Part shown: one piece after another, positions 1-64,000 of the stretch
Layout of the letters: the number at the start of each line of letters is the position of its first letter
Numbering within the stretch: position 1 is the first letter of the stretch
NCBI GenBank assembly: GCA_001247695.2
Contig: LGRX02003713.1
Span: 41,414 to 105,413, forward strand
Source of the DNA: Cymbomonas tetramitiformis
Lineage: Eukaryota > Chlorophyta > Pyramimonadophyceae > Pyramimonadales > Pyramimonadaceae
DNA: 64,000 nucleotides
Direction: 5' to 3'
The notes under the pieces: generated by a model
The model's database searches: none
Told to the model about the DNA's origin: nothing
Seen by the model: the letters and a program-made list of their open reading frames with translations, nothing else
Program-made: the position numbers and the translations under genes

Positions 1-214
1 ATGTGGGCGACACCAACAATAGTCTGTCTAGTGCGTTGTTGCGTTTCATTAATCGTAGAAGATTACTCAACGCAGTGGTTTTCCCGGTACCTCGTTTCGC
101 GACTGCTAGAATAACACCATGCAGTTGAATAAAGTGGGGCTCTGTAGCTATTGTGAACGCACCTGATTTAGGGATTTGAATATCATAATCGGGCGATAGT
201 TTTAGTGTATTCAT
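1..214 (-). CDS. A32-like DNA packaging ATPase, N-terminal part (cut by window edge)
   Basis: The minus-strand frame starting at the ATG complementary to 212-214 stays open to base 1 and gives 71 residues. Residues 39-46 read AKRGTGKT followed by T, a Walker A P-loop of the A/G-x4-GKT type with the basic residues before the glycine that are typical of the FtsK/HerA-related A32 packaging ATPases of Polintons, virophages and large DNA viruses. These enzymes pump the genome into capsids using ATP. Walker B and the rest lie outside the window. The gene follows the 225-671 gene on the same strand with a 10-bp gap, so the two are probably co-transcribed. The family assignment rests on the P-loop and the gene context. 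Confidence 0.7.
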   Translation of the reverse strand, partial: MNTLKLSPDYDIQIPKSGAFTIATEPHFIQLHGVILAVAKRGTGKTTALSNLLRLMKRNNALDRLLLVSPT

Positions 215-224
215 ATTTACTATA

Positions 225-671
225 CTATATAGAAGGAAATAATGAGTTATATGTTTTTGTATACATAGGGGATTGAGGGTCTACTCCGTGTGGGGATCGC
301 ACCTTTGATTGCTTATCTCGCTTTTTAGACTTGTGCTTGACAACGACTTGTGCCTCCGCTTCGCTCATACTGCTTTCGGACTCGCTAGAAGAATCGTCTT
401 TTTCTATAATAATTTGTTGTTTAGTCTTTTTGAAAGACCGTTTGGACACTTTTGGGATGGGTACCAACTCGTCATTGTTTGATTTTGTAGCTTTCTCTAT
501 AGTTTCTTGGGCTTGTACAAGCTTTTGTTTCTTTTCAAGCTCATTTGCTGTTTGGAGGTCCCTTTTGTCTTGTGCCTTTTTGCGTCTAGTTTCAAGTGCT
601 TTGGCTCGGCATTGTGCTAACCTATCTAACGTAGCTTGATCTTCTATTTTTTTCCCTTTCGCAAAACCCAT
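225..671 (-). CDS. charged coiled-coil protein of Polinton-like element
   Basis: This is a 148-residue protein if started at the MGFAKGKK methionine (671). The open frame extends upstream to 788, but that extension would run through the AT-rich divergent promoter and overlap the neighbouring gene start. The first 70 residues are very rich in Lys, Glu and Ala and look like a single long helix or coiled coil; a Ser/Glu acidic stretch (SSSESESSMSEAEA) and a basic tail with KHKSKKRDK follow. There is no catalytic motif. Small charged proteins beginning AKGKK occur in other virus-like elements, but the role is unknown; nucleic-acid binding or a virion role is possible. It is divergently transcribed from 780-1073. 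Confidence 0.6.
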   Translation of the reverse strand: MGFAKGKKIEDQATLDRLAQCRAKALETRRKKAQDKRDLQTANELEKKQKLVQAQETIEKATKSNNDELVPIPKVSKRSFKKTKQQIIIEKDDSSSESESSMSEAEAQVVVKHKSKKRDKQSKVRSPHGVDPQSPMYTKTYNSLFPSI

Positions 672-779
672 AATGTTATATATATTACTATAGACAAGAT
701 ATATTTTTTCGGGTGATGACAAGTGCTTTTTAGCGTTTTGTAATCGATTTAAATATATAACAATATAGTATATATAGAC
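672..779. promoter_or_regulatory. divergent promoter region, AT-rich
   Basis: A 108-bp spacer between two divergent starts, mostly A and T, contains TATATATTACTATAGA next to the minus-strand start and AGTATATATAGAC directly before the plus-strand ATG. A similar TATATAGA string stands before the polymerase gene (1082-1090) and, in the opposite orientation, before the ATPase (221-232). These repeated strings are the only promoter candidates visible. Confidence 0.4.
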
Positions 780-1073
780 ATGGAACAAGTTGTGTCAAAA
801 TTAGGCAATATCTATTACAAAAAAGACGACGAAAAAAATCGAGCGCAAAGTGCAAAACATTATGAAACTCACAAAAATGAAGTTTTGAAAAAGAGGTTGT
901 TGCAAAATAGGATGGCGAAAGGATTGCCCGTACGTAACAACTCATTGGAAAAATATGGGGTCACGGTTCTTGACATATTAAATACTTTTGACGATACGAT
1001 GAGTGGTAAAGTGGCATGTCAATATATACGACAACTTGAGTTGCATAAGTTAGAAAAAACTTCCGAAAATTAA
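780..1073 (+). CDS. small basic protein of Polinton-like element
   Basis: A 97-residue protein whose ATG lies directly after the AT-rich string AGTATATATAGAC. Residues 15-50 are basic and helical (repeated Lys/Arg/Asn with a HYETHKNEVLKKR segment); the C-terminal half resembles a small globular helical domain. No known motif was recognised. Small proteins with a similar helical basic N-terminus occur in large DNA viruses and polinton-like viruses, so DNA binding is plausible, but this is inference. It precedes the polymerase gene by 43 bp on the same strand. Confidence 0.6.
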   Translation: MEQVVSKLGNIYYKKDDEKNRAQSAKHYETHKNEVLKKRLLQNRMAKGLPVRNNSLEKYGVTVLDILNTFDDTMSGKVACQYIRQLELHKLEKTSEN

Positions 1074-1116
1074 TTTCTTGTATATATAGAATACACACAT
1101 ATTATAGGGAAATACT

Positions 1117-4100
1117 ATGTCCAAAACCAAGCTTACCGCCAACCAATGGGAACGCTTGAAGAAGAATACCAACTTGGACGAAGACGATAGGGTAGATTTA
1201 ATACGATTGTATCAACGTCGAAATAAGAAAGGCGGAAATGTCAACTTGCTCACCAAAAATGAATTTGATGCAAGAGGCAAGACAACGAAAGCCGACACCT
1301 ATGTTACACTAAAGAAACATATCGAAAAGCACTCAACCGATGGGACCGAGTACGTTATACCTTTCGATGTATTTCTGACCAAGCCATTAGAGCATTGGAT
1401 AGGTCAACAACAAAATGATACTAAAGAGGTGATACGTATGGCTGTTGAGTTTGAGGACAAATATGAAACCACGCCAATCACGGAAAATGACCGACTAAAA
1501 TTGTACGAAAAATTGAATCAAATTGCCCAATCTGATGCACTAAAAGAACATGGACCGGCAAAAACCATTAAACTTTTTAAGTACACCACAAAAATACCTA
1601 CAGGGAAAGGGTGCAGTTTAGCTTCGCCAAAATCCATTTCGGAGGTGTTTCGAAAACGTGCGACAATAACCATACGCAATAATGACGCACTTTGCTTTGA
1701 TAGGTGCATTGTGATCCTTGACAACATAAACTGGAAAGGTCAATCTCACGTGTATAAAAATCTCATACGTGACCACCATGGCATTTTAACTCGAAAAGCC
1801 CAAGAATTGCGGAATTGTATGGACCTCGCTTTAGCGGAAGGAATTTCCATAACACAAGTTTACCGATATGAAATGAAATTTCGACGAAACATTCATGTAT
1901 ACGCGTTGACATCAATCGGACCAAAATTGATTTATCCATATTGTGATGAAAATCGTTCTTCTCTATTATACAAAGACGATTGGCATTTAGTTTATTACAA
2001 TGGGCACTATGGCGTCATAACTAATATTAATGCCTTTTTGGGACATAACTACAAACGGCATTGCCCGCGGTGTAAATCAAAACGATGCAAGTTCGCAAAT
2101 CCTCGACAAAGAAAGCAATTTAAGACGTGGACTAGATGTGACGATTGTGGTTGCACCTTTTATGACCGAGAATGTTACGATTTCCATAAATCGTCGTCAG
2201 TTTGTAAAAGCTATTCGTATTGTGAACAATGCAAGACTAGGTATCCAAACGATGTTAGCATCGCACACGTGTGCGGGCATAGGGTTTGCGATAACTGCAA
2301 AGAATATTGTGATATGAGTGACCACTTATGTTACATCACTAAAAAAAACCCTAAAGACATACTTTCGATAGAAAAGATTGCATTTTTTGACTTTGAATCA
2401 ACCCAAAATACAGGCAAGCACGTAGTAAACTTTTGTGTATGCCAATATTACGATGGTACAGAGATAGTCCATCATACGTTGGAGCAATTTGCCACTTGGG
2501 CGTTTCAGTCCGCACACAAAGGTATGACAATGATTGCGCACAATGGTTCCGGTTACGACTTCAAATTGATACTCGATTATGTCATAACGGAACGTGGCGA
2601 CGTACCAAAAGTATGTACAAATGGCTCTAAAATCATGAGTCTTGAGTTTGAACATGTGCGGTTCGTCGATAGTTATCTTCATTTTGCCACATCTTTATCA
2701 AATGTGCCGAAAATGTTTGGGCTGCAAGATGACACTGCCAAAGGTTGGTTCCCTCATTTATTTAACACTGTCGAAAATCAGAATTATGTAGGAATGTATC
2801 CAGAATCCAAATATTACGCACCTGAATGTATGAAGCAAACGCAGTATGCCCAATTTATGCAATGGTGGACTCATAAAGTAGATAATCAGTGCACGTTTGA
2901 CTTCAAACACGAGATGCATCGATATTGTTCCAACGATGTCACAATACTACGTCAAGCGTGGTTAAAGTATCGCGAGATACTGATGTCCTTGCACGACAAC
3001 TTTGACCCCACGCGCTATTTAACAATTGCAAGTCTTGCACAAGCAATACATCGCTCCGAGTATATGCCCGAAAAATCAATCGCAATTTTGGATAAACCAC
3101 TAGCAAAAAAGCAAAGCATTAAATGCAAACAATGGCTTGAATATATACGTTTTCAACATAAAATTCCGCTTTTGGAAGAATACAAGTTACCCGGGACGTC
3201 TTACATTGTGGATGCAATTGATATTCAAGCGAGCATGTGCTACGAGTTTCTAGGCGATTATTGGCATGGGTCATTAGACGTGTTTGCCCCGTCAAGAAAG
3301 AATTTTGATAGAAATAAAACAATGAAGCAATTGCATGACGACACGTTTGCGAGAATCGCGCATATTGAATCTTTAGGGTATAAAGTTCAATATATATGGG
3401 AAAATCGATGGGATATGTTGTGCAAGACAGATATAGATGTACAATTGTTTTTAAAGTCGTATCGGAAAGACATATCTCCAAGAGATGCATTTTTCGGCGG
3501 TCGGTGTGACCCTAAAAAAATGTATTATCGTAAGAAAGACAGCGAGACTATTCGTTATTTAGATTTTACATCACTGTATCCCTATTGCAATAAATATTGC
3601 GAGTATCCTATCGGTCATCCTACAAAAATCAAATGCCCGAAAAATACAGATGTCAGCAAGTATTTTGGAATAGTGTATTGCAGAGTGACACCACCAACAG
3701 ACTTACAAATAGCGGTGTTACCCCAAAGAAATGCTGATGGTAAACTAACATTCCCATTACATGCCATGGAAGGTTGCTGGACAACGCTCGAGCTGAACAA
3801 AGCTGTTGATAAGGGGTACATCATCGATGAAGTGTTCGAAATGTGGCATTGGACAGAAAGGTCCACAAGCATTTTTGAAGGGTATGTCAATGCATTCTTA
3901 AAAATCAAACAAGAAGCTAGTGGCTTTCCCGCTTGGGTTAAAACCGAAGACGACAAAGATTTGTATGTAAAAAAGTACTACGACGCCGAAGGTATCCATT
4001 TAGACAAGTCAAAAATAAGCAAAAACCAGGGTTTACGGTCAGTGGCAAAGATTTTTTTAAATGCCCTGTGGGGCAAATACGTCGAGCGGGAAAATAAAGC

Positions 4101-4809
4101 ATTGACCAAATTTATCAAGAATCCATATGAGTTTTATGACATTATAACTAATGAATTTTACAACTGTAAATACGATTTTGTAGGTGCGGAGGGAAATGAG
4201 CTCGTAATGTTAAATTACACTTCCAAAGATATGTACCATAAGTCTAAATATAGTACCAATGAAATGATAGGTGTTTTTACATGCAGTTACGCACGACTCA
4301 AGTTATATTCATTGTTTGAAGATGTGGGTTTTGACAATGTGCTATACGCGGACACCGATTCTTGCATTTATGTTGAGATGGTCGATGTCAACGATCACGT
4401 GTATCGAACTCAACGAGGCGATTATTTAGGACAGCTTACGGATGAGCTTGAAGGAATGAATACCAAATTGTTGGAGTACGTAGCAACCGGACCCAAGTCA
4501 TACAGTTTGCGGTTTGATGACGGGACTGCCCTTACTAAAGTAAAAGGTTTTCCGTTATCGGTTGAGAATGCCGCGAACATCAACCACGACACCATGAAAC
4601 AATTTGTCCTAAATGGCGAAGGACAAATTGGGCTTCAAAATAATGTTATACGCCAACAAAAAAGAGCTTGTACACACAAACTATTAGGGCTAGAAACACG
4701 ACCTGAAACGAAGACTTTTAGGTATCAATATGACAAAGGGCATGTGCAAGTCGATAGAGATTATAACATTTTGCCATGGGGCCACAATGAAATATATTGT
4801 GTTTCATAA
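1117..4809 (+). CDS. protein-primed family B DNA polymerase
   Basis: The 1230-residue protein has all the signatures of the Polinton pPolB that replicates the element from its terminal protein. The exonuclease motifs are DFEST (D425), AHNGSGYDF (about 472) and the Exo III motif YCSNDVTIL (D607). The polymerase motifs are motif A DFTSLYP (D816), motif B LNALWGKY (about 983) and motif C YADTDS (D1079, D1081). Residues about 316-405 form a dense Cys/His cluster of CxxC pairs that should bind several zinc ions and lies between an N-terminal region of unknown fold and the exonuclease. The protein is long for a Polinton polymerase because of that N-terminal region. All catalytic residues are present and the frame is unbroken. 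The start at 1117 follows a TATATATAGA string. Confidence 0.95.
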   Translation: MSKTKLTANQWERLKKNTNLDEDDRVDLIRLYQRRNKKGGNVNLLTKNEFDARGKTTKADTYVTLKKHIEKHSTDGTEYVIPFDVFLTKPLEHWIGQQQNDTKEVIRMAVEFEDKYETTPITENDRLKLYEKLNQIAQSDALKEHGPAKTIKLFKYTTKIPTGKGCSLASPKSISEVFRKRATITIRNNDALCFDRCIVILDNINWKGQSHVYKNLIRDHHGILTRKAQELRNCMDLALAEGISITQVYRYEMKFRRNIHVYALTSIGPKLIYPYCDENRSSLLYKDDWHLVYYNGHYGVITNINAFLGHNYKRHCPRCKSKRCKFANPRQRKQFKTWTRCDDCGCTFYDRECYDFHKSSSVCKSYSYCEQCKTRYPNDVSIAHVCGHRVCDNCKEYCDMSDHLCYITKKNPKDILSIEKIAFFDFESTQNTGKHVVNFCVCQYYDGTEIVHHTLEQFATWAFQSAHKGMTMIAHNGSGYDFKLILDYVITERGDVPKVCTNGSKIMSLEFEHVRFVDSYLHFATSLSNVPKMFGLQDDTAKGWFPHLFNTVENQNYVGMYPESKYYAPECMKQTQYAQFMQWWTHKVDNQCTFDFKHEMHRYCSNDVTILRQAWLKYREILMSLHDNFDPTRYLTIASLAQAIHRSEYMPEKSIAILDKPLAKKQSIKCKQWLEYIRFQHKIPLLEEYKLPGTSYIVDAIDIQASMCYEFLGDYWHGSLDVFAPSRKNFDRNKTMKQLHDDTFARIAHIESLGYKVQYIWENRWDMLCKTDIDVQLFLKSYRKDISPRDAFFGGRCDPKKMYYRKKDSETIRYLDFTSLYPYCNKYCEYPIGHPTKIKCPKNTDVSKYFGIVYCRVTPPTDLQIAVLPQRNADGKLTFPLHAMEGCWTTLELNKAVDKGYIIDEVFEMWHWTERSTSIFEGYVNAFLKIKQEASGFPAWVKTEDDKDLYVKKYYDAEGIHLDKSKISKNQGLRSVAKIFLNALWGKYVERENKALTKFIKNPYEFYDIITNEFYNCKYDFVGAEGNELVMLNYTSKDMYHKSKYSTNEMIGVFTCSYARLKLYSLFEDVGFDNVLYADTDSCIYVEMVDVNDHVYRTQRGDYLGQLTDELEGMNTKLLEYVATGPKSYSLRFDDGTALTKVKGFPLSVENAANINHDTMKQFVLNGEGQIGLQNNVIRQQKRACTHKLLGLETRPETKTFRYQYDKGHVQVDRDYNILPWGHNEIYCVS

Positions 4810-4825
4810 AGTACATTTATACATA

Positions 4826-6142
4826 ATGACCGCTAAATCAAAAAGCATATCTTTGGAACGTATACAAGAATTGTATCTACAACCAGATTTTGGATTATCC
4901 GGACTTGAGTCTTTTTACAAAAAGTTGCGTAACAAAGGGTACGGTGTCACCAAATCGCAAGTAAAAGTTGCTATAGATGCCACCGAGTCTTCCCAAACGT
5001 TTAGTCAACAAAAGAAAAGTAATCGCAAAAAAATGTTTCCTATTTATGGTCCGGTTGATAAGATTAATATGCAAATGGACCTTGCGTTCGTGCCTAGATT
5101 AAAGTCACAAAATAAAGGATATAGTGTTATTCTTACGGGAATCAACATTAACTCGAGGAAAGCTTATGCCATTGCACTAAAATCTAAAACCGTTAAAGAC
5201 AAACTTGATAAGAAATCAGAAGCTGCCGAAGGAGTTGTTCCCGCTATAAGGAAAATGATATTGGATTCCAATTTACGCAATGGAAATTTGACGACAGATT
5301 CTGGAAGTGAATTTGTTAACAAGCAAGTTAAGCAATTGTTACAAGAGTACAACATAACACATTATGTCGCGGAAGTAGAAGACCATTCACGTATGGGCAC
5401 AATCGAACGCTTTAATCGCACATTAAAGCTAAAGTTATCAAGAGTTAAAAAATCAGATTGGGTAAATCAGATTGAGACGATTGTAAAGAATTACAACGAC
5501 ACAAGTAATACTGGTAATCCGGATGCGTCAAGTCCTGATGACATGAACACTATCAAGATTATTAGAAATGTATTGTTGAAACGAAATAAAACGTTTGAAC
5601 TATACAAAACATTAGGCATTAAAATTGGCGATACGGTTCGATTACGTGTGCGCGCAAAAACATTTGACAAAGAATCTCAACGTTGGTCAACAAAGGTCTA
5701 TAAAGTTAAGATGAGACAAGGCAATTCGTTTATTGTAGAAGATGTTGAAGACAACGAACGTTTAGCAAGGGCGTACAAGCCTAGAGAACTTTTAGAAGTC
5801 AAAGGACCTATAGCTAAATCCTCCAAAAATACTCGAGGTACTCAAGGTATCTCTAAAGAGGCGCAGAATGAAACGGTTGCTCGAAAGTTAAAAAAAGAGG
5901 GCATCGACAAAATTGTGGAAGTAAACCGTTCGCGAAATTACGATGGACATAAAGTACGAGTATTCATAGATGATAAGAAATCTCCCAACTATCAAAAAAC
6001 ATTAACAGGGCATCTAAAACTGAATAAAGGCAAACGATCTAGGCGCAAATATGAGTTGATATTTGACGCCAAAAATGAAGAAAACGAGTTTGTAGATTTG
6101 CCCGACCCAACAATTACCGTCTTAGACGCGAAGGCATTTTAA
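4826..6142 (+). CDS. retroviral-type (RVE) DDE integrase of Polinton
   Basis: The 438-residue integrase starts at the ATG at 4826, the first methionine after the polymerase stop that gives a normal N-terminus; the longer frame from 4730 would overlap the polymerase. The catalytic triad is D85 (in MDLAF), D158 (in TTDSGSEF) and E194 (in GTIERF), with 35 residues between the second D and the E, as in the retroviral, Ty3 and Polinton integrase family. Residues about 268-320 (GDTVRLR...YKPREL) look like the SH3-like DNA-binding C-terminal domain; a basic tail of unknown fold follows. It inserts the linear element into host DNA. It lies 16 bp after the polymerase gene and its 3' end overlaps the convergent 202-aa gene by 4 bp. 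Confidence 0.92.
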   Translation: MTAKSKSISLERIQELYLQPDFGLSGLESFYKKLRNKGYGVTKSQVKVAIDATESSQTFSQQKKSNRKKMFPIYGPVDKINMQMDLAFVPRLKSQNKGYSVILTGININSRKAYAIALKSKTVKDKLDKKSEAAEGVVPAIRKMILDSNLRNGNLTTDSGSEFVNKQVKQLLQEYNITHYVAEVEDHSRMGTIERFNRTLKLKLSRVKKSDWVNQIETIVKNYNDTSNTGNPDASSPDDMNTIKIIRNVLLKRNKTFELYKTLGIKIGDTVRLRVRAKTFDKESQRWSTKVYKVKMRQGNSFIVEDVEDNERLARAYKPRELLEVKGPIAKSSKNTRGTQGISKEAQNETVARKLKKEGIDKIVEVNRSRNYDGHKVRVFIDDKKSPNYQKTLTGHLKLNKGKRSRRKYELIFDAKNEENEFVDLPDPTITVLDAKAF

Positions 6143-6747
6143 CAATCATCTACAAACTCCAATACTGTACTGTTATCTTCATGAGGCTTTAATAACATTT
6201 GTGAAACCTTGTAACTAATGCCAAATTGTCCATTTATAATCCAAATTCCCGCAACTTGCACGATGGCTTTGATATTTGCATACTTTGTTTTATGTATTTG
6301 AAGAAGTGTTTGTACTCCGGTATCGCCTTCGAACACTTGGACATCGTCAATAGGTACTTGACATTTGAATAATGGCGAATAATTTTCGTTTGCTGGTTGT
6401 TTGATTGAGGAATTGAAAAATTCTTTAATGACTTCTTGGTTGTAGTTTTTTCTTTTTAACCACTTGAACGCGTTTGTCGTGGCAGTCTCGATTACCTTTT
6501 GATCGATCGCCTTTAACATTTCCGAAAACGATTTGTTTTCATCATTTAGCGATAGATTAAGGTAATATTTGTCACAGTCTTTAAAAGAACTTACACCAAA
6601 CGGTGCTGTTAGATAAGGTGTTTGGATATAGAATGGTTTGTTGTCATATCTTATGTTCACATATGATCCTCCTCGAGATAGTGTTTTTATGTCTTCGCAA
6701 GAGATTTTAGCAATGTTAAAAGTTTGGGAAGTTGTTGGATAAATCAT
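6139..6747 (-). CDS. conserved virus-like protein, unknown function
   Basis: A 202-residue protein, convergent with the integrase. The C-terminal half has alternating beta-rich segments ending in VAGIWIINGQFGISYKV, a pattern resembling a conserved protein of nucleocytoviruses and polinton-like viruses that has been suggested to be a single-strand DNA-binding protein. That similarity is recalled, not computed, so the function is left open. No catalytic motif, signal peptide or membrane segment was seen. The upstream sequence carries ATATTATAGG 12 bases before the ATG, the same string that stands 8 bases before the polymerase ATG. Confidence 0.6.
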   Translation of the reverse strand: MIYPTTSQTFNIAKISCEDIKTLSRGGSYVNIRYDNKPFYIQTPYLTAPFGVSSFKDCDKYYLNLSLNDENKSFSEMLKAIDQKVIETATTNAFKWLKRKNYNQEVIKEFFNSSIKQPANENYSPLFKCQVPIDDVQVFEGDTGVQTLLQIHKTKYANIKAIVQVAGIWIINGQFGISYKVSQMLLKPHEDNSTVLEFVDDC

Positions 6748-6829
6748 AAAAGTGCGCTGCCTATAATATTAGTTAAACATATTTTTGAAAATAATTTTAG
6801 ACGCAAGATGAGAAGAAATTTCTAACTTT

Positions 6830-6894
6830 GGGGGGAAATGGTTATAATATGCATATATCTTAAAGATAATGTAGAATTGTAACCAATTTCCCCC
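6830..6894. repeat. inverted repeat, 15-bp arms
   Basis: GGGGGGAAATGGTTA at 6830-6844 pairs with TAACCAATTTCCCCC at 6880-6894 with one indel, around an AT-rich loop. It lies just outside the last Polinton gene and could be part of the terminal region or a transcription terminator. Confidence 0.6.
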
Positions 6895-6938
6895 TTTTTG
6901 CGTTTAGTCCGCTTCTCACTTCGTCCTCCCTTTGTTTC

Positions 6939-7072
6939 AGTAGTAAGTGTACGACTACGGTGTTCCGACCATCTCACATTTTCTACAATGCTACCACAAT
7001 AATCGAGGCGCTTGCGCCTCTATCGGTAGTCAGTGTAGGGCGGAGGGACACCGTAGTCGTACACTTACTACT
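6939..7072. repeat. hairpin with 28-bp arms (27/28 identical)
   Basis: The arm at 6939-6966 (AGTAGTAAGTGTACGACTAC and 8 more bases) is matched in inverse orientation at 7045-7072 with one mismatch, separated by 78 bp. It could be a short foldback element or a terminal repeat of the Polinton. No target duplication was identified. Confidence 0.75.
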
Positions 7073-7148
7073 GGCCTGTAGTGTGCGTTTGCCGCCTGCG
7101 TCGCAGACCCTTACAGTATCATCAGCAGTAGCCAGTGCCCATTTCCTA

Positions 7149-9584
7149 TTATGGGTATTTGCATGCGTGCCACTGCCGTTGACCACTTTCTTTTTTATCA
7201 TTTCCCGAAAGCTTGGGTTGTTTCGCTCGAGTACCCCCAACATACATGTCCTCCATGGTTCTAGCCCCTGGAGGATTTACTTCTAATTCCTCAAGTGCCA
7301 GGTCCACTTGGTGCGTGATCAACTTCCCATCATCCCTAAATATCCCCTTGGAAACCGAGTTCCTGGGGTACTGTTCTTCAGCCCCCCTTCCGTTTGTGCC
7401 CCCCGACACGGGAGGGTTGTGTTTGTGCTTCGTTCCATGTTTCATGTCCTTCCCTTGAGCCCTTTTCTTTTGTTTCACCAGCGTATTCAGCGCGTCTATC
7501 ACAATGTGCATTGTCATGACTTTAGCCCCTATCATTTTGCTGTCCTCGCTCTGTTTACCTCTTTGCCTGTGTTTCGTCGCCCATCTGTAGTTGTTTCTTA
7601 CTATCGTTTCGGCTCTGACCTCCTTGTTGCATCTCACCAACTTGTATCCCCGACATCCTTCCTGCACCCACCTGCAGGTTTTCCCCACTATGTACTCATC
7701 CCAGTATCTTCTTCCCCGTTTGTGTGAGTACACATGTTCCTTTCGGTTTGCCTTGAGAAAGAATATTTCCATTATTTTGTTTTCTATTCGTCTTTTCTCC
7801 CTATACTTTGTTTCAGTGGTGTAACACCTTGGTTCCCTTTTTTGTGGCTGTGTTCGTGTGTTGGTGCTTTCTCCGTACCCATGCCCTGCATCGCGTATGG
7901 GGTCTTGCTTTCCACCCTGCTGCCCTTACGTGGTACTCGTAGCACCCTGGCCCTCCCTGTTTCTGCCACTGGTGCCCCTCGGTCGCGCTTTTTCCTTTCG
8001 TTGTCCATTTCCTTTTTCGTTCCGTCCTTGTATCCTGCCAACATCACTTGCTTCGTACCTCTTTGCATTACTTTATTCAACCTTCTGTTTTTTCCTCCCA
8101 GGCATCGTTTCAGCCACCAGGCCATCCCGTTTATCAAAGCTATTGCTATGGTTATCCTGACACATAGGGCGGGGTTGGGGTTTGGTTTCATCCCATTGCG
8201 GTCGGCTTGCACCACATCCTGGCAGCTTCCATTCGCACTTCGCACCACCTTGCATAACCTGTTACACGGTACACACTTATGCTGCCCTTCCCCTCCTTGC
8301 ATACTACATTTTTGAGCGACACATTTTTTCACATATTTTTGCGTATGTCCAAGAGGTGTTTTACCACAAAATTCTGTCATAATACCCATTTTTGTGAAAT
8401 CCTGTAATTTAACGTAGAGCTCCCGGAGCAATTCGCCAAATACCGGGTGTTGTCGGTTTAGTCTGAAAGTTCTCCTGCTACATTTCCATGCACAATATAT
8501 CTTCTCTATTAAGTTTCCCAGCAAGTTTTCCATTACCGTGCCTTCCAGAGGCCACTCGCTGTCCATTTTGTGTAGGGTGAGGGTAGGGTTCATCCTCATT
8601 CCTGGCTTACCTGAAGGGGTTATCTTATCACATGTGTTTCTATTTCTTTCCATTGTGATCCATATTTTGTTACGCATTACACAGGTGCGTTGCCCTTCCC
8701 TGTCTTTCATACTGCAAATTTGGGCGACTACATCAATTTGTATATGTCCAAGAAGTGTTTTCTCAAAAACTTTCTTTATAATAGCTGTTTTTTTTTTTTT
8801 TGAAATTCTGTAATTTAACGTAGAGCTCCTGGAGCAATTCGCTAAATACCGAATGTCGCCGGTTTAGGCTGAAAGTTTCCCTACGGTCTTTCCATGTACC
8901 ATATATCCTCCCTGTTAAGTTTCTCAGCGGGTATTTCATTGCCATTCCTCCCAGAGGCCATTCGTTGTTCATTTCGTGTAGGGTAAGGTTAGGGTTCATC
9001 CTTGTTTCTGACCTATCTGCCGGGCTTATCTTATCGTATGCATTTTTGGTTGTTGCCGTTGCGTTCCATATCTGGTTACGCGTTACACACTTATGTTGCC
9101 CTTCCCCGCCTTGCCTACCGCGTATATGGGTGGCATATTTGCCCACATCAGTTCGTTTATGTCCAAGAAGGGTCTCCCCAACATTTTTTATCATAATGGC
9201 CATTTTTTCAAATTTCTGTAATTTAACGTAGAGCTCCTGGAGCAATTCGCTAAATACCGAATGTTGTCTGTTTAGTTTGAGGGTTTTCCCACAGCCTTTC
9301 CATGCACCATATATCTTTCCTATCAAGTTTCCCGGCGAGTTTTTCGTTACCTTGCCCTCCAGGGGCCATGCAGTGTTCATTTCGTTTAGGGTAAGGTTAT
9401 GGGTCATCCTTATCTCCAGCTTATCTGCCGGGCTTATCCCAACATACGCATTTTTACTTATTGCTATTGTGTCCCGGGTCTCTGTTCTGCCTCTGCCGTA
9501 GATATTGTGACACTGTGCACTCACTTTGTTGGTATCAGTGGAGCATATTTTACTGCAGGTTTTGTTATTTACCCTACTGTACAT
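7149..9584 (-). pseudogene. decayed minus-strand gene with tandem about 407-bp units
   Basis: Three long minus-strand frames (9584-8763, 8710-7784, 7772-7149) read as one protein broken by shifts, one of them at a run of T at about 8790-8805. The minus strand is purine-rich throughout, as expected for a coding strand of Lys/Arg/Glu-rich protein. The upstream half repeats a module with LNRQHSVFSELLQELYVKLQ, TLHEMNNEWPL and GGEGQHKCV. The downstream part is basic with IVRNNYRWATKHRQRGK and MHIVIDALNTLV. I do not recognise the family. It could be a domesticated or virus-derived structural protein, or part of an unknown transposon. Its position beside the Polinton may be coincidental. Confidence 0.45.
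8402..9560 (-). repeat. three tandem units of about 407 bp
   Basis: The string CTGTAATTTAACGTAGAGCT starts at 8402, 8808 and 9216, giving periods of 406 and 408 bp. The units also share the GTAGGGT(G/A)AGG segment and the adjacent coding motifs. Because the period is close to a multiple of three and the peptide is conserved between units, the repeat expanded while the frame was coding. Confidence 0.8.
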
Positions 9585-10136
9585 AATCGCTCACCTTTAA
9601 GAAAACCGGAGATTTTGGGCCAGCCAGCCATTCCCGTCGACTTGGGTACCCCCCCTTCCCCCGCCAGCGTCGCGTCCTAAGAGAATCGCTAAGAATAAGG
9701 AATTTCGGATTTCGAGCCAGCCAGCTAATTTCTTAAACTCATCCACGTCCACGTAACTCAGCCCAGCAGCTTTCTTAAAATTTAGAGAGTCCACCACTGT
9801 TACCAACTGTTGAACTGTACAATATGGACCCAGAGAGCCGTGCGCAGCTCAAAGAATTGAAGCAAGACTATGACGACGCGATTATTTCTGAAGCTGACTA
9901 CTTAGAACTTAAAGATATCGTGCTAAACGCTGTCAAGTCAAAAAATTCCCATTTTTCATAGAATTTAAGAGAATCCACTCTCGGTGATCTGCCAGCAACC
10001 AATTTCCTTATTTTGGAGAATTTCCTTAGCAAAAAAAACCAGCCAGCTATTCTCATCAACTTGGGTACCCCCCCTCCCCCAAAACGCTGGCTGCTTCCTT
10101 AACGTCGAGTTTCCTTAAAGGTGAGCGATTACTGTA
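9580..10136. mobile_element. pogo-like non-autonomous element A
   Basis: The right end reads CTTAAAGGTGAGCGATTACT-G-TA and the left end TA-CATAATCGCTCACCTTTAAG, so the termini are inverted repeats flanked by TA, as in Tc1/mariner-pogo elements (the left terminus carries a substitution relative to CAGTAATC). The same terminal repeat ends the element at 22198-22546. Near each end is CCAGCCAGC followed by a GACTTGGGTACCCCCCC-like string, possible subterminal transposase-binding sites. It encodes only the 45-aa peptide described separately, so it must be mobilised by another copy. Confidence 0.75.
9824..9961 (+). CDS. 45-aa SHOCT-like peptide in pogo-like element
   Basis: The frame begins MDPESRAQLKELKQDYDDAI and continues ISEADYLELKDIV. 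It has the pattern of the short SHOCT-type helical domain (Leu-Lys-x-Leu, then an aspartate turn, I-S/T-x-x-[DE]-[FY]-x-x-x-K). A homologous peptide with the same MDP start lies in the different TIR element at 13044-14154. The reading frame ends after 45 codons, so it is probably the first exon or a remnant of a longer protein of the autonomous element. The comparison with SHOCT is by eye. Confidence 0.5.
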   Translation: MDPESRAQLKELKQDYDDAIISEADYLELKDIVLNAVKSKNSHFS

Positions 10137-10143
10137 TGTATGT

Positions 10144-10607
10144 NNNNNNNNNNNNNNNNNNNNNNNNNNNNNNNNNNNNNNNNNNNNNNNNNNNNNNNNN
10201 NNNNNNNNNNNNNNNNNNNNNNNNNNNNNNNNNNNNNNNNNNNNNNNNNNNNNNNNNNNNNNNNNNNNNNNNNNNNNNNNNNNNNNNNNNNNNNNNNNNN
10301 NNNNNNNNNNNNNNNNNNNNNNNNNNNNNNNNNNNNNNNNNNNNNNNNNNNNNNNNNNNNNNNNNNNNNNNNNNNNNNNNNNNNNNNNNNNNNNNNNNNN
10401 NNNNNNNNNNNNNNNNNNNNNNNNNNNNNNNNNNNNNNNNNNNNNNNNNNNNNNNNNNNNNNNNNNNNNNNNNNNNNNNNNNNNNNNNNNNNNNNNNNNN
10501 NNNNNNNNNNNNNNNNNNNNNNNNNNNNNNNNNNNNNNNNNNNNNNNNNNNNNNNNNNNNNNNNNNNNNNNNNNNNNNNNNNNNNNNNNNNNNNNNNNNN
10601 NNNNNNN
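10144..10607. other. assembly gap (464 N)
   Basis: Run of undetermined bases. The pogo-like element ends 8 bases before it, so the gap may hide repeats. Nothing can be said of its content. Confidence 1.
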
Positions 10608-11370
10608 CCCCCCCGGATGGCTTCGCCCCGATTCCCTCCACCGAGGTAGGTTCCTGTTCTACTGTTGTGGTCGTGATTGTGATTGTCCTGTGTCCACCCC
10701 CTGGTGGGAGGGTGATGCTTTTCTTTGGGCTTGCTGCACAGGTATGTATGTTCTGCTATCACGATGGGGTGACACCAGTCACTTTTGGCAAGACAGGATT
10801 CTCTCAGTACCCTCCTATTGTTACTTATCACATATTTATGCATATGTATCAGGCTCGATGTACTGCTAAGCAGGTAGGCAGTGTCTAGCATACAGTTTGT
10901 GGGGGTCCTAGCTCGATCGAGCTCAAAGTAGTGCTGTTCTTTTTCACCATGTCTTCTTTTCTTCTTTTGCCCGTGCAGCTTTGCTGTTTTCTCACTTCTT
11001 AAGGGCTGCTCTGTTTCGGCGCGGGGGCATGGCCCCCTTGCCGCCTTTCTGCCCCACCAGAGGGGAGCCTCTGGCGGTACTCTCCGTGGCTCCTCTGGAG
11101 TTCATTTTCTCAGAATTTTTCTGCGGTTGTAATCTGCGGTTGGTATCTGCGGTTGAATATACAGTTTGGCCTTCCGGCGCTTTTCGGCAGTTGTAGCTAC
11201 AGTGGGGTGCTGGGTTCTGTTTTTCGGCCGAGGTTAGTACAAGAAAACGATATGCATCACACAAACTTACCTGCCGCCTACCTGCCGTCGCGCTGGAATC
11301 TTCATCTGTGCCGTTGCCATCACGCAGAAATTTGAAAATTAACACTAAAAATATGAATTTCACTACATCT
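10608..11370. other. no supported gene
   Basis: Short overlapping frames on both strands with no recognisable motif; a C-rich stretch follows the gap. It may contain the 3' part of the transposase remnant to its right, but no tnp2 motif was seen left of 11371. Confidence 0.5.
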
Positions 11371-12254
11371 CTAAATACCGTTGGACCCCGCGGCCCACAC
11401 CGGGGTGGCACGCTCATCGGTGACGGCGAGAAGTGCCTCATGGACATATAGCCCAAGGTTTCGGAGTTGATGCATGCCGTCAAGGATGACATTCTTGGAA
11501 AGATCAAAATACGGCAAACGAGCTAGTGCCGATGGGAACTTCACACCGGTTTCGCCGATTTCCTCCTCCAACACTTCCTGAAGATTGGCCGCATTCTTAC
11601 ACGTGATAAGCAAAACGTGTCGTTGGCTCGCGCGTCGAATGGACTCGTCGGTCTTTGGTACGGCGGACCCTGCGTACAATAACAGGAAGACGCTCAGATG
11701 ACACCCGAAAGATGTTATGAATACATTCGGCATGTCTTTGGGGAAAGCGGACCTGGCGGATCTTGCTCGCAAAACTTGTACAACATCTTATTTAGATGCG
11801 GGCATTTCCCCTGCCCCCGGATCAAACATTTTGCACACGCACAGAAGCTGCCCACGCCCATAATGTCCATCGCATCGACGAGCCCTACATAGTCGAACAC
11901 GGCGGCAAGAAGCATCGCCCGGCATTGGAACACGTCGTCCGTGAAGGAGTCCCAACATGGAAAACCAGCTTCCTAAAGTTCCAAAAGCTCGTCTACCAAC
12001 TTCTCGTAGAGGATGGTGGTGTTCTTCGGCTTCCCCGCCATCATTCCCCACAACTCAAGGTTTACAAACTTCTTGCGGATTTCCGGTGGCAAGTTCAACA
12101 CTTGAAAGTAGATAGGAGGGGAAACCCCCGACTTGTCTTTCCAAACGGTGGCCCCGTCGGCGCAAAGCATGAGGATGACGTTGCGAGGGTCCTTGAAGAA
12201 GTCGGGATATGCAGCGTGCTTCGCCTTCCACTCAGATCCATCTGCAAGATACAT
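11371..12254 (-). pseudogene. CACTA/Plavaka-type tnp2 transposase remnant
   Basis: Read on the minus strand, consecutive blocks match the order of tnp2-type transposases: DGSEWKAKHAAYPDFFKDPR followed by NVILMLCADG; NLPPEIRKKFVN, then MMAGKPKN and YEKLVDELLEL; DDVFQCRAMLLAAVFDY, then CAKCLIRG; and, in another frame, LPYFDLSKNVILDGMHQL. The first and third blocks are in the same frame but separated by a TAG where a Trp codon (the W of the usual ELLxLW) is expected at about 11970. A frameshift precedes the last block. A CTTGCAG at the minus-strand side of 12242 could be the 3' splice site of an upstream intron. The element is dead and truncated; no termini were found. Confidence 0.8.
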
Positions 12255-12725
12255 AAATACAACTTAAATTCATTCAAGTAGTAGGAATGTCAATCAGGAA
12301 GTCATACGGAAGATGTACGGAAGACATTCTGCGCATCTTCTGCACGTCTTCGGGGCGATGCAAGATATGCTCTATCAATGTGTTACTCGCCGGGAATGTC
12401 TTCCAGAATGCCTTCCTCAGACTTTTCCCGCGTGGCGTGCGAACGCATGTGCCCAGCAATCCAGCAGGTCTGACGGCCCGATTTTTATTTTTCTTTAGGC
12501 CCGTATTCGGCCAAAACGGTCGAGGAAGAAAAATGCCCGAAAATTTGAACTTAAGTATGGGGGTTTGATAAAAAGTGGCATGAAATGCCTATATTTTTGG
12601 CCGAAGTTTGGCCGGATCATATTTTTGTGCGGCCCGAGGGCGAAAGCCCCTTCGGCCCGCTTTCGGCCCGGAGGGATTTTTGGGACCCTCTCACGGCCTC
12701 GGGCCGCGGCCAATCCCCATAGGAT
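12255..12725. other. no supported gene; CGGCCCG-rich stretch
   Basis: At 12600-12720 there are many overlapping GGCCCG/CGGGCC strings that can fold on themselves. The 61-aa minus frame at 12274-12459 could be an upstream exon of the tnp2 remnant, but there is no motif to support that. Confidence 0.4.
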
Positions 12726-12940
12726 ATGTTCCCTGCCTATGTGCTTAATAAAGAAAGGGGGGATACCTTTTCTGTTAGGAAGACTAACATCCCTGCCAGC
12801 AGTGTCTTTAATGCTGATGATCGATTGATTAAAGCGGATATCCAAACACCAAGTTCTACATCGGCCGAAATTATCGGGCTCCGACTTCTCTTAGAGGACC
12901 AAAAGGACCACATTCTAAAGTCCGTGACTCCAATGATACA
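12726..12940 (+). pseudogene. LINE RNase H domain, N-terminal part
   Basis: The frame ends with SSTSAEIIGLRLLLEDQ, which matches the Ser-x-x-x-Ala-Glu-Leu helix of RNase H and contributes its catalytic glutamate. It runs without interruption to the CA target duplication at 12939-12940, where the TCAAGGTA MITE is inserted. Joined to 14305 it continues in the same frame into MATITAVNKD, consistent with the next RNase H strand and helix. Confidence 0.6.
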
Positions 12941-13043
12941 TCAAGGTATGGCTTACGCGAAGGTAATTTGAGACAAAACTTATCTTGTTCCGTTGACCGA
13001 GTATGTAAAGCTTGGTAGGCAATAACTCGAACTTTCAACCGTA

Positions 13044-14154
13044 CAGTAAAGACCGGTATATAAGAAGCCGGGGAAATTTTGCCAGCGGCTGGCTTCTTAA
13101 TCGACGGTCATGGATTTGCCTTTGCCAGCGTGGGCACGTTTCTTAATTTGGCAAAATCCTGACCATCGGAAATCCAAATCCAGCGTGTGCCGCTTCTTAA
13201 ATCGGCAAAATTTTCTGATTCCAGATTCGCCAACGTGATCCAGCGCTCAGCTTCTAATCTTGGGGGTCCAACTTCTGACTGTCGACCAGCGTCGAAGTTC
13301 TTAATTTCGGCTTTTAAAACCCAGAAACCGACACACAGACTTGTAGACCCAGCGGTGACTTCTTATTTCAGGTGTATTTCTTGGAGCTCACAGAGCTCTT
13401 GTAGGATGGATCCAGCAGTGAAGGCTTCTTTGCAGCAATTGAAGCAGCTGTTAGACCGCGGTGAAATTAGCAGTTCCGACTTCAAAGCCGAGAAAAGCAA
13501 GCTATTGTCACTCGCGGGCGGATTTGTATACGCCTGACAAACGCGATTCAATCCGAGTTAAAAGAGCTGGCAGAATTTTTAGCGCTTGAAATATTAGACA
13601 CCTCTGAGTATGTCGCACAGAAGCGCAACGTTTTGGACGGAACAGTGTCCAAGACACAGGACATTCCAGCACTCACCAGTGATGCTCAGCAGTCAGAGAT
13701 TACTTTCGAAGTCGAGACGCATAAGACCGCCCACAACCGATACCATGCCATGATGCATACGTAATGAGAATACTTATTGTGTACCTTCAGTACTGCATAT
13801 GCATTGTGCTTGTGATCATCCAAAACTTCTCAAGTGTATTGAACCTTAATAATGGTTGCATTCTTCGAAGTATAGATATACATATATACATATAGATATA
13901 TATCGATACGTTGTATACGATTAATTGAGAACGAGTTCACTGGATCGATATTCATGATACGGCTTCTTAAATCGATCATTTTAATGTAGCCTCTTCTCGA
14001 AATTCCAGCGGTATAGCTTCTTAAAATGGCATTTTTTCTATCGCCATCCGTTTTTCTCCCAGCGGCTGGCTTCTTAGCCGGCTTCTTAATTTTTGGGCAA
14101 AAAGCCAGCGGCTGGCTTCTTATAGCCGAGCTTCTTATATACCGGTCTTTACTG
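13044..14154. mobile_element. pogo-like non-autonomous element B, nested in MITE
   Basis: The termini are CAGTAAAGACCGGTATATAA (+GAAG) and its exact inverse, flanked by TA (13042-13043, 14155-14156). Start, target and layout resemble pogo/Emigrant elements of Tc1/mariner. Inside there are many CCAGCG(GCTGG)CTTCTTA strings at both ends, likely subterminal binding sites. It carries a broken two-repeat SHOCT-like ORF and no transposase. Confidence 0.85.
13406..13764 (+). pseudogene. tandem SHOCT-like protein remnant in pogo-like element
   Basis: The first frame (13406-13537) reads MDPAVKASLQQLKQLLDRGE then ISSSDFKAEKSKLL. After a shift near 13537, the adjacent frame to 13764 reads SELKELAEFLALEILDTSEY then VAQKRNVLDG. 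Both have the LKxL...[IL][SD][ST]x[DE][FY]xxxK spacing, so the ancestral protein had two copies of the motif. The first is homologous to the peptide at 9824-9961 in a different element. A transposase accessory or oligomerisation domain is possible; this is inference. Confidence 0.5.
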
Positions 14155-14304
14155 TAGGATATCTAAAATGCACCACGATAAAGATATTTGACCGATGATT
14201 TTTTCATCCGCCATGCACTTTGTCCACAATAGACAGTCAGCGGACCAAAATAACGAGTTATAAGTTTTGTCTCAAATCACCTTCGCGTAAGCCATACCTT
14301 GACA

Positions 14305-15512
14305 TGCCATTGACCCAATGGCAACGATCACGGCGGTAAATAAGGACAGGAAAACTGTCAGTGCTCGTGAGAAGCTACGGGAACCAAACCGACGTGAACT
14401 GCAGGCAGTCAGATTAATCCTAGAGGATCTTGGCTTCTATCGTGGAGAAGACCACAACAGGATCATCCTTAAATGGATTAGGGGGCATAATAATGATAGA
14501 CTTCATGATGGAGTTGATAGAGCAGCAAAGAGAGCCTCTTTCAGAAAAGGGGCAAACGCTCCCCGTTTCGACCCTTACGAAGAACTACCCTATTCTCTCT
14601 TTTATATGGAAGTGCCAGTTGCAGGAGACATCCGGAACCACATCAGGAGAATCCAACGCCTTACTCACCTTCATACCTGGAAAGCCATGTCGTCCCAAGG
14701 GAAGTATATCAGAATGCTAGAGGACCACAATGTTCCTCCCACCAAGGATATCTCAAAAGTCGCCCGTGGCTAAAGCTTATACAACGGCCAGAAGCAGAGA
14801 ACTCTTGGGCCTTCAAGCTTCACCCGCACGGTCACATAAGCTGGGTGTCACCACCTCACCTGACTGCCCGTACTGCCAAACAGGAACCAAATGCACCTTC
14901 TCTCACATTCAATCGGAATGCCCGGGCCCAGGTAACTCGCTTGTACACCTTAGAGGAGAACAAGATGATGAACTAAAAAAGCATGTGGCGGCTGAGCTTA
15001 CAGGGGAACCAAAGCTGCCGAATCGTGGAAAGGGCTCCTCCTTCATCGACATTTGCTCTGAAACTCTTTTTCCACTTGCTGACCTTCGCGACGAGATGAA
15101 GCGGGAGCTCTACCTCCCAGCATCGCCTGAATCAGGAATGTACCGCCCATCCGCTTCCAAGAAGGGGATCATTGCTGTGACAACACTTCCGGATGTAAAC
15201 ACTCAGAGCGGCAATAATGTGTGCCCTGAACTCCAATATGCTAGGAAACAAGAGTTTTGGAAACTCCTGTCGTGGCACTATCTCTCAAAGAAAGAGTTTC
15301 CGTCACCGCTCTCACGATATGCCGCACGTGCACACGACATTCATACAACACTCAAAGCGTGTAGAGATGAGTCGGGTGACCCCAAAAAACTGCTACGCCA
15401 TTCGAAGAAGCCTTCTTGACATCATCATTGACGACCGTGGACTAAACGAGAATGGATGTGAACTGTTTTGTAACCCACTGAACTCACACCCTAGGATCCA
15501 TTCGAGAAGATG
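14305..15512 (+). pseudogene. LINE RNase H C-terminal part, zinc finger and start of C-terminal domain
   Basis: ILKWIRGHNNDRLHDGVDRA at about 14460-14530 is the last RNase H motif (Trp, Gly-His, then the catalytic Asp). About 115 residues later CPYCQTGTKCTFSHIQSECP is the zinc finger found at the end of many LINE ORF2 proteins. Frameshifts occur near 14740-14770 and near 15400. The frame reaches the AGATG target duplication (15508-15512) of the LTR element and resumes in frame at 20665. Confidence 0.7.
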
Positions 15513-15664
15513 TGCTGGAATAGTCACACCGCCTGATTATGTGACTCTTCCCGTAGTAGTGTCTGTGACTGTCACCCGAACCAGAACCCTAACTGTCTAT
15601 GCCCATATAATGGGTTAACTTATCAACTTTATTACATTCTGAGAAAACTATCACTGAGTGAATA

Positions 15665-17484
15665 GATAAAGCCTATCGGACACCAGGTGGGAAGGATGTC
15701 ATAGCCTGATCGCGTCATGGTGACCTGAAATCGCGACCTGACCTCATGAAGGCGTGACACAAGCGTTGCCACGCTCGTGTCGCCGGCGATTTCTGGCGAA
15801 ATCGCTTCCTCACGCCACGTCAGTCGTCACGCGTTGTCGCTCGCGGGAAAACTGTTACCTCACGGAAATTCATATGTCGCTTTGTACAAAATCTGTCGTT
15901 TTCTACAGTTTTCCGATGTACTTAAATATGGAATTTACCACAGGTCCCATGCCATCTTCACTGAAAACGTGAAAAGTCCATTCTATATTTTAAAGCATAT
16001 AATTATATTATTGTATTATTGTTTAAAGCATATAATCGTATAATCATATAATTATATAAAGAAATTACGGAATCTAATATATTTACTGTACGTCATAATA
16101 TACACAAGTATTATATTTATATTTGTATTTATAACATACTGTCTGGTATGGAGACGAGGGCGATATGGTGGGGGGAAGGTGGGGAGGGGGGGGGAGGTTG
16201 GATATGTCGATAGCCGCGCAGGGGGTGGGGGAGGAGCCGGACGGATCCATGGACATAAAAGTCGGGTATTGACGCCCGATATTGTTTTATCGATTAATCG
16301 CAGAAATCGTGCCTATCGATTTTATTCCGTTGCCGAAATAATAATAAAAACACCCTCCACCCGCCCGGCCCCCATAGTTGATTTAATTTATCCCCCGCCC
16401 CCCACATTAATAAAATAAATCAAATCTTATTAAATATAATACTTGTGTGTGTGTGTGGGGGTTGATGGTTGGGGCCGGCACACCCTGCCCCATGCCCCAC
16501 TTGCACACCCTATGCCCCATGCTCCACCCAGCACCCTGCCCCATGCCCCTGCGGAACCATCCCTGCCCCTGGAGCGGACCTTATGCCCCATGCCCCACTG
16601 GACCGTATGCCCCATGCCCCATGGCACAACCGTATGCCCCATGCCCACGGCATGCCCCAGATGTACCCCCACACACACATAAGTAATATGTATGCCCCCC
16701 ACACACACATAAGTATTATATTTAATAAGATTTGATTTATTTTATTAATGTGGGGGGGATAAATTAAATCAACTATGGGGGGCGGGCGGGTGGAGGGTGT
16801 TTTTATTATTATTTCGGCAACGGAATAAAATCGATAGGCACGATTTCTGCGATTAATCGATAAAACAATATCGGGCGTCAATACCCGACTTTTATGTCCA
16901 TGGATCCGTCCGGCTCCTCCCCCACCCCCTGCGCGGCTATCGACATATCCAACCTCCCCCCCCTCCCCACCTTCCCCCCACCATATCGCCCTCGTCTCCA
17001 TACCAGACAGTATGTTATAAATACAAATATAAATATAATACTTGTGTATATTATGACGTACAGTAAATATATTAGATTCCGTAATTTCTTTATATAATTA
17101 TATGATTATACGATTATATGCTTTAAACAATAATACAATAATATAATTATATGCTTTAAAATATAGAATGGACTTTTCACGTTTTCAGTGAAGATGGCAT
17201 GGGACCTGTGGTAAATTCCATATTTAAGTACATCGGAAAACTGTAGAAAACGACAGATTTTGTACAAAGCGACATATGAATTTCCGTGAGGTAACAGTTT
17301 TCCCGCGAGCGACAACGCGTGACGACTGACGTGGCGTGAGGAAGCGATTTCGCCAGAAATCGCCGGCGACACGAGCGTGGCAACGCTTGTGTCACGCCTT
17401 CATGAGGTCAGGTCGCGATTTCAGGTCACCATGACGCGATCAGGCTATGACATCCTTCCCACCTGGTGTCCGATAGGCTTTATC
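15665..17484. mobile_element. 1.82-kb palindromic (foldback) element with 7-bp target duplication
   Basis: Two arms of about 775 bp (15665-16442 and 16708-17484) are inverse copies with almost no differences; the 88-residue shadow frame in each arm is identical. The ends are GATAAAGCCTATCGGACACC and its inverse. GTGAATA is duplicated at 15658-15664 and 17485-17491, and the uninterrupted site with a single copy is present in the 3' LTR at 20624-20632. The arms contain a G-rich block and AT-rich blocks; the 265-bp centre is a CCCCATGCC-rich tandem array. No credible protein is encoded. Confidence 0.9.
16443..16707. repeat. CCCCATGCC-rich centre of palindrome
   Basis: Degenerate repeats of GCCCCATGCCCCA with short GT/CA dinucleotide runs at both sides. 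Frames here are artefacts of the repeat. Confidence 0.8.
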
Positions 17485-17910
17485 GTGAATATATCCCGGG
17501 TCTTAGGGGTATATCCAACAGGTTTGGACCCACGCACTCTTTATTTAGACACTGCGAATTTTGGCCATGTCTGGCTAAACAGCGACGCTTGAGATGGAGT
17601 GAGGGGCTCCTCTAGAGGCACGGCGGAGCGGTATGGCCTAGCTGATGTCTGGTTGATTGGATTTACGGGAAGCTTGTGCACGAGGCGGGCTTCATTTTCC
17701 TCGCTACGCGTTGGTTGACGTTGGAAATTTTGGTCGGATCCGACACCACTTTCCTTGGCCGCGTCACTCTGCATCCACATGCACGTGGGGAGATCATTAC
17801 GCCACAGCTTTCCCTTGCTTTCCTCGACAACCGCATTACGACTTTTGGCCGCCGCTCCTTCCGCACCTCGCCCCATTTTCCCTCACTTCGTCTCTACAGT
17901 CTCTTTTATC

Positions 17911-20264
17911 ATGGTTGCGACTAGATTGACTTCGAGTATGGCGTCACGCCGATGTTCTCTAGCGACGATTTTCGACTCGGCTGCCGCCCGTAATTCGGTG
18001 ACGCCGGCTACGCCGGCACCTGCTGGTGTTCCGGCTGCGAACTCCGCTCAGGTAGTTTTCCTGGCGGGGGTTCGCTCATTGACCCGTGAGCGCTTCGACG
18101 AGAGCGTGGCGAAGCACGTCATCCGAAAGTGTTTCCGTGAGAAACATGAGAGATTCACCGGCACTGAGTCCAACGCGCAGGTGCTCCTCGCGAAGCTGGT
18201 GCCTGCCCTCCAGGAGGCATTCGAGGCACATGACGTTTTATTTGCACCGCTTTTCGACTTGGAGGACTCCACGTTGGCCGTCCGCTCCGAGGCCAACAAA
18301 TTGCTATTTTCAACTCTCGAGCTCATCGTGTGTCCCGCCTCTCCGGCGGGGGACTGGCTCGAGGCGTCGGCCGCGTTGCACCCGCTGGTTGGCAAGTGGG
18401 TCTTGCTGGAATTCGCACGTCGTCTGCTGAACTCCGGTGCACCCTTCCAGGGGACATCGGACCTCCTTGGCGTCCGCTTCAAGGCCTACTACACCGACCC
18501 GTCGGATTCCGTCACGGACTTAAACGCGGCCTTGCGGTCCGCGAGGAGGAGGAACACGCTGGACGATGACGAGGTGAAGGAGCTGTTTATCACGGCGCTG
18601 GATCCGACGTTCTACGCGCCGGTGGTGTCGCGGCTTTTCACGCATCAGCAACGGGCGGCCGTGGACCTCTTGATCATGCAGCAATGGGTGAAGATCGAGT
18701 GCTACGCTCGGCACGTCCAGGCCGGTGCGCACACTGCCACCCTGTCCGCAGCGGCCGTGGCCACTGACGGTGACGGCTCGCAGCTGTCCGACCTCACGGC
18801 CATCATCCTCGACGTGAAGCGGCAGCTGAAGGTCCTCACGGACAAGGTCAACGGGCGGGTTTCACCCCACGAGCGGACAAGAACAAAATCGGCAACGGGG
18901 GAGGCGGCTCCGGTGTGCGGTTTGCGGCTGGTGACCTCCCGGCTGGGGGGAACTGGTCGCAGTCGCATGGGAAGAAGCGCGTTGCCTTTCACAAAGGCAG
19001 CGGCGACTTCGTCCCGTTTTGCGGGAATTCGACATGCAAGAAGGACGACGCGCGCCACTGGCACCGCGACTGTCCAAATGGCGGCAAGCACGGCGCTGGG
19101 GGAAGCTCCCACAGCTTCTCCCTCGGTGACATCGAGAACGAGTTACTGGCGGAGCAGTTCCAGGCGGCGATGGACGAGCACGGTGGCGAGAGATTCGAGG
19201 CGCTCTGCCTTCTGGCGCGGGGCAAGCCGGAGATGCTCGACGGCGTTTCGGCGTGTGCCTTCGGGCTCGAGCCGGAGCGGCAAAATGGTGCGTTGCAGGA
19301 CTTTCTGCCCTACTGCCAGCCTGTCACCCACATGGGGGGCTTCACAGTAGGTGGTGTGGCAAGCGGGATCTCGGCTGCCGCTTGCACGCATGTCCGCGAG
19401 GACGCACGGCCGGCGCCACCGCCGGCGGCAATCACGCATGTCTACCCTGACGAGTCGGATGCGTCCGACGACGGTGTCGTGCTGCCGGTGGACCCCATGT
19501 ACGCACACGAGCCCGACCTCTGCTTTGCGGACAGGATCGCGCAGATGGGTGGGCTTTCGATCACAGCTGAGGGCAAGGACTTGGCAATGCGGTACATGCA
19601 CGCCGAGTCGGAGACCGACTCTTACGACAGCGATGTGGACGAGTCTGCTGCTGGGTGTGACCCGGCTGACAGTGAGGATGCGGTTCGGCAGCCTCCAGCA
19701 CCTCGGCAGCGATGCGGTACACCGCCTTGGGGGTTTGGCCGCTCTTCGGCAATTGTTGTGATGGTGTGTGCGCTCTTTTGTGTTTGCGCCACCGCGGCGC
19801 CACTCTCCGCTGCGACTCTTGACGAAGCATGCGCACCGGGCCGCACCGGCCTGGAGGTCGGTGGTGCTACTGAGGCAACCACGAGCACATCTCCATTAAC
19901 TTTTACGGCTTTGACATGCTGCGAGGCCGGCTTGGGCACTGCGGCACCGGCTGCTGTTCCACCGCGCCGGCACGGCCGGCACCGTGCTCGACAGGGGCTT
20001 CATAATGCGAACATTGGGCTTTATGTCCCGGTACACCCGCCCCCTCCACCGCTGCTCTGGGATGCTCCACCGTCACCGGATTATTCACCGGGACCCACTA
20101 CACACGAGGAGGAGGGGGAAGGTCCCTCACACGGCGATCGAGACTTTTCCGATTTCTTCTGTGACTCCACGAATGATTCAATCACGGCATCGGCAACTTC
20201 AATTTACGGCACTATGACTGTGATGCGGGCTGGCACAGCAGTGCAACCGCCAACTAGTGGCTAG
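17911..20264 (+). pseudogene. Gag-like protein with zinc knuckle (one frameshift)
   Basis: The ATG at 17911 opens a protein of about 780 residues. The N-terminal 310 residues are helical and Gag-like (repeated Leu/Ala with LFITALDPTFYAPVV). A frameshift near 18855 moves to the second frame, where CGNSTCKKDDARHWHRDC (about 19020-19075) is a CCHC-like knuckle. The C-terminal half is low-complexity with acidic serine clusters and one hydrophobic stretch (AIVVMVCALFCVCATAAPL) that could cross a membrane. Gag would package the element RNA. The frameshift may be decay; I see no slippery heptamer. Confidence 0.7.
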
Positions 20265-20478
20265 AAAGTACATCATGCCGCTCCTGCACAGTGACTTTGA
20301 CCGTAGCTGTATGTGCAGAGGGGTCCGATGACGGACCGGTTTCAGATTTTCAACTCTTGACTGGGAACAACCCTGCCAGAAAGGACAGGCCTTCCCCTAG
20401 AACTCAGTTTCCACCGCTTTAGATGGTGTTTGTTCAAGGGTTACAACTTCGGCTGCCCGGTCACCACGCTAGGTGGTG

Positions 20479-20659
20479 TGCTGGAATAGTCACACCGCCT
20501 GATTATGTGACTCTTCCCGTAGTAGTGTTTGTGACTGTCACCCGAACCAGAACCCTAATTGTTTATGCCCATATAACGGGTTAACTTATCAACTTTATTA
20601 CATTCTGAGAAAACTATCACTGAGTGAATATATCCCGGGTCTTAGGGGTATATCCAACA
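20479..20659 (+). repeat. 3' LTR (181 bp)
   Basis: Intact copy of the LTR, including the empty insertion site GTGAATA of the palindromic element. Followed by the AGATG duplication. Confidence 0.9.
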
Positions 20660-20664
20660 AGATG

Positions 20665-21411
20665 TATTCCTTCATACCAGATGAGAGCCGCCCTTCGGCC
20701 CTTTTGTGCAAATGGCTGGATCGGTTTCGATGGACTTGCATATGATGCCTACGTTGATCCTATCACTAATATGGGTAGGAATGTTTATGGGAACCCCCGG
20801 TTTGACGGTAAGGAAAGATTCTCAAACTCAGCGGTCATGGCTACCTTAGAACTCGGCCACCGTGCAGCAAGCTCTGTACCAGGATTTCGAGGCATCTGGA
20901 TCCTCCCACTCGTCTCTCCAAAAAATCAAGAAAAGTGGATTGCTAAAGGATTTAAAATAATTTTCAGATTTCCTCATAACACCATTCCGTTCATCCCACA
21001 CGGCTACTGGACGGGAGATGACCCATATGTTCTCCCGGGCGGAGGATGTTACAAAGATGACTTCTCAGATGTTTGTATTATTGCCATTGATAGCCCTCAG
21101 AACCAAAACTTTCCTGCTCATGAATGGAGTGGGACGCAAAGAAAGATTGCAAGATGGTACATCAATGTCCTTCCCGAAAAGAAGATCACCGAAAAAAGAC
21201 TGAATTGCACAGGAGTTGACTCCGCGAGATCTGGCAGGAAGTCTTGAGTGAAAGGAAGCTTGTCATTCCCGACAGCCTTTGCCCGTGGCCCCTCCCGCAG
21301 GAGACCCAGCAGAGTGCCCACCCAACAGAATACTACAAAGGGCACTATGACACGCCTTACACGAACATGGACAACAAACCATTTGTAGAAACTGGCACAT
21401 GGCCCAAATAA
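20665..21411 (+). pseudogene. LINE C-terminal domain, methyltransferase-like NPRF motif
   Basis: It continues the LINE frame directly after AGATG. The domain shows DGLAYDAYVDP, then VYGNPRFDG, then IWILPLVSPKNQEKW and FRFPHNTIPF. That order (an Asp-Ala segment, an NPPF/Y-like motif, a hydrophobic strand ending in Pro, a Trp helix) resembles phage-type N6-adenine methyltransferase domains carried by DIRS elements, but NPR replaces NPP, which would probably be inactive. A frameshift near 21220 leads to the final segment ending GTWPK at 21411. The assignment is tentative. Confidence 0.4.
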
Positions 21412-21426
21412 CTTACTCTACTAATA

Positions 21427-21684
21427 ATGGGTTATCTTCCGAAGCATTTTGGACAGGTTCTTAGCACCACAGGGGTCCATCAGAGAAGACTGAAGCCTCT
21501 CCTCAAGAAGCTTTCCAGGCTACGCAGATACCACACTCGCATTAGACGTGGCGCCTTCCTTAATGGTCATGCTAGAGTCGAGAGCCACGACCCCCTCATA
21601 ACCACACTTAGCCGAATTACTGGTATCACAGAAGAAGAAGCTGTTGAAAGAGCAAACATGTATTTCCTAACCTCCCCTGAATGA
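21427..21684 (+). CDS. small basic ORF at LINE 3' end
   Basis: An 85-residue protein (MGYLPKHFGQVLSTTGVHQR start) that is basic and helical with LKPLLKKLSRLRRYHTRIRR. It starts 13 bp after the preceding stop, so it may belong to the same transcript as a second small ORF. No known domain; it could be a nucleic-acid-binding accessory protein. Confidence 0.4.
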   Translation: MGYLPKHFGQVLSTTGVHQRRLKPLLKKLSRLRRYHTRIRRGAFLNGHARVESHDPLITTLSRITGITEEEAVERANMYFLTSPE

Positions 21685-22195
21685 TTTTCATCTCCACTCC
21701 TTCTCCTCACTCAGATGATTTCTTGATTTACACCTCCTCCCCTCCCCCCTCTTTTTGGTAGGAGGGGTCCCCCCCCTCCTACCTTAGCTCGCCTCCCTCC
21801 ACCCCCACACTCCGCTCCTCCACCCCCGCCTTCCCGACCCTCCATCACCATCCCTCCTCCGCCTCGCTCCCGCCCCTTTTTTCCATCACAGATGCAGCCT
21901 CGCTCCACCTCCACCTCCTCGGCTGCTTCTCCGCCGGCACGGCCTTTTTAGCGCTCTGCGTAGATTTGCCTTGCCGCGGTTTCCTAGGTTGATATGACCT
22001 AGCTAGATGACCCCTTCGGGGTGCGCTATGAGGATGATTCCAGCTCCCTCTGTTCTTCAGTTGCCTGCTTGCAGGATTACAGCGGACTCGTGACTTTGTC
22101 ATTATTCTCAACGTAAATCGTTATATTATTATGAATAAACATCAATAATGAAGACACGGTAATTGCGCACACCTGAAATCGTTGATATAAATGAT
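21685..22195. other. no supported gene; pyrimidine-rich tract
   Basis: 21690-21920 is dominated by CCTCC and CCCCTCC on the plus strand, possibly the 3' untranslated part of the LINE. The rest shows nothing recognisable. Confidence 0.5.
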
Positions 22196-22197
22196 TA

Positions 22198-22546
22198 CAG
22201 TAATCACTCACCTTTAAGAAAACCCGGCGATAAGAAACCAGCCAGCTTTTGGGGGGGGGAGGTACCGAAGTTGTCGAGAAAAGCTGGCTGGTTTTTTTGA
22301 GCTATGGAATCCTCGAAAATAAGAAATATGGGTGCTGGCGCCGCAGGCGGAAATTTTTGAAAATGTCGCCTTTTTAAGTGTGTATCATTGGACTTTTAAG
22401 AGAATTGCTGGCTGATTGAAAGAAAATACTTGCTAATTCTTACCGATTCCATAGGACGCTGGCGCTGGCGGGGGGGGGTACGCAAGTTGGTGGAATTAGC
22501 TGGCTGACCCCAAATCTCCGGTTTTCTTAAAGGTGAGTGATTACTG
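22198..22546. mobile_element. pogo-like MITE (same family as 9580-10136)
   Basis: Inverted ends CAGTAATCACTCACCTTTAA followed by GAAAAC, flanked by TA at 22196-22197 and 22547-22548. It is 349 bp long with CCAGCCAGC and GCTGGCTG strings and GGGGGGG(GA)GGTACC near both ends. No ORF. Confidence 0.9.
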
Positions 22547-22548
22547 TA

Positions 22549-23142
22549 ACCATAATCATAATGAAATCACTTCAGTAGGAGTAGCATGCTGCACGCCCAT
22601 GCCAATTCCGAATTCGTGATGAAGGGGTTAGTTCGGGTAGAGGGGTATCTAATACCCCCTACCCACGGAAGTATATAGTCAGATAATAACTGTCAAAATT
22701 ATTTATTTATTGATTATTTCTGAATCCGCCTGGCCGTGGATTCATCCCCGATACCAGGCGCGCAGGGGCAGGCGGCAAGGCGGGTCCGCGTCTCCTTTTC
22801 TTGTTCGTTGTCGAACCTCACTGTGACACAGACCTCTGGCTCTGCTCTTTATGTTTTAGGACCATTCGAAGCAAATTACCTTACCTTACCTTACCTTACT
22901 CAAGCAAAACGCGAATAGCAGAGCGGGATGATGACACTGTGACGACACTGTGTCAGCGTCATCTGTCCGTCATAGTCATGAACTCGCGATCGAACTGGTT
23001 TTTATATAAAACCGAGTTTACAGTTTTTAAAAAACTGACCTTTCGCTTTGGAGTCTTTCATTTCACTCATCACTGCACTGTTTGTATCAGATTCTTTGTA
23101 TAAATTAAAATACAAAATATAAACGAATGATGAGATGATCGA
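22549..23142. other. no supported gene; short TTACC repeat
   Basis: Five tandem TTACC units at about 22876-22899. If the neighbouring DIRS-like element once had a recombinase gene, it would be expected here, but none was found. Confidence 0.5.
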
Positions 23143-23244
23143 ACGATCAGATTCAGATGGCCTATAGGTGAACAGGCCTAGCGGAGATTTCTTAATTGAG
23201 ATCGACCAAGCCTAGTACTCCTTATGTTTTCTAATCAGCTGCGG

Positions 23245-24972
23245 CTACATAGCCCAGCTTGCATGACACATATGACACATATGTGAATGGAAACCCGGCC
23301 GGTGCCTCCACCCCCCGGCAATCCACGGGTCAGCCGACCGAAAGATTGCCGGGTTGACCATCCAGTCATCATGGTCTCTGATCTTGGAGAGGGCATCAGC
23401 CCGGGTCTCAAACTCCCTGGGCATCCAAAGGGAGGACAAAACCACCCCGTGGTCAGCACAGAAACCATGCACCGCTAATGCCAGCTCCCGGAGCTCCTGA
23501 TGCCTACTGCCAGACTCAATGACAAAATGCACAGCCTGGTTGTCACAAATGACAAGCACCCTCTTCCCTCTCAGCCTGTCAGCAACATCAAATGCCCGGA
23601 GAGAGAGTCAAAACTGCCCCGGAGCTCCCTGAGAGTGGATGACTTCAGTCTGTCTGACATGGTCAGATAACTGTGGCCAAGCAGCTCAGGTCCTCCTAAG
23701 GACTGCTCCAGCCAGGAGCCCCATGCCACCTCAGAGGTGTCCGCATGGACTGTCTCCAGCTGGAGCCCCGCCCCCCTGGGCTCCCAAATGCCTCTCTGGT
23801 GCCTACGGAAGCCGCCAGTCAGCCAAAACTCAAGCTCTGCCCGGAGAGCATCAGAGCCCGGGACGTGAGAGGCCCACGAGCCCCAAGTCAAGGTGTCAGC
23901 AATGAGCACCGCAGCCGCCCTAGCAAACAGTCTGGTGACACCCCCTAGCACAAACCACTGGGCATTGACCAAGCCTGCAAACTTGGCTACGTACAAGCCT
24001 CAGGGGCAACCTATGAAACAGCCTCAACAAGTCTGACACACAAGCACGGATCTTGCTCAGAGCCTTCTCAGGCCCGAACGGGACCCCCCCCCTCCAGGTC
24101 AATGCCTATGCCAATATGCACAAGGGTACGTGTGAAATACAGCTGAGACTTGGCTTCGGCTACGAGCCAGCCAGCCTCCCGCACATCCTGCATAATACGG
24201 TTCAGTACAGCCAAAGCCGCGGGGTCCGTGAGAGTGGGAGCCCTCAATGCAAAAGCAAAATCATCCACGTAGGGGTGCACACGGAATCCGAGACCCCGCC
24301 ACTTACCTACGAGCTCCTTGTTAATCTTCGTGAACACCCAACAAGCTGGGGCTAGACCAAAAGGCAGTACAAAAAACTCAAAGAATCTACCCAGCCACTC
24401 AACAACAACATAGGTACGAGACATCTCGTGAAGGTCAACGTGGTAGTACCCCGACTTATAGTCGAAGTAAAACAACCCATCATCCTTCCTAAGCAAGTCT
24501 ATGAAAGGCTGGAGGTGCTCATACTTGAACTTAGGAAAGATTAAGAAAGCATTGAGCCACTTACCGTTGAAGATCAGCCGTAATTTGTCCCGAGAGTCGT
24601 CCACCATTAAAGGTAGGACAACCCGCGGCTTCCCCGAGACTTCTCTCAAGGCGCCCATAAGCACACACTCCTGCACAGCCTTAGTGACAAAGGCGGTATG
24701 CCTAACAACAGACACGTGATTAGGCAGGTGCACTCGAGGCGGTACCCTGCCATCCTTAAACTTCAAATTAAAACCGTTCTCGATCCAAGACACGTAACGT
24801 ACGAAGAGCGCACGAAGGTCCGCCAAAAAGAAGCACGCTCCCTAAGTCTACCCGCAACGTGAGGCACAGGAACGTCCTGCTCACACAAGGGGACGGCCTC
24901 GCCAATCTCTTCCTCGGACAATTCAAGACCTGAAACACAAGGAAAACAACAGCCCGCAGGCCAAAAGTTCAT
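23245..24972 (-). pseudogene. DIRS-type reverse transcriptase-RNase H polyprotein
   Basis: From the 5' side (24972) the frame reads into LADLRALFVRYVSWIENGFN after a shift near 24830. The RT core has LRLIFNGKWLN, LFYFDYKSGYYHVDLHE (motif A), FFVLPFGLAPACWVFTK (motif B) and YVDDF (motif C, about 24260). After shifts near 24075 and 24000, the RNase H part has HADTSEVAWGSWL, ICDNQAVHFVI and PREFETRADALSK (last catalytic Asp), ending with DWMVNPAIF, the typical tail of DIRS RNase H. It copies the element RNA. At least three frameshifts make it non-functional. Confidence 0.8.
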
Positions 24973-25087
24973 TACAATTTAGGGTTTCGTCCCCAAGAGT
25001 TACATTATGGTTGGGCATTCCACCACAACCGCAAAGCATTCCGCCAAGCCCATTGTTCTAGCCATCGTGGCTCTACATTCTCACAAT

Positions 25088-25942
25088 TTAAACACGGTAT
25101 GTGCCTCTGCCACGGCCTCTGCCGGCTGAGCGCGGCTGCGAGCATTGGTTTTGGTGGTGACCCCATTCGTTACAATTCCAGCATTGGAGCTGGCTGCCAC
25201 GTCCTGCCTGAACCGGCGGTGGTGGCGGAGGCGCCCTAGGAGCAGCCGGACGAGTCGCAGCGAAGGCACCCCTGCCTTGGCCCTTAGTTCGCCCCTTGGC
25301 AGCCGCGGCTTGCGCAGCTTGAAGCTTTTCAGCTTTCACCTCTTTCTCAGCTTTTCGCATCAGCTTTTCATCTTCCTCATCCTCAGCATAAGACTTACGT
25401 TCCAACTTTTCGCAGATCTTTAAGCCAACCTCAGGGCCCTTGTCTAAAACCAACGCTAAGATTTTTGCGCGAGCTTTGGCGCGTGCGATTCCCTTCTCCG
25501 CAGTCTCTGACAGAAATTCCAACGCAAGAGTGACGGTTTCAGGAAGCTCCACACCTTCTAATTCCTTCTTGGCATCAACAAGCGCTAACTGCGACGCAGA
25601 GTGCGCCACGAAGTGGTGCTGAGTCTCGAGGAATTGCTTGCGAAGCCCCTTGTCCTTTCCATCATCGTTGCGAGTCAACTCTAGGCGATCGGACCCTGGA
25701 AGCTGTGAGAGGTCAACTGCTGCTTCCCACGGACGCTTACGGTCACCAGAAGCCACCTGAGAAAGTCCCTTGAGCTCAGCAAGGCGCGCTGTCGCCCTCT
25801 CCATCGGTCGCATCAACTTCTGTTGCGGTTGCGTAAGGTCCTCTCCCTCCTGGAACGCAGCAAAGGCGTTCGCGTACGCCGGCTGCGCGTGCAAATCATC
25901 AATACGCCTCTGGCACAAAATCGGATCGGTGAACCACTCCAT
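25088..25942 (-). CDS. DIRS-like Gag with CCHC zinc knuckle
   Basis: The start at 25942 (MEWFTDPILC) is preferred to the frame-opening methionine at 26029, whose extra residues derive from AT-rich leader. About 284 residues: helical N-terminal domain, a Lys/Glu/Ala-rich coiled segment, a Pro-rich linker (RAPPPPPPV), and CWNCNEWGHHQNQC near the C-terminus, a perfect CX2CX4HX4C knuckle, followed by Arg-Gly repeats. It should bind the element RNA. The frame is intact, unlike pol. It ends 116 bp before the pol start. Confidence 0.75.
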   Translation of the reverse strand: MEWFTDPILCQRRIDDLHAQPAYANAFAAFQEGEDLTQPQQKLMRPMERATARLAELKGLSQVASGDRKRPWEAAVDLSQLPGSDRLELTRNDDGKDKGLRKQFLETQHHFVAHSASQLALVDAKKELEGVELPETVTLALEFLSETAEKGIARAKARAKILALVLDKGPEVGLKICEKLERKSYAEDEEDEKLMRKAEKEVKAEKLQAAQAAAAKGRTKGQGRGAFAATRPAAPRAPPPPPPVQAGRGSQLQCWNCNEWGHHQNQCSQPRSAGRGRGRGTYRV

Positions 25943-26585
25943 AATCAATATACGATATACTACTGAAAATATATATACACTGAAAAAACTTACGGTGTTA
26001 AAGTCCACACACTCACAGTAACACGGCAAGAAGCCTTCTCAGTACCGTTGCTGGCCTCTTAGGCCTCCGACTGATCAGAAAACCTCAGTTTTCAGATCCG
26101 CTCCGTATGACAGTCATACTGCCTGTCATACTACACTGATCAGAAAACCATCAGTTTTGGAACCATTCGCTATGTTTCATCACTGTTTCATCTCCGTTCG
26201 CTGTGTCACGTGTTATGAATTTAGATATGAGTCATTTTGGTGACCATCTCCGTTCCTTTTTTTGTTTTGTTTTGTTTATTTGCTATGTATGAGTTTGCTA
26301 TGTATGAGGATTGAGGAAAGCGAACAGAGATGAAAATTCTGCAGCAGCAAAGCTCAAATCCCAACGGGCGATACAGTCGATTTTTCGATCTCACGATCGC
26401 CAGACGCTAACGATGACAGTGCCACTGCATTCGCGTACATTTGCCGCGACGCCACCCACGCGTTATGACATGATGGCATGTTGGGAAGCAAAAAGCAAAG
26501 CACTGTCGCGCACATGATCCTGCGGTCAGATGGCCTAGTGGAGATCTCTTTTTTATATCGACAGCGCCTAGTATTCATATAAATT

Positions 26586-26830
26586 GGCAAATGACGCTGA
26601 CGAGGCGAGGTGTCACCGTTCAACTCGAACTGACAACTGTCGTGTGAACTCAACGGTCTACAATCGACAATCCAATGCTCGAGACGTCGAGAGCTCTATC
26701 GTTAATCGTATGTCTCAAGATGTCTGAAGACTCACCCAACGGTCGAGCGTAAGTCAAAGTGTGTGACCTCCGTGTGTGACAGACACGAGACATGCCACAA
26801 CACACATGCCACATGAGAGCAAGATGGTCA
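26586..26830. other. no gene; upstream region of host gene
   Basis: AT/GC-balanced sequence without repeats or motifs. It probably holds the proximal promoter of the gene at 26962. Confidence 0.4.
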
Positions 26831-26843
26831 TAGTGCAGAACCA

Positions 26844-26849
26844 TATAAA
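26844..26849 (+). promoter_or_regulatory. TATA box of small secreted-protein gene
   Basis: TATAAA in CCATATAAACC, 113 bp upstream of the ATG; a transcription start about 30 bp downstream would give a leader of about 85 bases. Confidence 0.5.
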
Positions 26850-26961
26850 CCGATAACGTCTAACCTGTTGAGTTCCCGCTTGGCTTGGACCAAATCCAGC
26901 GCAAGGAAAAAAGCATTTGAACTTGAGGACACCGGGCAAGCATCATCACTCAACCTCAACC

Positions 26962-27425
26962 ATGGTTAGGGGAAGTTTTCTCTTTTGGGCGACTTTGTTA
27001 GTCATTCTGTTCGCTGCACTTGTGGCGCCAGCGAGTGCAGAAGAGGGCTCCGCCAGAAAGTTGTTAAGAAGGGGTGGCGATCACACTCACGCGGCGAAAA
27101 GAGCAAGGGAAGAAGAAATGAAACACGCTTTTCCTCCTATGGTACTTTACCCACCGATGCAGATGCAGGCGCATCACAACGGAGGTGGTAACAACGGAGG
27201 ACATGCCGGTGGAGGTGGAGGTGGAGGCGGCCAGCAGCAGCAGCAGGTGGGATTTACCTCTGTCTCTGTCGGATCCTTTCTTTAATGCTTGACATTTTAA
27301 GCTGCATGTCTCTGTCCGATCCTTTCGTTATTTCTTGAATTGTTTAAGAAGCAACGAAAATTCCTGTGATAATTCTGATTCTCGTGTTCTTGCAGTCGCT
27401 AGCAAGGTGGATGATGAATGGTTAA
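26962..27425 (+). CDS. small secreted Gly/Gln-rich protein, two exons
   Basis: Exon 1 (26962-27246) starts at ATGG in the context CAACCATGG. Exon 2 (27396-27425) joins in phase 0 after an intron with GTGGGA at the donor and a pyrimidine-rich TTCTTGCAG acceptor. The product is 104 residues. Residues 1-26 (MVRGSFLFWATLLVILFAAL then VAPASA) form a clear signal peptide with a cleavage site after ASA. The mature protein has a basic segment (KLLRRGGD, AAKRAREEE), a Met/Pro-rich stretch, Gly/His repeats and a Gln run, ending SLARWMMNG. TATA box, splice sites, signal peptide and intact frame mark it as the most convincing host gene here. Function unknown; TGTAA at about 27563 is a possible polyadenylation signal. 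Confidence 0.65.
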
Positions 27426-27429
27426 GCAA

Positions 27430-28974
27430 CTTAAGGCGCTAGATGCTTGTGAAGCGTCGCATGCTTCTTGACACCTCGACAGTAAGAGCCAAATGTAGCT
27501 TAGGCGAACATTGCGCTGTGAACTATTGTTGACATAGAGACACAAGTCCATGATCTTCCTTGTAAATTTAGGTTGTATGGTAACCTTAACAATCGTATTT
27601 TTCTGATATTGAGTCGCTTTAGTTCGCTATTATGGTTCTGTCTCTACATTTATAATTGCCTTTTGGCACGATTTTCGGCGCGAATGGAGATTTAGCACGG
27701 GCAGTTCAGGTGGTAAGATTTTGAGTGCTGTGTGGAGATAAGTCTTCGACCTTGCGAGCGTGAAGGCTAATCTTCGATAGGCTATCAGCATGTCTCTCGT
27801 TGCTCTGCGTAAGGCGGCAGTTTTGCCACACTCCAGCGTGAGGAAGTAGTATCCGATCTCTCGCACCTCTGGGACTTAACAGGTTGGCGCCATGAACCTA
27901 CTCGAGGCACTTCGAACTATCGGCTCAGCCTTGCAAGCAGCAATAGTCATAACGGAGTCTGTCTGCTATTCGTATAAGTAGTGTGAATGCAAGCGAGTGG
28001 ACAGATCTGAGTGCGCGGGGAGACTACTGACACTGCAATCAGGTAGGGTCCAAGTCATACGGCAGATATTCCATGCACATCAGCGTGTGCAAAAGATGAA
28101 AACGTCTCCCAGGTGCCACCTGCCAAATCGAAATGCGCATCAGCTATCCTTATTTGAGATCGGCAACGCAAGATCCAAGGCGCGCAGTACCGATGCCGGC
28201 GGTAGGCATAAGATGACGGCTGCGGGTATCCCCTCCCCGTATGTAAGGTATGTATGTCGGCTGCATCTCGCAGACACCCGATCTCACGGAGCCCTCAGGG
28301 GCAAGTCCTTTTCAAATGGATAGGCCCCAAGGTTCTTTTGAGCCAAAGTAAGTGGAATCTTACAAACAGAGATGTCAGCCATCGGGCACTCTTACTACTA
28401 AATTATTGTGGTGATCATATTCGTGCCGCGATCAAGCAGCAACCGCTTTTTCGCATGCCAGTAACTTCCATAATATTAATTACCTTTATCTTGGATTCCA
28501 ACTACTATACTGCTTTCCTTGCCGGCCTTGCTGTGGTTTTCACTCCAAAATACTCGAACTACGCAGACCTATGTGTCGGAACTCACCTACTTTACAAGGT
28601 GGCGCACCTACCGCTTTCTGGGCAGCCCTTGATCACCGCCTCACCTTTACCCTCCCACAACCTCACAATTATCGCTAGGGTATTGCAGTGTTTGTTTCAC
28701 CTTTAAACACTTTTTCTCCCCTGCTGATAGCTTCAAAATTTCACGAGCTTGACACGTGCATATTACGTACGTGATGATCTATTGCTAAATATAAAGGAAT
28801 AACCAAAATTAAGGGATATCTTTTTTAAATGTTTTGGGAATGTGAATGTTCTGTCATGGATGCAAGGAGTTTTATGTAACTTAAGAATTGTGCGAGAACG
28901 ATCTTTGCAAAAAAATAATTTGTGTGAGCTTTATCCCCGTTTTCGGAATGGATATTCGATAACATAAATTATGT
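27430..28974. other. no supported gene
   Basis: Unique-looking sequence with only short frames, probably the 3' flank of the secreted-protein gene and intergenic DNA. The 150-aa frame at 28254-28706 has no motif or codon signal. Confidence 0.5.
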
Positions 28975-30172
28975 TTGTACCAGGCACACTCCTGATAACT
29001 TATACATATTTATTTCTTTATTTTCTTTTATCTTCTTTCTTTTCTTTTTATGGTTTCTATTGTTTTTGGTGTATCACATAGGCTTCTAGCCTTATATTCC
29101 ACTGTTTATTTGCATGACATATACTGGCTACGCAGCCTAGCAATACTATCACTTTTCGATATAATGTATGGTCGCAAACCTATAACATCTATATCCCTAT
29201 GTTCAGTCTTGGCATACAGCCTAACACTAACATGTAAAACTTGTCCTTAATTTCTCTTGATCAACACTAACTGAGGTTCACTTTTTCCAAGCTTCCCCTT
29301 TCAACATGTTGCTTTTTAACAATCGGCACTAGCAGGATTCCTAGATTGACATCTGTCATCGGCCAATTACCAGCAGCCCATGCCTGATTCTGTTACTCCT
29401 CCGCCAATCATCAGGCAGATCATAATACTTGTATTGCCATTGCAGATGTTCTCCTGGAATCTACCATGAATCATTTCATTACAGATCTTCTCCTGAAATC
29501 TGCTTTATCATCGATTATTTTCCCCACTCGCTCACTTATGTGAATATCCGATAACTCCCCATTATTCGCGAGTGGGGCATGCACGCTCGGGGCATACGCC
29601 TTGGGGCATACCCATGGGGCATACACCTTGCCCCATGGGCATACCAATGGGGCATACGCCTTGGGGCATACGCCTTGGGGCATACGCCTCGGGGCATACC
29701 CCTGGGGCATACGCCTTGGGGCATACCCCCGGGGCATACGCCTTGGGGCATACCCATGGGGCATACGCCTCGGGGCATACCCATGGGGCATACGCCTTGG
29801 GGCATACGCCTTGGGGCATACGCCTTGGGGCATACGCCTTGGGGCATACGCCTTGGGGCATACGCCTTGGGGCATAGCCCTGGGGCATGCGCCTTGGGGC
29901 ACAGCCCTGGGGGCATACGCCTCGGGGCATACCCACCCATGGGGCATACGCCTTGGGGCATAGCCCTGGGGCATACGCCTTGGGGCATACGCCTTGGGGC
30001 ATAGCCCTGGGGCATACCCCTGGGGCATGCGCCTTGGGGCATACCCCCAGGGCATACGCCTCAAGGCATACGTCTCGGGGCATACCCATGGGGCATACGC
30101 CTTGAGCTGGGGGCATACGCCTCGGGGCATACCCATGGGGCATACGCCTTCCGGCCGTGCCTCCCGGTACAA
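28975..30172. mobile_element. TTGTACC element, copy 1, with 14-bp VNTR
   Basis: Starts TTGTACCAGGCAC and ends GTGCCTCCCGGTACAA, so the ends form short imperfect inverted repeats. It shares more than 600 bp of nearly identical leader with 53782-54384, then a 14-bp tandem array. Copies differ mainly in array length and a few indels. No flanking duplication was found. No credible protein: the frames in the array only mirror the repeat. Confidence 0.75.
29573..30150. repeat. 14-bp tandem array GGGGCATACGCCTT
   Basis: About 40 units alternating GGGGCATACGCCTT with GGGGCATACCCATG-type variants. Because 14 is not a multiple of three, three units give a 14-residue peptide period in all open frames, which explains the long spurious frames on both strands. 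Confidence 0.95.
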
Positions 30173-30222
30173 CTCCTCCCCCCTCAAGAGCGGCCTATCT
30201 CCCGATGCCGCTCCCGGTGTCG

Positions 30223-31404
30223 TCAGGTATCAAACTCCCCGAACTGAAGATGGTGGAAGAGATGACGCAACAGCGGAGCCGGTACTGGGTACACGGCGTG
30301 AGCATCTCGCGCTCCTGGTTGCTGTGAAGACGATGGTCCAAGCTGAGCAGTTTCAGGGTGCCCTCCGGTGGCCCATTTGCATGCGCAAGGTGTCCGCGAG
30401 GTGCACTCCAGCAATGGCGTTGGTGGAGGTGAGCTAGTCCAGATACACGTTGGTTTACGATATCGCTCCCCATACTTACAGTAGGTGCAAAAAAGAGGTT
30501 GTGGCAGTTCACGAACCACTGACCGCAACCGCAGCGCATTCGGGTATCTTCCTTCAGGATTTTCAAGAAACCAGTGCTTGGGCTTCAAGTACTCAATAGC
30601 ATCCAGGGTGCATTTCACACTCTTGTCTGCTCCTTCCAGATCAGGAGGTCCTCCCGTAGTGCGCGCCTGACTGTACTGGGTACATGGAGGGCTGGCCCAG
30701 ATGACATCAAAGAATCCCGGTGGGTACTGAGTGGGGTCCCAGTCCTCCATTGATGCGAGATGGTCGGGTTGCCATCGTGGGTCGTTGTCGAGCGTAACCA
30801 CCGAGGCAGACGGAAAGCACTTTGCAAACTCTCTTTCCACCGATCCGGTTCCGCTGAACAACACCAAGATTCTCACTGGCCGGGTCTTTCGCTCTTCAAG
30901 GTCGGTGATCACCACTAGCTCTCCATTCTCCAAGATTTCCACCCGCTCCCACGGCAGACAGAAGTCTTCCGGTGGAGAATCCACTTCCGGGACGTCACAT
31001 TGGTGTTCCATTAGCTGGGATAAAGTGACACCAAGGTGAACGGGCTGTCGCTGTTGACGTTGACGTCGGCCATGCTCAACGGACTTCAGCATGTCCGCCT
31101 GCATGCCCAACCGCCGTGCCTCGAACTCCTTGAGCTGCTGATTCTCCCCGCCTCTGTCCATCTTGTCTCTGGAGCGCCACTGGTCGTGAGCTGCCGAGTA
31201 GCCCGTCCAGCGTACCTTCCATTCCTCCACTGATTTACCCTTGATCATGCGTACACGATACGACAGAATTTTGTCCACGTGAGCTTCCGCTTGCCCATCT
31301 ACCATTACCGGGTGAGGTACGGGCAGTTGTGATCGAGATGCAAACTCATCCATGCCGGAAACGTATGGCTTCAGGCGGTGCTGTGCAAACACGTCGTGCG
31401 AATG
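30223..31404 (-). CDS. chromodomain plus C5-cytosine DNA methyltransferase, Gypsy C-terminus
   Basis: The frame first shows the end of the integrase (VFAQHRLKPYVSG). A chromodomain follows at about 31278-31156 (VDKIL, then EEWKVRWTGYSAAHDQW), which would read histone marks to target integration. Next comes a C5 methyltransferase: motif I ILVLFSGTGSVEREF, motif II VVTLDNDP, motif IV IWASPPCTQYS with the catalytic Cys (codon at 30684), motif VI FLENPEG, then YCKYGERYRKPTCIWTS and a C-x-C...GGHPETAQ tail ending VYPVPAPLLRHLF. The PPCTQYS and ENP forms are those of phage/giant-virus-like C5 enzymes rather than DNMT1 or CMT. The methyltransferase is unbroken to the stop. The frame is shifted relative to the integrase at about 31405, so this copy could not make the full polyprotein. 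Confidence 0.85.
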   Translation of the reverse strand, partial: HSHDVFAQHRLKPYVSGMDEFASRSQLPVPHPVMVDGQAEAHVDKILSYRVRMIKGKSVEEWKVRWTGYSAAHDQWRSRDKMDRGGENQQLKEFEARRLGMQADMLKSVEHGRRQRQQRQPVHLGVTLSQLMEHQCDVPEVDSPPEDFCLPWERVEILENGELVVITDLEERKTRPVRILVLFSGTGSVEREFAKCFPSASVVTLDNDPRWQPDHLASMEDWDPTQYPPGFFDVIWASPPCTQYSQARTTGGPPDLEGADKSVKCTLDAIEYLKPKHWFLENPEGRYPNALRLRSVVRELPQPLFCTYCKYGERYRKPTCIWTSSPPPTPLLECTSRTPCACKWATGGHPETAQLGPSSSQQPGARDAHAVYPVPAPLLRHLFHHLQFGEFDT

Positions 31405-33005
31405 CGCCGGTGCGGTGGTAGAGCCAACCGATAAGCCACCGGTGCCCCGCGGTCCGCCTCTGCCAGCTCCGCCTGCAAATCGCTGTAGAAGCACTCCACG
31501 ACAGTTACAGGTCCGTGCCACCGCTTGCCGAGCTTCCGGCACAGCGCACGGTCCATCACCTTCTCCGTCAGGTGACGAGCCTCGATCCATACCAGATCCC
31601 CCACTGCGTACCTATGCTGCTTGTGACGCCGGTCGAACTGCTCCCGCTGGCGCTGCTGAGCCAACTCAAGGCGGCCACGCGCGTCCCGCAACTGCGACGA
31701 AAACTTCACAGCCATCTCATGGGCGGTACCCACCCCCCCTTTTCGTCGCGCAGAGCCAGGGAGAGTCGCAGCCTCCAGGAACAGGTCCAGCTGAGACATT
31801 GGAGACACCCCGTAGCATAGCTCAAAGGGAGTGAATCCGGTGACGTCACTGCGCGAGTCGTTGATAGCAAACTCCACGTTTGTCATGTAGAGGTCCCAGT
31901 CATCCGGATTGGCACCCACGAACGAGCGCAACATGTCCTCGACCACCCTGTTGGTGTGTTCCGCCTGCCCGTCTGAACGAGGGTTGTACGGAGTGGTAGA
32001 AGCCACCCGCACCCCCATAAGTCTCATTAGCTCACGCCAGAACGAGTCTTGGAACCTGGGGTCACGGTCACATACGTATACAATCTTCATGGGGGCTCCA
32101 TGCTGCCTCTTGACCACGTCTAGGTAGATGCGGGCTACCGCCTGCGCAGAGCTGTCCCCAAAATTCATGGGCACAAGGTGTACCATTTTGCTCAGCTTGC
32201 ACGTAAAGGTGACGAAGGCGTCATTCCCCTGGGCGGTGAGCGGCAACCCTGTAACGAAGTCCACGCTCACATCTTGCCAGTTACGTTGAGGAATAGCGTG
32301 CGGATTCAACAATCCATCGGGGTAGGATGCCCGGGGACGAATCGCTTGACACGTAGGGCATGAGGCCACCCATCCTGCCACGTCCTCGGAGGCATTCTTC
32401 CACCAGAACCTGCGTAGATCTCTTTCCAGCGTCTTCTCCAAGCCAGTGTGACCTGCAGTGGTGGAGTCGTGGGCATCCTTGAAGACTACTACCTCTCGCA
32501 AAGGAGAGTCTTCGCCGAGGACCAACTGGTACCGTCCCGCGGCTACACGCCACAGTACGTTCCCGACGATGCGGAAGTCCCTCGTGGCATGGTGCGGGGC
32601 CGCAAGGATGTCATCCCGCAGCTGTTGAAGAGGGCCGGCACGTGCGTACTCATCGTGCAGGGACTCCAGGAATGTAACGTCCGTGGGGAGGCTCGAAGCA
32701 TCGCGGGTCTTAGCAGCCTTACCCTGTCGCACTATCGGAGGCGCCACTCGGGGATGCCGCACTCTTGGCGCCAGCTGTCGGGTAGGGGGAGCATGCACCA
32801 CCAGCACGGGCCACGGAAGGTCGTGGAGTACACCGTCAGGAGTCTCGAACAGCTGGGTGGGTACTCCTCGTTCGTCATGAGTAGGTATCACTTTCACCAG
32901 CCTCATACCAGCCATCCTGAAGAGTCGCCTCCATTGAGGCATGCGAGCCTGGATGTCCGGTAGAAGGAACACTGCCGAGGTATGCGCGGGGTCTTGCCGC
33001 CATTC
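31405..33005 (-). pseudogene. Gypsy integrase and end of N6-methyltransferase-like domain
   Basis: The minus-strand frame opens in the AT repeat and first reads VLRKYVDEWRQDPAHTSAVF then LLPDIQARMPQW and a Trp/Pro-rich segment, the C-terminal half of the N6-methyltransferase-like domain. The integrase follows: H2C2 zinc finger (HDSTTAGHTGLEK...CPTCQ), catalytic core with D in VDFVTG, D in CDRDPRF and E in GQAEHTNR, then the DNA-binding part with DLVWIEARHL and the KLGKRWHGP segment. All three DDE residues are present. The frame ends TTCLHSTA by a one-base shift near 31405 where the adjacent frame continues DVFAQHRLKPY. Confidence 0.85.
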
Positions 33006-33041
33006 ATCCACATACTTGCGCAACACTGCAAGTATGTGGAT
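33006..33041. repeat. perfect 14-bp hairpin next to AT microsatellite
   Basis: ATCCACATACTTGC (33006-33019) and GCAAGTATGTGGAT (33028-33041) with an 8-base loop. It contains codons of the methyltransferase-like domain (LRKYVDE), so one arm is a local inverted duplication. Confidence 0.85.
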
Positions 33042-33600
33042 ATATGACATATATCCACATATATATGACATATATCATATATATGTGATATATATATATA
33101 TATATATGATATATGTCATATATATCATATATGACATATATCATATATATATATATATATCATATATATATATATATATATCATATATGACATATATCAT
33201 ATATATATATATATCATATATATCATATATGATATATATGATATATATGATATATATATATGATATATATGATATATATATCATATATGACATATATGAT
33301 ATATGTCATATATATGATATATATGATATATATATCATATATGACATATATCATATATATATCATATATGACATATATGATATATGTCATATATATGATA
33401 TATGATATATATCTTATATCATATATCATATATATATATATATACATGTACATATATATATATACATACGTATGTACATATGTACATATATTTGTACATA
33501 TGTACGTCATAGTACATATATACATGTATGTACATATATACATGTATGTACATATACATGTATATATGTACATACATATATACATGTATGTATGTATGGA
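33030..33600. repeat. AT-rich microsatellite array (TATATGATATATGACATATA type)
   Basis: About 570 bp of TA dinucleotides with regularly spaced C and G giving ATATGTCATATAT and ACATGTATATAC variants. Almost every part is self-complementary. Frames within it are artefacts. It sits inside the N6-methyltransferase-like domain, between the NPPY motif and the next helix. Confidence 0.95.
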
Positions 33601-33945
33601 GATATGACTGCTGGAGTATGGGGGATTGCACCAGACGTGCTTTCCCCTCCACTGCTGTCGCAGACAATCAGTCTAGTATGCGTCCACTTGACGGTTCCGT
33701 CCACCCAGGTCACAACACGCGTCAACGTCGAAGCTGCCGAACTGTCGTTGGAGGCGCTCAAAGACCTCCTTGCGCACCTTCCAATCCTGCCGATCGGCTG
33801 GCTGTTTGGTGGCTCGACCAGACGGCTGAGCTGGCTGCTTAGGACCTTGGGAATGCGTAGCAGGCGGTGTCGAGGTTTTCGGCTTGGTGGAAGGAGTCGT
33901 CGTATCAGTGGTTTGTCGCAGCTGAGCACTACGGCGCAATACTGG
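33601..33945 (-). pseudogene. phage-type N6-adenine methyltransferase-like domain, N-terminal half
   Basis: The minus strand reads DWKVRKEVFERLQRQFGSFD, then VDACCD, then [17 protein letters not shown] and [13 protein letters not shown]. This is the layout of phage-type Dam-like methyltransferases: an entry helix (xWxTPxxxFxxL), FDVDAC (SAM-binding region) and NPPY (catalytic motif for N6-adenine). The single TAG is one transition from TGG, so the ancestor probably read YWTD. It is shifted one frame from the RNase H frame (near 33940) and cut on its other side by the AT microsatellite. Such domains are known in DIRS elements; here it lies between RNase H and integrase of a Gypsy element. Confidence 0.75.
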
Positions 33946-33999
33946 ATCGGTGCCCGGGGTGCTCGCTTCCTGCCGGCGCTTTCCACATTCGGACAGATT

Positions 34000-34997
34000 A
34001 CAAAATCAGTGAAGTAGTCGGTGGGAGCTCGCAACATTAGTTCCTCTCCAGCGGTTGCATGCTTAGGCGAGCTAGTTGCATGCTCAGGCTGGCACGTTGC
34101 ACGCCCCGCATGCCCCGCATGCCCCGGCGTATGCCCCGGGGCATGCCCCGCTGCATGCCCCACTGAGCTGGTTGCATGCTCAGCCGGCCGTGTTGCCTGC
34201 CCCGCATGCCCCGCATGCCCCGGGGCATGCCCCACTGAGCTGGTTGCATGCTCAACCGGCTGTGTTGCATGCCCCGCATGCCCCGTATGCCCCGGCGCAT
34301 GCCCCGCTGCATGCCCCACTGAGCTGGCAGCATGCTCAGCCGAGCCGGTCGCGTGCCAGGGCGCGCTTCCAGCCTGGATCAGGCTCTCCAGGGCCCGCTC
34401 CGCCGCCTGAAGTGTCTCCACGCCATCCATCCATGATTCCATGGTGGCCACCCATCCTGGTACAGGGGTTGGCGGGTGGTCTTCAAAGATCTCGTCGGCA
34501 TCCAGCACGGAGAGTGGGTCCTTGGGGAGGTCCGTCTCCTTGTCTACGACACCGGCCTCCTTGAGCCCTTCTCGCGGGTCCTTGGTCACGTAGTCAGGTC
34601 GGCGAGATAGCGCATCGGGGACCAGAAGAAGAGCTCCTTTGACGTACTCCATTCGTGGGACACCAACTTCCACCAGGTCCATGTACCACCGTGCCTGTCG
34701 TCGGCTAAGTTCTCGTCCCGGGGACATTAGCCATTCCAGGGGGCGATGGTCACCTTGTAACCGGAAGTCGGAGGAGAACAGGTAGTGCCTCCAGGTGACG
34801 GTGGTGCAATGGTGCAACGCGCAGAGCTCCCTTTCGCCGGTGTGGTAATTCTGTTCCGCCGCAGAAAACTGCCGACTGTCGTAGGCTATCACCCTCATAC
34901 CGTCACCAGTATCTTGCACGAGTACGCCTCCCAAAGCAACTCCACTTGCATCCGTTTGTACCAAAAACGGCGCTGACCCATCCGCGGCTGCCTTCAT
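34000..34997 (-). pseudogene. Gypsy RNase H with His-Ala repeat linker
   Basis: The minus frame from 34997 reads APFLVQTDASGVALGGVLVQ, YDSRQFSAAEQNYHTGERE, then RLQGDHRPLEWL and VPDALSRRP: the RNase H catalytic Asp, Glu and Asp of Ty3/Gypsy. A connector follows, then 34350-34040 encodes repeats such as GHAPGHAGHAGQATRPAEHA, the product of a GCATGCCCC-type DNA repeat read in this frame. The linker ends near FTDFVICPNVES. RNase H removes the RNA template during copying. The repeat linker is unusual for Gypsy and precedes the methyltransferase-like domain. Confidence 0.8.
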
Positions 34998-35257
34998 GAT
35001 TTGTCAGGCAATGCCAATACAGGGGCTGAGGAGAGTGCGGTCTTCAACTCGTCGAAGGCCCATTGCTGGAGTTCTCCCCATTGCCACGGTACGTCGGTCT
35101 TGGTGAGCGAGGTCAGGGGTTGGGCAATCTCCGAGAACCGGTGCACGAACCGGCGGTAGTGCCCCGCTAGCCCAAGGCGCTGTCTGACGCGGGTTACCGT
35201 CTCCAGCTTCGGCCAGTCCTTGATGGAGGACACCTTGTCATGCTCGGATTCGCCCAC
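34994..35257 (-). pseudogene. Gypsy reverse transcriptase, thumb/connection only
   Basis: An 87-residue frame with VRQRLGLAGHYRRFVHRFSE then IAQPLTSLTKTD and FDELKTALSSAPVLALPDKS, the standard segment just after the RT catalytic core. It is one frame off from the RNase H part. The fingers and palm (with YxDD) are absent; the next sequence on the 5' side is the unrelated ORF1-like region, so a deletion removed them. Confidence 0.8.
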
Positions 35258-35789
35258 CGGTTGTCAGGTCACGCTCAGGGCCTCCCAAGCAGCAAGACGC
35301 GCAGCCTCCCAAGCCGCAAGACGTGCAGTTTCCTCCTTCCTCCGGGCTTTCACCCGCTGGTCCAACGTCGTGCGCTTCCTCCCACTCCTCGAAGGCTTCG
35401 AACGACGGGTAGGCGTATCCTCCTCCGAGGACAGCTCACGGTGCTGCTGCAACCGGTACTGGCTGCAATGAATCTCCATCTCGGACTCGTCCGTGCTGTA
35501 GGTTAGATCCGAGGGGCTCGATCCCAGAGTTGCTGCGAGAACTGTCTCGTCTGGTTTGAGGGGGGCAGGATTGGGAGGTGGGGATGCTCGTCGGACGCGT
35601 CCGAACACAGCCTGCACGACCGCCTTGCCGTACTGCTTGACCCGCTGGGCTGTCGTGGTCCATGTTGAGGCCGTCTTGAGCGCATGAGAGTCAAGGGGAG
35701 TGTCGCCAGTGTCCTGCGCTCGTTGTGCCCGCCGACGTCGCCACAAGCGATAGGCTTGCTGTATTGATATCGCCGCGCATGGGAGTTTG

Positions 35790-36275
35790 TTCCATTTATT
35801 GTCGCGGGAAGGGGGGGGGGATATGGCAGACCCCCACCACCCTGGCGGACATCATTTCTTCACCCCTCCCCGGCGGACACTCTCCACCGCACTTTGGCAA
35901 CCCACACCCCACCCACCCGGCTGGACAACACGGCGGACGGGCTATCACGTGACCCCACCACCCCAGCGGACAAAACGGAAATCCTAACCCCCCGCGACAA
36001 TAAATCAAGGTAAGGTTTGCGCGGAGTCCAAAAATGCAAAAACTTTTCAAAAATCTTTTATTTGATAAATAGGTTGCCCAGAGCACCCTGTACATATTGC
36101 GCACTTCAGGTATCAAATTGACCACGTTAATGAAAAGTTATGGTCGATACCGCTCGGTCACCCCCCATACTTAACCATACTTAAGCGCAAACTTAAATCC
36201 CTCGTATCTCAAAATCTAGATTTTGAAAAGTTTTTGCATTTTTGGACTCCGCGCAAACCTTACCTTGAAATGGAA
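35790..36275. mobile_element. MITE with TGTTCCATTTATTGTCGCGG ends
   Basis: TGTTCCATTTATTGTCGCGG at about 35790 is matched in inverse orientation by CCCGCGACAATAAA (35991-36004) plus TGGAACA (36269-36275), once the nested MITE at 36005-36268 and one AA are removed. The interior is C-rich (CACCCC, GGCGGAC) and non-coding. No target duplication was found. Confidence 0.65.
36005..36268. mobile_element. TCAAGGTA-type MITE, intact
   Basis: 264 bp; 48-bp terminal inverted repeats, TCAAGGTAAGGTTTGCGCGG at the left and the inverse at the right, flanked by AA on both sides (2-bp duplication; the uninterrupted site is seen at about 35790-35812 in the opposite orientation). The centre contains CCCCCCATACTTAACC and ATACTTAAG. 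Non-coding. Confidence 0.9.
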
Positions 36276-36659
36276 CAGCCCTTGACATTGTCGAAGGCGA
36301 CGGAGCCCAGTCATCTCCCAAGGTCGGCCTTCCTGCGGTACATTCGTCTTCGGCCCGTATTCTTGCTCCACAGCCCGACGCTGCTCACATGGGCTTAACT
36401 CTGCCCAGGCCAAGCCCAATGTGCCGCCCATGCGACCACGCAAGCGGGCAAGTATAAGCTCGTCCAACTCGTACTTCCGTTGGCGACGGCTGAAAGAAGT
36501 AGTCGCGGGACGTTGTGTAGCATGGCGGCGACTGCGCTCCGCCATCTTGCGTGCCTCTGCCGGGGACTTCTTCTTGAGGGGCATGCGCAGTTGTCGTAGT
36601 AGGACACTTTCAGAAGAGCCGTCGCACGAGTGAGAATGGCTTAAGTATGTGTCACAACT

Positions 36660-37850
36660 ATAATGGAATATTTCTATGATGTAATGTAATCGCTGTGGAA
36701 TCGCAGGAATTAAAAAAATACAATTTTTTTTCATTTTCCCAAAGAAATATTTTTTCAGGGTGAAATCGCCGAAAAACCGTTGTTTTTAGCTTGATTTGGC
36801 CTTCTACTCCATTACGCGGGTGAGGAGTGCAGCGATTCGTGGAATTGAGGGGTTTCATATGTCAGGTAATTAATCCTGATGGTCACCGCAATTTGAAATT
36901 TTGGAAAAAAATATATTTTTGGCTCAAATCGGCCGAAAATCGCGATTTTTTGCCTGTTTCGGCCTGTCGCGGGCCTGTTTTGGCGTTCTACGCCACTCCG
37001 CGCGTGTGGAGTGCGCATATTCGTGGAAATGAGGGTTTTCACATATCACCTAAGCACTCCTGATGGGAATCGCAATTTGAAATTTTGGAAAAAAATATTT
37101 TTTTGGCCCAAATTTCAACAGAAATCGTTTTTTTTTTGCCTGTTCGTCGGCCTGTCGCGGGCGTTTTGGCGTTCTACGCCACTCGGCGCGTGTGGAGTGC
37201 ACATATTCGTGGAAATGAGGATTTTCACATATCACCTAAGCACTCCTGATCGGAATCGCAATTTGAAACTTTGGAAAAAAAATATTTTTTTGGCCCAAAT
37301 TTCAACAGAAATCGATTTTTTTGCCTGTTTCGGCCAGTTGCGGGCCTGTTTTGGCGTTCTACGCCACTCCGCGCGTGTGGAGTGCACATATTCGTGGAAA
37401 TGAGGATTTTCACACATCACCTAGGCACTCCGGATGGGAATCGCAATTTGAAATTTTGGGGGGAAATAATTTTTTGGCCCAACTTTTAACAGAAATCGAT
37501 TTTTTTGCCTGTTTCGGCCAGTCGCGGGCCTGTTTTGGCGTTCTACGCCACTCCGCGCGTGCGGAGTGCACATATTCGTGGAAATGAGGGTGATCACATA
37601 TCACCTGAGCACTCCGGATGGGAATCGCAATTTGAAATTTTGGAAAAAACATTTTTTTGGCCCACATCTCAACATAACTCGTTTTTTGCCTGTTTCGGCT
37701 TGTTCGTGCGGGCCTGTTTTGGCGTTCTACGCCACTCCGCGCGTGTGGAGTGCACATATTCGTGGAATTGAGGGGCTTTAAGTATCACATAAGCAATTTT
37801 GATGGGAATCGCAATTTGAAATTTATCCAAATCGATTACAAAATCCTTGT
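36660..37850 (+). repeat. left arm: six about 185-bp units
   Basis: The string TTCGTGGAA recurs at about 36838, 37018, 37206, 37390, 37575 and 37760 (periods 180-188). Each unit contains GGGCCTGTTTTGGCGTTCTA, the imperfect palindrome ACTCCGCGCGTGTGGAGT, and AAATTTTGGAAAAAAATATT. Protein-like frames (AFYATPRVWSAHIRGNE) are repeat artefacts. Confidence 0.95.
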
Positions 37851-38445
37851 TATTTTGGTATATTATTCGTGGGCCCTGTCGGGCGTTATGCACGGGAGCA
37901 CGGCACGCCGAGACCAAATGCTATTCAACATGGTGTTGTTTGGGTTCTAAGATTCTAGTGATCTATCCTGCGGTGATGATTATACTTCTTCTCAACAACC
38001 CTAGGATGCGTTGGTGCTCAGCATCGGACACCCTATAGACGACTCCTTACCGCGGTATTTGCGTCTGGTCATTGTCACTTCCCTGCGAGCTTCCCTCCTT
38101 CGCGCATGCTTTTCAAGGCGCCTTTTCTTAACACGGTGCTCGGTTTTCCAGTTAAAACATTCCATTTATCGACGAACTCGCGAGATCTGCCCCGCTAGTT
38201 ATGTTGCATGAATCACATTCGTTGGTGCAAAAGGAAACTCCAAAGGCAAGTTGCGCGCCATGTCGCCGAGGCTCACGGGCCATGGCAATACATCCACAAG
38301 GTACCGGAAGGAAGAGGCATCCCTTTTCGAAAAACGCCACTCAAAAGCGGCAAACGACATGTAAGGAATCTACTGGCGAATGCACGCCTTTAATAAACAT
38401 ATTTGCATGTCAGAACTTTTAATGAACGGACACCCACATACCTTA

Positions 38446-39645
38446 GGAATATGAATAGTCGATTAGTCGATCGTGGAAAAGTATACGTAGCGTAAGTATC
38501 GCCCCCAGGATGAAATGACTGTTGCCGCTGGTTCGATCGTGGGGGCGATCCGCCATTTCTCGATTCATCCGCACCCGGACATGTTATATTTCACGTGGCG
38601 TGTGTATCGCACCCACGATCAACTGATGCGTCGATCGTGCGGGCGATTCATAAATTTCGATTCAAGATTCGATCGTGTAATGATTTATCGCCCCGGACAT
38701 GTCATGTTTCACGTGGCGCATGTATCGCACCCACGATTAGGTGATGGGATGATCGGGAGGGCGATAATGCATATCAGATACTTTAATTGAAATTCCGTCA
38801 CGACACCGTAGGCATGTCAGGCCAAAAGTCCGATACCTGCTCACAGGAAGCTCGAATGGTCATGACGTTTCGCCCACACGATCAAGGGATGGGATGATCG
38901 GGAGGGCGATAATGTATATCGGAGCCCTCCTCCGACACATTATAATTGAACGAACGACACGAGAGCCACTTCGCAAGCACTAATTTTCTGCAAAGGAATA
39001 TGAATACGGTCGATTAGTCGATCGTGGAAAAGTATACGTAGCGTAAGTATCGCCCCCAGGATGAAATGACTGTTGCCGCTGGTTCGATCGTGGGGGCGAT
39101 CCGCCATTTCTTGATTCATCCGCACCCGGACATGTTATATTTCACGTGGCGTGTGTATCGCACTCACGATCAACTGATGCGTCGATCGTGCGGGCGATTC
39201 ATAAATTTCGATTCAAGATTCGATCGTGTAATGATTTATCGCCCCGGACATGTCATGTTTCACGTGGCGCATGTATCGCACTCACGATCAACTGATGCGT
39301 CGATCGTGCGGGCGATTCATAAATTTCGATTCAAGATTCGATCGTGTAATGATTTATCGCCCCGGACATGTCATGTTTCACGTGGCGCATGTATCGCACC
39401 CACGATTAGGTGATGGGATGATCGGGAGGGCGATAATGCATATCAGATACTTTAATTGAAATTCCGTCACGACACCGTAGGCATGTCAGGCCAAAAGTCC
39501 GATACCTGCTCACAGGAAGCTCGAATGGTCATGACGTTTCGCCCACACGATCAAGGGATGGAATGATCGGGAGGGCGATAATGTATATCGGAGCCCTCCT
39601 CCGACACATTATAATTGAACGAACGACACGAGAGCCACTGCGCAA
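38446..39645 (+). repeat. tandem duplication of 535/651 bp with CGATCGTG motifs
   Basis: Copy 1 (38446-38980) and copy 2 (38995-39645) are nearly identical and both start GGAATATGAATA. Copy 2 contains an extra internal duplication of about 116 bp. Many CGATCGTG(G/C)GGGCGAT strings are present. Frames with similar peptides in both copies have no recognisable domain. Confidence 0.9.
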
Positions 39646-40183
39646 TAAGCACTTCTGTAATGTTCTGCTCACAGGGTTGAATTGTTGTGGTGCACCGCTT
39701 TACTGCACATCTCACCTGACACTAAACGCGGTCACAAGCTTGTTTGACCCAGCAGGAAGGGTTTTACGTTTTCTCTTCAAGGGAGCAGCGCGTTCAGAGA
39801 ATATTTCTCTGGCGGATCTTAAGGTCCTCGGGTTTAATCACCCCTGCTCGCTCCCCCTGTAACTCTGGTTTGCTTTCCTGTCTGCAGATCTGCCTGGACA
39901 GTTTTTTAAAACTCCCACAAAGATATGCCAACGAAATGTTTTCCCCGCAGGTTGGTATGTGCTGCTGAGCAGCTGTCTTTTTGCTTTTTCGCGGTACCCT
40001 CACTATTCTTTTTTCGGAGGCTGGAAATGATGAATCGGAGTCGGAAAAATCTCTCTCAAGGTGCCGCAAGCTCCGCTGCAGCCTGTGATTAATTTAAGTT
40101 TACCTTACTAGGGCCTAAGGTGCAGACTTGCTTGCGTGTGCATATTGTTTCTTAACTTCGTCTTGACTTCAGACGGTGTTTTG

Positions 40184-40246
40184 GGGGCTGCAGTCTGAGT
40201 GTTGGGGTAAACCCCACTCAGCTTGGGTTGAAATCCCAACAGTTCC
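40184..40246 (+). ncRNA. candidate tRNA-like three-way-junction motif, copy 1
   Basis: A 7-bp closing stem GGGGCTG/CAGTTCC (two G-U pairs), a hairpin TGAG...CTCA with a second GGGG/CCCC stem, and a T-arm-like hairpin TTGGG-TTGAAAT-CCCAA directly before the closing strand. It lacks a D-arm. Fold by eye only. Confidence 0.3.
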
Positions 40247-40435
40247 GTGGGGGGGGGAGCGTGGATGCGAGTGCCACAGGTAGGAAGCTAGATCTATTGC
40301 ACACAACAACAGCCTGCAGCACTGCATCCCGTTCGCTGTACGTTTTACAGGCAGTACGGTTAGAACCCTGACTGTGTGATGCAGGATGCAATACGCAGTA
40401 AGGGAAGGAGTGTATATTTGAACAGGCGTTTTTTT

Positions 40436-40490
40436 GGGACTGTAGTATGAGTATAACCCACTCAGTTTGGGTTAGAATCCCAACAGTTCC
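40436..40490 (+). ncRNA. candidate tRNA-like three-way-junction motif, copy 2
   Basis: Same architecture in 55 bases: GGGACTG/CAGTTCC, an anticodon-arm-like hairpin TGAGT-ATAACCC-ACTCA with a 7-base loop, and TTGGG-TTAGAAT-CCCAA. The fourth closing pair is A-U here and G-U in copy 1. Could be a degraded tRNA-derived SINE head or an undescribed RNA motif. Confidence 0.3.
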
Positions 40491-41176
40491 GGGGGATGCT
40501 GGAGCCGACGGTTTATGTTCGTTTTAACATTAGCCGTCGGTTCCGTCGGCAAGTGCACAATATGCGGCTCACTAAGCCTTCATGCTTTCTCACACAGGAG
40601 CACGTACATATGCTTGTATTTTTCCGTTGCCTTGCCTCTTGTGCATCACGTGTGAAAGTTAGATATCGGACACTGCATTAGACCTGAACAGCGGGCTCAT
40701 CTGCTATCACCCGAGGGTTGTAAACAGTGTGCATCATAGATCCCCAAGTGTAGTTGGGTCCCTCGTGTTAAGCAGCAAAACAAGTATTAATATGAACTAT
40801 GTTATGTATATGCATCGGCGGTAGAGATAGGTGTAAATAGATGAGTTTACTTAAGAAATATTTGCTGTTGGGAACAGTTAGCGCTTTTTCGTAACTTAGA
40901 ATTCTGTGATTCAATTTTAGCTCACAACACTCCCAGGAGTTTGTGTACTACCTGATATATTCCCTAAACATATATGCAAACGGTAGGCGTCATATATCAC
41001 ATGATATAACACTTACCACACATTTAGAGTGCATACGCGCACAAACGTCCTACACTCCCACAAGTATTCTATGTGTTTCACACCAAACTAACTCGAATTA
41101 GAAAAAACGGAAATCACCATTGTTTCCAACAACATCCAAATACTCAATATAAGCATCAACATTAATAGTATACATT

Positions 41177-41713
41177 GTGAATTTTTCAAGCCATACCCTA
41201 AATGAAGTTGTTTTGCTCCCCCTCAGGTGCCATGTGGCGGCCACCGCAGCAGCACAACCTGCAGCGGCCACCGCAGCAGCACCGCCTGCAGGTGCAAGGG
41301 AGAGGTCAAGACCTGCGCTCTTCCACGTGCCCACCTCCCCTAGTGAAACTGCTCCGCCGGAGATGACATATGACTGGGTAATGGGTGGGGCTTATTATGA
41401 CTCGGATACCGTCATTCCCCGACATCACCGGCGCGCCCTCCCCCAGTACCCGCCCATGATGTTGGGGTTGGACCCGTATGCGCAGACCTATCGGGCATCC
41501 CACGGCCGTGCGGCCCATGATGCCATGCCAGGTTATGCGTTTGCGGTGCAACAGCAGGAACCTGAGCAGGTGGTCACGATGCCTTTACGGCAGCCGATGA
41601 GGCTGAATGCAACCTTGTCAAGGCAGCTTCCGCCTGAGTGGTCCTCACAACCGCAGCAATCATGGGACCCATTTTATGACCTGGCATGCGCCGCCCCCAC
41701 TAGATATGCATAG
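41177..41713 (+). CDS. 178-aa Ala/Pro-rich frame, unknown
   Basis: Contains a duplicated VAATAAAQPAAATAAAPPAG segment (DNA repeat GCGGCCACCGCAGCAGCAC) and later YDWVMGGAYYDSDTVIP and Pro/Gln-rich sequence. TTTTGCTCCCCCTCAG at 41211-41226 looks like a 3' splice site, so the true coding part may start there. The style resembles the Pro/Gln-rich ORF at 46458-47861. No domain recognised. Confidence 0.3.
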   Translation: MNFSSHTLNEVVLLPLRCHVAATAAAQPAAATAAAPPAGARERSRPALFHVPTSPSETAPPEMTYDWVMGGAYYDSDTVIPRHHRRALPQYPPMMLGLDPYAQTYRASHGRAAHDAMPGYAFAVQQQEPEQVVTMPLRQPMRLNATLSRQLPPEWSSQPQQSWDPFYDLACAAPTRYA

Positions 41714-42169
41714 AACCTGAAAAGGCGCTTGTTCGAAGTGCTGAAATCTATATAGGTAGCCCTGACCGGGAGTCCCGGTGCATGCCCCTCCTATGACAGA
41801 TATCTAGGTAGCCAACACTGGACTGAAGATTGACCGGTAAGTTCGTGATGTGACACACCGAGTGTCACAGGTAGCTAGGTCCGAGACCGTTCCGACACCG
41901 AGACCGTTCCGGGTATATCTAGCTTAGGGTTTATTTTCTTAACATAATCGATTTGTCTATATTGGTTCCAAGATTGTCTGATATCCGTGAGCCGGGATAT
42001 TCAAGTAGGTTATGGGCCCACCACGCTTCCACCGCGCTCCAGCTATTTGTTATCCAAATAACAAATTTTATTCATGTTTTGATAATGACCGGGCTTGTGT
42101 CCCTCGTGATGGCAACTCGTATGCAAATCCCAATCTTCAACTGAAACATGCCTGAAGACCACGAATATG
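41714..42169. other. no supported gene
   Basis: Short repeated AGGTAGC and GAGACCGTTCCG strings at 41750-41920; otherwise featureless up to the right foldback arm. Confidence 0.4.
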
Positions 42170-43470
42170 CACACTTCGCACGCATGAGTATACAAAATAC
42201 GTGCATGTAAAACGCCAAAACAGGCCCGCGACAGGCCGAAACAGTCAAAAAAATCGATTTCTGTTGAAATTTGGCCCAAAAAATATTTTCCCCCAAAATT
42301 TCAAATTGCGATATCCATCCGGAGTGCTTAGGCGATATGCGAAAACCCTCATTTCCACGAATATGTGCACTCCACACGCGTGGAGTGGCGTAGAACGCCA
42401 AAACAGGCCCGCGACAGGCCGAAACAGGCAAAAAAATTCGATTTCTGTTGAAAACTTGAAATTTGGGCCAAAAAAATATTTTCCCCCAAAATTTCAAATT
42501 GCGATTCCCATTAGGAGTGCTTAGGTGATATGTGAAAATCCTCATTTCCACGAATATGTGCACTCCACACGCGCGGAGTGGCGTAGATCGCCAAAATAGG
42601 CCCGCGACAGGCCGAAACAGGCAAAAAAATCGATTTCTGTTGAAATTTGGGGCCAAAAAATATTTTTTTCCAAAATTTCAAATTGCGATTCCCATCAAGA
42701 GTGCTTAGGTGATATGTGATCACCCTCATTTCCACGAATATGTGCACTCCACACGCGCGGAGTGGCGTAGAACGCCAAAATAGGCCCACAATTGGCCGAA
42801 ACAGGCAAAAAAATCGATTTCAGTTGAAATTTGGGCCCAAAAAATATTTTTTTCCAAAATTTCATATTGCCATTCCCATCAGGAGTGCTTAGGTGATATG
42901 TGAAAACCCTCATTTCCACGAATATGTGCACTCCACACGCGCGGAGTGGCGTAGAACGCCACAACAGGCCCGCGACAGGCCGAAACAGGCAAAAAAATCG
43001 ATTTCTGTTGAAATTTGGCCCAAAAAATATTTTTTTTCCAAAATTTCATATTGCGATTCCCATCAGGAGTGCTTAGGTGATATGTGAAAACCCTCATTCC
43101 CAAGAATATGTGCACTCCACACGCGCGGAGTGGCGTAGAACGCCAAAACAGGCCCGCAACAGGCCAAAACAGGCAAAAAAACGCGATTTTCGGCCGATTT
43201 GGGCCAAGAAAATATTTTTTTTCAAAATTTCAAATTGCGGTGACCATCAGGATTAATTACGTGATATGTGAAACCCCTCAATTCCACGAATCGCTGCACT
43301 CCTCACCCGCGTAATGGTGTAGAACGCCAAAACAAGCTAAAAACAACGGTTTTTTGGCGATTTCACCCTGAAAAAATATTTTTTTTGAAAAATATTTTTC
43401 GCAAAGTCCTTAGAATTCATGCGATTCCACTGCGACCGAAGTCCGATATAGCGATTCCATGGATATCATC
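42170..43470 (-). repeat. right arm: six about 185-bp units, inverted
   Basis: The inverse string TTCCACGAAT recurs at about 42353, 42546, 42730, 42914, 43098 and 43283. The outermost unit carries the same private variants (ATTAATCCTGATGGTCACCG class) as the outermost left unit, showing mirror order. Confidence 0.95.
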
Positions 43471-43519
43471 GATTATGCATTTCGGCCATCTCACTCGTGC
43501 GACCGCTCAGAAGTAGCCC

Positions 43520-45189
43520 CAGCCGGACTTCTCCAGCTCCACGATGTCAACCGCCTACGCTGGTCCGCCAGGGAACTCTGGTACACCTCGGAGGCCCCCG
43601 GTGCAGCCAGATGCAGATCCTTGTAGTCGCTGGGCTGAACTGTTGGTGTCGCGTGGGTGCGTAGGGGAGGTCCGTTAACATTCCCGCGGTCAATCGGGAC
43701 ACCGTGTTCGGCACAGTAAGTTTCCCAACAAGGATGTGTTGTCGGTGAGGCTCTCGTTGGAGTCAATGATCCCCGAGCAGGAGGGGAATTCTCCACTGAG
43801 AGGAGTCGTCTGCTCAAAATGTTGGCGCGCCGTGCGCGCTCTCGTCCACTGAAGGCAATCCGTGATGAACGGGGCCTCGAACTTTTGGTAGAGGGGGCCC
43901 ACGCGGCCACACCATGAGGTGAATCTGGTGAAGCCTCTGTGCTCACTGGGGCATGCGGCACTCGCAGTGAGACAGGCTTTGTCGGGGAACAGGCGGTGGC
44001 CTCGTCGCGTGACGTCCGCGAGGGCCATGAAGGACGGGCTGCCACATTGGTATATATAGGGCTGCCTCTGTCCACGGGGTCGATGGAGATTATTATACTC
44101 CTCTTGCCCGGGAGCCCCTGTCGGCTCCCCACTCCGAAAAGCTGGATCCTCGGTGCTCGTGATGTCACACATGGCACACAGATCCCCATAGAGGTCCACG
44201 TCAGCATCCGCCAGAGCGAGGATCTCCTCCATCGTTTCCAGCTCTTCGGGGTTGAGGGAATCCTCCTCGACTCTCTCCTCAATGACTTCTACGCAAGCCG
44301 CCACTTGCCCTGGCCTTCGCGCCAACCGCGCCGGGGCGTTGGCCTTCCAGATGGCCAGCTTCTTCTCGTCCGTGCAATTGGCCACCAAGTGCTCGAGACT
44401 GCCACATGCAAAACAGGGCCGCTCCCTCACCGCAGGTGCCGGTCGGGATCCTTGGGTCGCCGCCGTGCTTACATCCACAGGAGCCGCTGTTGCCGAGTCA
44501 TTCCCAGCAGTCCCCGGCTCCCACGTGAGGGCCGCCAACGCAGGCCTCCTCGGAGTCCACCTAGGCCGACTAGCCGGGGCGCTAAGTGGTGGAGCTTGCC
44601 GCTGTCGGTGTCCCATCTCCAACGCCACCTTGCGGGCGATGGTGTCGTGGAGAACTGCGTCCTCCATCACCTTAGCCGTCTCAATTTCCGTGGCCACGGA
44701 ACGAACCTTCAAGATGGCGGAGGTGTCGGACCGTCCGAGTCGACGTTGTTCCTCTTCCCATTGCTCCGGGTGACTGGTGTCCAGCCCCAGATCCGCCAAC
44801 TTGGAACCCACTTGAACGCTGTGTCGTAATCCACCCCAAAAGAGCTCGAGAAGTTCCAGTTTGGTAACCTTACCGCAACCCCGCACTACGTCCGCCACGA
44901 AGTTGACAGTCGCGGTTCGGGTGGTGATGCAGGTGTAGAAAGCACCGCTCTTCTCCTCCGATCGCTGTCTCGTTGAGAGTAGCTCCGACTTCAGCCGTTT
45001 CAGGGCGTCCGTGGTGATGTCCACTGACAAGGCAAGATCGCCCATGAACCGCGGCACCGCTGCGTACCTCGCCTTCCACGCCTCTCCTTCGCTGCCTCCT
45101 GGCGCCATCTCCTCGACGTACAGCTTCTGGGCCTTGGCCAACTTGGAGGTCTTGATCATCCTGTGCCAGGGGGCACGATAGACTGCCAA
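43520..45189 (-). pseudogene. Gypsy Gag with CCHC knuckle
   Basis: The minus frame from 45189 gives about 330 convincing residues: helical Gag core (FWGGLRHSVQVGSKLADLGL) and CFACGSLEHLVANC, a CX2CX4HX4C knuckle at about 44410-44370, followed by KLAIWKANAPARLAR. The same post-knuckle motif occurs in the plus-strand gag (51129-51250), so both belong to one Gypsy clade. Beyond about 44100 the coding becomes doubtful. The N-terminus is cut at about 45184 by the LTR of the plus-strand Gypsy. Strand and order fit it being the gag of the methyltransferase-bearing Gypsy, separated by the foldback element. Confidence 0.7.
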
Positions 45190-45631
45190 TTACCCCCACG
45201 GAAGGGGGATCCGATTCAGATTACCGGCATATTGGGAGAAATATTGATAGGGAATCTGAGATCGTGGATGAAGAATGCAAAATCAGTAAATGTTATCTCT
45301 CTGGCAGAATCGTGAACGATAGAAATATTATTAGGAACGATTATGACAGAATCAACGGTGTCGGCACAATACCGTGACAGATGACGATAGAGATGACATT
45401 TATGGCGGCGCAGGTTGGGGAAAAACAGGGATTCCTGTGACGAGAGAAACTAGCCGAACAGTCTGTGCTATATAGTGACGAAACACGATTCCTTTGGGAG
45501 CTTAGTTACAGAATAAAAATGTTTTCGTAACACGGGCCGTATTGCATAATCACCGGTTGTGATATATATATCGATTCGTATCCGATTACTCTGAAACTTC
45601 GTATACTGTATGCATTTGTATGCCCGTGACA
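45184..45631 (+). repeat. putative 5' LTR
   Basis: Begins TGCCAATTACCC and ends GCCCGTGACA, three bases before the primer-binding site. TATATA strings at 45467 and 45560 could serve as promoter. The left boundary is inferred from where the interrupted gag stops and from the TG; no second LTR is available to confirm it. Confidence 0.5.
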
Positions 45632-45634
45632 AAT

Positions 45635-45649
45635 TGGTATCAGATGTGG
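45635..45649 (+). promoter_or_regulatory. primer-binding site for initiator Met tRNA
   Basis: TGGTATCAGATGTGG begins TGGTATCAGA, complementary to the 3' end of initiator methionine tRNA, the usual Gypsy/Copia primer. It lies three bases after the LTR-like CA end. Confidence 0.7.
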
Positions 45650-46070
45650 CGAGTGCTGCCTTCGATTATGCTATTCGCGCAGGGTAACAGCACTCGGCTC
45701 TCTTCGGCGTAAGCGGCTTCAAAGCGCACAGTATGTTCTGGGGGGGGATGCGCTCTTAGTCGTTACTTTTCCGTTTGTATATGTCAAACTTATCCATGGA
45801 AAAGTATTTTTGACGACTACGAGCCTCTAGAGATCATACATCGTTCAGGACGTTCGGTGCTTATTTTCATACGACTGCAAAGGTCAAACATGTCGTTCAT
45901 GGGGTTTTTTTGAAAAATATGCTCCGATCGTCCGTGGGACCTTACAACGTACTTTACTTTTACTAGTTGAACGTGAATATTGATGGAAACCTTCAGGGAT
46001 GCAGTACAACGTTCAGAATATTCACTGACAACGTAACGACAGGCTCTTAACACTCAGGGCCGTATCACGT

Positions 46071-46380
46071 CCTGTGTTCTTGACGTTTTAACGTCGAATA
46101 TAAGGATTCTGAGACCAGAGTACCTTTCCAGAATAGTATATTGACGGTCCGAAGGCAGAAAATAGCGACGTGTGTGGCGGAACAAAACCCATCTTGCACG
46201 GGTCGGGCTAGTCCGTACCAGTAACGACAGCCCGTATCCTGTGTTCTTGACGGCTTAACGTCGAATATAACGGATTCTGAGACCAGAGTACCATTCCAGA
46301 ATAGTATATTGACGGTCCGAAGACAGAAAATAGCTTCGTGTGTGGCGCACACAAACCCATCCTGCACGGGTCGGGACAGT
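46071..46380 (+). repeat. two tandem 167-bp leader repeats
   Basis: CCTGTGTTCTTGACG starts at 46071 and 46238; the units are about 90 percent identical and lie in the untranslated leader before the first ORF. Confidence 0.9.
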
Positions 46381-46457
46381 TTTCAACGTTAACGACAACC
46401 TACTGGGTGGACTGTTCTGTGGATAGTTGACGTTGTATATACATCTGGACTCTGGCT

Positions 46458-47861
46458 ATGAGTGGCACAGACGTATACACGTATAATACGTCGGGTGGAA
46501 TATTCAGGGGCACACCACAGACTAATCCTGAGTATCAAGCTAATGCCGAGATACCCTATCTCGGTTATGGTGCGCCCTCAGGAGCACACTATATGCAACA
46601 CGGGCAGCACACCTCAGCCGTCGGTTCGTCAGGAGTATATATTGGGTTACCTCCGGTAAGCCATTATCCTCACCACCTGCCGGCAGCTTCCCTTGGCACA
46701 CCGACGGGAGCACAGCCAGTGGCACCATATTCTCAACCTGCTGTTGATCCTGCTGCTGCTGCGCCCTTTTGGGCGCATTCTGAAGCCGGGCACGTTGCAC
46801 CATCGTCCGGGTATCCTGGAGCAGCAGTTTCGGGCGCAGGCATGGGAGCTGCTACTGCCGAACGGTATGTTCGGCAGCCTACAACGGGGCAATATGGTGC
46901 GCAGTTCTCTGATCCTGCTGCCTTCGCAGTCCCTATGTATAGGGCATCACCAATGGCAGCAGCTCACTTCCTCCCAGCTGCTGCACCCGGCAGTTTATAT
47001 CCAGGAGGGCCAATACCACCACCGTGGACAGCGGATCAGCCGGTGCAGTATATGACACCATCGGCTGCACCCACCGATGCAGCGGCGCCATTACCATTAC
47101 ACACCTGGACTGGACATTACCCTTTCAGGAATGTTCAATTCCCAACACCCTATCAGGGTGAAGGCTGGTACACACAGGGCCGACCTCCTTATGGGAACCC
47201 GCTGCCTATGCGTGTGGAGTGGGAACACTCACCGTCGTTGCGGCTGGGCGAGGTGCATGCGCACACATTATCTGCGCGTACAACTGATGGCGGAAACGCT
47301 ACAGATAGTATGCGTGTGGACGGAATGCCGGGGCTGGGCGAGGTGCGTGCGCACACATTATCTGCGCGTACAACTGATGGCGGAAACGCTCCAGATAGTA
47401 TGCGTGTGGACGGAATACCGGGGCTGGGCGAGGTGCGTGCGCACACATTATCTACGCGTACAACTGATGGCGGAAACGCTACAGATAGTGTGCGTGCTGA
47501 CGGGATGCCGGGAGCAGATGGTGGATCAGCTGCAGACAGCAGGCGTGGAGATGCAGCGGAGGTGGACATGGAGGATGCGTCAGCCGTGCGTGCGTCGGAG
47601 CTGGGCAACGCCACCTCGGGCGTCTTTATGGTATCAGCTTCGGAGGCGTCCGAGATCGGCGAGGTCCGTTCTGGTGTACCGATGTCACCGCCCGATGTGG
47701 AGTCTGATGGGGAAGTTGGACAGCGAGGGCGCACCGAGGTGTTCTACGCGACGCAGTACCCGGACAACGACAGCAATGAGTCGTATGCACACCCGCGTGA
47801 GGATGGCCATCCCCCACTCAGACGCAGACGTTCGAGGGCTGCATTGGGACCCTACAGCTGA
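46458..47861 (+). CDS. Pro/Ala-rich ORF of Gypsy element with 90-bp repeats
   Basis: A 467-residue intact frame. The N-terminal 260 residues are rich in Pro, Ala, Tyr and Gly without a recognised fold. Residues about 262-355 contain three copies of a 30-residue unit (LGEVRAHTLSARTTDGGNA then DSMRVDGMPG). The C-terminal part is acidic and ends in Arg/Ser. It is disordered-looking and could be an extended N-terminal Gag region or a separate product. Its stop is 61 bp before the next ORF. Confidence 0.55.
   Translation: MSGTDVYTYNTSGGIFRGTPQTNPEYQANAEIPYLGYGAPSGAHYMQHGQHTSAVGSSGVYIGLPPVSHYPHHLPAASLGTPTGAQPVAPYSQPAVDPAAAAPFWAHSEAGHVAPSSGYPGAAVSGAGMGAATAERYVRQPTTGQYGAQFSDPAAFAVPMYRASPMAAAHFLPAAAPGSLYPGGPIPPPWTADQPVQYMTPSAAPTDAAAPLPLHTWTGHYPFRNVQFPTPYQGEGWYTQGRPPYGNPLPMRVEWEHSPSLRLGEVHAHTLSARTTDGGNATDSMRVDGMPGLGEVRAHTLSARTTDGGNAPDSMRVDGIPGLGEVRAHTLSTRTTDGGNATDSVRADGMPGADGGSAADSRRGDAAEVDMEDASAVRASELGNATSGVFMVSASEASEIGEVRSGVPMSPPDVESDGEVGQRGRTEVFYATQYPDNDSNESYAHPREDGHPPLRRRRSRAALGPYS
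47240..47510 (+). repeat. three tandem 90-bp coding repeats
   Basis: Units starting CTGGGCGAGGTGC at about 47245, 47335 and 47425, in frame with the 467-aa ORF. Confidence 0.9.
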
Positions 47862-47921
47862 AACCGTCACGATCTTCCTTACCGACATGACTCGAATTCA
47901 CCGTCGTCATCGAATTCTGAA

Positions 47922-49388
47922 ATGTCGGAGAGATCCAGAGCAAGGAGGGACGCCAAAGCGAGGAAGCGCAGGCTGGCGGAACGCGCAGGTTCGGGCTCGG
48001 GCAGTGATCACAGTGTGGCTGGGTCACAGGGGGTGGCGGACCTTACCCAGACCATCAGCGACGCAGTGGTTGCTAAGTTGCAGCAGCTACACTCTGAAAA
48101 CGCTGGTGGAGAACCTTCTGCTGAAGTATCTCTAGGTCAGACGCCAGGAGCGACGCAGAGCTCGCAATCCTTATCCATACCCGCGGTGGTTGCTAAGACG
48201 CAGCAGCCACAGCCTGGAAACGCTGATGGAGAACCTTCTGCTGAAGTATCTCTAGGTCAGACGCCAGGAGCGACGCGGACATCGCAACCACCACCCTCAC
48301 CTGAGGATCGCTTGTCGCAGATCGCCCGAGTTGAGGAGGCCAGGCGCAAGTCCTCTGAGGGGCTCACGATGGAGGAGGCGATCAAGCTGGGCTTCCTAAC
48401 AGTGGAGTTCCCCCCGATGAAGGATGACATGAGCAAGCCCCAGGGGCTCACGATGGAGTTGGCGACCAAGCTGGGTTTCCTAAGTGAGTCGCACCACGCG
48501 GCTGTGGTAACTGAGATGGTGGGAGCCTCGACTCAGGTGTGTGACTCGACTAACCCTAAATCGGGGACGCAGCGGGCGGAAGGACGTGTGGCCAAGGTCT
48601 CGTTCGAGATGGACAACCATGCAGAGCCTCCTCCTACTAGAAGACCTTACCAGATGTCGGTGGAGGAGCTTCGACAACTGCGAGAGACTATTGACCCTGT
48701 TCATCCTGACCCACAATCAGGTGTAACATGTCGACAGCTGGCCAGGATGCGGCGGTCTTCCCTCGACACCATCGTCATTGATGGAGGTGATTCCTCTCCA
48801 GCGGTGGCGAATGACAGCATTGGGACCGAGGAGGAACACTGGCGGCGAATCTCGAAAGAGAAGTGGAAGGCAGTGGATCGCAAAAAGGCGTACGATGGGG
48901 CGCCCCGTAAGTCAACTGGCGGGATGGGAGTGACGAGTGCACACTCACCACCTAGTAGATCAGCGGAGGGCGGAGGTCCCAGTGGCGTTCCCCCAGACGG
49001 TGGCGCAGAAGAAGGAGAAGATGATGAAGATCAATCTGAACCTCCTCGTCGACCTCCTTCTGGACCCCCACACTATCCTCCTGGCGGATATAGTGGATCG
49101 CACCGAGGAAGAGCGATGCTGGTCACTGCGGACGGGTTGAGCTTGTGGACGCCTACGCCGCCTGGATATTCTGAATTCCAGTTTGACATGCCCACTGCCA
49201 CTGGATTGGCAGCCACGGGGCCCTTCGGCGTTAACCTCTTCTACAAGGCCTTGACGTTGATCGGTATGCCCCTCACCGAGTACATCTCCGCTGGAGGGTT
49301 GATAACTGGTTCCCCCGCTTTACTCCTATCCCCCGCTGTCCCCACTTATGTTATGATGGTGAATAAGGACGCGGTGGACACGGTGTAA
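47922..49388 (+). CDS. 488-aa ORF of Gypsy element, unknown
   Basis: Starts MSERSRARRDAKARKRRLAE, strongly basic. Then come two copies of a unit with GEPSAEVSLGQTPGAT (DNA period 135 bp) and two copies of GLTMEEAIKLGFL. The middle is acidic and Pro-rich; the end (LYYKALTLIGMPLTEYI-like segment) is more ordered. No enzymatic motif. The intact frame argues for recent function. Possibly the structural N-terminal part of Gag. Confidence 0.55.
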   Translation: MSERSRARRDAKARKRRLAERAGSGSGSDHSVAGSQGVADLTQTISDAVVAKLQQLHSENAGGEPSAEVSLGQTPGATQSSQSLSIPAVVAKTQQPQPGNADGEPSAEVSLGQTPGATRTSQPPPSPEDRLSQIARVEEARRKSSEGLTMEEAIKLGFLTVEFPPMKDDMSKPQGLTMELATKLGFLSESHHAAVVTEMVGASTQVCDSTNPKSGTQRAEGRVAKVSFEMDNHAEPPPTRRPYQMSVEELRQLRETIDPVHPDPQSGVTCRQLARMRRSSLDTIVIDGGDSSPAVANDSIGTEEEHWRRISKEKWKAVDRKKAYDGAPRKSTGGMGVTSAHSPPSRSAEGGGPSGVPPDGGAEEGEDDEDQSEPPRRPPSGPPHYPPGGYSGSHRGRAMLVTADGLSLWTPTPPGYSEFQFDMPTATGLAATGPFGVNLFYKALTLIGMPLTEYISAGGLITGSPALLLSPAVPTYVMMVNKDAVDTV

Positions 49389-49421
49389 CGTGAGTATCAC
49401 CGCAGTCCTGGAGGAAGGGGG

Positions 49422-51449
49422 GTGATGTCACCAAGCTGGATGGAAATCTTAGACTGGCCCCTTGAAGATCAGATCTCCATGCTGGATCGAGATTGCCTGG
49501 CAGCCTGGTTCGAGGTGCAGCGAAGTCAATGGTACGTAGACGAGTGCCGGAGAAAGAGGAACCTTCCGGCCTTGGAAGCTCCTACGACGCCTCCATCCTC
49601 TTCGGCCGCGCCTTCCTCATCAATGGTCAGGGCGCCATCATTATCAGTGGCTCTGACCAATACGCCTATATTTAATGACCCGATGGTAACGCGTATTCCG
49701 GTGGCTACTGCGAACACTTCGACGACCTCATCGTCAGTAATACCACACGCAGGAGACTCATCGGTACCATCTGGAGTACAACCTGCTGGAGTCCCTCCTG
49801 CCCTTGCTGCTCCACCTGGGCTATCAAACATTGGAGTCCCCCCCCCGGCCTCGCTGTTCAATCTGGGGTGCCTCCTGTCGGACATCCTTCTGGCATTGCT
49901 GTGCAACCTGGGACGCCCTGTGTCGGACTTACTCCCGGTGTGGCTGTTCATTCTGGGATTCCGCAGATCAGCGCGGCTGCAGCGGGAACTTCGTCTGCAG
50001 GAGGTCATGGACATTCCTTTCATTCAGGACCGCATGCGCCGCAACACCGGAGTCCCTATTTCGCAGGACCGGTTGCGCCACATCCCCACGCTCGTCCAGG
50101 CCTTTCCCCACACGCCCAGGTCTTTAACCCTCGTCCTCCTGGACAAGGGGAACACGACCCTGGCGACAAGGCGGCCTACCTGGAGAGCAAGGTGCAGAGC
50201 AACATTGACCGCCTCGTCGAAAAGCTGACCCGCTTCCCTTCCGCGGAAAAGCTGAGTAAAGAGAAGGCCATTTCTGAGTTGAAAACCTTTGCGAGGAATC
50301 TGCACAAGCTCCTCAACGAGAAGGTGGTACTAAGGGCGTTCTCTCAGGTGAGTTGCTATGCGGGAGAGGGGCGTCAATCTTCGATCGCAGAGGTGCTCTG
50401 GACAGTGACCGAGACTGCGTTGGGAACGGAACAGAAGGAGTACATGGAGAGAGCTGGTGGTGGTTCCGGAACATCAGAAGCTTGGCGTCTCTGGTTCGTA
50501 CAGCGACCCCGACATATTTCTGGGGGATCTGGCTGTGAGCACCCTTCCGGTGGCGGAGCTGCAAACTCTTCGAGACGACCTACAGATTGGTCAGAAGAAA
50601 GATGAGTCCGCTGACGCCTACCACTCGCGTCTGACCAATCGCCACAAGACAGTGAAGTTCATGGCGAAGGTCGTTCAAGGGTGCGTACAAGTCTCTGAGT
50701 CGGAGTTCTCATACATATTCTGGAGGGGCCTCACGTACACTGACAAGGTGGGCGAAGAGTTGCGAAGAATCAAACTGGACCTCTCCGAGCCGCATGTGTG
50801 GGAAGAGAAGATGAAGGAGGAGGCGACGCCCCGAGATGTTACTCAGGCGATCTTAAAAGTGCTGGAGATTGCCAAAAACATCGAGTCGCGCAAAGAGAAG
50901 AAGGCGGCTCAGGCTCAATCCAGCAGGAGTGGAGATCGAACTGGCCGCTCCTGGAATTCCCCTTCTACATCTCCGTCACCCTCCACGTCCTTTTTCCGAA
51001 GCCGCTCTCGGGAGCCCCCTCGATTGATGGCGGCAACGCACGCTGAGCTCGCCGCAGCGCCGACCTCTGTTCGACCATCGCCCCCGGCCTCGACAACAAC
51101 CCTGACCTATCCGAAGCGAGTGAGAAACTGCTACGCGTGTCAAAGTCCCGACCATCTGGTGCGAGACTGTACGGACGCGGTGAAGTTGGCTGCGTGGAAG
51201 GCAAACGCACCCCCTCGTTTAGCTCGAAACCGAGAACAAGTGGCGGCGTTGTTCTGGGCGTTGTCGCGCAATGAGGACACTGAGTGGGCACCTGTCGAGT
51301 TAAAGGCGGAGATCGAGAGCTTGGCAGAGATGGATGGAGAGGCCGTGGAATCCTTGGCGGCCTTAGTAGGGTGCTCCGAGCAACTGGCGGTTATTGGTGC
51401 GGAGTTGCGCAACTCCGAGGAAATCACTATCTCTGAGGAGGAAGGGTGA
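49422..51449 (+). pseudogene. Gypsy Gag with CCHC knuckle (plus strand), frameshifted
   Basis: Frames 49422-49860, 49868-50460 and 50457-51449 together make one Gag: acidic N-terminus (MEILDWPLEDQISMLDRD), Pro-rich linker, KAYLES...LHKLLNEKV, then core FLGDLAVSTLPVAELQTLRD and SYIFWRGLTYTDKVGEEL, and CYACQSPDHLVRDC followed by KLAAWKANAPPRLAR. Two frameshifts (about 49860 and 50460) break it. It shares knuckle and post-knuckle motif with the minus-strand gag at 43.5-45.2 kb. Confidence 0.7.
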
Positions 51450-52191
51450 TGAATCACCCTTCTCGGTGGCGACAAGCTCGCCACTGACTTTCAGCAGTGA
51501 GCTGAGAGTTTCACCAGAAGAAGGTGATCCTATGCCTCGGCACTTTGCAGTGTTGGGCACATAACTCAACAGCTGCTATATCGCTATTTCCAACCCAAAA
51601 AGCACACCGACACCAAGAAGAAGCACCTCGGCAAGCAGCTTGCGAGTCACCCAGGAGCTTTCGCAGCGCCACCGGGGCACCGACCGTCTACCGAGACTTT
51701 CGATAAGAATGAAATAGTGCTGGCATGGAATGTGGTGCGAAAGACCCCGAACGGAGTATACCGAACGAGCAATACGCGCAGATAGTCGTCGCTTTGCTTG
51801 CACAACAATCCAAACGCACGCGCAAGGACCTAGGTGACTTGAATGAATCGGATGATTCCGATGAAGACGAAGTTTTTGATAATTGCGTAGCGGTAGCGGT
51901 AGCACCTGAAGTGGACGCGTAAAGCAAGACTGAAAAAAACATGTAAATAATATGTGTATAACGTGTATATAGATTCCGAGTCAAAAGTTCTTTGTGTTTT
52001 CACTCCTCCTAGATTTCGACAAAAACTAAGTGCATTTGACCTCAATTTTGTACCATAAAAACCATTAAATCTAACGCACAACCTGCACTTGCATGTTCTT
52101 GACTGTTAAAATGCGGCTTTTTAATCCTATCATGAGGTAAATAAGGCAATATCATTTTGACATGAGAATGTCATTTTCATCGAATAGTGTG
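51450..52191. other. no supported gene
   Basis: The frame continues loosely after gag (ELRVSPEEGDP) but no protease motif was seen; a 65-aa acidic frame at 51725-51922 has no motif. AT-rich from 51940. Confidence 0.4.
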
Positions 52192-52797
52192 TTAGGTGGT
52201 CGACATCGGCGCGGGAGTGTACGGGGCGTGTGTCAACACGCCTGGGGCATGGGGTAGCGGCGAGCCTGTGGCATAGTGGTGTGGCATGCCAAAGGGTTGT
52301 GGCGGCATACTGGAGGCATAGGGAAAGCCTGGGGCATATTGGAGCTGCGGTTGCATGCTCGTTGCGTGCGGGGGCTGGCGTGTTGCATGCCCCGCATGCC
52401 CCGGCGCATGCCCCGCTGCAAGGACTGGCTCTGAAGCATGCCGGGTTGCATGCTGAGTTGCATGCTGTGTTGCATGCTGGGTTGCATGCTGAGTTGCATG
52501 CCATGTTGCATGCTGGGTTGCACGCTGAAGGGCATGCTGAAGGGCACGTCCGGGACAGGTTGATGGACTTCTACAACCTGCCCAGTACTGACCCCTGCGA
52601 TGGAAGCGGTTGGTGGAGAGGGGTCTGAGGGGGTCAGTGGTACGGTGGTGGAAGGGCCCGAAGGTCCAGGCGCGGTGGAAGCGGTTGGCGTAGGGTCTGA
52701 GGGGGTCAAAGGGAAGGTGGTGGTGGAAGGGTCCATTGCGGTGGTGGAAGGGGGCGAAGGTCCAGAAGAAAGCATCAAAAGTCAACTGTTGGTCCAC
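52192..52797 (-). pseudogene. Ala/His-Thr-Gln repeat frame (CATGC repeat), unknown
   Basis: The minus frame contains QHATQHATQHATRHA and AGHAPGHAGHATRQP, similar to the His-Ala linker of the Gypsy element at 34.0-34.35 kb, flanked by Pro/Thr-rich sequence. The DNA repeat is GTTGCATGCTG and GCATGCCCC. Probably a fragment of the same kind of retroelement linker; frame significance is low. Confidence 0.3.
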
Positions 52798-53781
52798 TGT
52801 ATGACAGTTCTGACAACGTCACAATATGACCGAATGATATTTCCCAGGAATACTAGTTGTCCAATAGAACCAAAATATCACCAAAAGCTGTTAAGAACTT
52901 CGCCAGAAGGTATGAATAACTTCCTCCAGAATGTAGAAGGTACCAGCTGCCAAAAATAGCCTTAAGTATGGCGAGGATACAAGATCTGGCTCATCTGACT
53001 CTAATCTCTTCTAGGATGCTAACTCCTATGCTAGAATGGCATTTGGAGTTTCCACGGTATGGTTGGCTACACCGTCACTTTGTAAGATACATATCAAGCC
53101 ATGCGTGTTCGTGCTTGCAGCCAAGTTCTTCTTGGCATCATTAGCTACAATTTGAGCTATCGAATGCCTTGACAGGGGGTGTCTAAGGGGTCTAAATACG
53201 CGTTTATTGGGGTGTAAATCGATCGAATCTGTCTGCCGGAAGAGGCAGACATTCTAGCATGGGACACTGAAAGTTTTTTTTTTTTGCTATTTGTGCTATT
53301 CCGTAAAGTTTTATCATAGTCCCCAGCGGTCTTACTTATGTATGTCTCAGAAGGGAGCTTACACTCCCCCCATACTTAAGCCCACACTCAAGGAATCAGC
53401 AACAAATCTCAGCATCCGCGACATCTGACAAGCATCCAGCAAAAAGCGGCCATACGGGTCCACCAAAGACGTCCACGCGCATAATATGCCAGCTCTATAG
53501 CCGTCGGAGTGGACCAGAACCGAACATTTTTAAGATCAAGTGACAAATCTCGGCCAGAGCCTTAAGAAAAAGCACGATCACGCAGATCCCAACCAAATCC
53601 TTCACAAAGAACATCCCGCAGCGAAACTTTTCCGTGCTTTTAGTGCACGTAACGCGCGCAATTTGAGCCGTCGAACGCAAGCAGAGCCAGCTCAAAACGC
53701 AAACGCAAAAGTCGCCATCTGCAAAACCCCACTCGCAGATCCCAAAGGTCCGTAGAACGTATTCAACATCTGAATACCAAT
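52798..53781. other. no supported gene
   Basis: Contains a T run at 53275-53290 and CCCCCCATACTTAAG at about 53363, a string also seen in the MITE at 36.16 kb and inverted at 12.55 kb. Nothing else recognised. Confidence 0.4.
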
Positions 53782-54809
53782 TTGTACCAGGCACACTCCT
53801 GATAACTTATACATATTTATTTCTTTATTTTCTTTGTTTTCTTTTATCTTCTTTCTTTTCTTTTTATGTTTTCTATTGTTTTGGTGTATCACATAGGCTT
53901 CTAGCCTTACATTCCACTGTTTATTTGCATGACATATACTGGCTACGCAGCCTAGCAATACTATCACTTTTCGATATAATGTATGGTCGCAAACCTATAA
54001 CATTTATATCCCTATGTTCAGTCTTGGCATACAGCCTAACACTAACATGTAAAACTTGTCCTTAATTTCTCTTGATCAACACTAACTGAGGTTCACTTTT
54101 TCCAAGCTTCCCCTTTCAACATGTTGCTTTTTAACAATCACTAACAGGATTCCTAGATTGACATCTGTCATCGGCCAATTACCAGCAGCCCATGCCTGAT
54201 TCTGTTACCCCTCCACCAATCATCAGGCAGATCATAATACTTGTATTGCCATTGCAGATGTTCTCCTGGAATCTACCATGAATCATTTCATTACAGATCT
54301 TCTCCTGAAATCTGCTTTATCATCGATTATTTTCCCCACTCGCTCACTTATGTGAATATCCGATAACTCCCCATTATTCGCGAGTGGGGCATGCACGCTC
54401 GGGGCATACGCCTTGGGGCATACCCATGGGGCATACACCTTGCCCCATGGGCATACCAATGGGGCATACGCCTTGGGGCATACGCCTTGGGGCATACGCC
54501 TCGGGGCATACCCCTGGGGCATACGCCTTGGGGCATACCCCCGGGGCATACGCCTTGGGGCATACGCCTTGGGGCATACGCTGGGGCATACGCCTTGGGG
54601 CATACGCCTCGGGGCATACCCATGGGGCATACGCCTTGCTTGGGGCATAGCCACGGGGCATACGCGGGGCATAGCCCTGGAGCATAGCCCTGGGGCATAC
54701 GCCTTGGGGCATAGCCCTGGCGCATACGCCTTTGGGCATACCCCCAGGGCATACGCCTCGGGGCATACCCATGGGGCATACGCCTTGCTGTCCGTGCCTC
54801 CCGGTACAA
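53782..54809. mobile_element. TTGTACC element, copy 2, with shorter VNTR
   Basis: Same leader, orientation and ends as 28975-30172. The 14-bp array (54385-54786) is about 170 bp shorter and has lost or scrambled units. The flanking sequences differ completely, so this is a dispersed element and not a segmental duplication. Confidence 0.8.
54385..54786. repeat. 14-bp tandem array GGGGCATACGCCTT, copy 2
   Basis: About 28 units, more irregular than copy 1, with units of 11-16 bp near the end. Confidence 0.95.
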
Positions 54810-57150
54810 TGTTCGTACCAGTAATTACGACGAGTGATCACTTCTAGTCTGTGTGGCATGCAATAGTCGCAGTCGTGCCACATGGCGATGAGCATTCGGT
54901 GTCACAATGACAATCGAGCGAGTGTCGAGCGTAGACCGTAGTCCGTCGAGATACGACCCAGATCCTGATTTGTGGGTCTCAGTCTGCTGGGTGTGCGATG
55001 TTGCGTTGGCTGATTCGTGATTGGCTGATGGAGGTAGTTTCGCTCACTCGACGAGAATTTTGAAATACGAAGACCAAGCCGCAAATTACTTCATTTCATT
55101 CCCAAGCTTCTCACGGCAGTGGCTGATTTTGGCGGCTGCTCTGTGGGATGTCCAGTAACTTTCAGAATGACTTTGGTTAATTTTGCTCGATTTTGATCTG
55201 CGTGTTTACCCAGGGTGGTGCTAAGTTGCCGTCAGCGGCGCGAGCGCTGGGTTTCAATTATTTCGGTAAGAGTGCGCTGGACCATGGCTGTCTAAGCGGT
55301 CGCATCCTTGTGCATTTTGCCCTTCACCTCACACACATGCCGTTCTTGTTTTCGCTGGTTGTTATTGTGATTATTATATACCCGCGCGACCGGGGCTTGT
55401 CCCTGGCGGGATCCGCTTTCGGTATTTGCCGACCATGCTGTTGCTGATGTTTTACTTCTTCGTCCAAAATGTAGCGGCGCGACTTGGGCTTGTCACTAGC
55501 GGGATCTTTCCTCGGTCTTTGCCGACCATGCTATGGAAAGGTGAGATTAAGGGTTCCGCCGGACGAGTTTATTTAGTTCGCTGAATTATCCATAATTTGC
55601 AGGTTGGACGTCTGCTTCGTGTGTCTCAAGCAACTACAGAATCGGAGTGTCCTGTGGGAATCGATCGCGGAACTCTTCATTTCAAAGTGCGTGGTCTTGT
55701 GTGGCAGATCCTTATCCCCGGTAATTGAGAAAGTCTGTAAACGCTTCTGCATCGTTACTGATGACACGCTTACGCGTTGGTGTGTGCAGACTTCACGCGC
55801 CACTCGCGACACCGCAAAAGTGAGCATCGTTAAACAGTGGTGGTTTAGCGCAGCCTAGAATCGCGCTGTGAAAGCACGGGCAATGTAAAGCAGTGAGCGG
55901 CAAATCTGAAGACAGAGTAGATTCATAGAGTATGATAATGAATAGATCTCAGTTACCACTAGGAAGTATTGAAATTAAGTAACAGCTGCCATAACTTTCA
56001 TAAGTACTCAGCCAGAGATGGTGACATGCATGCGTTGCTTGAAACTGGTGTCGTGCCTCTACGAGGCCGTAGCTGTCGTAGATCTCGCGTAACTTAGAAT
56101 TACCCACAGCAAAAAAAACTCAATATAAGCCATTTTCTAGACGTTGCATACATCAACTTCTGAAATATTTGATTATCAAGTTATCAATGATCAGAGTTAT
56201 AGGACTCCTGCATTAAGCAGTAGCAAAATGGCAATTCGTATGCAAAATTTCTCTTAGATACGTGCGTTGCTAGGGTGAGCATCGTTTTTTTTGCGATGTG
56301 CCTACTGCGTCATTTCTGCTCAGGCAAAGCGGGGTGTTCACCTTACCTATAGAGGGACTGTACCCAAAATGTTTTGACCACATCACTGTATTTTAATTGA
56401 CTTGCTACAGAGAGAGGTCGACCCACTTCATGCTTGGTGAAGTCCATTAAAATCATTTTGATACTATACCATCTCCATCCCGCTGTTCCATTCTGTCAAT
56501 GAATCACTTCCGAAGAATAACCTATGATTGCAGCAATCCTCTCTAGGGTACTAATTCTCTCTAAGGTACTGAAGCAACCAATTGCTACTGCCAGACTTGA
56601 CTGCTGCTTCCCCCAGGTATAAACTGCATCCAACCAAACTACAATTGTATCAACACAAATCATTCTCTCCTCCACATTTGGGGAATACGATCATGTGCAA
56701 AATGATACATATCAATGCTGAGCAGGCATTGCAGTGATCAGATTAATGCCCGCAAACATGACGACATCTCAGGAACTCAGATGCAAAGGCATATAAAGCA
56801 CGTCATCAAAGCAAGACGTCTAACCTTCGTGAGAGTGTGAGGGATGTAACGATGTTGGGCAATGCATGTGCATGTGGCTTGTTCAAGATCTCTGGTATTG
56901 AGGTGCGTTTCGACGACAACAGCTTCTGATCCGAGAGCCAAGCTACATTCACCATCACCCCGAACCACAGGATCACCTTGTATGCTTGCTGTATGCTGGA
57001 TTCCTCGTTGGCAGTGTTTCTAGAGCTCCTCAGGTGAAATAGCCTCAACAGGTACTTGGCCCCAGTGCGAAGGGGTGGCTGCGGCAGCAAGTGCCGTTGT
57101 CTCCTCACCTGAGCACCACCGCAAAAATCACACAGCAACCATTGGCGAGC
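54810..57150. other. no supported gene
   Basis: 55383-55440 and 55476-55533 are a 93-bp-spaced duplication (GCGCGAC..GGGCTTGTC). A TTTGCAG at about 55603 precedes an 84-aa frame without motif. Several minus frames at 56.8-57.1 kb may be remnants linked to the protease-like fragment. Confidence 0.4.
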
Positions 57151-57492
57151 TCATCGAGAAACCAAAGAACCATTCCCAATGTTAATGGCCGCTTCATTTG
57201 TCACGAAGGCCCATCCACTGATGGACGTCATTTTGCGATGTACGTGGCCATAGAGCATCATCCGGTGCCATGTTAGGCCCGCATGTTGTGATATCAAAAC
57301 ATGATGCCTGTACCGCGTGGCGGGAGCAAGCCTCCGCACCAAGTGGGCCACCATGTGCTGGAAGAAGACTTCGCGGTCGCTGCCAGAGAAGAGGCCAAAC
57401 TCGGGGTCAAGCAGCTCAAACGAGTCCCCATTTGTGTGAAAGCTGAGCGCATGCCCTTGAACATGGTTGCAGTAAGGCGCCTCACTTCCCTG
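57151..57492 (-). pseudogene. C58-like cysteine protease fragment (His/Asp segment)
   Basis: The minus strand reads without a stop from about 57492 to a TGA at 57151. The first part has GHALSFHTNGDSFELLDPEF then GLFSG, matching the His...Asp-Pro-x-Phe-Gly segment of papain-fold C58-type peptidases, with 15 positions from His to Asp. The rest (VFFQHMVAHLVRRLAP...) is helical and matches nothing I know. A TTACAG just upstream could be a 3' splice site, so this may be the last exon of a host gene; no upstream exon with the catalytic Cys was identified. The family match is by eye. Confidence 0.35.
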
Positions 57493-59815
57493 TAACCTTC
57501 ACCGGGCGCCACCCATTCATCCATCCACACATCCACCCATGACCATTCTTCACACCACAAAAGCCATCGACGAGAAAGGACCCTATGAGCCGAGAGAGGA
57601 GACCAGCCATACCGGGATCAAGTGGGGGTCTTTAGGGTGCCAAGATCGCACCTCCATGGCGAAGAGGCCGACAATAACAGTGCCGTGCGGTTGGGCCATG
57701 ACCCGCTCACAAACAACTCGCGCGGCCGAGGCGACGGCCTGCACTCCGCACGTGTGAGGCTTGGATGCCAACGTGTACTCCACATGCTCTACCCGGCTAA
57801 TGGCGATCCCGAAGGCAGCCGTGATGATGTCCTCTTCGCTGCGACCGGCAGCCTTCTCATACAGGGCTTGGCCTCTGCTCCATCTCGCCACACGCCAGCA
57901 TCCGGGTCGATAAGAGTGTGTTGGACATGGGTGTTCTCTGATCGGTCTTAATGCACCAGAGCACGCAACATGGCCGGAGCTGTTATCCGCCCTCTTGACT
58001 TCATCGCACACGAAGCCCTCAACAACGCAGCCGGGCAAAATGCAAGGATGGGTCCACTTACTCAGTTTGTGAAAGCCCAATTGCAGAAAGGTATCCACCT
58101 CGCATGGCGGTAAGCACACAAAGATGGGTACAGCAGACCTGTTCATGGCATCTTCGTCCAGCTGCGACATCTTTGTGATGGACTGGCCCATGATGACTTT
58201 CCGAGCCCACTCGCAAACAACTCTGTTCCAAGAGCCCCTTCCCTCTGCCGCTCAGAGGCACCCACTCCTCCTGGCAAAAGTTGCCTAGCTACTGGGACTG
58301 GATGTCTTACGAGACAATCTCACGGCACTTCTGATCCGTTCATGCTGTGAAACGGGGATGTCCCTCTAACTTCACTTCGAGCAACCGCGACGATCATGCT
58401 GGCGTATTCACCCCTCTGGGAATGATCAGAATTTCTGTGAATCTAGAACTCTAGCTAGGATTTTAGCTCTCGCCTAACTTGAGTATTGCGCCCTCTGCAC
58501 GGCGCTATCCGGCAGCATGCCGTCGGCTCACATGGCGCGTTCCAGCGATAATGAATTCCGGAACCCTCCGCACATCACGAGAATGACGGTCAGTCATGCC
58601 TATGGCAACCGCTCATCGAGGCGCATTGATGGATCCCGAGGCATCGCTGCTGGTGATGGAGGGAGAACCCCGGAGGGGAAGATGCGTAGATGCCGCACCC
58701 GAAGCAGCGACCTTCCTCGAGGCCGGGAGCACACTGCACGTCGTTTTGCATGCGGAATAGGACCCGCACACTGCACCACCGCCTCGCCCCACTCTGCCAC
58801 GGTCAGAAAAGCTCCGCGGCCTGGACCGGGCCGATAGAAGTAGAGGCTATTACCGGGGGGCAAAAATCGTGGTGCATTCCCACGTTTTACCGCTGCATGC
58901 AGGTTCTGTCCGAGGGGCTTGTTGGCGAGCGGTGGTGGTCCCTCCCCAGCTGCAACAGCTAGGAGTTCCAGTGCATCCGGTGAAGGGTAGCAAACAGCCC
59001 GACTGCGCTGAAACTTCAGTCCCTCGTGGATCGAGAGAACTTGGATGGGGTGGCAGTCATCTGATAAAGAATGGTAAGAGCTGAGCCGAATTCCGTGCTG
59101 TGCACGCAAGCGTCTGCCCTCTCAGAGCACACACTAATCCACCAGGTGAGCGCGATTGGAGAGTTTCCGGATTGCGATAAGCTTGGATCGATGATAGGGC
59201 TCAGGGATTCAGCTCAAGCTGCTCGAAGCGAGCACCTGCTCTTCCACTTGGTGTGGTGCCCACGCTTGGACCCCTCTGAGATCTCCGCGTGGTCTCTGCC
59301 ACCGCCCTGCACCGTGCCCAGTGGCATCGTCGCCTGACGGGCCGCCCCGTCCACTACATGAAGGGCAGGCCTGACAGCCGAGGCAGCCTGAGCCTCCACG
59401 CCCTGCGAGCTCTCCCGCAGATCCCCCAGGTCAGCCCCCAGGCCAGCCCCAAGCAGGGTCACCTTCTTGCCTCCAATGGCCGCGCAAATAGGGGCCGGAA
59501 CCCGTCCCGGCACTTCTCTCATGCTCACCTATGGCACTGGGTGTTCCGGTCGATTCCGAAAACGGGGGTTGAGGAGCATGCCACACTCACCCCTAGAGGT
59601 CCTCTGGCTTTGCGGAGGCGGGGGGTACCGTGTGCCGGCTGATACGGTCAACTTTGAAGGCCCGCATGGGCTGCAACCCGTCGGACCGGGAGCTCATGGC
59701 AAATCATCAAGGCCTCCCACGCCATGTGAAGGGGGCGTGAAGGGAGCAGTGCATGTGCCCGGCTGCGGATGCCTCCGACTGGGTGGCTGGTTCCGGGTTC
59801 CGGATGATACGGGAT
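57493..59815. other. GC-rich, no recognised gene
   Basis: The 202-aa minus frame at 57583-58191 is the longest clean frame and lies upstream of the protease-like fragment on the same strand, so it may include exons of that gene, but no motif supports this. Other frames on both strands overlap each other and have no motif. Confidence 0.35.
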
Positions 59816-59819
59816 GCTG

Positions 59820-60225
59820 CCGTGCTGCTGCCGCCACGTGTAACCATCGAGTCTGTGAGGCTGCTGCCACCACGTGTAACCATCGAGTCTGTGGGGCTGC
59901 TGCCGCCACGTGTAACCATCGAGTCTGTGGGGCTGCTGCCGCCACGTGTAACCATCGAGTCTGTGAGGCTGCTGCCACTGCAACCATCGATCAGGAGGCT
60001 GCTACCACCACGTGTAACCATCGAGTCTGTGGAGCTGCTACCACCACGTGTAACCATCGATTCTCTCAGTGGCTGCTGCCGGCCACGCAGGTAACCATCG
60101 AGTCTGTGGGGCTGCTGCCACCACGTGTAACCATCGAGTCTGTGGGGCTGCTACCGCCACGTGTAACCATCGAGTCTGTGGGGCTGCTGCCGCCACGTGT
60201 AACCATCGAGTCTGTGGGACTGGCG
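59820..60225. repeat. 36-bp minisatellite
   Basis: About 11 units of GTGTAACCATCGAGTCTGTG plus GGGCTGCTGCCGCCAC with point variants. A 36-bp unit keeps frames open on both strands (VTIESVGLLPPR, TCNHRVCGAAAA, QTRWLHVAAAAP), so coding cannot be deduced from openness. Confidence 0.95.
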
Positions 60226-60471
60226 GACGCAGAACAGGCGCCCTCGTGCCCAATCCCATTTGTGAAGGCGATTGCGAAGGCCCGTGGGCGCGGGGGAATC
60301 ACCACGACCGGGGGTTGGCGTTGAGCTCTATTGGCGGCCGCTCGGACAAGCATCACGGCTGCTGAGAGCCCTTAATGATACCCTCATCTTGGTGGGACGG
60401 GGGAAGACCGCCTGGCGGAGGTCGTGCGAGAGCAGGACCGGCACTATGCTGGCAGGTCCTAACACCGTGTT

Positions 60472-60655
60472 TCGGGCTGCAGCACCGTTTACCTCCGGTG
60501 CTTCGGGCTGCAGCACCGTTGACCTCCGGTGCTTCGGGCTGCAGCACCGTTGACCTCCGGTGCTTCGGGCTGCAGCACCGTTGACCTCCGGTGTTTCGGG
60601 CTGCAGCACCGTTGACCTCCGGTGCTTCGGGCTGCAGCACCGTTGACCTCCGCTT
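60472..60655. repeat. 31-bp minisatellite
   Basis: Six units of CAGCACCGTTGACCTCCGGT plus GCTTCGGGCTG. The 31-bp period rotates the frame, giving a 31-residue peptide period on the minus strand. Confidence 0.95.
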
Positions 60656-60659
60656 GAAC

Positions 60660-62280
60660 TGCAAAGCTCATGGAGGAGAGCATGAGGGCCAACGTGGAGG
60701 AGGCACCTGGGTCGAGGCGGAAGTAGGCGGGTAGATCGGCGTATAGGCATCTAACATGTCGAGTAACTCTTTGTAATTTATGAGCATGCTGCGGCAGGCA
60801 TACAAGGTGCGGTCAGAGCCCGATGCCCGTCCAGTTTTAGCAACATGCCACCCGCAGGGCATCCAGAACCGGGGGATGCAGGCGGATGCAGCTGGTCAGC
60901 GGGGCGGCGGAGCGCCGGCACGCAGGTAGCCAGACAGGAGGGCAAGCTGCAGGGATGGAGGGAGTGGAGGAATCGGCCAGGAGCCCAACAGTGAGCAAAG
61001 CCGCTGGAGTCTACTACGCAAGTTATGGAGGCATCGCAGATGACGGCAGGAGCCACCGAGTGCGTCTTGAGGCCAGCACTTCAACAACCGCTGGATGGCA
61101 GATGCCATGTCGACATCAACGAAGGGCCGGCGCCTTACTTCCGGTCGTCAGCGGAGTGCGCGCCCCACAGGAAGGTCTCGGGCTAAGCCGCCCAGAAAGC
61201 GGAGCTGCGCCGCATGCAGCATGGCAAGTAAATTGGCTCGTCGTGAGGCATGGCGGCTTGCTCCCGCACCCCGTCTACCCCATCTGCCCTGAAGCACCAG
61301 CACCTCAATAGCGACGAGGGTGAGGGGCGCACTCGGGAGGCACACTGAGAGCGTGCAGCACTGTCTCCAGGGCGTCCGCCGGGCATGTGAAGCGCACTCT
61401 CTGCAAGCAGTCCTTCATTGCGACCGCCTGCACCCACAGCCCCTGCACTTTTCCCGCCTCATGCCCACTCCCTTCAGGCATCTGCCTACATCCCCCTGGC
61501 CATCTCAACCTGTCAATGCGAATGGAGTGGTGGGCGTGTCGCATGGTGGCCGAGCATGGGGAGAGGATGAGAGCACACCGTGACTTTCGCCGAGTCCATC
61601 AAGGCCGCGCTCTGCAAGAGCATCTTCAGTTTCTTCACCTGTGCAAGCATCGTGGCGTGGTGCACAAGCTCAAATCGGCTTGAGCGGCACAATCAACCCT
61701 TGGCGCAGCACCGCCCAGGCTGAGCGCCGAGGCGGTGCTCTGAAGGCCCCACGTGTTCCCTCGTGCCGCGCTGCGGCGATCCCGGATGCAACCACCGGCA
61801 CACGCCGATTCTGGGCAGCACCAGCAAGCGCGGCCCTATCAGCGCGTCTGACCCAGTGAGCCGCGGCAGCGGCGCAAGGCAAGCACTCTCCCAAAGCTCG
61901 TAGATGAGAGATGTAGATAAGTGGCCAACAGCACCTGCTTATTTTCGAGACAGAAGTACCCATCCCCCACGATCTCGAACAAGTGCCTCGGCAGCGCTGC
62001 CTGAGCGCCTGCGGGGGTGGTAATCTCACTGCTTGCTATCTTTTTTGTCTCGACGATGTCGATTGCAGGCGCCCGAGCCTGCTGTGGCATCGACGTGGCG
62101 CTCATGTACAGGTCAAGAGTCCTGGCAGGGTTGGCCACCCTGCACCTGTGCCCCATCCCCCTCGACCCTCCATCCCCCTCAGGAAAGCAGCCCGGCTCAT
62201 CATGGCACGTGAACAGCTGTGCATCGCCATAAGGCTCGGGCCTAGTTTGAGGGGCTAAGGCTGTCTTGCGATACCCTATT
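60660..62280. other. GC-rich, no recognised gene
   Basis: Several frames of 60-200 residues on both strands, including a 203-aa minus frame at 61839-62450 that runs into the tandem repeat. No motif, signal peptide or splice pattern could be supported. Confidence 0.35.
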
Positions 62281-62600
62281 GCAACCGACTCACCCCAAGC
62301 AAGCTGCGCCGCGGCCGACTCACCCCTAGCACGCCTCGAAACGGCCAACTCGCCCCTAGCACGCCCAATCATGACCCACTCGCACCAATCACGCTTTGCT
62401 GCAACCAACTCGCCCCAAGCACGCCCACCGCAAACGACTCGCTCCAGCACGCCCTGTCGCGACTGACTCGCCCCTAGCCCGCCCCTGCCACAACCGACTC
62501 ACACCGAGCACGCTGCATCGTAACCGACGAGCCCCAAGCGCGCCCCGCAGCGACCGACTCATCCCGAGCATGCCCCACGGTGACTGATTTGCTCCACGCA
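62280..62600. repeat. degenerate about 30-bp tandem repeat
   Basis: About 11 units of the form CGACTCGCCCCTAGCACGCC plus a variable 8-11 bases. Divergent enough to be old. Confidence 0.85.
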
Positions 62601-63200
62601 CGCCACGCAGGGATTGACTCAAACCACACAGCCCGAGGTAGCAGAGTCGCAGGAAGCCCGAAGCTACCTCGGGCTGTGACTTCCCTTGCACCTTACTCTC
62701 TACCCCTCAACATTGCAATGCGCCCTTCTCAATTAGCTCTGAAGCGAAGTGAAAAAACGGGTAGTCGCAGCATGATGATGAGCCCTGACAACGCCCAGCT
62801 GAGTGGACGGCAGCCACCATGCGCCGACCTGTCCCCGGGCCCTTCAAACTGCCCTGTGCTGCGGGGCCTGAGGCAGCAGGCCATCAGGCGGAGGAGCTCA
62901 CCTTGCCTGAGGGTCTCCGTCAGCCCTCGCAAAGTCACCCTCTGTGGCGCACCACCGCACGGGGATCTCGGTGCTGGCCTGGGGGCTCGTCACAGGGCAC
63001 TCCTGGGCCAGCAGGGGCCGGCAGGGGGTCTGGCAGCGGGGTTGGCAAAGAGCACGTTCCGCTTCATGCTGCAGGTGGCCTGCCGACTCTGCCGGTGGCC
63101 GGGCGTCACCAGAAGCTGGCACCGGCTGGGTATTGCTGCTGGGTGCTTGAGCTAGGGCTGGGGCAAAATTTGAGAGGCTAAAAATGCGGCTTGCACGAAG
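62601..63200. other. GC-rich, no recognised gene
   Basis: The overlapping frames have no motif. GCAGGGGCCGGCAGGGGGTC-like G-rich stretches at about 63010-63050. Confidence 0.35.
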
Positions 63201-63221
63201 CCCCCTCTCACGGCTCTCCCC

Positions 63222-63300
63222 GCGGAGGCCCTCGTGCGTCTGCGGCCGCGGCGCCTTATGGTCACGCCCGCGGAGGCCCTCGTGCGTCTGCGGCCGCGCA
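63222..63300. repeat. 45-bp tandem duplication
   Basis: CGCGGAGGCCCTCGTGCGTC plus TGCGGCCGCG occurs twice with a 45-bp spacing; a third weak variant follows further right. Confidence 0.85.
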
Positions 63301-63884
63301 GCTTGGTGGGCTGCTGGGGTCCTGCTGCCCGGCGTCTTGGCAGGCGCTGCTGCTTCGCCCGTCAGAACCCGTGAGGCGTTGTGCGCCATGGGTGGGGCGG
63401 TCTTGTGCGTCTTCGGATGTCCGGCGGCCTCGTGCGCCGGCCGGCGGGGGCTCTCGTGTGTGGCCGGCCGCTGCGCGCTCTCAAGCGCCGCGGCCTGGGC
63501 AGAGGGCTGGAAGAAGGCAGAACTTCGTGGATTACGAGCTATACGTGCTTGGTGGCGGATCAGGTGGAGAGCCACGGACGGCCCCCTCACATCCGGGGAT
63601 GCGGCTGACTTCTCCTTGTGTGGTGCTGTGATCGGCCGGACCGCGTTGTCACCCCAAGGTGTCATACCCACCGTGACCGCCGTGTTGCCACTGCAAGCAC
63701 ACAAATCAGGTCAAGTCAAAGCGATGGGACGTCATGGTCGTAGTGTTAGGCCACAGCACAAGCATATAGACAAAGCTCCAAACAGAGTATGAGAGCAGAC
63801 TATGGGAGCAGGCTGGAGGGGCGCTCGCCTTGCAGCCGTTACTAAGCTGAGGAGAGGCAAACATGTGGCATACCGAAACAAGCT

Positions 63885-64000
63885 GCGTCGGGAGAGCCAG
63901 CAACGGGTGGGATATTGGAATATGGAGCGTCGGGAGAGCCAGCAACGGGTGGGATATTGGAATATGGAGCGTCGGGAGAGCCAGCAACGGGTGGGATATT
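63885..64000. repeat. 42-bp tandem repeat running off the window
   Basis: Units beginning GCGTCGGGAGAGCCAGCAAC at 63885, 63927 and 63969, identical to each other. The array continues past the window edge; its length is unknown. Confidence 0.95.

What the first reader, a model, noticed from the sequence alone, without database searches (positions are those of the whole stretch)
30223..34997. Chromodomain Gypsy element carrying two different DNA methyltransferases
On the minus strand the pol order is RNase H, N6-adenine methyltransferase-like domain (FDVDAC...NPPY), integrase, chromodomain, C5-cytosine methyltransferase (SPPCTQYS, ENP). C5 enzymes captured by retrotransposons are known from Symbiodinium and Klebsormidium, and Dam-like domains from DIRS elements. 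I know of no description of both types in one Gypsy polyprotein. Such an element could write 6mA and 5mC on its own cDNA or at its insertion site while its chromodomain reads chromatin, for example to mimic host marks or protect the copy. This copy is broken (frameshifts at about 31405, 33940 and 34995, one stop, missing RT core), but the C5 domain is intact.
Basis: partly seen in the sequence, partly recalled or inferred. Interest (0 to 1): 0.88.

Follow-up and report, generated by a model that had tools for sequence, protein, structure and literature searches.

The report
Retrotransposon with two DNA methylating enzymes
A very abundant jumping element in the green alga Cymbomonas carries, inside its own replication protein, two unrelated enzymes that look able to put methyl marks on DNA, one for adenine and one for cytosine, and both have been kept in shape by selection.

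Summary
The window lies in the Cymbomonas tetramitiformis genome. The 30.2-35.0 kb stretch is the 3' part of one old, broken LTR retrotransposon spanning 28,976-54,808, bounded by a 5-bp target duplication (ATGTT) and split by two nested inserts. Young copies have an unbroken pol frame of about 2,780-2,870 aa: protease, RT, RNase H, N6-adenine methyltransferase (PF05869, E 1.2e-11), integrase, chromodomain, C5-cytosine methyltransferase. All 12 long frames that I fetched have both domains and catalytic motifs. Among them both domains show the low replacement rate of RT and integrase; the linker does not. A second subfamily, about 50% identical, is also open. Distant metagenomic relatives keep the order; two other proteins carry both enzymes in other orders. 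By sequence both domains are closest to phage enzymes. The 2015 genome paper saw a cytosine methyltransferase, RNase H and chromodomain on hyper-abundant scaffolds; I found no description of the element, the adenine enzyme or the pair. Enzyme activity and purpose are untested, and copies show no significant CpG-decay footprint. Best guess: the element methylates its own cDNA or insertion site.

The parts
28971..28975 (.). target-site duplication ATGTT, left
   Evidence: same 5 bases follow the other LTR at 54809-54813
28976..30171 (-). 3' LTR (TGTACC...GGTACA), with a 27-nt tandem repeat inside
   Evidence: matches LTRs of young copies at about 89-91% and the window 5' LTR at 94.7% over 1,024 aligned columns
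30172..30185 (-). polypurine tract (GAGGGGGGAGGAGT) next to the 3' LTR
   Evidence: read from the sequence; the same bases in C366, C22237 and C174
30223..30912 (-). C5-cytosine methyltransferase domain, open, with GTGS, SPPC and ENP motifs; ends pol, 51 bases before the 3' LTR
   Evidence: PF00145 1.2e-3, phrog_757 9.8e-16; fold by AlphaFold2 of a young copy's domain; distance
31114..31281 (-). chromodomain
   Evidence: PF00385 1.6e-6
31494..32486 (-). integrase: H2C2 zinc finger, rve core, SH3; frame changes near 31.4 kb
   Evidence: PF17921 1.5e-16, PF00665, PF24626
32775..33029 (-). N6-adenine methyltransferase domain, C-terminal half
   Evidence: collinear with the Dam domain of young copies; modelled
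33030..33595 (.). AT-rich simple-repeat insertion inside the N6 domain of this copy
   Evidence: absent between matched blocks of the young copy L012
33596..33801 (-). N6-adenine methyltransferase domain, N-terminal half (FDVDAC, NPPY), with one stop
   Evidence: PF05869 in two frames; unbroken in young copies at 1.2e-11
34069..34357 (-). His/Gly-rich repeat linker between RNase H and the N6 domain
   Evidence: repeats also found at two places in young copies
34671..35244 (-). RNase H and the end of RT; about 2.7 kb of protease/RT lost beyond
   Evidence: PF17917 1.7e-28; gap 35244|35304 against L012 4780|2044
35304..36620 (-). upstream coding part of pol, remnants (35304-35776, 36423-36620)
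   Evidence: 93-95% to L012
36621..43506 (.). nested insert in the element
   Evidence: L012 matches stop at 36620 and resume at 43507
43507..45161 (-). N-terminal end of the pol frame and part of the upstream frame
   Evidence: 94.5% to L012, 98% to L026
45162..52192 (.). second nested insert
   Evidence: matches to L026 and L030 stop at 45161 and resume at 52193
52193..53716 (-). start of the upstream (gag-position) frame and 5' leader
   Evidence: matches to L023, L026 and L030
53783..54808 (-). 5' LTR
54809..54813 (.). target-site duplication ATGTT, right

Best explanation
It is an old broken copy of a young, very abundant chromodomain Ty3/Gypsy-type retrotransposon family of Cymbomonas tetramitiformis. 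Its pol polyprotein carries two phage-type DNA methyltransferases: an N6-adenine enzyme between RNase H and integrase, and a C5-cytosine enzyme at the extreme C-terminus behind the chromodomain. Shown: anatomy, copies with an open pol frame, target duplications, conserved motifs, predicted folds, purifying selection. Inferred: both are active DNA methyltransferases made in the same particle as RT and integrase. The C5 enzyme stays linked to integrase and chromodomain and so acts at the cDNA ends and insertion site; the N6 enzyme acts on cDNA during or just after reverse transcription. The marks make the new copy look like host DNA, or shield it from nucleases, until it is integrated.
For: Open pol frames of 2,776-2,869 aa in 8 of the 12 loci fetched, and 2,005-2,629 aa in the other 4; all 12 hold FDVDAC, NPPY, GTGS, SPPC and ENP. 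Pfam order in 3 of 3 frames scanned. LTR ends TGTACC...GGTACA and 5-bp duplications in 3 of 3 young copies checked. Codon variation among the 12 copies (singletons plus shared changes, replacement/silent): Dam 2/12, C5 3/11, RT-RH 3/12, IN 8/28, chromodomain 0/5, linker 23/14, rest 9/14. Second subfamily: all 40 places scored (of 21,490 first-look candidates) without stops over the Dam-integrase stretch, with the C5 stretch matched as well; the one read, L035, has NPPY, SPPC and ENP. PF05869 over its cut-off at 150 of 150 scored places (of 7,257 candidates), many in frames of 1,000-3,110 aa. Folds: C5 model pLDDT 89.1, the 50 listed PDB matches all C5 methyltransferases; N6 model pLDDT 86.0, top viral match a phage DNA N6-adenine methyltransferase, E 1.6e-10. 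Retrotransposon DNMTs were reported able to methylate CG de novo (PMC5890265, abstract).
Against: No activity, methylation or expression data of my own. Plain Foldseek of the N6 model against the PDB has no match at E 0.001 or better (best 1.2e-3, the MTA1-MTA9 complex). PF05869 matches only positions 6-80 of 169. The N6 catalytic motif is altered in 7 of 35 distinct aligned stretches and has a gap in P0101 and P0027, so it is dispensable in some lineages. In the chromodomain-C5 region of 22 copies (10 older, 12 young) CpG transitions are not in excess (9 at 192 CpG-context sites against 23 at 603 others, Fisher p 0.67); among young-copy singletons 11 of 28 C>T/G>A changes lie in CpG against 25% expected, p 0.08. 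So there is no clear trace of lasting CpG methylation. The C5 domain is short. Relatives with a C5 domain and no N6 domain exist (P0231, P0233). The upstream frame is uninterrupted for 1,075 aa or more in only 3 of the 6 copies looked at, so not every copy with an open pol is complete.
Confidence: 0.55

Rival explanations
1. Self-silencing: the enzymes methylate the new copy and its surroundings to repress it, limiting damage to the host; no disguise or protection is involved.
For: Very high copy number with host survival: Burns et al. 2015 report scaffolds above 10,000x coverage (modal scaffold coverage 21x) with chromodomain, RNase H and cytosine methyltransferase, and ordinary transcript levels for repeats (PMC5741210, passages). 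Chromodomain beside the C5 enzyme.
Against: No significant CpG-decay footprint; self-silencing does not explain an added adenine enzyme, since in eukaryotes 6mA is associated with transcriptionally permissive chromatin (PMC12695648, title and passages).
Confidence: 0.2
2. Only the C5 enzyme is active. The N6 domain has become a structural spacer or nucleic-acid binding part of RT/integrase.
For: Motif NPPY changed to SPPS, SLSS, EPSF, DCTK and others in 7 of 35 distinct stretches; a two-residue gap there in P0101 and P0027.
Against: 28 of 35 keep NPPY or NPPF, including P0217 and P0216 at 40-44% identity; replacement rate in young copies as low as for RT.
Confidence: 0.15
3. The methyltransferases act on other DNA: they protect the host against DNA viruses (the domain-as-defence idea of PMC6338049) or make the element's DNA resistant to a host restriction-like system.
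For: Both domains resemble phage enzymes. The host genome holds giant-virus and polinton-like elements (PMC10675990, abstract and passages).
Against: No nuclease domain other than RNase H and integrase appears among the Pfam matches of the pol frame; a selfish element gains little from general defence (inference). Not tested directly.
Confidence: 0.08
4. Chance: two passengers captured long ago and not needed.
For: Some relatives have a degenerate N6 motif or no N6 domain.
Against: Purifying selection; order kept at 24-57% domain identity; both enzymes in three domain orders.
Confidence: 0.02

Closest known systems
KnitGypsy-Dnmt3 of Klebsormidium nitens (PMC5890265)
   Same: LTR Gypsy element with a C5-cytosine methyltransferase in the Pol polyprotein under purifying selection
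   Different: There the C5 enzyme is Dnmt3-related and the passages seen mention no adenine enzyme in it. Here the C5 domain is closest to phage enzymes, C-terminal, and accompanied by an N6 domain. The two were not compared directly.
DIRS elements with a Dam-like domain (PMC3783388; PMC5890265)
   Same: N6-adenine methyltransferase PF05869 in a retrotransposon pol
   Different: DIRS use a tyrosine recombinase and no DDE integrase. This element has a DDE integrase, LTRs and 5-bp duplications.
Symbiodinium LINE and DIRS elements with DNMTs (PMC5890265)
   Same: retrotransposons with cytosine methyltransferases, high copy number in an alga
   Different: other retroelement classes and eukaryotic-type enzymes; one mark only, in the passages seen
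Hyper-abundant Cymbomonas scaffolds of Burns et al. 2015 (PMC5741210)
   Same: probably this family: chromodomain, RNase H and cytosine methyltransferase on scaffolds above 10,000x coverage
   Different: the passages seen describe no element and no adenine enzyme
Chlamyvir-related chromovirus in a Cymbomonas PLV (PMC10675990)
   Same: Ty3/Gypsy with chromodomain in the same alga
   Different: no word beginning with 'methyl' in that paper's main text

Membership tests
Ty3/Gypsy LTR retrotransposon | two LTRs, short target-site duplication | tested here: met
   TGTACC...GGTACA LTRs with 5-bp duplications in 3 of 3 young copies checked and in the window copy
Ty3/Gypsy LTR retrotransposon | pol order protease-RT-RNase H-integrase | tested here: met
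   3 of 3 frames, with the N6 domain between RNase H and integrase
Ty3/Gypsy LTR retrotransposon | RT groups with named Gypsy reference RTs | not tested
   my RT tree holds only hits and one genomic copy, mostly unnamed
Chromovirus | chromodomain behind the integrase core | tested here: met
   PF00385 5.8e-6 to 5.9e-6, over its cut-off, in 3 of 3 young frames scanned
Chromovirus | RT inside the chromovirus clade | tested here: inconclusive
   own clade (SH-aLRT 99) apart from sunflower and Coccomyxa rows; no curated reference set used
DNA N6-adenine methyltransferase (Dam, PF05869) | profile match over the curated cut-off | tested here: met
   45.0-45.1 bits against 28.1; only positions 6-80 of 169 match
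DNA N6-adenine methyltransferase (Dam, PF05869) | catalytic (D/N)PP(Y/F) motif (motif recalled) | tested here: met
   NPPY in 12 of 12 young copies; NPPY or NPPF in 28 of 35 distinct stretches overall
DNA N6-adenine methyltransferase (Dam, PF05869) | methylates adenine in DNA | not testable with these tools
C5-cytosine DNA methyltransferase | motif I, catalytic PC (motif IV), EN (motif VI) (motifs recalled) | tested here: met
   GTGS, SPPC, ENP in 12 of 12 young copies; SPPC in 64 of 66 and ENP in 61 of 62 retroelement rows that cover them
C5-cytosine DNA methyltransferase | C5 methyltransferase fold | tested here: met
   pLDDT 89.1; the 50 Foldseek matches listed are all C5-type enzymes, E 1.7e-7 to 2.5e-6, TM to query 0.43-0.62. 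PF00145 itself stays under its cut-off in the family's own copies (15.6-18.8 of 22) and passes in the relative P0202 (25.8)
KnitGypsy-Dnmt3 | Dnmt3-type C5 domain | tested here: inconclusive
   closest by sequence to phage enzymes (2e-15); no solved DNMT better than E 0.08, though DNMT3 structures are among the fold matches; the K. nitens sequences themselves were not compared
DIRS | tyrosine recombinase in place of DDE integrase | tested here: not met
   H2C2/rve integrase and LTRs with duplications

The most novel reading that the evidence does not exclude
A class of Gypsy-type retroelements writes two chemically different marks, 6mA and 5mC, on its own DNA as part of its replication cycle. 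The pair is so useful that it was assembled or rearranged more than once: RT-RH-N6-IN-chromo-C5 in Cymbomonas and its relatives, N6-C5-RT-RH in P0254 (P0068 alike as far as it goes), C5-RT-RH-N6 in P0255. The element supplies the writers and, in the first order, a chromatin reader in one polyprotein.
Probability: 0.35. Interest if true: 0.88.

Novelty: new variant of a known kind. Interest (0 to 1): 0.77.

Why it matters
Retrotransposons with one DNA methyltransferase raise the open question of why a parasite would carry a writer of a silencing mark. A family with two unrelated writers, under selection and abundant in an alga whose genome was already sequenced by nanopore (PMC10675990), makes the question testable: if the raw signal of those reads is available, they could be re-called for 5mC and 6mA over young copies. 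It would also show phage-type DNA modification enzymes at work inside a eukaryotic retroelement.

Tried and rejected
Rejected: that the N6 domain is a separate insertion with its own boundaries (same place in all 12 fetched young copies, and in diverged families). Rejected: that the methyltransferases are chance matches. Rejected: that the range given is the whole element.

Not settled: independent co-capture in two RT lineages. P0254/P0255/P0247 lie far from the Cymbomonas clade on the RT tree, and their C5 domains fall with P0068, P0070, P0073 and one fragment, P0074, in a separate clade (SH-aLRT 98). An AU test does not reject one clade on RT: p 0.435 on the quick tree, and 0.396 on a careful tree without four long rows (P0241, P0257, P0189, P0252). 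In P0254 and P0255 no integrase or chromodomain was found in the piece held, so that they are Gypsy elements rests on RT and RNase H. Whether Cymbomonas itself holds the P0254 order could not be asked: seven requests did not complete.

Led nowhere: IMG/VR with P0202 gave no relative. dN/dS between the two subfamilies is saturated (pS 0.77-0.87). CpG footprint: not significant. The first count of G>A over C>T in older copies, which counted one site many times, shrank to 23 against 9 sites, p 0.05, once sites were counted once.

Limits: the 12 copies for the selection test were 12 of the 14 frames of 2,000 aa or more, chosen for being open; that count used the last 1,690 codons, only columns with at least 10 copies, and left out codons with more than one change. 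One of the 12 (L017) runs to the end of its contig. All relatives come from three protein searches with queries of this family, so frequencies of architectures are not unbiased. In the 274-protein scan 40 hold both family-specific domains, 12 of these being the fetched copies, and several of the other 28 only a piece of the N6 domain.


Full report
Where it is. The window's frames match hypothetical proteins of Cymbomonas tetramitiformis at up to 92-97%. The genome holding the window has 851.7 Mb in 25,745 contigs; for this phago-mixotrophic green alga flow cytometry gave 850 Mb and k-mers 1.2 Gb (PMC5741210, passages).

The observation. Pfam and PHROGs confirm RNase H, an N6-adenine methyltransferase in two broken pieces, integrase, chromodomain and a C5-cytosine methyltransferase on the minus strand. 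The window copy is one old insertion of 25.8 kb, 28,976-54,808. Its LTRs (28,976-30,171 and 53,783-54,808) begin TGTACC and end GGTACA, are 94.7% identical over 1,024 aligned columns, and are flanked by ATGTT on both sides. Two stretches, 36,621-43,506 and 45,162-52,192, show no match of 150 bases or more to the copies compared and are nested inserts. About 2.7 kb of protease and RT are lost at 35,244|35,304, and an AT-rich repeat of about 560 bp sits inside the N6 domain.

Relatives with an open pol in the same genome. A search with the chromodomain-C5 frame scored 92 of 11,459 first-look candidates; all 92 match, 84 without a stop inside, and 14 lie in open frames of 2,000 aa or more (counted from its table). 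I fetched 12 of these 14. Eight have pol frames of 2,776-2,869 aa and four of 2,005-2,629 aa, and all 12 contain FDVDAC, NPPY, GTGS, SPPC and ENP. Three of the 12 were scanned by Pfam; all give protease, RT, RNase H, Dam (1.2e-11, over the cut-off), H2C2/rve/SH3 integrase, chromodomain and a weak C5 match in that order. The C5 frame stops 51 bases before the 3' LTR in the window, C366 and C22237, with a purine tract next to the LTR. Upstream lies a separate frame at the gag position: 1,075-1,097 aa or more, cut by the edge of the fetched stretch, in 3 of 6 copies looked at, and interrupted or shorter in the other 3; the one scanned has no Pfam match. One copy (C366) measures 16.4 kb from LTR to LTR. 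Target duplications of 5 bp flank 3 of 3 young copies checked: GTTTG, CCGTG, TTACG.

Selection. Among the 12 copies, replacement/silent counts (singletons plus shared) are Dam 2/12, C5 3/11, RT-RH 3/12, integrase 8/28, chromodomain 0/5, linker 23/14 and the rest 9/14. Per site this is about 0.05-0.09 for Dam, C5, RT-RH and integrase and about 0.6 for the linker (my arithmetic on the counts). No shared replacement is seen in Dam, C5, RT-RH or chromodomain. The copies were chosen for open frames, which removes stops but not amino-acid changes.

Wider family. A second subfamily (query P0211, 82% identical to the genomic places over the Dam-integrase stretch; P0211 itself is 50% identical to P0100, a close relative of the window copy) gave 40 scored places of 21,490 candidates, all without stops over that stretch; 17 of the 40 lie in frames of 2,500 aa or more (counted from its table). 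One, L035, was read and has NPPY, SPPC and ENP. PF05869 alone gave 150 of 150 scored places over the cut-off, of 7,257 candidates; of 14 control genomes only E. coli rang. Metagenomic relatives keep RT-N6-IN-chromo-C5: P0216 (domains 39-49% identical), P0217 (30-57%, with a PHD finger) and P0219 (24-48%, N6 motif lost). Two proteins carry both enzymes in other orders with both Pfam matches over the cut-off: P0254 Dam-C5-RT-RNase H, behind a protease match just under its cut-off (20.2 of 20.7 bits), and P0255 C5-RT-RNase H-Dam. P0068, a shorter protein without an RT match, has Dam then C5, with Dam at 23.1 bits under its cut-off. C5 without N6 occurs as well: P0247, P0231 (with Tudor) and P0233. 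Across 35 distinct stretches the N6 motif is NPPY or NPPF in 28; across retroelement rows the C5 motif is SPPC in 64 of 66 and ENP in 61 of 62.

Mechanism. I think it most likely that both enzymes are packaged with RT and integrase and methylate the element's own DNA. The C5 enzyme, fused behind integrase and chromodomain, is placed to act at the cDNA ends and insertion site; the N6 enzyme between RNase H and integrase is placed to act on cDNA. This is inference from position; how the polyprotein is cut is unknown. de Mendoza et al. made the same proposal of self-methylated cDNA for single C5 enzymes (PMC5890265, abstract and passages). A lasting CpG mark finds no clear support: in 22 copies (10 older, 12 young) 9 of 192 CpG-context sites against 23 of 603 others carry C>T/G>A (p 0.67), and among young-copy singletons 11 of 28 such changes are in CpG against 25% expected (p 0.08). 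The CpG ratio is 0.93 over the window and 0.86 over 30,223-33,029.

What was known. I saw the abstract and passages of PMC5890265 (C5 in Symbiodinium LINE/DIRS and Klebsormidium Gypsy, Dam in DIRS), and passages of PMC3783388 (Dam in DIRS), PMC6338049, PMC10675990, PMC12344493, PMC12695648 and PMC12477816 (a ParB plus N4/N6 methyltransferase protein in a DNA transposon). [quoted passage not shown] it does not, in the passages seen, place both in one element. Burns et al. 2015 (passages) report three scaffolds above 10,000x coverage, modal 21x, with homology to a chromodomain, an RNase H and a cytosine methyltransferase; this is very likely the same family. In nine full-text searches no listed title or abstract start describes both enzyme types in one retroelement; I looked inside eight papers only, and subscription papers and Repbase were not searched.

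Verdict. A real, abundant and selectively maintained architecture that I find nowhere described as such: a new variant of a known kind (retrotransposons that carry DNA methyltransferases), with an open and testable function.

Noticed in passing
window 1108-6142 (+): A 1,233-aa frame with a viral/organellar type B DNA polymerase (PF03175, 7.3e-49), followed by a 482-aa frame with an integrase core (PF00665, 1.5e-6, under its cut-off): looks like a Polinton/Maverick-like element.
   Followed up: no
window 36621-43506 and 45162-52192: Two nested inserts inside the retrotransposon; the second holds long frames (476, 508, 308, 346 aa), one with a zinc knuckle (PF00098, 1.6e-4), so perhaps another retroelement.
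   Followed up: partly
window 29589-30150 and the LTR sides of L011-L013: A 27-nt tandem repeat inside the LTR, near-perfect in these young copies and different in number between them.
   Followed up: partly
P0217, P0231, P0233: Relatives with a C5 enzyme carry other chromatin readers: a PHD finger in P0217, a Tudor-like domain in P0231 and P0233.
   Followed up: no
P0090, P0092, P0262: Proteins without an RT match that join a C5-like domain to N6 or N6/N4 methyltransferase domains (the C5 match of P0090 is under its cut-off); a possible model for how the pair could be captured together.
   Followed up: no
chromodomain-C5 region of L001-L022: More G>A than C>T sites on the coding strand (23 against 9, p 0.05): weak hint of cDNA-strand editing or RT error; in the longer pol stretch of the young copies the singletons are 16 against 12.
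   Followed up: partly
linker between RNase H and the N6 domain, window 34069-34357: His/Gly-rich repeats (GHAGHA...), which also occur at a second place in the same polyprotein and near the start of the upstream frame.
   Followed up: no
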